NCBI GenBank assembly: GCA_029884335.1
Contig: JAOUIA010000030.1
Coordinates: 1-42,591, forward strand
From: Betaproteobacteria bacterium
GTDB taxonomy: Bacteria; Pseudomonadota; Gammaproteobacteria; Burkholderiales; Casimicrobiaceae
Length of the DNA stretch: 42,591 bases
Direction: 5' to 3'
The notes beneath the pieces are model-generated. The model was not told where the DNA came from. It ran no database searches and worked only from the letters and a program-made list of their open reading frames with translations. This document shows, in pieces, positions 1-42,591 of this stretch (its first letter is position 1; every line of letters begins with the position of its first letter). The translations under genes and the position numbers were made by a program.

Positions 1-2
1 TG

Positions 3-494
3 CTCGCCACGACGCGCCAGCCCGAGCGAGCTGCGGCACTGCGCGCCCAGGGCGTGGATCACGTGATCATCGACGACGGTCAGGTCGCGCGCGCCGTGCG
101 CGCCATCGCACCCGAAGGCGTGGACGCTGCGCTGGAACTGGTGGGCACGCCGACCTTGCCCGACACCTTGCGTGCCACGCGTGTGCACGGCACGGTCTGT
201 TTCACCGGCATGCTGTCCAACCGATGGACCGTCAGCGAGTTTTACCCCATCGACTACATCCCACGCGGCGTCAGGCTCACGGCCTACTCCGGCGGTGCCG
301 GCGACTTGCCGGCGCCGGTGCTGCAGGCCTATCTCGACCGCCTGGCCACAGGCGAGCTGGCGATCGGGCCGCTGCACCTCTACACGCTGGACGACATCCC
401 GCGGGCCCATGCGGACCTCGAACACAATCGTGTCTTCGGCAAGCTGGTGGGCGTGATCGACCCTGCCGGCCTCGCCACCACCGTACAGCGATAG
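3..494 (+). CDS. Zinc-type NAD(P)H quinone oxidoreductase / alcohol dehydrogenase, C-terminal part
   Basis: The gene enters from the left edge, so only the last ~163 residues are present. They match the C-terminal half of the MDR (medium-chain dehydrogenase/reductase) quinone-oxidoreductase branch. The end of the Rossmann fold is visible (AALRAQGVDHVIIDD, then VDAALELVGTPTLPDTLRAT and HGTVCFTGML), followed by the closing YTLDDIPRAHADLEHNRVFGKLV typical of ADH_zinc_N_2 proteins. Family members reduce quinones or enones with NADPH in the cytoplasm; the substrate here cannot be told. The first in-frame ATG (54) is internal to the fold and not the true start. A truncated homologue begins 7 bp downstream. 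Confidence 0.8.
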   Translation, partial: LATTRQPERAAALRAQGVDHVIIDDGQVARAVRAIAPEGVDAALELVGTPTLPDTLRATRVHGTVCFTGMLSNRWTVSEFYPIDYIPRGVRLTAYSGGAGDLPAPVLQAYLDRLATGELAIGPLHLYTLDDIPRAHADLEHNRVFGKLVGVIDPAGLATTVQR

Positions 495-501
495 GCCCAT
501 C

Positions 502-678
502 ATGCGAGCAGCCTGGTACGAGAGAAGAGGACCGGCGCGCGACGTTCTGGTGGTGGGTGACATGCCCACCCCCGAGCCCGGCGCAGGCGAGGTGCGCATC
601 CGACTGGCCTTCTCCGGCATCAACCCCGGCGACGTGAAGAAGCGCAGCGGCTGGCAAGGGTCTGGGCTATGCCAGTAG
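502..678 (+). pseudogene. Truncated quinone oxidoreductase, N-terminal fragment
   Basis: This 58-codon frame starts MRAAWYERRGPARDVLVVGD and continues to INPGDVKKRSGWQG. That is the standard N-terminus of a zinc-type quinone oxidoreductase (GroES-like domain, first ~50 of ~330 residues). After WQG the homology stops and the frame ends five codons later. The break at about 655-662 therefore looks like a deletion or insertion junction rather than a natural end. Downstream, in another frame, codons read SSDFAIERIIASLADAI and on to about 800, but I do not recognise that run. With the fragment just upstream this suggests two tandem oxidoreductases, the second destroyed by rearrangement at the edge of the accessory region. 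Confidence 0.7.
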
Positions 679-856
679 TGACTTTGCGATCGAACGCATC
701 ATCGCGTCACTGGCGGATGCAATCACGGAATCAGGAAAGATTTGTCCCGGATCGAGCCTCCTGCGCGGCAGAACAAAATGCCTGAATCAATACCTGCCTT
801 GACGGCAGCCGATTCAACGTCGCGGTCTTCGTCGAGATCATGCCAATACGCGTTCA

Positions 857-885
857 GTGACAAAAGTAGGACTGGGTGCTATACT
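857..885 (+). promoter_or_regulatory. Sigma-70-like promoter of the toxin-antitoxin operon
   Basis: GTGACA (857-862, one base from TTGACA) and TATACT (880-885) are separated by exactly 17 bp. The toxin ATG lies at 891, only 5 bp after the -10 box. Transcription from this promoter would start at or next to the ATG and give a leaderless message. No Shine-Dalgarno sequence is seen between the -10 box and the ATG. Confidence 0.6.
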
Positions 886-890
886 AAGCC

Positions 891-1262
891 ATGCCAAGAA
901 AACCTACGACGCGAGCTTTCAAGACGGCCTGGTTCAGCAAGGCAGCGAGGAAGGCGCGCATCGGTGATCCTGCATTGATCGCGGCGATCCGTGAGGTCAT
1001 GCAGGGACAGGCTGACGATCTGGGCGGGGGTGTGTTCAAGAAACGGCTGAACAAGAACATGCATCGTTCGATCGTGCTGGGAAAGGGCAGGCGGCATTGG
1101 GTGTTTGCGTATCTGTTCGCCAAGAAGGACCGGGCCAACATCGATGACGATGAGCTTGCAGATTTCAAGAAGCTGGCGCAGGCCTATGACCGCATGACGG
1201 ACTTCGAATTGGCGTCTGCACTTAGACAGGGTGACTTACTGGAGCTATGCGATGAAGAGTAA
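891..1262 (+). CDS. RelE-like toxin of a type II toxin-antitoxin system
   Basis: This 123-residue protein resembles the RelE family PF06296 (formerly DUF1044). Its core contains FKTAWFSKAARKARI, GQADDLGGGVFKKRL, HRSIVLGKGRRHWVFAYLFA and KKDRANIDDDELADFKKLA. Proteins of this group act as mRNA interferases paired with an Xre-type antitoxin; the function here is inferred from family and gene pairing. The toxin gene comes first, as in higBA systems. Its stop overlaps the antitoxin start by 11 bp, which suggests translational coupling. The start at 891 puts the family motif at residue 9 as expected, although it gives a nearly leaderless mRNA. Confidence 0.8.
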   Translation: MPRKPTTRAFKTAWFSKAARKARIGDPALIAAIREVMQGQADDLGGGVFKKRLNKNMHRSIVLGKGRRHWVFAYLFAKKDRANIDDDELADFKKLAQAYDRMTDFELASALRQGDLLELCDEE

Positions 1263-1575
1263 AGGCAAGTTTAAGAGCGACGCCTTCGAGGCGATCCATA
1301 GTGCAGCTCGAGGGCTGCATCGCGCCGGGACCATCGACAAGGCGACCATGCGCGAATTTGACGAATCGTGTCTGACGGCGCCGCCGGTGATCCCTCCAGA
1401 GGAGATCAAGCGAATCCGCGAAGGGGCGCATGTTAGCCAACCTGTTTTTGCGCGCTATCTGAACACCAGCGAGTCCACGGTACAAAAGTGGGAGGCCGGC
1501 ACCAAGCGGCCCAGCGGCATGGCGCTCAAGTTGCTGGCCGTGGTCGAGAAGCACGGGCTCAAAGTGTTGGCCTGA
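1252..1575 (+). CDS. Xre-family helix-turn-helix antitoxin
   Basis: This 107-residue DNA-binding protein is the cognate partner of the upstream toxin. The C-terminal half is a Cro/C1-type helix-turn-helix: IPPEEIKRIREGAHVSQPVF, then LNTSESTVQKWEAGTKRPSG. The N-terminal half (residues 1-45) would be the toxin-contacting part. The ATG at 1252 overlaps the toxin stop. An upstream in-frame ATG at 1231 lies inside the toxin gene and would only add seven residues. Antitoxins of this type normally repress their own promoter. Confidence 0.8.
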   Translation: MKSKGKFKSDAFEAIHSAARGLHRAGTIDKATMREFDESCLTAPPVIPPEEIKRIREGAHVSQPVFARYLNTSESTVQKWEAGTKRPSGMALKLLAVVEKHGLKVLA

Positions 1576-1630
1576 GCTTGAGACCAGTGCCCTGATTGAC
1601 TGCGGCCATCAATCCGCCACCCCGTGTGGT

Positions 1631-1848
1631 CTGACGGCAAAAATTTGATCGAAAACTCCTTTTACGACAAAAAGGTAGGCCATTTGATGACGGCGGTTTT
1701 TGGTGTTTTCCGCGCCGTTGGGCCCTCTGGAGAAGCGCCGTGACGGTAAAAATAATGACGAAGAAAAACGTCGAGACAAGAAGTTAGGTGATTTGATGCC
1801 GGCACTTTTCTTGCGCTATTTCGACCAGCGGCAGGGCTCGTTGACTCT
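1631..1848. repeat. Two diverged tandem units of 109 bp
   Basis: Unit 1 (from 1631) and unit 2 (from 1740) line up without gaps at a period of 109 bp. The motif [CG]TGACGG[CT]AAAAAT occurs at 1631 and 1740; GACAA at 1666 recurs at 1775; the block GG(T)AGGccATTTGATGaCGGC recurs 109 bp later as GTTAGGTGATTTGATGCCGGC. The region is clearly AT-richer than its surroundings and holds no convincing ORF. The TGACGGTA motif recurs in the larger dispersed repeats described below (1986, 3718), so these units probably belong to the same element family. Confidence 0.6.
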
Positions 1849-1869
1849 GCCAAAATGCATCGCGTGAAC

Positions 1870-2075
1870 CGATAGATCTCGATACATCTCGAAAGGTGAC
1901 CTGCACGACATCTTCGATTGATCTCGATACATCCCGATAGATGCTGAAAGCTGTTTTGGGGGATCAGATGAGATTGGCGGTAAATCTGACGGTAGAAATG
2001 GTAGTTGCAGAAAAAACTTCTCTATGTGACAACGGGTTGTCGGTGCCGTTGATGATCGAGTGGGAGTAGGGGTGT
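1870..2075 (+). repeat. Dispersed repeat, copy A (~206 bp)
   Basis: This copy begins with a 26-bp block (1870-1895) whose first half is CGATAGATCTCGATACATC. A second related block lies at 1916-1953. CTGACGGTAGAAA follows at 1986, and the copy closes with GTTGATGATCGAGTGGGAG from 2048 and then TAGGGGTG. The same landmarks occur at the same offsets (0, +46, +116/117, +178/179) in copy B at 3601, so the two copies are colinear with essentially one single-base indel. The copy lies between a toxin-antitoxin pair and a porin relic. No coding potential is apparent. The internally repeated blocks at one end resemble the multiple terminal repeats of IS21-type insertion sequences, but I cannot assign a family. 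Confidence 0.65.
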
Positions 2076-2207
2076 CGGACAGGCTGAAAAGTACAGCAAG
2101 AGAGCAGCGACTTGTGAGCGTCCATGATGACGTCGGCTCAATCTTCAATGAGCGCTGGTCAGGTCACGATTGCCCGATGCAGGCGATGCACGAGGACGCC
2201 CCGACCG

Positions 2208-2474
2208 TCAGAACGCCGCGCGCACCCGCAATCCGGAGACCCACACGCGGCCAATCGACGGGTTGTTCGCCGGATTGACGATCAGCTGAATGTCGGGCAC
2301 GAGCCGCAGGTGCTTCGAGGCTTGCCATCGCCAGTACGCTTCGAACGTGTACTGGTTCTCGCTGCTCCCGGGGGCGCGCGTCCGGGGATCGTTCAAGCCG
2401 GACCCAAACCTTCCGGCCGCCATCGTAGCTCTCCGGTCGTGCACGTTTCGGTAGCGAGCATCATAGGTTTTCAT
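2208..2474 (-). pseudogene. C-terminal relic of an OprB-like outer-membrane porin
   Basis: Read on the minus strand, the last ~60 codons give GLNDPRTRAPGS, NQYTFEAYWRWQASKHLRLV, PDIQLIVNPANNPSIGRVWV and SGLRVRAAF. This is the C-terminal beta-strand pattern of carbohydrate-selective OprB-type porins, including an outer-membrane terminal phenylalanine. The remaining ~380 residues expected of such a porin are absent: upstream frames (to about 2780) give no porin-like sequence. I therefore call it a relic. In another frame about 2524-2670 reads KPGGYFHGTIACPSALQLIV and on to a stop, which I do not recognise. The fragment suggests that a transport locus was lost here. Confidence 0.6.
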
Positions 2475-2803
2475 CGAGAAGCCCGCAAACGTCCGGTGAG
2501 CGGCGTCGAGCGGACACTCGATCAGAAAGTGGCGGCCGGCAGGAACGGGGCGGGTACGGGCTTCGGCCTCGCACCGACAACAATCAGCTGGAGCGCGCTC
2601 GGGCAGGCGATCGTCCCGTGGAAGTAGCCGCCGGGCTTCCGGTTCGGACCCCGCACCGTCTCGACAGTGCCGATCGGCTGGTCCGCTCACGCCGAGGCCC
2701 GACCGCGGGCTCCGAGCGCCAGCCGAAGGCACATAGGCGAACGCGCGGCGCGAAAGCCCACTTCTGCGCCGTGGGTCTGCTCATTGTTAATCACGCTTAA
2801 CGG
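2475..2803. other. Non-coding or decayed stretch between the porin relic and the higBA operator
   Basis: Open frames cross this stretch on both strands, but none has a recognisable fold or a consistent start. The only hint of former coding is the minus-strand run ending at the stop at 2522-2524 (GPNRKPGGYFHGTIACPSAL), cut off from any start. I see no RNA gene or repeat in it. Confidence 0.4.
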
Positions 2804-2824
2804 TAATAACGTATCGCGTTATTA
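2804..2824. promoter_or_regulatory. Inverted-repeat operator of the higBA locus
   Basis: TAATAACG (2804-2811) and CGTTATTA (2817-2824) form a perfect 8-bp inverted repeat with the 5-bp spacer TATCG. It lies 12 bp before the likely GTG start of the toxin frame, within AT-rich sequence suited to a promoter. Palindromes of this kind in front of higBA are where the HigA antitoxin dimer represses its own operon. The site still looks intact although the toxin gene is broken. Confidence 0.65.
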
Positions 2825-2835
2825 TTCTGCCAGTG

Positions 2836-3113
2836 GTGATCAGGACCCTCAAGCGTGCTGGCGCCGAAACGCTGTTCCGACTGCGGCGCGTGGTGTGCCT
2901 GCCAACGTCTAGCGCCCGGCGCTGCGCAAGTTGAAACAGGTCGACCTCGCGCGACGGATCGAGGACCTGCGCGCGGCGCCGGTGAACCGGCTTGGGCAGC
3001 TGAAGGGGGATCGCGCGGGCCAGTGGCGCCTGCGGATCAACGATCAGTTCCGCGTCGGCTCTCGCTGGACGGCAAGCGACGCCGAAGACGTCGAGATCGT
3101 AGATCGTCACTGA
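2836..3113 (+). pseudogene. higB: higB toxin gene, frameshifted and interrupted
   Basis: The gene starts GTG (2836) with IRTLKRAGAETLFR, the expected HigB/RelE N-terminus. The reading frame then shifts near 2880, and in the new frame ARGVPANV is followed by a TAG at about 2908. The rest continues in that frame as PALRKLKQVDLARRIEDLRA, LGQLKGDRAGQWRLRINDQF and DVEIVDRH to the stop at 3113. An intact HigB is ~92 residues. A TTG at 2931 could only express the last 60 residues, without the first helix. Either the toxin is dead or the assembly has errors at two places. The intact antitoxin follows 11 bp downstream. Confidence 0.7.
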
Positions 3114-3124
3114 GGCGAGACGAG

Positions 3125-3445
3125 ATGACCAGGAAACGCAAGCCGGTGCCGCCCGGCGAGATGCTCGCCGAGGAGTTCCTCAAGCCCTTGGGCATGAGCA
3201 ACTACCGCTTGGCGAAGGAGATCGGTGTGCCTGCGCAGCGCATTGGCGAGATCGTCGCCGGCAGGCGCGCCATCACTGCGGACACCGATCTGCGGCTGTG
3301 CCGCTTCTTCGGGCTTTCCGATGGCTGGTGGCTGCGCCTGCAGGCGGATTACGACACCGAGGTGGCGAAAGCGAGCCTGGCGAAGACGCTCGCGAAGATC
3401 AGACCGTGGAAGAAAGCATCGGAGAAGGCGGTGGATGTGCACTGA
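3125..3445 (+). CDS. higA: HigA-family antitoxin
   Basis: This 106-residue Xre-type protein has the HigA signature: PVPPGEMLAEEFLKPLGMSN, YRLAKEIGVPAQRIGEIVAG and RRAITADTDLRLCRFFGLSD. The helix-turn-helix spans residues ~25-60, followed by the dimerisation helix (WWLRLQADYDTEVAK). It normally neutralises HigB and represses the operon through the palindrome upstream. Here the partner toxin is interrupted, so the gene is an orphan antitoxin unless it controls another toxin. The ATG at 3125 is the family start; the open frame extends further upstream only by overlapping the toxin. Confidence 0.85.
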   Translation: MTRKRKPVPPGEMLAEEFLKPLGMSNYRLAKEIGVPAQRIGEIVAGRRAITADTDLRLCRFFGLSDGWWLRLQADYDTEVAKASLAKTLAKIRPWKKASEKAVDVH

Positions 3446-3600
3446 TCGCTGCGCTCGTGCGGCAGCGTCGTGACGGCGGGAGATTTGCCACAAGACCACG
3501 ATGCGACAACACGCCATGGCATCTGATGCCGGGGCCCTCTCGATCCCGACTCGAGGCCCCCGAGGCGCTGCTCCAATCTGCGGGATCGCATGCAAAGAAG

Positions 3601-3808
3601 CGATAGACCGCGATAGATCTCGAAAGCGAGCCATTGTGCAAGCGCCGATGGTTCTCGATCGATGTCGATCGATGGTGAAATCTGCGCGAGGGGATCCCAC
3701 TCGAAATCGCGGTACATCTGACGGTAAAACCAGCGCGGTTCGACGCGCTAGCCAAGCGAATCAATCGCTTGCAAGAGCTGTTGATGATCGAGTGGGAGCA
3801 GGGGTGCC
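3601..3808 (+). repeat. Dispersed repeat, copy B (~208 bp)
   Basis: Colinear with copy A. The 26-bp opening block is at 3601-3626 (CGATAGACCGCGATAGATC then TCGAAAG). The second block is at 3647-3684, where 29 of 38 bases match copy A. CTGACGGTAAAA is at 3718 and GTTGATGATCGAGTGGGAG at 3780, followed by CAGGGGTG. Copy B additionally contains a perfect 10-bp inverted repeat, TCCCACTCGA (about 3694) against TCGAGTGGGA (about 3790), that copy A lacks. It lies ~155 bp after higA and ends ~60 bp before the stop of a convergent regulator gene. The stretch 3446-3600 holds nothing else I can identify. Confidence 0.65.
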
Positions 3809-3867
3809 GCCCCCGTGGCGGGGCAGGGTGGGGGTCCGGCTCGCAGCCGCCTGCAACGTGACGCACG

Positions 3868-4533
3868 CTAGCCGAGCAAGCGTATCTTGCGGTAGCCGAC
3901 CTCGATCAAGCCGCGTTGCTGCAGGCGGCGGAGCAGCACGCTCAGCCGCTGCCGGGATACGCCAATCATCGTAGCCAGTTCCGACTGCGACAGGGTGATC
4001 GTAGGAGGCTTCCGCGAGGGCTGGTCGCGCCGCTGCAAATCGGCGACGGCTGCCAGTCGGACGCGCAACCACTCCTCGGTCTTCAGTCCGCGCACTTCGG
4101 CGGCAAACCGATACGCGAGCGCGAACCGCTCGCCCATCAGCATGGCGAAGGGCCTCAGGTAGCGCGGTTCCTCGTCGACGATCCGCTCGAATTCGGCCGC
4201 CGGCAGCACGAGCGCCCGGCAGGCGGTATCGGCGATGGCGCTGCCGAGGCTTGGCTGGCGGCAAACGGCGGCGTACTCGCCGAACCAGAAGCCGGGTTCG
4301 CCGACGTGCAGCAGGACCTCGCTGGCGTTGCCAGCCGACCGCAGGTGCCGGGTACGACCTTCGAGCAGGGCGAACATGCCCTTGCCGGACTCGCCTTCGC
4401 GGAGCAGGAATTCGCCCTTGCGGTAGGGCCGGACGGTCGAACGCTCGGCGATCAGCCTCTGCAAGTGCTCCGGCAGGTTGCCGAACCATTGACCGCGCTT
4501 CAGCAGTTCGAGATCTGTGTGTAGCGGGGCCAC
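3868..4533 (-). CDS. Crp/Fnr-family transcriptional regulator
   Basis: This 221-residue protein has an N-terminal cyclic-nucleotide-binding-type beta barrel (residues ~15-130: YRKGEFLLREGESGKGMFAL, then LHVGEPGFWFGEYAAVCRQP). A long dimer helix follows, then a C-terminal winged helix (~165-221: TLSQSELATMIGVSRQRLSV, LLRRLQQRGLIEVGYRKIRL). No N-terminal cysteine cluster for an Fe-S centre is seen, so it is not an Fnr-type oxygen sensor. The effector is unknown. The start is a GTG at 4533. The gene is divergent from the arylsulfatase, with 323 bp between them, and may control it; this is inference from position only. Confidence 0.85.
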   Translation of the reverse strand: MAPLHTDLELLKRGQWFGNLPEHLQRLIAERSTVRPYRKGEFLLREGESGKGMFALLEGRTRHLRSAGNASEVLLHVGEPGFWFGEYAAVCRQPSLGSAIADTACRALVLPAAEFERIVDEEPRYLRPFAMLMGERFALAYRFAAEVRGLKTEEWLRVRLAAVADLQRRDQPSRKPPTITLSQSELATMIGVSRQRLSVLLRRLQQRGLIEVGYRKIRLLG

Positions 4534-4856
4534 GACGCGTCCACGAGGGTCTGTTGCCGCGATTGTCTCAAACAGGACAACTTCGGGACAACAGATCGTC
4601 CAAACTCCGGCCCCTGGCTTCCGGATCGCAGCGTCCTAGCTGCGGCCTCGCAAGGCCGGCAAACAGTACTCCGGGGGACGCGTGTCGCCTCCATGGCGCC
4701 AGGAGTTCGAACGGGACCAGGAATTCGACCCCGCCTGTCCGACAATGGCGCCCGTGGATGGGGTGCCCGGCTCAACCTGATACTGCTGTTCCCGCAGTGA
4801 CCGACGTCCGGGCCACCCAAGAATCCGTATAGGCATACAACTGGAGAAAACGCTCC
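4534..4856. promoter_or_regulatory. Divergent control region with GTTGTC-type half-sites
   Basis: TTGTC (4563-4567) and GACAA (4576-4580) form an inverted repeat with an 8-bp spacer. A second GACAA follows at 4587-4591, so that on the minus strand GTTGTC occurs twice, 11 bp apart, followed by the inverted half-site. The sites lie 30-58 bp before the regulator's start, a sensible place for autoregulation. Towards the arylsulfatase a GGAG (4843-4846) sits 10 bp before its ATG. No small ORF or RNA gene is seen in the rest of this 323-bp gap. Confidence 0.4.
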
Positions 4857-6434
<1,578 letters not shown>

Positions 6435-6457
6435 GGCGCATCCTGTCGCGCTGACAA

Positions 6458-6499
6458 CCCGGTGCGGCGTACCGCGCGACGCGCCGTCGCCACACCGGG
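6458..6499 (+). other. Stem-loop between the arylsulfatase and DUF3604 genes
   Basis: CCCGGTG (6458-6464) pairs perfectly with CACCGGG (6493-6499). The enclosed sequence can add an inner GCGGCG/CGCCG(T) stem. No T-run follows, so it is not a standard Rho-independent terminator. It may protect or separate the upstream message. It lies in a 163-bp gap. Confidence 0.35.
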
Positions 6500-6597
6500 G
6501 CCGACGCGCGGCCGCCTTCCGAGAGCCGCTACGCCCGCCGCGATTCAATCAGATGCAATCCAGCCGCAGCGCAATATCGTTTGCTCATGGTAGACCG

Positions 6598-8520
6598 ATG
6601 ATGAAGACAAACATGCGCAATTGGACGATCGCGGGCGTGTGCGCTTTGATGTCTTCTGGCAATGCGCAGATCTGGGCGCAGGATGTCCCCGGGCCGGCGG
6701 ACAAGAAGATCATCTACTCGCCCTACCCGTCGAAGACCTTTCCGAACCGGGTCTATTTCGGCGACACGCACCTGCATACCTCATACTCCGCCGATGCCGG
6801 CATGGCCGGCGCCATCGTTGGACCTGAAGACGCTTATCGGTTTGCTCGCGGCGAAGAGGTCAAGTCCAACAGCGGGCTGCCCGTCAAGCTGTCGCGACCG
6901 CTCGATTTTCTGGTGATCGCCGACCACGCCGAGAACCTCGGCCTCGCGCCGATGATCGCGGAATCCGATCCCGCACTGCTCAAGTCGGAATGGGGCAGGA
7001 AGGTACACGACCTGGCCAAGACCGGCACCATCGAAGGACAGGGGGCAGCCTTCAACATGTGGATAGCCGCCATGCAGGAACTGAAGGATCCGTTCAAAGG
7101 CCAGGAAGATTCGATGGCTCGCCCGGCCTGGAAGCGCCTCACTGCGGCAGCCGAGAAGTACAACGAACCCGGCCGCTTTAGCGCCATCATCGGCTACGAG
7201 TGGACCTCGGGACCGGATGGCAACAACCTGCACCGCAACGTCCTGTTCCGCGACGGCAAGGACAAGGCCGACCAGATCATCCCGCTGTCCTACTACGACA
7301 CCGGTGACCCCGAGGACCTGTGGAAGTGGATGGCTGCCTACGAGCAGAAGACCGGTGGCAAGGTGCTGGCCATTCCGCACAACGGCAATCTGTCGAACGG
7401 CCTGATGTTCGACGATGTCACGCTCAGCACCAGGAAGCCGCTCGACCGCGATTACGCAGAGCGCCGCATGCGCTGGGAGCCGATCTACGAAACCACCCAG
7501 CCCAAGGGCGACGGCGAGACGCACCCGGCGCTGTCGCGCAACGACGAGTTCGCCAATTTCGAACGCTGGGACAAAGGCAGCTTCGGACCTGTGCTGAAGA
7601 CGCCCGACATGCTGCCACGCGAATACACCCGCGAGGCGCTCAAGCGCGGACTGGCCTACGAGGCCAAGCTCGGCGTCAATCCTTTCAAGTTCGGCCTGAT
7701 CGGCTCGACCGATATGCATACCGGCCTCGCCACCACCACCGAGGACAACTTCTTCGGCAAGGTGGCCGTGCTGGAGCCCTCCGCCGACCCGATCCGTTTC
7801 GATGAAGTGATCGTTGGCCGGGTGCCGGCCGATCGCGCGCGCAGCAATCAGCACCTCGCACGCGAGACCAGTGCATCGGGCTTGGCGGCCGTCTGGGCAC
7901 GCGACAACACGCGTGAAGCGCTGTGGGACGCGATGGCGCGCAAGGAAGTCTACGCCACCACCGGCACGCGCCTGCAGGTGAGGGTGTTCGGTGGCTTCGA
8001 CTTCACGGCCAAGGACTTGGAACGCTCCGACTTCGCCGAGCAGGGCTACCAGCGCGGCGTGCCGATGGGGGGTGACTTGAAGGCAGCACCGGCGGGCAGG
8101 GCCCCCACGATGCTGATCCGCGCGATGCGTGACGCCGACGGTGCCAACCTCGACCGTGTACAGGTCGTCAAGGGCTGGCTCGATGCGGCAGGCAAGACGC
8201 ACGAGAAGATTTACGACGTGGCCTGGTCCGGCAACCGCAAGCCAGGCAAGGACGGGAAGCTGCCGCCGGTGGGCAACACGGTCGACGTCAAGGAGGCGAG
8301 CTATACCAACGCTATCGGCGCTCCGTACATCACCGCGTACTGGAAGGACCCCGTCTTCGACCCGAAGCAGCGCGCCTTCTACTACGTGCGCGTCCTCGAG
8401 ATCCCGACGCCGCGCTGGACCACCTTCGACGCCAAGGCCTTCGGTGTCAAGCTGCCCACCGACGTGCCCGCGAGCATTCAGGAACGTGCCTACACGTCGC
8501 CGATCTGGTACACCCCGTGA
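6598..8520 (+). CDS. Exported DUF3604 protein
   Basis: This 640-residue protein starts at 6598 (ATGATG), chosen because it gives a signal-peptide-like N-terminus (residues 1-28, ending IWAQ-DV). An open frame from 6553 would add 15 polar residues. The DUF3604 domain starts with RVYFGDTHLHTSYSADAG (H58, H60) and continues with FLVIADHAENLG, GYEWTSGPDGNNLHRNVLF, VLAIPHNGNLSNGLMF and LIGSTDMHTGLATTTEDNFF. The HxH, DH and later histidines resemble a PHP-type metal site, so a hydrolase is likely, but no activity is established that I can rely on. It follows the sulfatase by 163 bp. Confidence 0.82.
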   Translation: MMKTNMRNWTIAGVCALMSSGNAQIWAQDVPGPADKKIIYSPYPSKTFPNRVYFGDTHLHTSYSADAGMAGAIVGPEDAYRFARGEEVKSNSGLPVKLSRPLDFLVIADHAENLGLAPMIAESDPALLKSEWGRKVHDLAKTGTIEGQGAAFNMWIAAMQELKDPFKGQEDSMARPAWKRLTAAAEKYNEPGRFSAIIGYEWTSGPDGNNLHRNVLFRDGKDKADQIIPLSYYDTGDPEDLWKWMAAYEQKTGGKVLAIPHNGNLSNGLMFDDVTLSTRKPLDRDYAERRMRWEPIYETTQPKGDGETHPALSRNDEFANFERWDKGSFGPVLKTPDMLPREYTREALKRGLAYEAKLGVNPFKFGLIGSTDMHTGLATTTEDNFFGKVAVLEPSADPIRFDEVIVGRVPADRARSNQHLARETSASGLAAVWARDNTREALWDAMARKEVYATTGTRLQVRVFGGFDFTAKDLERSDFAEQGYQRGVPMGGDLKAAPAGRAPTMLIRAMRDADGANLDRVQVVKGWLDAAGKTHEKIYDVAWSGNRKPGKDGKLPPVGNTVDVKEASYTNAIGAPYITAYWKDPVFDPKQRAFYYVRVLEIPTPRWTTFDAKAFGVKLPTDVPASIQERAYTSPIWYTP

Positions 8521-8541
8521 CGGGGTCCCAGGCGAAGGCTT

Positions 8542-8727
8542 CTTCATGAACCCCTGCTGCACTTCCTGATCCTCGGCGCGCTGCTGTTCAGCCTGTGTTC
8601 GTGGATCAACCGCGGCGCGGCCGAGGCGCCCGGCGCTGTGCGACGCCCTGACGTCGAGATCGCCGCCGCGCACTGGACGCGGGCAAGACGTTGGCGGGTG
8701 CCTCGAAGCCGCTACCGTCGGCGTTGA
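8542..8727 (+). pseudogene. N-terminal relic of a PpiC-like peptidyl-prolyl isomerase
   Basis: The frame reads HEPLLHFLILGALLFSLCSW, then INRGAAEAPGAVRRPDVEIA, and stops at 8727. This is the membrane-anchored N-terminus commonly seen in parvulin-type (PpiC/SurA-like) isomerases that follow DUF3604 genes: a short cytoplasmic LREPLLHFL-type start, one transmembrane helix, then the beginning of the periplasmic part. There is no start codon at the expected place, and the parvulin domain (~200 residues) is missing. I call it a decayed remnant. Confidence 0.5.
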
Positions 8728-9316
8728 CCGGCCTGGCGGCCTGGCCGGTCAGCTCCTGGGCCTGGACGGCGTCGCTGCCGGCGTGACCGACGCCGTCGTC
8801 CGCGTCGCGCGCCAGGATGGCAGCGGCCGGAGCAAGCGCCTGCTGCGCGGGCGCACGGAATTCACAGTGAAGCCGGCCAGAGGTGTTTCCGAGCTTCGAT
8901 ACATCGTGGCGACCGTTCAGTCGAGCCCGCACGGTCGCACGGGTATGGAGTGCCCGCAATGCGTTGGACAGCGGCCGCGCGGGCGGGCGTGGTGACAGGC
9001 AGCACCCGGCCAGGTTTCGAATTTGACGCCAGGCCCCCCGATGACCGCTTGGTGCCGCACGCCGGGCTTCCAGATCGCGGACATACGCGGCAGTAGCCGA
9101 CGCGAAGCCGCCCTTTGCGAGGCGCGGGCCTAACGTGGACAATCCACCCCCTGGCTGCCGGGAGCTCATCGACGAGAGGGACATTCCGGAATGTCGGCGG
9201 CGCGGCAAGGCGCAGGCGGAAGACGCCGCGCGAAAGCGACGAAGCCCGCCGAAGCCTGTCCATTGCCAAGCGTTGGCGATTATTTCCCGTCAGGCACTTA
9301 TTGCTTGGATGAAGGT
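8728..9316. other. Gap with no supported gene before the AraC-type regulator
   Basis: This 589-bp stretch follows the isomerase relic. A 200-codon minus-strand frame (8606-9208) is open but has low-complexity Arg/Ala/Pro-rich content and no recognisable domain, so I do not accept it. The end of the stretch must carry the promoter of the regulator gene; no clear -35/-10 pair stands out. Confidence 0.4.
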
Positions 9317-10327
9317 ATGGCTGACCGCGATCAACCCGGCGCCTGGTTATTGAGGGCCTTCGCCATGGGCGGGGTCGACGTACAGGAACTGTTCCGGAGA
9401 CTCCCGAAGCAGATGGATCTGGCGACGCGTGCGCCCGAGACGCTCACGCCCGACGTGGTCAACGCCATCCTTCTCGAATGCGCATCGCTCAGCGCGGACG
9501 ACAACTTCGGCTTGCGCATGGTCGAACTGGCTGGCCCATCGGACCTCGGTATCTATGGGTACCTTCTGATGAACGCGCCAACAGTGGGCGAGGCACTGGA
9601 GATTGCCTGCCGGTACTACCCGACGTTCTATCTTGGCGCAACGCTGCGTCTCTCCGTCGGCAGGGGGGTGGCCAGGCTCACCTATCGGACCAAGGCCCGC
9701 TCGGCCCTGTCGGCGCGACATGACAACGAATGGAGCCTCGGGTTCTTCGTGCAGGTCATCAGGCGTGGAACCTCCGCCGACTGGACGCCGGCAAGTGCCT
9801 CATTCACGCATTCGGCGCCGGAGGACATGAGCGAGCAGATCCAGCTCTTCGGCGCGAACCTCCACTTCGGGCAAGCGACGAATTGCATCGAGTTCCCGGC
9901 GGACGTTCTGCGGTGTCGCGTCAGCGAGGCAGATCCCAGTCTGCTTAGGGTGCTGCTCCAGCAAGCCGACGGTCTGCTTCACAGGGTGCAGAAGGAGGAA
10001 ACACTGGCGGACCAGGTCAGGTTGCTGATCCTCGAACACCTGGACAAGGGGCCGGGTGACGCGGCAGGTGTCGCTCGCAAGCTGAGGATGTCGGTCAGCA
10101 CTTTGAAGCGCCGCCTGAAGCAGGAGGGCACCAGCTATCGCGAACTGCGTGACGGCGTCGTGAGGAATCTCTCCCAGTCGGCCCTCAGGGAGACCCAGGT
10201 ACCCATCAGCGAGATCGCGATGCGAGTCGGTTACTCGGAACTCAGTGCCTTCGACCGGGCGTTCAATCGATTGGCCGGCATGACGCCCCGGCAATACCGG
10301 GCAACACAAGCCCGGAAGACCGGATAG
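9317..10327 (+). CDS. AraC-family transcriptional regulator (OruR/ArgR-like type)
   Basis: This 336-residue protein has an N-terminal ligand-binding domain of the Arabinose_bd type (PF12625): LLRAFAMGGVDVQELFRRLP, then FGLRMVELAGPSDLGIYGYL and APTVGEALEIACRYYPTFYL. A C-terminal AraC DNA-binding domain (residues ~235-330) has both helix-turn-helices: GVARKLRMSVSTLKRRLKQE and ISEIAMRVGYSELSAFDRAF, followed by GMTPRQYR. The ATG at 9317 is preceded by GAAGG; the open frame runs back to 9191, but that extra part is basic and low in complexity. Its position between the DUF3604 gene and the DUF1254 gene on the same strand suggests it governs one or both. Confidence 0.85.
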   Translation: MADRDQPGAWLLRAFAMGGVDVQELFRRLPKQMDLATRAPETLTPDVVNAILLECASLSADDNFGLRMVELAGPSDLGIYGYLLMNAPTVGEALEIACRYYPTFYLGATLRLSVGRGVARLTYRTKARSALSARHDNEWSLGFFVQVIRRGTSADWTPASASFTHSAPEDMSEQIQLFGANLHFGQATNCIEFPADVLRCRVSEADPSLLRVLLQQADGLLHRVQKEETLADQVRLLILEHLDKGPGDAAGVARKLRMSVSTLKRRLKQEGTSYRELRDGVVRNLSQSALRETQVPISEIAMRVGYSELSAFDRAFNRLAGMTPRQYRATQARKTG

Positions 10328-10629
10328 GGCGCCGGCCCGCGCGTGGATTCTGGGCCCTGTCTTGAAGGCGGCAGCGCAGCGAGTTGATCCAAAATGTCAA
10401 TAACTTGAGCTGAATTGTCAAGTATTGGAGTCCGCAATGGGGGCCCATATCGGGCCCCGAAAAAGACCCGGGGGCGCGCGGCGCAGGCCTTGGGCGATGC
10501 AGCACTGTGCCCTTGTGGAGTCAGGCCAGGCCCATGCGTCATGGCGGCCTTGGACGGCGTCCGATGGTTGGGGCATGCGTGCCGCCTGCAAGGAAACTGC
10601 AAGCAGGTGAAGGCGGTGCAAACGTGACC
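10328..10629 (+). promoter_or_regulatory. Control region of the DUF1254 gene with two inverted repeats
   Basis: An imperfect inverted repeat, CAATAACTTGA (10398-10408) against TCAAGTATTG (10418-10427), lies in an AT-rich patch. It is a plausible binding site for the AraC-type regulator encoded just upstream. A perfect 7-bp stem follows (GGGGCCC at 10440-10446, loop ATATC, GGGCCCC at 10452-10458) with no T-run behind it. The gap holds no supported ORF. Confidence 0.4.
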
Positions 10630-12162
10630 ATGAAGAGAAACGGAATGATGAATCTCAAAGCGACGGCAATGTCCGCACTCACCCTCTTTGGCGCGCTCGC
10701 GTCGGTCTGCGCCAGCGCCGCCGATGCGCCAAAGTTCAAGGCGGACGTTCCCGCGTCGGTCACGACGCCGGACAAGGTCCGCACCGAGTTGCTCGGCGAT
10801 CTCGACTTCTTCGACGGCATGCCGAGCAAGAGCACCATCAAGAAGGCCTACGACTTCCTTGACACGTCCCGTGGCGCGGAAGCCTTCCTCAACGGCATTC
10901 CCGCCGCTTCAATCTACGCGGTCCTCGAAGGGATCAAGGCGGCCGGGGTCAATGTAGGCGATCTAGGCATTTTCGAGGAGTTGATGGATGCGCGCTCGCT
11001 CTACCTGACCCCCAACTCGACCACCATCTACAACATGTTCGAGATCAACGTCAAAGAAGGGCCCATCGTCGTGGAGGTCCCGGCGGGCGTGCTCGGCCCC
11101 GTCGACGACGCCTACTTCCGCTTCGTCACGGACTTCGGCTTCACCGGTCCGGACCAGGGCAAGGGCGGCAAGTACCTGTTCGTGCACCGCGACTACAAGG
11201 GTGAGCTGCCGGAAGGATATTTCGTGGTGAGAACCCCGAACTACCGCAACCTGTCGTTCTTCCGTGCTTTCGTAAAGGATGGCGATCTGAAGGCGGCGGC
11301 GGACAACGTCAAGAAGGGCTTCCGCACCTATCCGCTGGCTAAGGCGGCGAACCCGCCCAAGCAGCGCTTCGTCAACCTCTCCGGCAAGCGGATGAACACC
11401 GTCCATGCCAACGATTTCCACTTCTTCGAGGAACTCAACGCGGTGATCCAATACGAGCCGGCCGATTCGTTCGACCCGGAACTGGTCGGGCTCTTCGCCG
11501 CGATCGGCATCAAGAAGGGGCAACCCTTCAACCCCGATGCCCGCATGAAGAAGCTCCTCGTCGAAGGCGTGGCCATCGGCAATGCCACGGCCCGCGCGAT
11601 CACCTTCGCTCCGCGCAATCCGCGTTACTACTTCTGGCCCGATCGCAAGTGGAACTCCATGTTCGCCGGCGGCGGCAACTATGCCTTCTACGACGACGGC
11701 GAGCGCATGCTCGACGACCGCATCTTCATGCACTACTACGCTACGGGGATCACTCCGGCCATGACCGCACCCAAGGTAGGTACGGGCTCGGTCTACGGGA
11801 TCGCCGCGCAGGACGTGAACGGGGACTTCCTCGATGGCGGCAAGACCTACTCGGTCACGCTTCCGGGTCCGGTCCCGGCCAAGGATTTCTGGTCGTTCAT
11901 GGTCTATGACGGCCAGCACCGCTCCATGCTCGAGACCGACCAGAAGACCGCCGGCCTCGACAGCCTGAACCCCTCCGTCAAGCCCAACGCCGACGGCTCT
12001 TACACGATGTGGTTCGGCCCGAGGGCACCGGAAGGCAAGGCAGGCAACTGGATCCAGACCATGCCTGGCAAGAGCTACAACGTGCTGATTCGCCTCTATG
12101 GGCCGCTCCAGCCATTCTTCGACAAGACATGGAAGCCGGGCGACTTCGAGCTCGTGAAGTAG
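10630..12162 (+). CDS. Exported DUF1254/DUF1214 domain protein
   Basis: This 510-residue protein has a signal peptide (TAMSALTLFGALASVCASAA, cleavage near residue 37). The N-terminal DUF1254 part holds EELMDARSLYLTPNSTTIYN and FRFVTDFGFTGPDQGKGGKY. The C-terminal DUF1214 part holds TYSVTLPGPVPAKDFWSFMV, then YDGQHRSMLE and SYTMWFGPRAPEGKAGNWIQ. Families with this pair are widespread exported proteins without a settled biochemical role. The start is uncertain: ATG at 10630, 10645 or 10648 all lie just before the signal peptide, and a GTG is at 10624. Repeat copy C follows 84 bp after its stop. Confidence 0.82.
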   Translation: MKRNGMMNLKATAMSALTLFGALASVCASAADAPKFKADVPASVTTPDKVRTELLGDLDFFDGMPSKSTIKKAYDFLDTSRGAEAFLNGIPAASIYAVLEGIKAAGVNVGDLGIFEELMDARSLYLTPNSTTIYNMFEINVKEGPIVVEVPAGVLGPVDDAYFRFVTDFGFTGPDQGKGGKYLFVHRDYKGELPEGYFVVRTPNYRNLSFFRAFVKDGDLKAAADNVKKGFRTYPLAKAANPPKQRFVNLSGKRMNTVHANDFHFFEELNAVIQYEPADSFDPELVGLFAAIGIKKGQPFNPDARMKKLLVEGVAIGNATARAITFAPRNPRYYFWPDRKWNSMFAGGGNYAFYDDGERMLDDRIFMHYYATGITPAMTAPKVGTGSVYGIAAQDVNGDFLDGGKTYSVTLPGPVPAKDFWSFMVYDGQHRSMLETDQKTAGLDSLNPSVKPNADGSYTMWFGPRAPEGKAGNWIQTMPGKSYNVLIRLYGPLQPFFDKTWKPGDFELVK

Positions 12163-12583
12163 GCGAACGAGAATCCTCAAGTAGCAAGTGGCCCGAATTT
12201 CTCGGGGCAGGTCACGTCGATGCTGTCGCCGATGGGCCTGGGAGTCGATAGACGTCGATAGATCGCGGAAGTTCGGCTCTGGTCGATTGCGCCGGCAACC
12301 CGCGCCAGTGCTGATGCTTCACAGATCGACGGCAGTAGTGGCGGCAACAGCCTGCGAGGCGATGCATCGTCCAATACGAGTCAACAGCTCAAAGTGCTCG
12401 TTGATAATCGAGCGGGAGTCGGGGTTCTTCGCTCTCGATCGCGCGGCTGGGAGGCCGGCCGCTCTTCACGCGCTGGACGCGGCGCTGCGTGAGGCCGAGC
12501 TCGGCCAGGTGCGATACGCGGCGGCGCGGTGGGTTCGCCACAACGGGCGAGGTGGTTGCGCACGAAGGCGCCGACGCGACGAA
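12163..12583. other. Gap holding repeat copy C, no supported gene
   Basis: Between the DUF1254 gene and the convergent sugar-dehydrogenase gene, the only structure I can support is repeat copy C (12246-12427). Open frames on both strands here are by-products of high G+C. The GC-rich 12430-12583 part shows partial self-complementarity near 12465-12505 but no T-tailed terminator. Confidence 0.4.
12246..12427 (+). repeat. Dispersed repeat, copy C (diverged, ~182 bp)
   Basis: The 26-bp opening block at 12246-12271 (CGATAGACGTCGATAGATC then GCGGAAG) matches copies A and B without gaps. A degenerate TCGACGGCAGTA motif is at 12326. The closing block GTTGATAATCGAGCGGGAG starts at 12400 and is followed by TCGGGGT, as in A and B. 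The spacing between the first and second landmarks is 36 bp shorter, and between the second and third 12 bp longer, than in A and B, so this is an older or different family member. Same orientation as the others. Confidence 0.55.
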
Positions 12584-14305
12584 TCAACGATCGATGCGGA
12601 TGAGCTTGCCGCTGTCGGTGAGCAGGTAGAGCCAGCCGTCGGGACCCTGTCGCACGTCGCGGATGCGCTCGCCCAGGCTGCCGAACAGCCGCTCCCGCGA
12701 ACCCACGACGTTGCCGTCGAGCGTGACGCGCCACAGCGCCGTGCCGGCAAGCGCGCCGAACAGGACGTTGCCGTGCCACTCGGGGAACTTGTCGCCGGTG
12801 TAGAAGACCATCCCGGCCGGTGCGGTGGACGTCGGCACCCAGTAGGCGGCGGGCTCGACGAAGCTCGGTGCATGCGTGCCTCCGCCGACCCGGCACGCTT
12901 CACCCACCGGCGAGCCATACGGGCAACCGTAGCTGCGCAGCGGCCAGCCGTAGTTGCCGCCGGGCACGACGCGGTTGAGCTCGTCGCCCCCCTGCGGGCC
13001 GTGCTCGTTCAGCCAAAGGTCGCCCGTCACCGGATGGATCGCCGCGCCTTGCGGGTTGCGGTGGCCGATGCTCCACAACGCCGGCTGCGCGCCTGCGCCG
13101 AAGGCGGGATTTCCCGGCAGGATCGAGCCGTCGCGAGCGATGCGCACCACCTTGCCGAGGTGATTGGCGACGTTCTGCGCGTACTGCGTCGTGGGGTTCG
13201 CCGGATTGTCGTACTGGCGCTCGCCCAGCGTGACCAGCAGCGACCTGTCTGCGCGGAACGCCAGCCGCGAGCCGTAGTGTCCGGCACCCGCGAGTTTCGG
13301 CAGCTGACGGAAGATGACTTCCACGTTCTGCAGCGCCGTGCCGACCAGCCGTCCGCGCGCGACCGCGGTTCCGCTGCCGCCGGTCCCGGTCTCCGCGTAG
13401 GTCCAGTAGATCCACGGATTCGCGACGAGATCGAAGTCCGGGTCGAGCGCGACGTCGAGCAGGCCGCCCTGTCCAGCCGAGTCGACCGCAGGCACGCCGC
13501 TCAGAGTGGCCAGGATGGATGCCCCGTCGGGGCTCAGAAGAAGCATCGAGCCCGCCTTCTGCGTGACGAGCATGCGGCCATCGGGCAGGAACGCGAGCCC
13601 CCAGGGACTGGCGAGCGACGCGTTGAGCGTCACCGCCCTCGGCGGCCGCAGCGACGCGTACTCGGCGACGCTGGCGCGCAACTGGCACTGCGCCTGCGCA
13701 AGCGGCCCCGAGCCCGGAAAGCTGCCGCGGCGCACGCGCACCGCAACCTCGCCTGCGACGTTCGCCGGCAGCACGATCTGGCCGTGCAACCGCGCGTTCT
13801 GCCAGTCGCTCGACGCCGGACCACCCATCGCGAGACTCGCGGCGGACAGGGGCGCGAACGCAGCGGTGCCGAGGCGGCCGACCACCTCGGCCAGGTACTG
13901 AACGTTCGTGCCCGTCGCGCTCAGCGAGACGTCGACCGTTGCGGTCCGCACCTGTGGTCGCGCCGGCAGGGCCAGCGTGCAGAGCGTCGCGGACGCGTCG
14001 AGGTCCAACGCGGCACCCGAGGCTTCGACGATGCGAACGTCGGGCGTGAGCGCGCTGCCGAGGCGGTTCATGAACGCCGCCATCTGCAGGCGGGTCACGT
14101 TGCCCGACGGGCAGTACGACGTGCCGCCCGCCACGCATCCCAGTGTCACACCGCGGTTGCGGATCCACTCGACGTTGCGGCACATGGCGTCGTCGAGGTC
14201 CACGTCGCCGAAGCCCGCGCAGGCTTGCGCCGCGGTCGCGGCCGGGCTCGCGCCCAGCCACGCCGCGGCGAGCAGCGTGCCAAGCGGCGGCAGCGAGATG
14301 CGCAT
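12584..14305 (-). CDS. Secreted PQQ-dependent sugar (aldose) dehydrogenase-like protein with N-terminal SLH-like module
   Basis: This 573-residue protein has a signal peptide (residues 1-~28, LLAAAWLGASPAATA). An SLH-like module follows: CAGFGDVDLDDAMCRNVEWI, RNRGVTLGCV, YCPSGNVTRLQMAAFMNRLG. A beta-rich stretch reaches to ~230. The C-terminal ~340 residues are a GSDH-type six-bladed propeller: SPWGLAFLPDGRMLVTQKAG, GGLLDVALDPDF, GHYGSRLAFRADRSLLVTLG, WSIGHRNPQGAAIHPVTGDL and GPDGWLYLLTDSGKLIRI. Family members oxidise sugars with PQQ in the periplasm; the substrate is unknown. Residues 1-230 are paralogous to the whole protein encoded just upstream, so the gene looks like a fusion. ATG at 14305; 11 bp separate it from the upstream stop. 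Confidence 0.85.
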   Translation of the reverse strand: MRISLPPLGTLLAAAWLGASPAATAAQACAGFGDVDLDDAMCRNVEWIRNRGVTLGCVAGGTSYCPSGNVTRLQMAAFMNRLGSALTPDVRIVEASGAALDLDASATLCTLALPARPQVRTATVDVSLSATGTNVQYLAEVVGRLGTAAFAPLSAASLAMGGPASSDWQNARLHGQIVLPANVAGEVAVRVRRGSFPGSGPLAQAQCQLRASVAEYASLRPPRAVTLNASLASPWGLAFLPDGRMLVTQKAGSMLLLSPDGASILATLSGVPAVDSAGQGGLLDVALDPDFDLVANPWIYWTYAETGTGGSGTAVARGRLVGTALQNVEVIFRQLPKLAGAGHYGSRLAFRADRSLLVTLGERQYDNPANPTTQYAQNVANHLGKVVRIARDGSILPGNPAFGAGAQPALWSIGHRNPQGAAIHPVTGDLWLNEHGPQGGDELNRVVPGGNYGWPLRSYGCPYGSPVGEACRVGGGTHAPSFVEPAAYWVPTSTAPAGMVFYTGDKFPEWHGNVLFGALAGTALWRVTLDGNVVGSRERLFGSLGERIRDVRQGPDGWLYLLTDSGKLIRIDR

Positions 14306-14316
14306 CGTGCCGCTCG

Positions 14317-14985
14317 CTAGAAAGGCGGCGACGTGCCGTCGCGGCTGACGATCTGCACGCGCAACTGGCACGCTCCGCCGGTCAGGTCGCCGCTCCCCGC
14401 GGCGCGACTCAGCTGCATGCCGAAGCGAACGCTTTCGCCGACATTGAGATCGCGGACCGCCACGCCCGAGACATGGCCCCACTGACCCGCGGTGACCGAG
14501 GCGCGGCCGGCTGACGTTGCCAGCGGGATCCAGGTCGTGCCGTTGTTGAACGACACGACGGGGATGGCGGTGACGTCGAGGCTCGTCGCCGCCTGCGCCG
14601 ACAACGACAGGTCGACGAGCGCCCGGCGCGGATAGCCCGCGACCGCAAACTGCGGCGTCGTGCTGCAGGCGACGGGCGCGGTGTCGAGATCGAGCTGCGG
14701 AGTTGTCAGCGCACCTTCGGCTACGAGCTGCTGCGGCGTCAGCGCGGTGCCGAGGCGGTTCATGAACGCGGCCATCTGCAGGCGCGTCACGAAGTCGGTC
14801 GGGCAGAACACCGACGTCGTAGTGCAGCCCAGCGTGATCGCGCGGTTGCGGATCCACTGCACGTTGCCGCACATCGGCTCGGCGCTGGCGACGTCGCTGA
14901 ACCCGGCGCAAGACTGCGCCCACGCGGCCGCGGACATCGATGCCGCGAACACGACCGCGACAGCACGATGCACCAGTCCCCTCAT
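14317..14985 (-). CDS. Secreted SLH-like module protein
   Basis: This 222-residue protein has a signal peptide (AVAVVFAASMSAAAWA, cleavage near AWA-QS). An SLH-like segment follows (CAGFSDVASAEPMCGNVQWI, RNRAITLGC, CPTDFVTRLQMAAFMNRLGT), then a beta-rich domain with FNNGTTWIPLAT, GESVRFGMQLSRAAGSG and ACQLRVQIVS. I recognise no enzyme. Paired cysteines (CAGF/C..VQWIRNR/LGC/CP) suggest disulfides outside the cytoplasm. GAGGAG lies 6 bp before the ATG. The dehydrogenase gene follows after 11 bp, so the two are very probably one operon in which the second gene carries a copy of this module. Confidence 0.75.
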   Translation of the reverse strand: MRGLVHRAVAVVFAASMSAAAWAQSCAGFSDVASAEPMCGNVQWIRNRAITLGCTTTSVFCPTDFVTRLQMAAFMNRLGTALTPQQLVAEGALTTPQLDLDTAPVACSTTPQFAVAGYPRRALVDLSLSAQAATSLDVTAIPVVSFNNGTTWIPLATSAGRASVTAGQWGHVSGVAVRDLNVGESVRFGMQLSRAAGSGDLTGGACQLRVQIVSRDGTSPPF

Positions 14986-15397
14986 GCTGATCTCCTCGCT
15001 TTCCGCACGAGTTGCCGCAACTCGTTTTCGCGCGCGAGTTTCGACTCTAGGCGAAGCGTTGCGCCGCGACAATGGCCGATGGCCTCCGAGCGTGGCCGCC
15101 CGGAGGACGAGTTCGGCCGCCCGTCGGGCGGTGGGTCGTCGTGGTCCGAGACACACGAAACGCGGGATTGAGTGAGGAGCGCTCCCCGGTGGACGCAGGT
15201 GCGCGCCGCGGATGGAAACACCGAGCCGTGGCCGGAACTGCATGCCCGGTCCGCTATCCCGGGCTCCAGGCGAGAAGTGGCAGCCGGCCGCCATGCACTC
15301 GGGGGCACTCCGCGGACTCTGCCGGGGCTGGCGGTGCCGCGCCGACCAGAGACGCGCGTTCCGTACGGGCGGCCGCGACGGGCACGGCGGTCACGCG
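14986..15397. promoter_or_regulatory. Upstream region of the SLH-like operon with a perfect palindrome
   Basis: CGAGTTGC (15008-15015) and GCAACTCG (15017-15024) are perfect inverted repeats separated by one base. They lie 23-39 bp before the ATG of the SLH-like protein on the minus strand. The position suits an operator or a leader hairpin. The rest of this 412-bp gap up to the GGDEF-EAL gene stop (15398) shows no supported gene. Confidence 0.4.
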
Positions 15398-17560
15398 CTA
15401 CGGCGACGCCGTCGTCTCGCAGGCCGACCTGTCCAAGGCGGGAATGGTGCCCCGTTCGTGGAAGCGCCGGTGCAGCAACTCGCTCATCGCCTCCACAGTG
15501 AGCGGGCGGCTCAGCAGGTAGCCCTGCATGGTCGTGCAGCCCATCGCCGTGAGCACGTCGATCTGCTGCTGCGTCTCGACCCCCTCGGCGACCACGGTGA
15601 GTTCGAGGCTGTGCGCCATCGCGACGATCGCGCGGGCGATCGCGGCGCCCTTCGGGTTGCCCGAGGCATCGGCGGTGAGCGCGTGATCGAGCTTGAGCTT
15701 GTCGAACGGCAGCCGGCGCAGGTAGGACAGCGACGAGTAGCCGGTGCCGAAGTCGTCGACGGCGATGCGAATGCCGGTGGCGCGCAGCGCCTCGAGGGTG
15801 GCCACTGCCTTGTCCCAGTCCTTGACCAGCGCCGACTCGGTCAGCTCGAGCTCGATGTGCTCGAACGGCACGCCGACCACCTCGGCGATCTCCGTGACGC
15901 GCTTGGCGAGGCCGCCCTCGGCGAACTGCACGCTCGAGAGGTTGACGCCGATGGGGATCGGCGGCAGGCCTTCCTCGCGCCAGGCGTTGTGCTGGATCAG
16001 CGCGGTGACGAACACCCACTCCCAGATCGCGCCGATGAGGCCCGCCTCCTCGGCGACGCCGATGAAGTGCTGGGGCCACAGCAGGCCGAGCGTGGGGTGG
16101 TTCCAGCGCACCAGCGCTTCCATCCCGACGATGCGGCCGCTCGCCATGTCGATCTGCGGCTGGTAGTGCAGCACGAACTGCTCGCCCTCGATCGCGCGCC
16201 GCAGGTCCTGCTCGAGCGAGAGGCGCCGCGCCGTCGCCTGGCGCATCGAGGCGTCGTAGAACGCGAAGCAGTTCCGGCCCTCCGACTTCGCGTGGTACAT
16301 GGCGACGTCGGCGTTGCGGAGCAGCGCGTCGAGGTCCTCGCCGTCGCGCGGGTAGAGCACGATGCCGATTGACGCGGAAACGAACAGCTCCTGCCCGCCG
16401 ATGGCGATCGGCTGCGCCAGGCGCTCGATGACGCGCTGCGCGGCGCGCGCAGCCTGCTCCTCGTTCGTCACGCCGTCGAGCAGCACGATGAACTCGTCGC
16501 CGCCCTGGCGGCAGACGTCGCGCTCCAGCGTGCCGCCGCGCGGCACGGCCGCGCCGTCGGCGCGCACCACGCCCTTGAGCCGCTGCGCGACGATGCGCAG
16601 CAGGTCGTCGCCGACGTGGTGGCCGAGCGTGTCGTTGATGCGCTTGAACTGGTCGAGGTCGAGGAACAGGAGCGCGAACGAACGGTCGGCGCGGTGCGCG
16701 AGCTCCAGCGTCTCGGCGAGCTTCTCGTGGAAGCGCGAGCGGTTCGGCAGCTCGGTCAGTACGTCGTAGTAGGCGAGCTTGTGGATCTGCTGGATCGCCT
16801 GCGTGCGCTCCGTGGCGTCCTGCACGGTTCCCGCGACGCCGACGACCCGTCCGCCGGCGCGCAGCGCCTCGCCGAGCACGTGAACGTACTTCTCCTCGCC
16901 CTCCTGCGGCCGCACGCGCAGGTCCAGGCCGTGCGAGCTGCGCCCGCGCGCGACGTCGAGCACCCAGCGCCGGAACGCGCGGCGATCGTCCTCGTGGACG
17001 AGTTCGAGCAGGCCCGCTGCCGAGAGAACGCTGCCCGGAGCGAGACCGAGCAGCCGATGGACCTCCTCGGAGCACGTCATCCGCTGCGTGGTCCGTTGCC
17101 ACTCCCAGCTGCCGACGCGCGCGATGCGCTGGGCGCGCTTGAGGTGCTCGGCGGCCCGCTGGTGGGCTTCGCTGCGCTCGCGCTCCTGCTCGTGCGAGCG
17201 CTTCAGCGCCTGCAGGCGCTCCCGCGACCGCCTCTGCAGCTCCATCAGCGCCGGATGGAGCTCGGGCAGGCTCCCTGCCGCGGCACTATCCGCCGCTATG
17301 TCGGAACCGCCGGCGGCCGCCCCTGCCCGGCGTGAGAGGGCGACGAACGCGCCGGCGACGAGCCCCGACAGCAGCGCAACCGCGGCCGTGTAGGCGACTG
17401 GCGTCAGCCAGCCGAGCCTGGCCGGCACCAGCAGGGCGAGGTGTATGACGGCCACGAGCGCGGCGCAGCCGAGCGCCCAAACGGCCGCAGGCGGGCGCCG
17501 CGCAGGGGATCGGCGGCGGCCGGGAGCGCGGTCGTTGCCAGCGGTGCGAGTAGCGGGCAT
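15398..17560 (-). CDS. Membrane GGDEF-EAL protein with PAS-like domain (c-di-GMP turnover)
   Basis: This ~720-residue protein opens with a basic tail and two membrane helices (WALGCAALVAVIHLALLVPA; VAYTAAVALLSGLVAGAFVA). A coiled-coil stretch (~100-150) and a PAS/PAC-like fold (RVGSWEWQRTTQRMTCSEEV; VVGVAGTVQDATER) follow. The GGDEF domain has YDVLTELPNRSRFHEKL and RQGGDEFIVLLDG. The EAL domain has GMEALVRWNHP, GVNLSSVQF, ELTESALV, VDDFGTGYSSLSYL, KLKLDHALT and VAEGVETQQQ. The catalytic residues of both domains appear present, so it may both make and degrade c-di-GMP. The RxxD inhibitory site before GGDEF is absent. A GTG at 17629 in the same frame is an alternative start. Confidence 0.88.
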   Translation of the reverse strand: MPATRTAGNDRAPGRRRSPARRPPAAVWALGCAALVAVIHLALLVPARLGWLTPVAYTAAVALLSGLVAGAFVALSRRAGAAAGGSDIAADSAAAGSLPELHPALMELQRRSRERLQALKRSHEQERERSEAHQRAAEHLKRAQRIARVGSWEWQRTTQRMTCSEEVHRLLGLAPGSVLSAAGLLELVHEDDRRAFRRWVLDVARGRSSHGLDLRVRPQEGEEKYVHVLGEALRAGGRVVGVAGTVQDATERTQAIQQIHKLAYYDVLTELPNRSRFHEKLAETLELAHRADRSFALLFLDLDQFKRINDTLGHHVGDDLLRIVAQRLKGVVRADGAAVPRGGTLERDVCRQGGDEFIVLLDGVTNEEQAARAAQRVIERLAQPIAIGGQELFVSASIGIVLYPRDGEDLDALLRNADVAMYHAKSEGRNCFAFYDASMRQATARRLSLEQDLRRAIEGEQFVLHYQPQIDMASGRIVGMEALVRWNHPTLGLLWPQHFIGVAEEAGLIGAIWEWVFVTALIQHNAWREEGLPPIPIGVNLSSVQFAEGGLAKRVTEIAEVVGVPFEHIELELTESALVKDWDKAVATLEALRATGIRIAVDDFGTGYSSLSYLRRLPFDKLKLDHALTADASGNPKGAAIARAIVAMAHSLELTVVAEGVETQQQIDVLTAMGCTTMQGYLLSRPLTVEAMSELLHRRFHERGTIPALDRSACETTASP

Positions 17561-17772
17561 GGCGGGATCGGGGAAGCCGGGCCCCTCCCTGCCGGGGCCG
17601 CGGGAATGGAATCGCAATTGACGTGCCACGGGCGGCGCCCCGGGGGGTGCAGCCGACGTCCGGAGCCGCGTCCCTCAAGCCTGCTGCGCACCCGGGGGAC
17701 GCTCGGGCGCGGCGTGCGGCGACGCGGATGGTCCCGCATGCCCTAGACTGCGCGCTGACAACGGATCCCCCG

Positions 17773-19125
17773 ATGCTCGCCGAACTTCCCTTCCTCTCGC
17801 TCGCCGAACTCGGCCGCCGCCTGCGCGCCGGAACCACGACCTCGCGCGCGATCGTCGAGGCGTGCCTCGCCAACATCGACGCCCAGGACGCGAAGCTGCA
17901 CGCGTTCGTCGAGGTGTGGCGTGACGACGCGCTGCGCCTCGCGCAGGCCGCCGACCTCGAGCGCGCGGCGGGCTTCGAGCGGGGCCCGCTGCACGGGCTG
18001 CCGATTGCGGTCAAGGACCTGTTCCACGTCGCGGGCCGGCGGACCACGGCAGGTTCGAAGTCGTGGCTGGGCCGCGTATCGACGCAGACGGCCGTGTGCG
18101 TCGAGCGCCTGCTGGCGGCGGGCATGGTCCCGCTCGGCAAGACGCACCTGGTCGAGTTCGCCTACGGCACGTGGGGCACGAACGTACCGATGGGCGCGCC
18201 GTGGAATCCGTGGGACGCCAAGGTGCATCGCGTCGCCGGCGGATCGTCCAGCGGTTCGGCGGTGGCGGTCGCGTCCGGCATGGCGCCCGCGGCTCTGGGC
18301 ACGGACACCGGCGGCTCGGTGCGCATTCCCGCGGCGCTGTGCGGGCTCGTCGGCCTCAAGCCCACCTACGGGCGCATCCCGCTCGACGGCGTGGTGCCGC
18401 TGTCGACGTCGCTGGACTCGGTCGGTCCGCTCGCGCGAACCGTCGAGGACGCGGTGATGCTCGTGCGCGCGATGGCGGGGGAGCCGTTGGTGGCCGCGGA
18501 GGCCGCGCCGTCCGTCGCGGGAGCGCGCATCACTGCGCTTGCCCGCGAGCAGTTTCCGGACTTCATCGAGCCGGACGTCGTGGCGGCGTTCGAGGCCACG
18601 CTTGCGCGGCTGCGCGAGCAGGGCGCCAAGGTGACGGTCGAGACCATCCCGTTCGACTTCGCGGCCCTGGGTGCCAGGAACGGCAGGATCATCGGCATCG
18701 AGGGCTATGCCGTGCATCGCGAGGTCATCGACGACGAGCGCGCCGACGTCGACCCGGGCGTGCGCCAGCGCATGCTGCTCGGGAAGATGGCAAGCGCAGT
18801 CGAGTATCTCGCAGCGCTTGGACAGCGGCAGGCCGCGATGGGCGAGTTCTCGCAGTGGATGCGCAGCCGCGATGCGCTCGTGACGCCGATGCTGCCCATC
18901 ACCGCACGGCCTATGGCGGAAATCGACGAGTCGGCGTATCCGCTCGCCACCTGGTCGCGTGCCGTCAACTACCTCGGCGCGTGCGCCATCTCGATTCCCG
19001 TCGCGCTCTCCGCGACGGGATTGCCCATCGGCGTGCAGTTCGTCGGGCGCGGCGGCGCGGACGAGGCGCTGTGCCGCATGGCGGCCGTGCCCGGGCGCGA
19101 CGGCGCGAAGCGGCCGCGCGCATGA
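17773..19125 (+). CDS. Amidase-signature family enzyme
   Basis: This 450-residue cytosolic hydrolase has the Ser-cisSer-Lys triad: Lys in [20 protein letters not shown], the serine pair in [20 protein letters not shown], and [20 protein letters not shown] with [20 protein letters not shown]. It cleaves an amide bond; the substrate is unknown. No gatB or gatC partner lies nearby, so it is not the Glu-tRNA amidotransferase. The start at 17773 ([20 protein letters not shown]) gives the family N-terminus; the open frame upstream is low complexity. The last ~15 residues ([12 protein letters not shown]) diverge from the usual helical end, possibly through a late frameshift. It is divergent from the GGDEF-EAL gene. 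Confidence 0.85.
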
Positions 19126-19363
19126 GCGCAGGCCGGCGCTGAGCCCTCGCCGCCGGGAGCTTCGCCCGCTGCAGTCGGCGGACCTGGCACGGCTTTCATC
19201 TGTCCGGGAAGGCGCTTTGCGGCGCAGTTGCCGGGAACCGCCAGCGCGCGTTGTGTACGCCAGCGCACAGTCGGATCGCGCTCGACGGGATAGGCTCCCA
19301 GTCCCGGGCAGGCAGGCCAGGCGGCCTGCGCGCAGCTTCCTGCGGCCGAGCCCTGCGAAGAGA

Positions 19364-22300
19364 GTGCGCGAATTGAAGGCGAGCAGGCGGACGATCTTCG
19401 AGCGATTGCTGGCGTTCACGGCCGGGTTCGGCCGCGCCGACCCGCTCGTCCGGTACGCCTACGAGGCACCACCGCTGCGATCGGAGCTCTTCAGCGCCGA
19501 TCAGATGGAGCAGCACGGCAAGAGCCTCGCGTCCTTGCACGTGCTCGCGCCCGGCCGCGCGCGCGACCAGCTGCTGCCGCGGCTGGCGGAGAACGAGCGC
19601 GTCCTCGTGGGCGTCTGCGATCTGCTGGCTGAAGCGGTCACGGCGAACCGCCGCATCACGCCGGCCGCCGAGTGGCTGCTCGACAATTTCTATCTGGTCG
19701 AGGAGCAGATCCGGACCGCGAAGCGGCACCTTCCCAGAGGCTACAGCGTCGAGCTTCCACGCCTGGCGCGTGGACCGTCCGCCGGACTGCCGCGCGTGTT
19801 CGACCTCGCTTACGAGACCATCTCGCACGGTGACGGCAGGGTCGATGCCGAGGGCCTTTCCCGTTTCGTGGCCGCCTATCAGACGGCGACCCCGCTCAAG
19901 CTGGGCGAGCTGTGGGCCATTCCCATCATGCTGCGGCTCGCGTTGATCGAGAACCTGCGCCGCGTCGCGGCGCGGATCGCGGCCGGCACGATCGACCGCA
20001 ACCGCGCGGCGGCGTGGGCGGACCAGATGATCGACGTCGCCAAGCACGATCCCAACAGCCTGATCCTGGTGATCGCGGACATGGCGCGCTCGAATCCGCC
20101 GATGGTGAGTTCGTTTGTCGCCGAGCTCGCGCGGTTGCTGCAGGGGCAGAGCGCCGCCCTGGCCCTGCCGCTCACCTGGATCGAGCAACGGCTGGCCGAG
20201 TCGGGCTTCACGATCGAGCAGATGGTGCAGGTCGAAACGCAGGAGCAGGCCGGGGACCAGGTCTCGATCAGCAACACGATCGGCAGCCTGCGGTTCCTGG
20301 GATCGATGGACTGGCCCGAGTTCGTCGAGACGATGAGCGTCGTCGAGAGGAAGCTCAGGGAGGATCCGGGCGGGCTCTACGGCAGGATGGACTTCGCCAC
20401 CCGCGATCGCTACCGGCACGTCGTCGAGGAGATCGCGCGCGGCAGCACGCTCTCCGAGGGCGAGGTCGCGCGGAGGGCGATCCGGCTCACCCACGAGAAC
20501 ACGGCCGGTGCCGACGGCATGGACGGCGACGACCATCGCGCCGCCCACGTCGGCTACTACCTGATCGACCAGGGGCGAGCGCACCTCGAGCGCGCGGCGG
20601 GCATGCGCGCGCCGCCGGCGGAGTGGCTCGGGCGCCTGGGACGCCGCATGCCGCTGACGCTGTATCTTGGCGGCATCGCGGCGATCACCGCCTTGCTCAC
20701 CGCGAGCCTGCTGGCGCTGGCCGATGGCGACACGGTGGACAGGGTGTTGCTTGCGGCGCTCGTCGTCCTGCTGCTGCCGGCCACCAGCCAGCTGGCGCTG
20801 GGGATGGTGAACTGGCTGGCGACGCTGCTCGTGGTGCCGCGCACATTGCCGCGCATGGATTATTCGCGCGGGATTCCGCCGGAAGCGCGCACGCTGGTCG
20901 TGGTCCCGACGATGATCAACGACGCCGACGGCATCGAGGCGCTCGTCGAAGCGCTGGAAGTCCGCTTCCTCGCCAATCGCGACGACCATTTGCACTTCGG
21001 CCTGCTGACCGACTTCGCCGACGCGCCGGCGGCCACGCTGCCGGCGGACGCCGGGCTGCTGGCGATGGCGCGCAAAGGCATCGAGGACCTGAACGCGAAG
21101 TACCCGCGTACGGCGGAGCTGTCCGGGGAGGGCATGCCCGGGGACGCCTTCTTCCTCTTCCACCGCCCGCGGCGATGGAACGCGCACGAGGGCGTGTGGA
21201 TGGGCCACGAGCGCAAGCGCGGCAAGCTCGCGGACCTGAACGCGCTGCTGCGCGACCGCGACGGCGGACGCTTCGCGCTCGTGATCGGCGAGCCCCGGGT
21301 GCTGTCGCGCGTAAAGTACGTCATCACGCTCGACACGGACACGCAGCTGCCCCGCGACTCGGCGCGGCAGTTCGTCGGCGTGATGGCGCACCCGCTCAAC
21401 CGCGCGCGCTTCGCCCCGCGCGGCAAGCGTGACGGGGCCGAGCGTGTCACCGAGGGATACGGCATCCTGCAGCCGCGCGTGAGCATCAGCCTGTCCGGCG
21501 CCAAGTGCTCGTGGTACGCGCGCCTGCACGGGGGCGACCCCGGCATCGATCCCTACACGCGCGCCGTCTCCGACGTCTACCAGGACGTGTTCGGCGAGGG
21601 CTCATTCATCGGGAAGGGCATCTACGACGTCGATGCCGTCGAGCGGGCCTTCGGCGATGGCCTGCCCGACAATCGCATCCTCAGCCACGACCTGCTCGAG
21701 GGTTGCCATGCGCGATCGGGGCTGCTGAGCGACGTGCAGCTCTACGAGGAACAGCCGTCGACCTACGGCGCGGACATGGCCCGCCGGCACCGCTGGATCC
21801 GCGGCGACTGGCAGCTGACGGGTTGGCTGTTGCCGCTCGTTCCCGGCCCGGGCCGCCGCCTCGCCAATCCGCTGTCGGCGCTCTCGCTGTGGAAGATCTT
21901 CGACAACCTGCGGCGCAGTCTCGTGCCCGTCGCGCTGACGCTGATGCTCGTGCTCGGCTGGACCGCGCTCGCGCACGGCTGGCTGTGGACGTGCGCGGCA
22001 ATCGGGATTCTCCTGCTGCCGTCGGGGTGCGCCGTGGCCGTCGAGTTGCTGCGCAAGCCGGACGAGGTGCTGCTGCGGCAGCACCTCGCCGCCACCGCGG
22101 GCGTGGCCGGCCGGCTTGCCGCCCAGACGGTGCTCACCCTTGCCTTCCTGCCCTACGAGGCGACGGTCAACCTCGACGCGATCGGCCGGACGGCGTGGCG
22201 GATGCTCGTCACGCGGCGGCGGCTGCTCGAGTGGAATCCGTTCGCTGTCGACGAATCCGAGCGTCGCCGCGCCGGCTCGGGGCAGCAGCGCTTCGCGCTT

Positions 22301-25300
22301 GCGGCAAGCGTGAAGTCGATGTGGATCGCCCCGGTCATCGCGGCGGCGACGGCGATCCTCGTCGCGTCGCTTTCACCATCCGCTTGGTGGGCGGCAGCGC
22401 CGGTGCTGCTGCTTTGGCTCGTCTCGCCCGTGCTGGCGTGGTGGATCAGCCGGCCGCTCGCCCGCCGCGGCGTGCGTTTGACGACCGACCAGACGCTGTT
22501 CCTGCGCGGGGTCGCGCGCAGAACCTGGGCGTTCTTCGCGACGCACGTCGGCGCCGACGACCACTGGCTGCCGCCCGACAACGTCCAGGAGCATCCGGTC
22601 GCCGCCGTAGCTCATCGCACGTCGCCGACGAACATGGGCTTCGCGCTGCTCGCGAACCTGACCGCACACGACTTCGGCTACATCCCGGCCGGGGAGGCCG
22701 TCGCGCGCACCGCAGCGGCGCTCGACACCATGCAGTCGATGGCGCGGCACGAGGGCCACTTCTACAACTGGTACGACACGCAAACGCTGGAGCCGCTGCC
22801 GCCGCGTTACGTCTCGGCCGTGGACAGCGGGAACCTCGGCGGTCACCTCATGACCTTGCGCTGGGGGATCGTTGCGCTGGCCGACGAGCCGATCATGGCG
22901 CCGCGCTGGTTCGAAGGGTTGGGCGACACGCTGCGCGTGCTCGCCGACGCGATCGGCGGCGTCCCCGCGGCGGCGCTGGCCGGCCTGCGACTGGATCTGG
23001 AAGCGGCGTACGACGCGCGCCCCGCGACCGTTGCGGACGTGAACCGGTGGTTTGATCGGCTTGCGCCGGGAGTCGCCGCGGTCGTCGCGCAGGTCGCCGG
23101 CACGCCCCGCGCCGACGCCGCGGGCGAGATCGTGCGCGAGAGCGAGCCGAAGTATTGGGCCGATGCGTTGGTCGGCCAGTTCGACGCGTTGCGCGCCGAA
23201 CTGGTCGGCCTCGCTCCGTGGTGCGCGATGTCCGCTTCGTCCGGCGGCGAGGACGACCTGCCCGGCCTGCGCACGGTTCCGACGCTGCGCGAAGTGGCCG
23301 CGCTCGAAGCGGAGCTGTTGCCGGCCATTGCGCGCCGTCGACGCGAAGACGCCCCGCCCACGGTGCAGGCGTGGCTCGACGAGCTGTCCGAGGTCGCGAC
23401 GGCGGCGAGCCGCAGCGCCGCCGAGCGGATGGCGGCGATCGAGCGCGTCGCGCGGCAGTGCGACGAGCTGGCGCGCATGGATTACGGCTGTCTCTACGAC
23501 GCGACACGGCACCTGCTGGCCATTGGCTACAACGTCGGGGAACGCCGGCGCGACCCGGGCTACTACGACCTGCTCGCCTCCGAGGCTCGCTTCGCGAGCT
23601 TCGTCGCGATCGCGCAGGGCCAGCTGCCGCAGGAGAACTGGTTCGCGCTCGGGCGCCTGCTGACGTCGGCCGGGGGACAGGCGGTGCTGCTGTCATGGAG
23701 CGGCTCGATGTTCGAGTACCTGATGCCGCTCCTGGTGATGCCGAGCTACGACAACACGCTGCTTGATCGGACCTGCCGGGTCATGGTCGAGCGTCAGATC
23801 GCCTACGGCAAGCAGCGCGGCGTGCCCTGGGGCATCTCGGAGTGCGGCTACAACTCGGTGGACGCGGGACTCAACTACCAGTATCGCGCGTTCGGCGTTC
23901 CCGGCCTGGGACTGAAGCGTGGCCTCGCGGAGGATCTCGTGATCGCTCCCTACGCCTCCGCGCTCGCGCTGACGGTGAGCCCCGAGCAAGCCTGCCTCAA
24001 CCTGCAGCGCCTGGCCATCGAAGGGCTCGCCGGCCGGTATGGGCTCTACGAAGCCGTCGACTACACCGCCGCGCGCGTGCCGCGCGGGCAGGCCAGCGCC
24101 GTCGTGCGCTCGTTCATGGCGCACCACCAGGGCATGATCCTGCTCTCGCTCGCGCACGCGCTGCTCGACCGCCCGATGCAGCGGCGCTTCGAGTCGGACC
24201 CGCTGTTCAAGGCGACGCTGCTGCTGCTGCAGGAGCGCGTGCCGAAGGTCGGCGGGCTGTTTTCGCACCCCGCCGAGCTGTCGGCGATCCGCGGCGTCTC
24301 GGGCGGCCCCGACGCGTCGGTGCGCGTGCTCGGCAATCCCGACACGCCGATGCCCGAGGTGCAGCTGCTGTCGAATGGGCGCTACCACGTCATGGTCACC
24401 CACGCGGGAGGCGGGAGCAGCCGCTGGAAGGACCTCGCCGTCACCCGCTGGCGCGAGGACGTCACCTGCGACGGCTGGGGGTCGTTCTGCTACATCCGCG
24501 ACGTGGCGAGCGGGGAGTTCTGGTCGGCCGCCCACCAGCCGACGGCCAGGCGAGCGGCGCACTACGAGGCCATCTTCACCGAGGCGCGCGCCGAGTTCCG
24601 CCGGCGCGACGGCGACTTCGAGACGCACACCGAGATCGTCGTCTCGCCCGAGGACGACATCGAGCTGCGCCGGCTCCACATCACCAACCACTCCCGCACG
24701 CGCCGCACGATCGACGTCACGAGCTACGCGGAAGTGGTGCTCGCGCCGCCCGCCGCGGACGCGCTGCACCCCGCGTTTGGCAACCTGTTCGTGCAGACCG
24801 AGATCGTGCCGTCGCGGCAGGGGATCCTGTGCACGCGCCGGCCGCGTTCGCTGCACGAGCCGACACCGTGGATGCTGCACCTGATGGCCGTCCACGGCGC
24901 CGAGGCCACCGAGGTGTCCTACGAGACCGACCGCATGCGTTTCATCGGCCGCGGGCGCAGTGTCGCCGCGCCGGCGGCGATGATCGAGGCCGGCAGGCTG
25001 TCGGGAACCCAGGGCTCGGTGCTGGACCCGATCGTCGCGATCCGCCGCCAGGTCATGCTGGAGCCGCAGCAGACGGCCACGATCGACGTCGCCACCGGCA
25101 TCGGCGAGACGCGCGATGTTGCGCTCGGGCTGCTTGCGAAGTACCAGGACCGGCATCTGGCGGATCGCGTGTTCGACCTCGCGTGGACGCATTGCTGGGT
25201 GACGCTGCGGCAGATCAACGCCACCGAGGCCGACGCGCAGCTCTACAACCGCCTCGCCGGATCCGTGCTCTACGCGCACGCCTCGCTGCGCGCGGAAGCG

Positions 25301-28225
25301 AGCGTCCTCAAGCGGAACCGGCGCGGGCAGTCGGGGCTGTGGAGCTACGCCATCTCGGGCGACCTGCCGATCGTCCTGCTGCAGATCGTGGACTCGACGA
25401 ACATCGAGCTCGTGCGCCAGCTGGTGCAGGCGCACGCGTACTGGCGGCTCAAAGGGCTGGCGGTCGACCTGGTGATCTGGAACGAGGACCGCGGTGGCTA
25501 CCGGCAGGCGCTGCAGGACCAGATCATGGGGCTGATCGCCGCCGGCATCGAGGCGCACGTAATGGACCGGCCGGGCGGCATCTTCGTGCGCCGGGCCGAG
25601 CAGATCGCGGAGGAGGATCGCATCCTGCTGCAGTCCGTCGCCCGCGCGATCATCACGGACGGGCGCGGAACGCTGATGGAGCAGATCAGCCGTCGAGTGT
25701 CCGCCGAAGCGCGGATCCCGCGCTTGCAGCCGACGCGCGAACTGCGCGACGACGTGCCGCGCCGCGAGCTCCATCCCCGCGAGCTGATCCTCCACAACGG
25801 GCTCGGCGGGTTCGCGCCTGACGGCCGCGAGTACGTCGTCACGATTCCCGAAGGTCGGACGACGCCGGCACCGTGGGTAAACGTCCTGGCCAATCCGGGC
25901 TTCGGTGCCGTCGTGTCGGAGAGCGGTGCCGCGTACACCTGGAGCGAGAACGCCCACGAGTTCCGCCTCACCCCGTGGCGCAACGATCCCGTGTGCGATG
26001 CCGGCGGCGAGGCGTTCTACGTGCGCGACGAGGAGACCGGCCGCTACTGGTCGCCCACGCTGCTGCCGTGCCGCGGCACCGGCGCGTACGTCGCCCGTCA
26101 CGGCTTCGGCTACAGCGTCTTCGAGCACAGCGAGGACGGCATCGACACCGAGCTCACCGTGTACGTCACCGTCGACGCGCCGGTGAAGTTCGCCTCGCTC
26201 AAACTGAGGAACGCATCGGGCCGGACGCGGCGGCTCTCCGTCACCGGGTACGTGGAGTGGGTGCTGGGGGACCTGGGGCCGAAGACCGCGATGCACGTGA
26301 TCACGGAGGTCGACGCGCGCAGCGGCGCGCTTCTGGCACGCAACAGCTGCAACACGGAGTTTCCCGATCGCGTGGCGTTCTTCGACGTCGATGACCCGGC
26401 GCGCACCGTCAGCGGCGACCGGACGGAGTTCCTCGGACGCAATGGCGCGCCCGGTCGTCCCGCAGCGCTGTCGCGCATGCGCCTGTCCGGCAGGGTGGGC
26501 GCTGCGCTCGACCCGTGCGCCGCCCTCCAGGTCGCGATCGAACTGGTCGACGGCGAGGAGCGCGAGATCGCCTTCCGGCTTGGCGTGGGCCGCGACGCTG
26601 CCGACGCCGGCAGCCTCGTGCAGCGCTTCCGGGGTGCGGCAGCGGCGCGGGGCGCGCTCGCTGCCGTGCGCGCGCACTGGGCGCACGTCCTGGGCGCGGT
26701 GCAGGTGACGACACCGGACGCGGCGCTCGACGTGCTGGCCAACGGCTGGCTCGTCTACCAGACGCTGGCGTGCCGCATGTGGGCGCGCAGCGGCTACTAC
26801 CAGTCGGGCGGCGCGTTCGGCTTCCGCGACCAGCTGCAGGACGCGATGGCGCTCGTCCACGCCGAGCCCGCGCTCGTGCGCGAGCACCTGCTGCGTTGCG
26901 CCGCGCGCCAATTCGTCGAGGGCGACGTCCAGCACTGGTGGCACCCGCCGTCGGGCCGGGGCGTGCGCACGCGCTGCTCGGACGACTATCTCTGGCTGCC
27001 GCTGGCGACCGCACGCTACGTGACGGCGACCGGAGACGCCGGCGTGCTCGACGAGTCGGTTGCGTACCTGGAAGGCCGCGCGGTGAATGCGGGCGACGAC
27101 GCCTACTACGACCTGCCGGGCCGCTCGCAGGAGTCCGCCAGCCTCTACGAGCACTGCGTACGTGCCATCGTCCACGGCCTGCGCTTCGGCGCCCACGGGC
27201 TGCCGCTGATGGGCTCCGGCGACTGGAACGACGGCATGAACCTGGTCGGGATCAGGGGCACGGGAGAGAGCGTCTGGCTGGGATTCTTCCTCTGCGCGGT
27301 GCTGGGCCGGTTCGCCGGACTCGCGCGTGCGCGGGGCGACGCACCGTTCGCCGAGCGTTGCGGCAAGGAGGAAGCCAGGCTCCGCCGCAGCCTCGAGCTG
27401 CACGGCTGGGACGGCGAGTGGTACCGGCGCGCCTACTTCGACGACGGCACGCCGCTAGGCTCCGCGAGCGGCGCCGAGTGCCGCATCGACTCCGTCGTGC
27501 AGAGCTGGTCCGTGCTCTCCGGCGCCGCCGAGCCCGAGCGTTCGCGCCGGGCGATGCGCTCGGTCGACGAGCGCCTCGTGCGCCGCGACTACGCGCTGGT
27601 CCAGCTCCTCGCCCCTCCGTTCGACGGCGCGGAGTTCGACCCCGGCTACATCAGGGGCTACGTGCCCGGCGTGCGCGAGAACGGCGGCCAGTACACGCAC
27701 GGCGCGATCTGGGCGGCGATGGCGTTCGCGGCGATGGGCGATCGCGAACGCGCGTGGCAGCTCGCGACGATGATCAACCCGGTGAACCACGCCCGCACGC
27801 CCGAGGCCATGGCGGTCTACAAGGTCGAGCCGTACGTGGTCGCCGCGGACGTCTACGCCGTGGCGCCTCACACCGGGCGCGGCGGCTGGAGCTGGTACAC
27901 CGGATCGGCCGGGTGGATGTACCGGCTGATCATCGAGTCACTGCTCGGCGTGACGCGCGAAGCGGATCGCCTGCGCTTCGCTCCGTGCCTGCCCGCGAAC
28001 TGGACCACCTGCTCGATGCGCTACCGCTATGGCGATACGTTCTACGAGATCGCCGTCCGGCAGACGCCCGCGGCCTCGCACGCGCTCGGCGTCGCGCTGG
28101 ATGGCGTCGTGCAACCGGATGCGTCGATCCGTCTCGCCGACGATCGAACTTCGCACCGGGTCCTGGTCGAGGTGGGAGTGCCGCAGGCACCGGACGGGTT
28201 CGTCCGACCTCCGGGGCCGTGCTGA
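19364..28225 (+). CDS. ndvB: Cyclic beta-1,2-glucan synthase (NdvB/ChvB-type)
   Basis: A giant ~2953-residue inner-membrane protein. Residues ~420-500, ~845-890 and ~985-1025 hold membrane helices. The glycosyltransferase (GT84-type) part has [13 protein letters not shown] (~655), [18 protein letters not shown] (~775) and [10 protein letters not shown] (~808). A glycoamylase-type domain lies at ~1360-1600 ([36 protein letters not shown]). The C-terminal GH94-type phosphorylase domain (~1630-2900) has [13 protein letters not shown] at ~2618 with the catalytic Asp. The family makes cyclic osmoregulated periplasmic glucans. The start is uncertain: GTG 19364, preceded by GAAGAGA, is my choice, with TTG 19373 as an alternative. 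The open frame continues back into the amidase gene, which is not credible. Confidence 0.88.
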
Positions 28226-28279
28226 GGGGTTGCATCTTGTCGCACGCCCGCGGCGGCGCTGGCGTCGTCGTTGCTCCAG

Positions 28280-28975
28280 TTACACCACGGTTCCGAACAG
28301 CGCCCCGACGAGCGCGGTCAGGCCCATGGCAAGGGCTCCCCAGAACGTGACCCGCACGGCCCCTGTCGTCACGTTGGCGCCGCCCACCCGCGCTGCCAGC
28401 CCACCGAGGATGGCGAGGAACACTAGCGAGGCTACGGCGACGACCGGAATCAGGGCCGACGCGGAGACCATGGCAACGGCCAGCAAGGGCAGGGCAGCGC
28501 CCACGGCGAAGCTGGCCGCTGACGTGAGCGCGGCCAGGATCGGTCGGGCACTGAGCTCAGTTGAAATGCCGAGTTCGTCGCGAGCGTGCGCGCCCAGCGC
28601 GTCGTGGGCCATGAGCTGCTCCGCCACTTGTCGCGCGAGTGCGGGTTCGACGCCGCGGCCCACGTAGATCGCCGTCAGCTCGCGCCGTTCGCCGTGGTCG
28701 TCTGCTGCAAGTTCGGCGCGCTCGAGGTCGAGCGCCGCCTTCTCGGAGTCGGCCTGCGAGCGCACCGACACGTACTCCCCGGCCGCCATCGACATGGCCC
28801 CCGCGACCAGGCCGGCGATGCCCGCGACCATCACGTTGCCGTGACTCGCATTGGCGGCAGCGACGCCGAGCACCAGGCTTGCCGTCGACACGATGCCGTC
28901 GTTGGCACCCAGCACCGCCGCTCGCAGCCATGCGATGCGGTCCGTCCGATGCCGTTCGCTGTGGCGCGCCGTCAT
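28280..28975 (-). CDS. VIT1/CCC1-family (DUF125) metal transporter
   Basis: This 231-residue membrane protein starts with the family N-terminal helix (RIAWLRAAVLGANDGIVSTA), a second helix (SLVLGVAAANAS) and a third (GLVAGAMSMAAGEYVSVRSQ). A cytosolic helical hairpin rich in acidic residues follows (residues ~75-130), then two more membrane helices (LIPVVAVASLVFLAILGGLA; VTFWGALAMGLTALVGALFG). The VIT1/CCC1 family moves Fe(II) or Mn(II) across membranes. The cytosolic segment lacks the histidine/glutamate ferritin-like extension of some members. ATG at 28975; a TTG at 28993 is an alternative. It converges with ndvB, leaving 54 bp with no clear terminator. Confidence 0.85.
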   Translation of the reverse strand: MTARHSERHRTDRIAWLRAAVLGANDGIVSTASLVLGVAAANASHGNVMVAGIAGLVAGAMSMAAGEYVSVRSQADSEKAALDLERAELAADDHGERRELTAIYVGRGVEPALARQVAEQLMAHDALGAHARDELGISTELSARPILAALTSAASFAVGAALPLLAVAMVSASALIPVVAVASLVFLAILGGLAARVGGANVTTGAVRVTFWGALAMGLTALVGALFGTVV

Positions 28976-29581
28976 GGGTAGCAGTCCGTTCAAGGTTGCG
29001 ACAGAAGATCGGAAGCGAAGTCAAGCCAGTGTCCCGTTCCGGAAGTAGCTTGCCATATTGCAGTTCAGCAACCACCTCCGCTCGCGCAAGGGCGACGAAA
29101 GTGGCGCGCTGCGCGACGCCGGTCGCAGCGGGTATCGCGAATACCCGCAAGACCGGCCACAATGCAGCGCGTCATTTCTCGCTCGTCCTTGTGCAAGGAA
29201 CTTACGGTACGGGGCACTACTGCAGCGTCAACGGAGACCTCGCGAACCGGTCCACGCCTGCCGCACATGCCAGCATTGCACATACCGTGTTCCCGTAGGG
29301 GTCCATGGTCGTGCTCACCATGGTTGACCGCATGACATTCGCATGGGGCGCCCTCGAGGCGAGTACGTTCGAACACCGAAGGGTCCCGACGATGTTCGCC
29401 CTGCGCCGACACGGAGGTCGCCAGCGAGCCGGCGCTGACCCGGCAGGCGCAGGCGCTCGAAAGACCCGAGCTGCGGGGAAGTGCCGTACTCATGCATGCA
29501 GGCGACACCCGACAGGGCGCCGGCGTGCCGCCGTCTGGGCGGTACCGCACATGCCGTCGTGGGTTCGCGTAGACTGGCCCC
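28976..29581. other. Gap with a hairpin, no supported gene
   Basis: This ~600-bp stretch lies between divergent genes. CCATGGT (29303-29309) and ACCATGG (29317-29323) are perfect inverted repeats with a 7-bp spacer. GCGGTACCGC (29539-29548) is a perfect palindrome 33 bp before the regulator gene. A minus-strand frame (29065-29583) is open but unlike any protein I know and has an erratic, cysteine/arginine-rich composition, so I leave it out. Confidence 0.4.
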
Positions 29582-30370
29582 ATGGCAGCCGGCAGATCGG
29601 GGGCCGTCGGTCGCGTGCCCTCCTTGTCCCCACATGACGCGACGCGCGCCGGCGTTCCCGAGCGCCAGAGCCCCCACCAGAATCACCTGCTCGACGCGCT
29701 GCCGGCGAGCGATTACGAGCGGCTCGCCGCCCATCTCGAGCTGATTCCGCTGCGGCTCGGCGATGTCCTCTACGAGCCGGGGGTGCGGTTGCGCCACGTC
29801 TACTTTCCCACGACGTCCATTGTCTCGCTGCTGTACGTCATGGCGGACGGCGCGTCCGCGGAGATCGCCGTCGTGGGCAACGAAGGGATACTCGGCATCT
29901 CGCTGTTCATGGGCGGCGAGACCACGCCCAGCCGCGCGGTCGTGCAGAGCGCCGGTCACGGCTACCGGCTCAAGGCGCAACTGCTGAAGGACGAGTTCGG
30001 CCGCTTCGGCCCGCTGATGCACCTGCTGCTGCGCTACACGCAGGCGCTCATCACGCAGATGGCGCAGACGGCGGTCTGCAATCGTCACCACTCGGTCGAC
30101 CAGCAGCTGTGTCGCTGGTTGCTGCTGAGCCTCGATCGCCTGTCGTCCAACGAGCTGTCGATGACGCAGGAGCTGATCGCCAACATGCTGGGCGTGCGCC
30201 GCGAAGGCGTCACCGAGGCGGCGGGGAAGCTGCAGGACGCCGGGTTGATCCGGTACCGGCGTGGCAAGATCACGGTGCTCGACCGGCCGGGACTCGAGAC
30301 GCGCGCCTGCGAGTGCTACCGGGTGGTCAAGGCGGAGTTCGACCGGCTCCTGCCCTACGCAGCCACGTAG
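29582..30370 (+). CDS. Crp/Fnr-like transcriptional regulator, first of a tandem pair
   Basis: This 262-residue protein has a cyclic-nucleotide-binding-type domain (residues ~35-150: LDALPASDYERLAAHLELIP, VYFPTTSIVSLLYVMADGAS, AVVGNEGILGISLFMG) and a Crp-type winged helix (~195-245: SMTQELIANMLGVRREGVTE, AAGKLQDAGLIRYRRGKITV). It ends with a C-E-C-Y motif (ETRACECYRVVKAEFDRLL), shared in form with the next gene (CSCY). The effector and targets are unknown. The first ~30 residues are low complexity, so the true start may be downstream. The perfect palindrome at 29539-29548 may be its operator. Confidence 0.82.
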   Translation: MAAGRSGAVGRVPSLSPHDATRAGVPERQSPHQNHLLDALPASDYERLAAHLELIPLRLGDVLYEPGVRLRHVYFPTTSIVSLLYVMADGASAEIAVVGNEGILGISLFMGGETTPSRAVVQSAGHGYRLKAQLLKDEFGRFGPLMHLLLRYTQALITQMAQTAVCNRHHSVDQQLCRWLLLSLDRLSSNELSMTQELIANMLGVRREGVTEAAGKLQDAGLIRYRRGKITVLDRPGLETRACECYRVVKAEFDRLLPYAAT

Positions 30371-30424
30371 CGCGGGTGCCGCGCGCCGCGGTCGGCGAGC
30401 GGCCGGCGGCGTCATGCTCGCCTT

Positions 30425-30440
30425 TGTGCGCTAGCGCGCA
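30425..30440. promoter_or_regulatory. Palindromic site before the second Crp/Fnr-like gene
   Basis: TGTGCGCT|AGCGCGCA is a near-perfect 16-bp palindrome with a perfect 10-bp core, GCGCTAGCGC (30428-30437). Its size and dyad symmetry suit a Crp/Fnr-type dimer. A 10-bp palindrome of the same centre type but different sequence (GCGGTACCGC) precedes the first regulator. Binding is inferred from position only. Confidence 0.35.
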
Positions 30441-30583
30441 GACGGGGCGCCGGATTCGCCCCATGCTCGTTGCAACGTTTCAGTCGAAACCGCGCCCGCA
30501 GTTCCCAGGCATCGGGCAACGTGCGCCCTTCGGGCCGAGGGGACGTCGGCGGGCGGGTTTCACCGACTCCAAGGAGATCCACG

Positions 30584-33986
<3,403 letters not shown>

Positions 33987-33994
<8 letters not shown>

Positions 33995-34415
33995 ATTCGC
34001 CGTGCGTTCCGCCGACTGGTCGCGCGACCAGCCGAAGCTGAAGGCGATCCGCTTCGAGGTCTTCTGCGTCGAGCAGCGCGTTCCCGAGGAGCTCGAGTGG
34101 GACGGCATCGACGTCGACTGCCTGCACGCGATCGCCGAGGACGGCGCGGGACGACCCGTCGGCTGCGGGCGGCTGCTCCCGGACGGCCACGTCGGCCGCA
34201 TGGCGGTGCTCGCCGCATGGCGCGGCAAGGGCGTGGGCAGCGCGCTGCTCGACCACCTGGTCGCGCTGGCGCGCGCGCGCGGCGACGCGAAGGCGATGCT
34301 CAACGCGCAGACGCACGCGCTGCCGTTCTACGAGCGGCACGGCTTCGCCGCGGTCGGCGAGCCCTTCGACGAGGCCGGCATCCCGCACCGGGCGATGGAG
34401 CGCTACCTGCGCTGA
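33987..34415 (+). CDS. GNAT-family N-acetyltransferase (ElaA-like)
   Basis: This 142-residue protein starts MPEFAVRSADWSRDQPKLKA, followed by IRFEVFCVEQRVPEELEWDG, GCGRLLPDGHVGRMAVLAAW, the acetyl-CoA pyrophosphate loop RGKGVGSALLDHLV, and FYERHGFAAVGEPFDEAGIP. The RFEVFCVEQRVP-type N-terminus and closing H-x-x-M are typical of ElaA-like acetyltransferases; the substrate is unknown. The start overlaps the end of ldcA by 8 bp, so it is the third coupled gene of the tadA-ldcA operon. It ends 13 bp into the convergent NRDE gene. Confidence 0.83.
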
Positions 34416-35167
34416 AGCGCGAAGCGCTCGGCCACCTCGCCCGTCACGCCGCCGTCGGGCGCGAAGCTGCGCTCGACGAAAGTCGCGCGGCCGTCGCGCG
34501 CGATCGCCAGCACCGTCGAGCAGCGCGTCCCGTAGCGCTCGTCCCGGATGAAGATCGCCGACAGCAGACGCTCGCGGTCGAGCGGCACGCCCGTCGACGG
34601 CAGCTCCGTGTCGGGCGCCTCCGTGCGGTCCGCCAGCGCGGCGAACAGCGGCTCGAGGTCGCGCTCGGCGCGCCCGATCCAGCGCGACATGGCGATCATC
34701 ATGCGGCGCGTCTTCGGCCACGCGTCGTCGATCGGCCCGTTGGACACTCCGTGCACGCCGGGCGCGAGCGCGCGCACGCCCTCATATCTATTCGAGGTCG
34801 AGGCCACGCCCGACGCGGCGCCCGCGACCAGGTTGTAGCCGTTGTGCCGCTCCGAGGAGGCGCGCGCCTGCGCGAGCGCGTCGGCGACCGGCGCGGGGTC
34901 GAAGATCACGCGGGGGACCAGCGCGCCGCGCGAGGGCGCCGTCGGGTCGTGGCGCGCGGGGTCGCGCAGATTCGTGAGGAACGCGAAGCGGCCTTCGCGC
35001 GAAACGCCGAGCCACGTGCCGCCGGCCGCGAGGTCGCGTCCCGCGAGGATCCCTTCGGGCCACCAACCCGCGGGCGCTGCCGGCCGCGCGTGCCACTCGT
35101 CGCGATTCGCTGCGACGACGAGTGCGTAGTCGGGGTGCGCGTCCAGCGCGACGACGGCGAGGCACAC
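34403..35167 (-). CDS. NRDE-family protein (TANGO2-like)
   Basis: This 254-residue protein carries the NRDE motif at its start (HPDYALVVAANRDEWHARPA), then GGTWLGVSREGRFAFLTNLR, SERHNGYNLVAG, VHGVSNGPIDDAWPKTRRMM and RDERYGTRCSTVLAIARDGR. Members (PF05742) are related to eukaryotic TANGO2; TANGO2 proteins have been linked to haem handling, but the bacterial role is open. The Ntn-like start residue Cys2 (VCLAVVAL) follows a GTG start at 35167. It lies 29 bp downstream of ygfZ on the same strand, so they probably share a transcript. Its end overlaps the GNAT gene tail to tail. Confidence 0.83.
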   Translation of the reverse strand: MCLAVVALDAHPDYALVVAANRDEWHARPAAPAGWWPEGILAGRDLAAGGTWLGVSREGRFAFLTNLRDPARHDPTAPSRGALVPRVIFDPAPVADALAQARASSERHNGYNLVAGAASGVASTSNRYEGVRALAPGVHGVSNGPIDDAWPKTRRMMIAMSRWIGRAERDLEPLFAALADRTEAPDTELPSTGVPLDRERLLSAIFIRDERYGTRCSTVLAIARDGRATFVERSFAPDGGVTGEVAERFALQRR

Positions 35168-35196
35168 GACGGGCGTGCGGGGCGCGGCCCCGGCCG

Positions 35197-36201
35197 TCAG
35201 AGGCGCACGCGGCCGGGCGGCGGCGCCGGCTCGGGGAGCGGGTAGGGCGGCGGCTCCGGCGCGGCTGCGGGTCCGCCGGGCGCGCCGATCGCCACGGGGC
35301 CGGCGGCGGCCGCCGTCTGCAGGACGGCCAGCGCGATGCTGCCGCCTCCCGGTTGCGGAGCGCTCTCGACGACGGTGCCGCAGGCCTGCTCGCCGAACGC
35401 GGGCGAGTAGAGCCGCGTGGCCGGCGCCGGGGGCGGCGCCTCGCCCTTCAGGAGGTAGAGGCGCTCCTTGAGGCGGCCGAGGTAGTGCGTGCGGGCGACG
35501 ATCTCCTGGCCGGTGTAGCAGCCCTTGCGGAAGTCGAGCGCTCCGAGCGCGTCCTGGTTCGCGGTCTGCGCGACGAACAGGTCCTGCGTCGCGGCGGTGA
35601 TGGTCGGCACCCCGGCGCGGACGCCGACCCAGGTCCACGCTTCGGCGCGGGCCGGCGTCGCGTGCGCGGCCAGCCGTTCCCGCACGACGTCCGCCGACAC
35701 CGCCGGCGCCAGGACGACCAGGCGTCCCTCGGGCAGGTGGGCGACGGTCGCCTCGCCGACGGCGGCGAACCCGCCAGGCGGCGGGCAAGCGCCCAGCGCC
35801 GCCGCGACTGCCTGCGCAGCGCCGGGGCCAGCGACGCCGAACCGGGCCAGCGCCGGCGTCTCGTCGACGACGACGACCTTCGAACGCAGGACGAACATCG
35901 CCAGCCGCCTCGCGACCCCGGCCGCGAGGTCCGCGGCGACGAGCGCGACGTAGCGGTCCGGTGCCCCGGAGAGGCGGCCGAGGTAGAGGGTGGCCAGCAT
36001 CCGGCCCTTGGGCGAGTTGTAGGTCGCCCGCTGTCCCATCCCCGGCGCGAGCGCCATCACGTCGCTGGACAGCTGCCCCTGGAGGAACGCCGCCGTGTCC
36101 GCGCCGGCAAACGACACCACGCCGAGCGGCGCGTCGACGACCACGGCCCCGGACGCGGCGGCGCGCCACGGGTCGGCAAGGGGGGCGGGCGGGACGGTCA
36201 T
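35197..36201 (-). CDS. ygfZ: YgfZ/CAF17-family folate-binding protein
   Basis: This 334-residue protein resembles the GcvT-like tetrahydrofolate-binding YgfZ, which supports iron-sulfur cluster enzymes and tRNA thiomethylation. Marks include FLQGQLSSDV (residues ~39-48), ATYNSPKGRMLATLYLGRL (59-77) and the signature KGCYTGQEIVAR with Cys228. The last ~35 residues are alanine/proline-rich (PPPYPLPEPAPPPG), a likely disordered tail. The ATG at 36201 faces the rpsB promoter region. The long open frame beyond it on this strand is a shadow of tsf and rpsB. Confidence 0.87.
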   Translation of the reverse strand: MTVPPAPLADPWRAAASGAVVVDAPLGVVSFAGADTAAFLQGQLSSDVMALAPGMGQRATYNSPKGRMLATLYLGRLSGAPDRYVALVAADLAAGVARRLAMFVLRSKVVVVDETPALARFGVAGPGAAQAVAAALGACPPPGGFAAVGEATVAHLPEGRLVVLAPAVSADVVRERLAAHATPARAEAWTWVGVRAGVPTITAATQDLFVAQTANQDALGALDFRKGCYTGQEIVARTHYLGRLKERLYLLKGEAPPPAPATRLYSPAFGEQACGTVVESAPQPGGGSIALAVLQTAAAAGPVAIGAPGGPAAAPEPPPYPLPEPAPPPGRVRL

Positions 36202-36399
36202 CGGGAGGCTTCGGGAAGCGGTCGCATGGCGAACAATCGTGCTAGAATAGCAAGTTAGCTCGCAACCGGGCAGCGGCATCCTGCCGTCCGACCGGGAAAC
36301 GGGCAATCCGCACACCCGCGGGTCAGGGTGCCCCTCGCCGCCAGGCGCCGGGGTGTCGCCGCGGGTGGAGGTTCCAACCCTGACAAGGAGCGAAGACCG

Positions 36400-37143
36400 A
36401 TGTCCGTGACCATGCGCCAGATGCTGGAGGCCGGCGTGCACTTCGGCCACCAGACGCGCTACTGGAACCCGAAGATGAGCGAGTTCATCTTCGGCCAGCG
36501 CAACAGGATCCACATCATCAACCTCGAGCGCACGCTCGAGATGTACAACGAGGCGATGAAGTACGTCCGCCAGCTGTCGGCGAACCGGGGCACGATCCTG
36601 TTCGTCGGCACCAAGCGGCAGGCGCGCGAGATCATCGCCGAGGAAGCGCAGCGCGCCGGCATGCCCTGCGTCGACCACCGCTGGCTCGGCGGCATGCTGA
36701 CCAACTTCAAGACGGTCAAGGGCTCGATCAAGCGCCTCAAGGACCTCGAGGCGATGGCTGCCGACGGCACGTTCGACCGCATGAGCAAGCGCGAGGCGCT
36801 CTCGCTCAGGCGCGAGCTCGGCAAGCTGCAGCAGGCGATGGGCGGCATCAAGGACATGACCGCGCTGCCCGACGCGATGTTCGTCATCGACGTGGGCTTC
36901 CACAAGATCGCGATCACCGAGGCGAAGAAGCTCGGCATCCCGATCGTGGCGGTCGTCGACACGAACCACAGCCCGGACGGCATCGCGCACGTGATCCCCG
37001 GCAACGACGACAGCTCGCGCGCGATCCGGCTCTACGCCCGCGGCGCGGCCGACGCGGTGCTCGAGGGCAAGACGATGTCGCTCACCGAGATCGTGGCCAG
37101 CGGCGACGAGTTCGTCGAGGTGGCCGACGAGACCGCGGCTTGA
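36400..37143 (+). CDS. rpsB: 30S ribosomal protein S2
   Basis: This 247-residue protein is a clear S2: [80 protein letters not shown] and [20 protein letters not shown]. It binds the small subunit late in assembly and contacts S1. AAGGAG (36385-36390) sits 9 bp before the ATG. A 198-bp leader separates it from ygfZ; TAGAAT at 36243-36248 is a possible -10 box there. The GC-rich leader could fold into the kind of structure used for S2 autoregulation, which I cannot confirm. Start of the conserved rpsB-rseP cluster. Confidence 0.97.
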
Positions 37144-37165
37144 GCGCGCGCGGCCGTCAAACCCG

Positions 37166-37194
37166 GGGGGTGCGCTGTCGCGCCCCCTTTTTTT
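37166..37194 (+). terminator. Attenuator-type terminator between rpsB and tsf
   Basis: GGGGG-T-GCGC, loop TGTC, GCGCCCCC form a strong stem with one bulged T, followed at once by seven T (37188-37194). This is a good Rho-independent terminator. Because tsf follows with no other evident promoter, it probably works as a partial terminator that lowers tsf relative to rpsB, as known for this junction in enteric bacteria. Confidence 0.8.
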
Positions 37195-37206
37195 GGAGCT
37201 AGAGGC

Positions 37207-38088
37207 ATGGCGGACATTGCGGCGAGCACGGTGATGGAGCTGCGGCAGCGCACCGGGCTCGGGATGATGGAGTGCAAGAAGGCGCTGACCGAGACGAACG
37301 GTGATCTCGCGAAGGCCGAGGAGCTTCTGCGCATCAAGAGCGGCGCCAAGGCGAGCAAGGCCGCCGACCGCGTCGCCGCGGAAGGCGTGATCGGGCTGGC
37401 GGTCGCCGCGGACGGCCGCTCCGGCGCGATCGTCGAGGTCAACTGCGAGACCGACTTCGTCGCCAAGAACGACGACTTCAAGGCGTTCGCCGCGGAGATC
37501 GCGCAGCTGGTGCTGCGCGAGGACCCCGCCGACGTCGCCGCGCTCGCGCAGATGAAGCTCGCCTCGGGCGAGGCCGTCGAGGCGCGCCGCGTGGCGCTGG
37601 TGCAGAAGATCGGCGAGAACCTGTCGGTGCGCCGCTTCGTCCGCCGCGTGGCGACCGGCCGCCTGGCCTCGTACGTGCACGGCGTGCGCATCGGCGTGCT
37701 GGTCGACCTGACCGGCGGCGCCGAGACGCTCGGCAAGGACCTCGCGATGCACGTCGCCGCGTCGAAGCCGCTGGCCGTGAGCAAGGAGGGCGTGCCCGCC
37801 GAGAAGGTCGCGCAGGAACGCACCATCGCCGCAGCCCGCGCCGCCGAGTCGGGCAAGCCGGCGAACATCGTCGAGAAGATGGTCGAGGGCGCCGTGGCGA
37901 AGTACCTCGCCGAGGTGACGCTCACCGCGCAGGCCTTCGTCAAGGGCGACGGCAAGCAGACCGTCGGCGAACTGCTCAAGCAGCAGGGCGCCACGGTGCA
38001 CGGCTTCACGATGTTCGTCGTCGGCGAGGGCATCGAGAAGCGCAAGGACGACTTCGCGGCCGAGGTGGCCGCGATGGCGAAGGGGTAG
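37207..38088 (+). CDS. tsf: Translation elongation factor Ts
   Basis: This 293-residue nucleotide-exchange factor for EF-Tu has the N-terminal UBA-like domain with [20 protein letters not shown], then the core dimer-type domains with [20 protein letters not shown] (TDFV motif that inserts into EF-Tu), [28 protein letters not shown] and a coiled-coil part. GGAG at 37195-37198 lies directly after the terminator T-run and 8 bp before the ATG, so ribosome binding and termination use adjoining sequence. Confidence 0.97.
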
Positions 38089-38102
38089 CAGGAAGGCAGG
38101 AC

Positions 38103-38126
38103 GGCGCCGCCGCGGAAGGCGGCGCC
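38103..38126 (+). other. Strong stem-loop between tsf and pyrH
   Basis: GGCGCCGCC (38103-38111) and GGCGGCGCC (38118-38126) are perfect 9-bp complements around the loop GCGGAA. No T-run follows. It may stabilise the tsf message end or weaken read-through into pyrH. Confidence 0.45.
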
Positions 38127-38185
38127 GGCGAGGTGGACTGCGCGGCGCCCCCGGAGCGAGGCGCGCGAAACGGAGGCGTCGACCG

Positions 38186-38965
38186 ATGAACCCGCCGAAC
38201 GCAGCGCCGCTTGCCGTGGCCAACGACCCGGGCGTCCGGGCAGCGCCGGCGCGCGCGCCCGCCTACCGCCGCGTGCTGCTCAAGCTGTCCGGCGAGGCGC
38301 TGATGGGCGAGGACGCCTACGGCATCAACCGCGAGGTGATCGACCGGATGGTGCGCGAGATCGCCGAGGTGCACGCGCTCGGCGTCGAGATCGCGATCGT
38401 CATCGGCGGCGGCAACATCTTCCGCGGCGTCGCGCTCGGCGCCGCCGGCATGGACCGCGCGACCGCCGACTACATGGGCATGCTCGCCACGCTGATGAAC
38501 GCGCTCGCGCTGCAGGACGCGCTGCGCGCGGGCGGCGTGGTGTCGCGCGTGCAGTCGGCGCTGCGCATCGACCAGGTCGCCGAGCCCTACATCCGCGGCA
38601 AGGCGCTGCGCTACCTCGAGGAGCGCAAGGTCGTGATCTTCGCCGCGGGCACCGGCAACCCGTTCTTCACCACCGACACCGCCGCCGCGCTCCGCGGCCG
38701 CGAGATGGGCGTGGACATCGTCCTCAAGGCGACCAAGGTCGACGGCGTCTACACCGCCGACCCGCAGCGCGACCCCGCGGCGCGGCGCTACGCCGAGCTC
38801 ACGTTCGACGAGGCGATCGTCCGCAACCTGAAGGTGATGGACGCCACCGCGCTGGCGCTCTGCCGCGACCAGAGCATGCTGCTCAAGGTGTTCTCGATCT
38901 TCAAGCCGGGCGCGCTCAAGCGCGTCGTGATGGGCGAGGACGAGGGCACGCTCGTCCACTGCTGA
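38186..38965 (+). CDS. pyrH: UMP kinase
   Basis: This 259-residue protein phosphorylates UMP to UDP in pyrimidine nucleotide synthesis. Family marks: [60 protein letters not shown] and [20 protein letters not shown]. Bacterial PyrH is usually ~235-240 residues. The extra ~26 here are an Ala/Pro-rich N-terminal tail before AYRRVLLK; no closer ATG exists, and GGAGG (38172-38176) sits 9 bp before this ATG, so the extension is probably real. Twenty-two bp separate it from frr. Confidence 0.96.
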
Positions 38966-38987
38966 CCCGACGACAACGGAGTTCGCG

Positions 38988-39548
38988 ATGCCGATCGCCG
39001 AGGTGAAGAAGACCGCCGAGCAGAAGATGTCCCGCTCGGTCGAGACGCTGAAGGGCGACTTCCAGAAGGTGCGCACGGGACGCGCGCACACGGGCCTCCT
39101 CGACCACGTGATGGTCGACTACTACGGCGCGCTGCTGCCGATCGGCCAGTGCGCCAACGTGACGCTCGGCGACGCGCGGACGATCAACGTGCAGCCGTGG
39201 GAGAAGAAGATGGTCCAGGTGATCGAGAAGGCGATCCGGGACTCCGACCTCGGGCTCAACCCGGCGACCTCGGGCGACGTCATCCGCGTCCCGATGCCGC
39301 CGCTCACCGAGGAGCGCCGCCGCGACCTCATCAAGGTCGTGCGCCACGAGGCCGAGGAGGCGCGCGTGGCCATCCGCAACGTGCGGCGCGAGGCGAACGA
39401 GCACCTGAAGCGGATGCTGAAGAACCACGAGGTCTCGGAGGACGACGAGCGCCGCGCGCTCGAGGACCTGCAGAAGCTCACCGACCGCTTCATCGCCGAG
39501 GTGGACAAGGTGCTGCAGGCGAAAGAGCAGGACCTCCTGGCAATATGA
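38988..39548 (+). CDS. frr: Ribosome recycling factor
   Basis: This 186-residue protein is the normal family length. It splits post-termination ribosomes together with EF-G. Marks are the helical start ([38 protein letters not shown]), the small beta domain ([30 protein letters not shown]) and the long C-terminal helices ([34 protein letters not shown]). GGAG lies shortly before the ATG. A 60-bp gap with a small GCCGC-ATA-GCGGC stem (39572-39584) separates it from uppS. Confidence 0.97.
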
Positions 39549-39608
39549 AACCGTCCTAGAGGGAACCTCTCGCCGCATAGCGGCTCGAGCGTTCCGTCTT
39601 TCCGACCC

Positions 39609-40373
39609 TTGCACACTTCCTCCACCCGCCAGGTCCCCGAAGCTCGCGACATGCCCCGCCACGTCGCGATCATCATGGACGGCAACGGTCGCTGGGCGAG
39701 AAAGCGGCACCTGCCGAGGGTCGCGGGCCACCGCAAGGGCGTGGAGACCGTGCGCGGCACGATCCGCGCGGCGATCGATCGCGGCATCGAGTACCTGACG
39801 CTGTTCGCGTTCTCCAGCGAGAACTGGCGGCGGCCGCAGGACGAGGTCTCGATCCTGATGGACCTGTTCCTGCGCGCGCTCGAGCAGGAGGTCGCCAAGC
39901 TGCACGAGAACGGCATCCGCTTCCGCGTCGTCGGCGACCTGGCGCGCTTCGACGCGCGCATCCGCGAGCTGGCGGCGGCGGGCGAGCAGCTGACGCGCGG
40001 CAACGAGCGCCTCACGCTCACCATCGCGGCGAACTACGGCGGGCGCTGGGACATCGCGCAGGCGGCCCGGCGCTACTACCAGGCGCACCGCGAGGCGCTC
40101 GAGCCCGACGCGCCGCTCGACCCCGACGCGCTCGCTCCGTACCTGTCGATGAGCTACGCGCCCGAGCCCGACCTGTTCATCCGCACCGGCGGCGAGGAGC
40201 GCATCTCCAACTTCCTGCTCTGGCAGCTCGCCTACACCGAGCTCTACTTCACCGACCTGCTCTGGCCGGACTTCGACGGCAAGGCGCTCGACGACGCCAT
40301 CGCCTCGTACCGCGCCCGCGAGCGCCGCTTCGGGCGCACGAGCGAGCAGGTGCAGCACGCGGCGGCGCGCTGA
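39609..40373 (+). CDS. uppS: Undecaprenyl diphosphate synthase (cis-prenyltransferase)
   Basis: This 254-residue enzyme builds the C55 lipid carrier for cell-wall synthesis from FPP and IPP. Marks are [20 protein letters not shown] (catalytic Asp24), [37 protein letters not shown] and [20 protein letters not shown] with [15 protein letters not shown] use the TTG at 39609 because the added [13 protein letters not shown] resembles the N-termini of related betaproteobacterial enzymes; the ATG at 39651 is the alternative and would start right at [10 protein letters not shown]. cdsA follows after 18 bp. Confidence 0.94.
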
Positions 40374-40391
40374 CGGCGCGCGGCCGGCCCG

Positions 40392-41246
40392 ATGGCGGCA
40401 TCGTCGCTCTCCCGCCGCGTGGCGACCGCGCTCGTGCTCGTGGCGCTCGTGCTCGCGGCGCTGTTCGCGCTGCCGCCGGCCGGCTGGGCGCTGGCGGTCC
40501 TCGTATTCGTGCTGCTCGGCGCGCTCGAGTGGTCGCGGCTGTGCGCGCTCTCTCCCGCCGGCCGTCTCGCGTTCCTCTCCGTGATCGCCCTCGCTGCGCT
40601 GGCGCTGCTCTACGCGCCTGCCGCCGGGTTCGCGCACGGCTTCCCCGACGCGGTGGTGTACGTCGCCTGCGGCGCCGGAGCGGCGTTCTGGCTCGCGGTC
40701 GCGCCGCGCTGGCTCGCGGCCGGCTGGCCGTTCGCCGGCATGGCCGGGGCCGCGGCCGGTGTCATCGTGCTGCTCGCGGCGTGGGTCGCGATCGTCGCGC
40801 TGCACGCGCGCTCGCCGTGGCTCGTGCTCGCGGCGATGGCAATCGTGTGGATCGCGGACATCGCCGCGTACTTCGCGGGGCGCCGCTTCGGCCGGCGCAA
40901 GCTTGCGCCGGCGATCAGCCCCGGGAAGACGTGGGAGGGCGTGTGGGGCGCGCTCGGCGCGGTCGCGGTCTACGCGCTGGTGCTCGCCGCGGCGGCGCCG
41001 GCTGCGATGGTGCCCGCCGGGCCTGCCGCGACGCTCGCGCTGGTCGCCTTCCTGCCGCTCGTCGCGGCGATCTCCGTCGTCGGCGACCTCTACGAGTCGC
41101 TGCTGAAGCGCCAGGCCGGCGTCAAGGACAGCGGCGCGCTGCTGCCCGGCCACGGCGGCGTGCTCGACCGCGTCGACGCGCTGCTCGCCGCCATGCCGTT
41201 CGCGGCGCTCGCCGCCACGGCGTTCCTGCCGCGGAGCGGCGCGTGA
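40392..41246 (+). CDS. cdsA: Phosphatidate cytidylyltransferase (CDP-diglyceride synthase)
   Basis: This 284-residue membrane enzyme makes CDP-diacylglycerol for phospholipid synthesis. About eight hydrophobic helices are seen, for example [20 protein letters not shown] and [20 protein letters not shown]. The family signature is complete: [20 protein letters not shown] followed by [26 protein letters not shown] with KTWEG is the second conserved block. Its stop overlaps the dxr GTG start by 4 bp. Confidence 0.95.
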
Positions 41247-42454
41247 AGCGGCGCGTGTGCCTGCTCGGCGCGACCGGCTCGATCGGCGAGTCGACGCTCG
41301 ACGTGATCGCCCGCCACCCGGACCGCTTCGAGGTCGCCGCGCTCGCCGCGCACCGCAGCGTCGACAAGCTCGCCGCAGCCTGCGCGCGCTTTCGTCCCGC
41401 GCACGCGGCGCTGCTCGACGCGGCGGCGGCCGACGCGCTGCGCGCCAGGCTGCGCGCGGAAGGCATCGCCACGCAGGTGCACGCGGGCGCGGCCGGGCTC
41501 GCGACGGTGGCCGCGCTGCCGGAGGCGGACACCGTGCTCGCCGCGATCGTCGGCGCGGCCGGCCTCGCGCCCACGCTCGCCGCCGCGCGCGCGGGCAAGC
41601 GCATCCTGCTCGCCAACAAGGAGGCGCTGGTCATCGGCGGCTCGCTGTTCATGCAGGCGGTGCGCGAGGGCGGCGCGACGCTGCTGCCGGTGGACAGCGA
41701 GCACAACGCGATCTTCCAGTGCCTGCCGCCGGGCTACGCGGGCCCGCACAGCGCCGGCGTGAGGCGCATCCTGCTCACCGCTTCCGGCGGACCGTTCCGC
41801 AGCCGCCGCCCGGAGGAGCTCGCCGACGTCACGCCCGACGAGGCCTGCGCGCACCCGAACTGGTCGATGGGCCGCAAGATCTCGGTGGATTCGGCGACGA
41901 TGATGAACAAGGGACTCGAAGTCATCGAGGCGCACTGGCTGTTCGGCGCGCCGAGCGACGCGATCGAGGTCGTCCTGCACCCGCAGAGCGTGGTTCACTC
42001 GCTCGTCGAGTATGCGGACGGCTCGGTGCTGGCGCAGCTCGGCCACCCGGACATGCGCACGCCGATCGCGCAGGCGCTCGCCCATCCCGACCGCATCGAC
42101 GCAGGGGTGGCGCGGCTCGACCTCGCCGCGCTCGCGGCGCTGTCGTTCGAGCGGCCCGACGGCGCGCGCTTCCCCTGCCTCGCGCTGGCCTACCGCGCGC
42201 TCGAGGCGGGCGGCACGGCCCCGGCGGTGCTCAACGCCGCGAACGAAGTCGCCGTTGCCGCGTTCCTCGCGGGCGGGGCCCGCTTCACCGACATCGCCGC
42301 CGCGTGCGCCGAGGCGCTCGAGCGCGTGGCGGCCGAGCGGGCCGACTCGCTCGCGACCGCGCTCGCCGCCGACGCCCGCTCGCGCGCCGTCGCGCGCGCG
42401 TTCCTCGATACGCGAGCCGCGGCGCCGCGCCGCGGTCTCGCCGGAGCGCATTAG
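41243..42454 (+). CDS. dxr: 1-deoxy-D-xylulose 5-phosphate reductoisomerase
   Basis: This 403-residue enzyme catalyses the second step of the MEP isoprenoid pathway and so feeds uppS. Marks are the NADPH loop [77 protein letters not shown] and [11 protein letters not shown]. It starts with GTG at 41243 inside the cdsA stop (GTGA) and ends with TAG sharing one base with the rseP GTG, so cdsA-dxr-rseP are tightly coupled. Confidence 0.96.
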
Positions 42455-42591
42455 TGGACATACTGCAGAAGGTCCTCTCGTTCGTCGTCGTGCTCGGCGT
42501 GCTCGTCGTGTTCCACGAGCTCGGCCACTACCTCGTCGCGCGCTGGTGCAACGTCAAGGTGCTGCGCTTCTCGGTGGGCTTCGGGCGCGTC
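42454..42591 (+). CDS. rseP: RseP site-2 protease, N-terminal part
   Basis: Only the first 46 codons are inside the window. They start GTG at 42454 with a first membrane helix (LSFVVVLGVLVVFHELGHYL) that carries the zinc-binding HELGH of S2P proteases, then VARWCNVKVLRFSVGFGRV. RseP cleaves the anti-sigma factor RseA in the envelope stress response. Its place after dxr is conserved in proteobacteria. The gene continues past the right edge. Confidence 0.93.
   Translation, partial: MDILQKVLSFVVVLGVLVVFHELGHYLVARWCNVKVLRFSVGFGRV

What the first reader, a model, noticed from the sequence alone, without database searches (positions are those of the whole stretch)
1870..12427. Unidentified ~180-208 bp repeat family, three same-orientation copies dividing the accessory region
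Copies at 1870-2075, 3601-3808 and 12246-12427 share a gapless 26-bp opening block (consensus about CGATAGAyskCGATAsATC) and a closing block GTTGATrATCGAGyGGGAG followed by a GGGGT run. A and B are colinear over their whole length (landmarks at offsets 0, 46, 116/117 and 178/179), with 29 of 38 bases identical in the second block. C is more diverged. No ORF is inside. The intervals between copies hold a porin relic plus higBA, and the sulfatase/DUF3604/AraC/DUF1254 genes. Possible explanations: ends or non-autonomous derivatives of an insertion sequence (the doubled opening blocks recall IS21-type ends), a cassette boundary, or a structured RNA. I could not match it to a family by memory.
Basis: seen in the sequence. 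Interest (0 to 1): 0.7.

Follow-up and report, generated by a model that had tools for sequence, protein, structure and literature searches.

The report
Attachment sites of guaA genomic islands
The three repeats are recombination sites at which small mobile gene packages were stacked one after another behind the housekeeping gene guaA; the insertion spot and enzyme family are known, but stacks of such small packages without an enzyme of their own, some carrying anti-phage or toxin-antitoxin genes, are a less familiar form.

Summary
The repeats are real (for A-B, A-C and B-C, 0 of 1000 shuffles reach the observed score), but the evidence is against IS ends and against an RNA. Their closing block copies the last codons of guaA (GMP synthase..IEWE-stop) and holds GAGTGGGA, the published core of guaA-inserted islands of the GIsul2 kind (PMC9376610). 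Each copy is a right-hand attachment site: 190-430 bp of P arm (10-bp-spaced CGATAGATCT iterons, TGACGGTAAAA repeats), then the core. The window's contig overlaps the end of the guaA contig by 127 bp, putting copy A about 7.5 kb past guaA. Wherever guaA and a copy share a contig (9 of 9 genomes), the copy is downstream on the same strand. In 6 of 19 genus tails guaA runs straight into the window's 32.65-kb region. A tyrosine integrase stands right behind guaA in several relatives, but none was found there in this genome. The same cargo left ends follow both guaA cores and internal cores. Best reading: a tandem array of integrase-less units (CIMEs), moved in trans by guaA-specific integrases. 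New variant of a known kind; movement is untested.

The parts
1630..2065 (+). Site A: attR-type attachment site. Duplicated upstream block (1630-1700, 1739-1809), iterons 1870-1895 and 1915-1950, TGACGGTAAAA-type repeats 1975-1997, core GAGTGGGA 2058-2065
3471..3797 (+). Site B: attR-type attachment site. Upstream block 3471-3532, iterons 3601-3626 and 3646-3681, TGACGGTAAAA-type repeats 3709-3729, core GAGTGGGA 3790-3797
   Evidence: 85-88% identical relatives in G089, G014, G018
12213..12417 (+). Site C: diverged attR-type site, iterons 12246-12271, core GAGCGGGA (one mismatch) 12410-12417; last detectable site of the array
   Evidence: 72% identical over 205 bp to a G019 site
1..2065 (+). 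Right part of unit 1 (guaA to A, about 7.7 kb; the left part, with LysR and NmrA-type genes, is on contig C17). Window part: RelE-family toxin 891-1262 and HTH antitoxin 1231-1575
   Evidence: 127-bp contig overlap; Pfam
2066..3797 (+). Unit 2 (A to B, 1.7 kb): OprB porin relic 2208-2732 (minus) and HTH antitoxin gene 3124-3445 of a higBA-like pair (the toxin half gave no Pfam match in the frames sent)
3798..12417 (+). Unit 3 (B to C, 8.6 kb): sulfatase 4857-6434, DUF3604 6553-8520, AraC 9191-10327, DUF1254/DUF1214 10507-12162
32205..33098 (+). DUF2087 plus TadA-like deaminase: the region from about 32650 on directly follows guaA in six relatives, so what lies between guaA and here is extra relative to them

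Best explanation
Each copy is the right-hand attachment site (P arm plus core, attR type) of an element integrated at the 3' end of guaA. The array reads guaA - unit 1 - A - unit 2 - B - unit 3 - C, all in one direction. Mechanism: a tyrosine integrase of the guaA/GIsul2 kind recombines the core GAGTGGGA of a circular element with the same core at the end of guaA, or at an att site already there. Each integration rebuilds the last guaA codons (E-W-E-stop) from the element and leaves another core copy at the far end. The iterons of the P arm, and their inverted versions in the P' arm behind guaA, would be the sites where the integrase's arm-binding domain or an AlpA-type factor assembles. No integrase was found in this genome's array, so the units would be cis-mobilizable elements (CIMEs), stacked by accretion and movable only with an integrase supplied by another guaA island. 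SHOWN: core identity with guaA, linkage and orientation, uninterrupted sites in relatives, integrase next to guaA in relatives, cargo left ends exchanged at the core. INFERRED: what binds the iterons, mobilisation in trans, present-day activity. The confidence given is for the identity as guaA-type att sites.
For: (1) The closing block is the guaA 3' end: 13 of 13 guaA tails in the first set read ..P(A/G)TIEWE-stop and carry GAGTGGGA. (2) Window contig C34 starts with the same 127 bp that end guaA contig C17, with no other full-length match in the genome, placing the window 5.6 kb past guaA. guaA on C17 is followed at once by inverted iterons at about +19, +29, +39, +105. (3) In 9 of 9 genomes with guaA and a copy on one stretch (G009, G014, G019, G100, G101, G108, G153, G209, FR_12), copies lie downstream on the same strand, 1.3-100 kb away. 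(4) 6 of 19 guaA tails read in the genus (G007, G011, G013, G017, G020, G021) run within 1 kb into homologues of window 32.65 kb onward. (5) Phage_integrase genes follow guaA in G014, G107, G104, G102 and, in pieces, G101; the three other intact ones are 95, 89 and 63% identical to the first; the G107 protein has arm-binding and catalytic domains. Of 11 integrase matches in 369 genomes of the class, 5 of 5 at 54% identity or more lie beside a guaA tail (three same strand, two convergent), 0 of 6 at 43% or less within the fetched 1.5-kb flanks. (6) Cargo exchange at the core: an AbiEi-type cassette starts right after the guaA core in G019 and G108 and after internal cores in G014 and G205; a GGGGACGA.. 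left end follows guaA cores in G100 and FR_12 and internal cores in G018 and G103, with close variants at G018 guaA and an internal G100 core. (7) Published: core GAGTGGGA; the GIsul2 integrase excises and integrates an integrase-less unit bounded by such sites (PMC9376610, passages).
Against: No excision or circle was observed. Sites A and B have no P' iterons behind the core, and C's core has a mismatch, so some may be dead. Only 9 of 49 sites have four or more P'-iteron matches downstream; counts of 1-2 also occur behind uninterrupted guaA tails, so they mean nothing. The Caulobacter copy (G102) is on another contig than guaA and has little P arm. In all, eleven genomes (G102 among them) have copy and guaA on different contigs, and in five with copies no guaA was found, so these cannot be judged. 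About 20 kb between C and the TadA region carry no further att site. Most sites were fetched with patterns taken from the closing block, so its conservation is inflated by selection. Four core-like sites have no P arm (L056, L057, L070, L082). Short matches in G073 and G075 (24 and 32 bp) were dropped. The genome is a draft; an integrase on an unassembled piece cannot be excluded.
Confidence: 0.93

Rival explanations
1. Ends or non-autonomous derivatives of an insertion sequence or Tn7/IS21-type transposon with multiple transposase-binding repeats.
For: Repeated 10-bp iterons, with inverted versions on the other side, resemble transposon ends.
Against: Copies lie in one orientation (in the window the best minus-strand match to the 18-bp core pattern has 4 mismatches, at 7795), downstream of one gene; the core equals that gene's 3' end; a tyrosine integrase sits beside the matching arm in relatives.
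Confidence: 0.03
2. A conserved structured RNA.
For: A hairpin-like CAAC...GTTG inverted repeat lies just before the core.
Against: No Rfam family in the window at gathering score; inner stem pairs no better than shuffled columns (0.70 against 0.714); the outer stem hardly varies, so it is uninformative. The whole element was not tested with a covariance model.
Confidence: 0.02
3. Dead relics (compatible with the sites being att sites): sites of islands that arrived with their own integrase and lost it; nothing moves now and sharing between genomes reflects homologous recombination.
For: Mismatch in C's core, missing P' iterons at A and B, porin relic, a disrupted integrase beside guaA in G006 and a broken one in G101.
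Against: The same cargo left ends joined to guaA and to internal cores, where the left sides are different sequences, point to a junction at the core itself.
Confidence: 0.3

Closest known systems
GIsul2 and the CR2-sul2 unit at guaA (PMC9376610; abstract, outline and passages seen)
   Same: Insertion at the guaA 3' end, core GAGTGGGA, integrase beside guaA, an internal third att site bounding an integrase-less unit that the integrase moves
   Different: The G107 integrase is 53.7% identical to that of the GIsul2-like island on plasmid R485; here at least five successive sites in one array (G100), no integrase found in the window's array, TA or defence genes among the cargo instead of resistance genes
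ICERspD18B in Rheinheimera (PMC7775301; passages seen)
   Same: guaA 3' end, 20-bp repeat with GAGTGGGA, P4-type integrase plus AlpA; it cites Song et al. 2012 (not seen by me) for guaA as an island site
   Different: A 28.5-kb self-transmissible element with its own integrase
ssrA genomic islands of Dehalococcoides (PMC3146451; passages seen)
   Same: Tandem islands downstream of one gene, marked by repeats of its 3' end; 15 without an integration module, proposed as cis-mobilizable elements
   Different: Serine recombinase, ssrA target, other cargo
CIMEs and tandem accretion (review PMC5704250; passages seen)
   Same: att-bounded elements that lost integration and transfer genes, stacked by site-specific accretion; the review also lists tyrosine-integrase elements at guaA
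   Different: No guaA array of such small units appears in the passages seen

Membership tests
guaA-associated genomic islands (GIsul2 kind) | Inserted at the 3' end of guaA | tested here: met
   Contig overlap C17/C34, arm directly behind guaA, 9 of 9 linked genomes in the right place and strand, uninterrupted sites in 6 of 19 genus tails
guaA-associated genomic islands (GIsul2 kind) | Core GAGTGGGA at the boundaries | tested here: met
   Exact at guaA, A and B; one mismatch at C
guaA-associated genomic islands (GIsul2 kind) | Tyrosine integrase next to guaA | tested here: not met
   Met in relatives, but in this genome only two Phage_integrase hits, on C14 and C70, none near guaA or in the window, and no match to the G107 integrase at E 1e-60. 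So the window's units are not filed as complete guaA islands but as integrase-less derivatives
guaA-associated genomic islands (GIsul2 kind) | alpA beside int | not tested
   Seen in the annotation of the Sphingomonas and R485 relatives; not looked for in the window's genome
guaA-associated genomic islands (GIsul2 kind) | Excises as a circle | not testable with these tools
   Needs PCR or reads
Cis-mobilizable element (CIME) | Bounded by att sites, lacks integrase and transfer genes | tested here: inconclusive
   att sites present; no integrase on C34 or the C17 tail; transfer genes were not searched for
Insertion sequence ends | Transposase between inverted terminal copies | tested here: not met
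   No inverted-orientation copy in the window; the window and C17 ORFs tested gave no transposase family; no IS database was searched
Structured RNA family | Covarying helices or a known family | tested here: not met
   (only the repeat before the core was tested for covariation)
Integron cassette array | IntI plus attC sites | not tested
   The site is explained by guaA; no IntI or attC search was run

The most novel reading that the evidence does not exclude
The guaA 3' end works in these proteobacteria as an integron-like platform: a standing array of short units, many carrying toxin-antitoxin or anti-phage genes, each marked by a long conserved P arm and core, and gained, lost and shuffled in trans by passing guaA islands rather than by a resident integrase.
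Probability: 0.3. Interest if true: 0.7.

Novelty: new variant of a known kind. Interest (0 to 1): 0.45.

Why it matters
It turns an unexplained repeat into a readable boundary marker: searching for the P arm plus core finds small, integrase-less mobile units that a search for integrases would miss. In the array of one genome (FR_11, G100) the units hold a TOTE-type primase-helicase, an SNF2 helicase resembling ZorD/DpdE models, an IrrE-domain regulator and a small protein with weak matches to a candidate defence model; other units start with AbiEi. So the marker may help find defence genes, though no enrichment was tested. It also gives a natural test of whether guaA integrases spread cargo beyond the resistance unit already shown for GIsul2.

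Tried and rejected
IS or transposon ends: rejected (orientation, target, integrase). Structured RNA: Rfam gave nothing; inner-stem covariation absent. Coding remnant: the closing block translates as LMIEWE-stop, which looked like an ORF tail; it proved to be the guaA 3' end reproduced in the att core. Integron attC: considered early, dropped without a test once guaA was recognised. Viral contigs: 0 matches to the core pattern. The first literature search by generic cassette words listed nothing on point. A further att site after C was looked for in the window; none. Arm sequence changing with the integrase: in G786 (54% integrase) the arm behind guaA has TGGCACTGGCAGGCACC-like repeats instead of CTATCG; suggestive but a single case. 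In the alignment the G014 copy was entered on the wrong strand, so that row is not used. In one search the 49 sites were chosen from 67 by having P-arm motifs (14 guaA tails and 4 others dropped), so the share with such motifs is not evidence.
Full report
THE OBSERVATION. Against 1000 dinucleotide shuffles each, A-B scores 64 (best shuffle 27), A-C 42 (30) and B-C 37 (33); no shuffle reaches the observed score.

WHAT THE CLOSING BLOCK IS. In a relative (G009) the same block was found once without the repeat's left part, as the tail of a reading frame ..KPPATIEWE-stop. That is the C terminus of GMP synthase, guaA. Of 16 genomes asked, 13 had a guaA match, and all 13 tails read ..P(A/G)TIEWE-stop and carry GAGTGGGA. 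Behind the stop codon the repeat's iterons stand in inverted orientation clearly in G000, G014, G101, G103, G104 and G107, weakly in G009 and G102, and not in G018, G019, G100, G105 and G108 (read). In G000 they stand about 19, 29, 39 and 105 bases behind the core.

LINKAGE. In the window's genome guaA lies on contig C17. The last 127 bases of C17 equal the first 127 of the window's contig, and the only other match in the genome is a 40-bp partial one. The window therefore most likely begins 5.6 kb behind guaA. In nine genomes guaA and at least one copy share a stretch (G009, G014, G019, G100, G101, G108; G153 and G209; FR_12, locus L052), and in 9 of 9 the copies are downstream on the same strand, 1.3 to 100 kb away. 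Other genomes with copies have guaA on another contig, or no guaA was found (G015, G089, G106; G228, G389). Several of the guaA contigs end at or just behind guaA (G119, G205; G103). The Caulobacter copy (G102) does not fit: guaA and copy are on different long contigs, and the copy has little P arm.

UNINTERRUPTED SITES. Of 20 guaA matches in the genus I could read 19 tails. In G007, G011, G013, G017, G020 and G021 guaA runs within 1 kb into homologues of the window from 32.65 kb on, which encodes a TadA-like deaminase behind a DUF2087 stretch. The other 13 have too little downstream sequence, other neighbours, or insertions. So the stretch from guaA to about 32.6 kb of the window is extra DNA relative to these six. 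Three of the six (G011, G013, G021), and none of the other 13 tails, have GAATGGGA instead of GAGTGGGA, which may protect them. Site C at 12.4 kb is the last att site detected; the 20 kb behind it are not explained by this work.

THE INTEGRASE. A Phage_integrase gene stands behind guaA on the same strand in G014, G107, G104 and G102 (Caulobacter), its frame opening about 240-265 bp after the guaA stop, and in pieces in G101 (Marinobacter). In G006 the frame is disrupted. The three other intact proteins are 95, 89 and 63% identical to the first, and the G107 protein carries the Arm-DNA-bind_3 and Phage_integrase domains. Searching 369 genomes of the class gave 11 matches in 10 genomes at E 1e-60 or better. 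All five at 54% identity or more lie beside a guaA tail, three on the same strand and two convergent; of the six at 43% or less none does within the fetched 1.5-kb flanks. The window's genome has only two Phage_integrase hits, both on other contigs, and no match to this integrase at that threshold.

SITE ANATOMY. Relative to the core, iterons CGATAGATCTCGA lie at about -188/-178 and -143/-133 (A, B and relatives) or -163/-153 (C type), 10 bp apart, and TGACGGTAAAA-type repeats at about -83 and -71. This spacing suggests protein bound on one face of the helix; which protein is not known. One search found 67 core-like sites: 14 guaA tails, 49 with P-arm motifs (the criterion for keeping them) and 4 without. 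Of the 49, 21 have two or more and 9 have four or more P'-iteron matches within 170 bp downstream; because uninterrupted guaA tails also show up to two by chance, only the 9 count. Core conservation is partly built in by the search patterns; sites found by overall DNA similarity instead (G089, G014, G018, G015, G019) show the same layout. A strict pattern, which finds only A of the window's three, gave 18 sites in 13 of 399 genomes of the order and 0 for the reversed control pattern. The CAAC...GTTG repeat before the core does not covary in its inner part.

EXCHANGE AT THE CORE. Two cargo left ends recur behind different left contexts. An AbiEi-type gene starts right after the guaA core in G019 and G108 and after internal cores in G014 and G205; the family search was done on the G019 copy only (PF09407 and PADLOC AbiEi), the others were recognised by their near-identical starts. 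A GGGGACGA... end follows guaA cores in G100 and FR_12 and internal cores in G018 and G103, with close variants at the guaA core of G018 and an internal core of G100. The sequences left of the core (guaA or P arm) are unrelated, so the exchange point is at the core.

KNOWN RELATIVES. Zhang et al. (PMC9376610; abstract, outline and passages) show that the GIsul2 integrase recombines sites sharing GAGTGGGA at the guaA 3' end, and that a third internal site lets it excise and insert an integrase-less unit. A GIsul2-like island annotated on plasmid R485 has an integrase 53.7% identical to that of G107, with alpA, repA, repC, trbJKL, ars genes, an IS91-like transposase and sul2. ICERspD18B (PMC7775301, passages) reports the same core and cites Song et al. 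2012, which I did not see. Tandem integrase-less islands behind ssrA in Dehalococcoides (PMC3146451, passages) and CIME accretion (PMC5704250, passages) are the closest concepts. Among the papers listed by searches I saw no title or abstract opening that describes an array of small integrase-less units at guaA; the last three lists were cut (15 of 1506, 12 of 20, 12 of 38), so this is weak evidence of novelty.

CARGO. Unit 1 has LysR and NmrA-type genes on C17 and ends with a RelE-family toxin and an HTH antitoxin; unit 2 holds an OprB relic and the HTH antitoxin gene of a higBA-like pair; unit 3 a sulfatase, DUF3604, AraC and DUF1254/DUF1214. Unit 3 thus carries no defence gene among those tested. 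The array of FR_11 (G100; five sites with the exact core, and a sixth with a changed core) holds a TOTE-type primase-helicase, an SNF2 helicase similar to ZorD/DpdE models, an IrrE-domain regulator and a small protein with weak PDC-S70 matches; of the 14 G100 proteins tested with Pfam, 8 gave no family. No enrichment test for defence genes was done.

VERDICT. Attachment sites of tandem, apparently integrase-less elements at guaA: confidence 0.93 that they are guaA-type att sites; trans-mobilisation is inferred; whether the array still moves is open.

Noticed in passing
L157 (NZ_CP155767.1, 3975 bp): A Sphingomonas parapaucimobilis record listed as a complete circular plasmid holds only guaA, a 71%-identical integrase and alpA, with a single GAGTGGGA core; an odd record, or an assembly artefact.
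   Followed up: partly
guaA tails of G011 (L117), G013 (L109), G021 (L112): Three uninterrupted guaA genes have GAATGGGA in place of the core GAGTGGGA; a synonymous change in the Glu codon that might block integration.
   Followed up: partly
window 12418-32204: About 20 kb between the last att site and the guaA-neighbour region carry GSDH, VIT1 and two Crp-type genes but no further att site; its origin is open.
   Followed up: partly
window 18959-28225 (+): A mechanical ORF of 3088 aa; not examined.
   Followed up: no
window 32205-33098 (+): DUF2087 and a TadA-like deaminase lie in one open frame, possibly fused.
   Followed up: no
L120 (G006) and L009 (G015): A HigB-like reading frame runs into a disrupted guaA-type integrase in G006, and similar DNA follows the att core in G015; the name HigB is recalled, not from a family search.
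   Followed up: no
L082 position 66, L056 1498, L057 1498, L070 1498: Core-like sites without P-arm repeats and not at guaA; possible secondary integration sites or left ends.
   Followed up: no
L127 (G103:C84): The contig begins inside a guaA-type integrase and continues with a large frame that looks like a PHP/ATPase protein (recalled); the family search failed on wrong coordinates and was not repeated.
   Followed up: no
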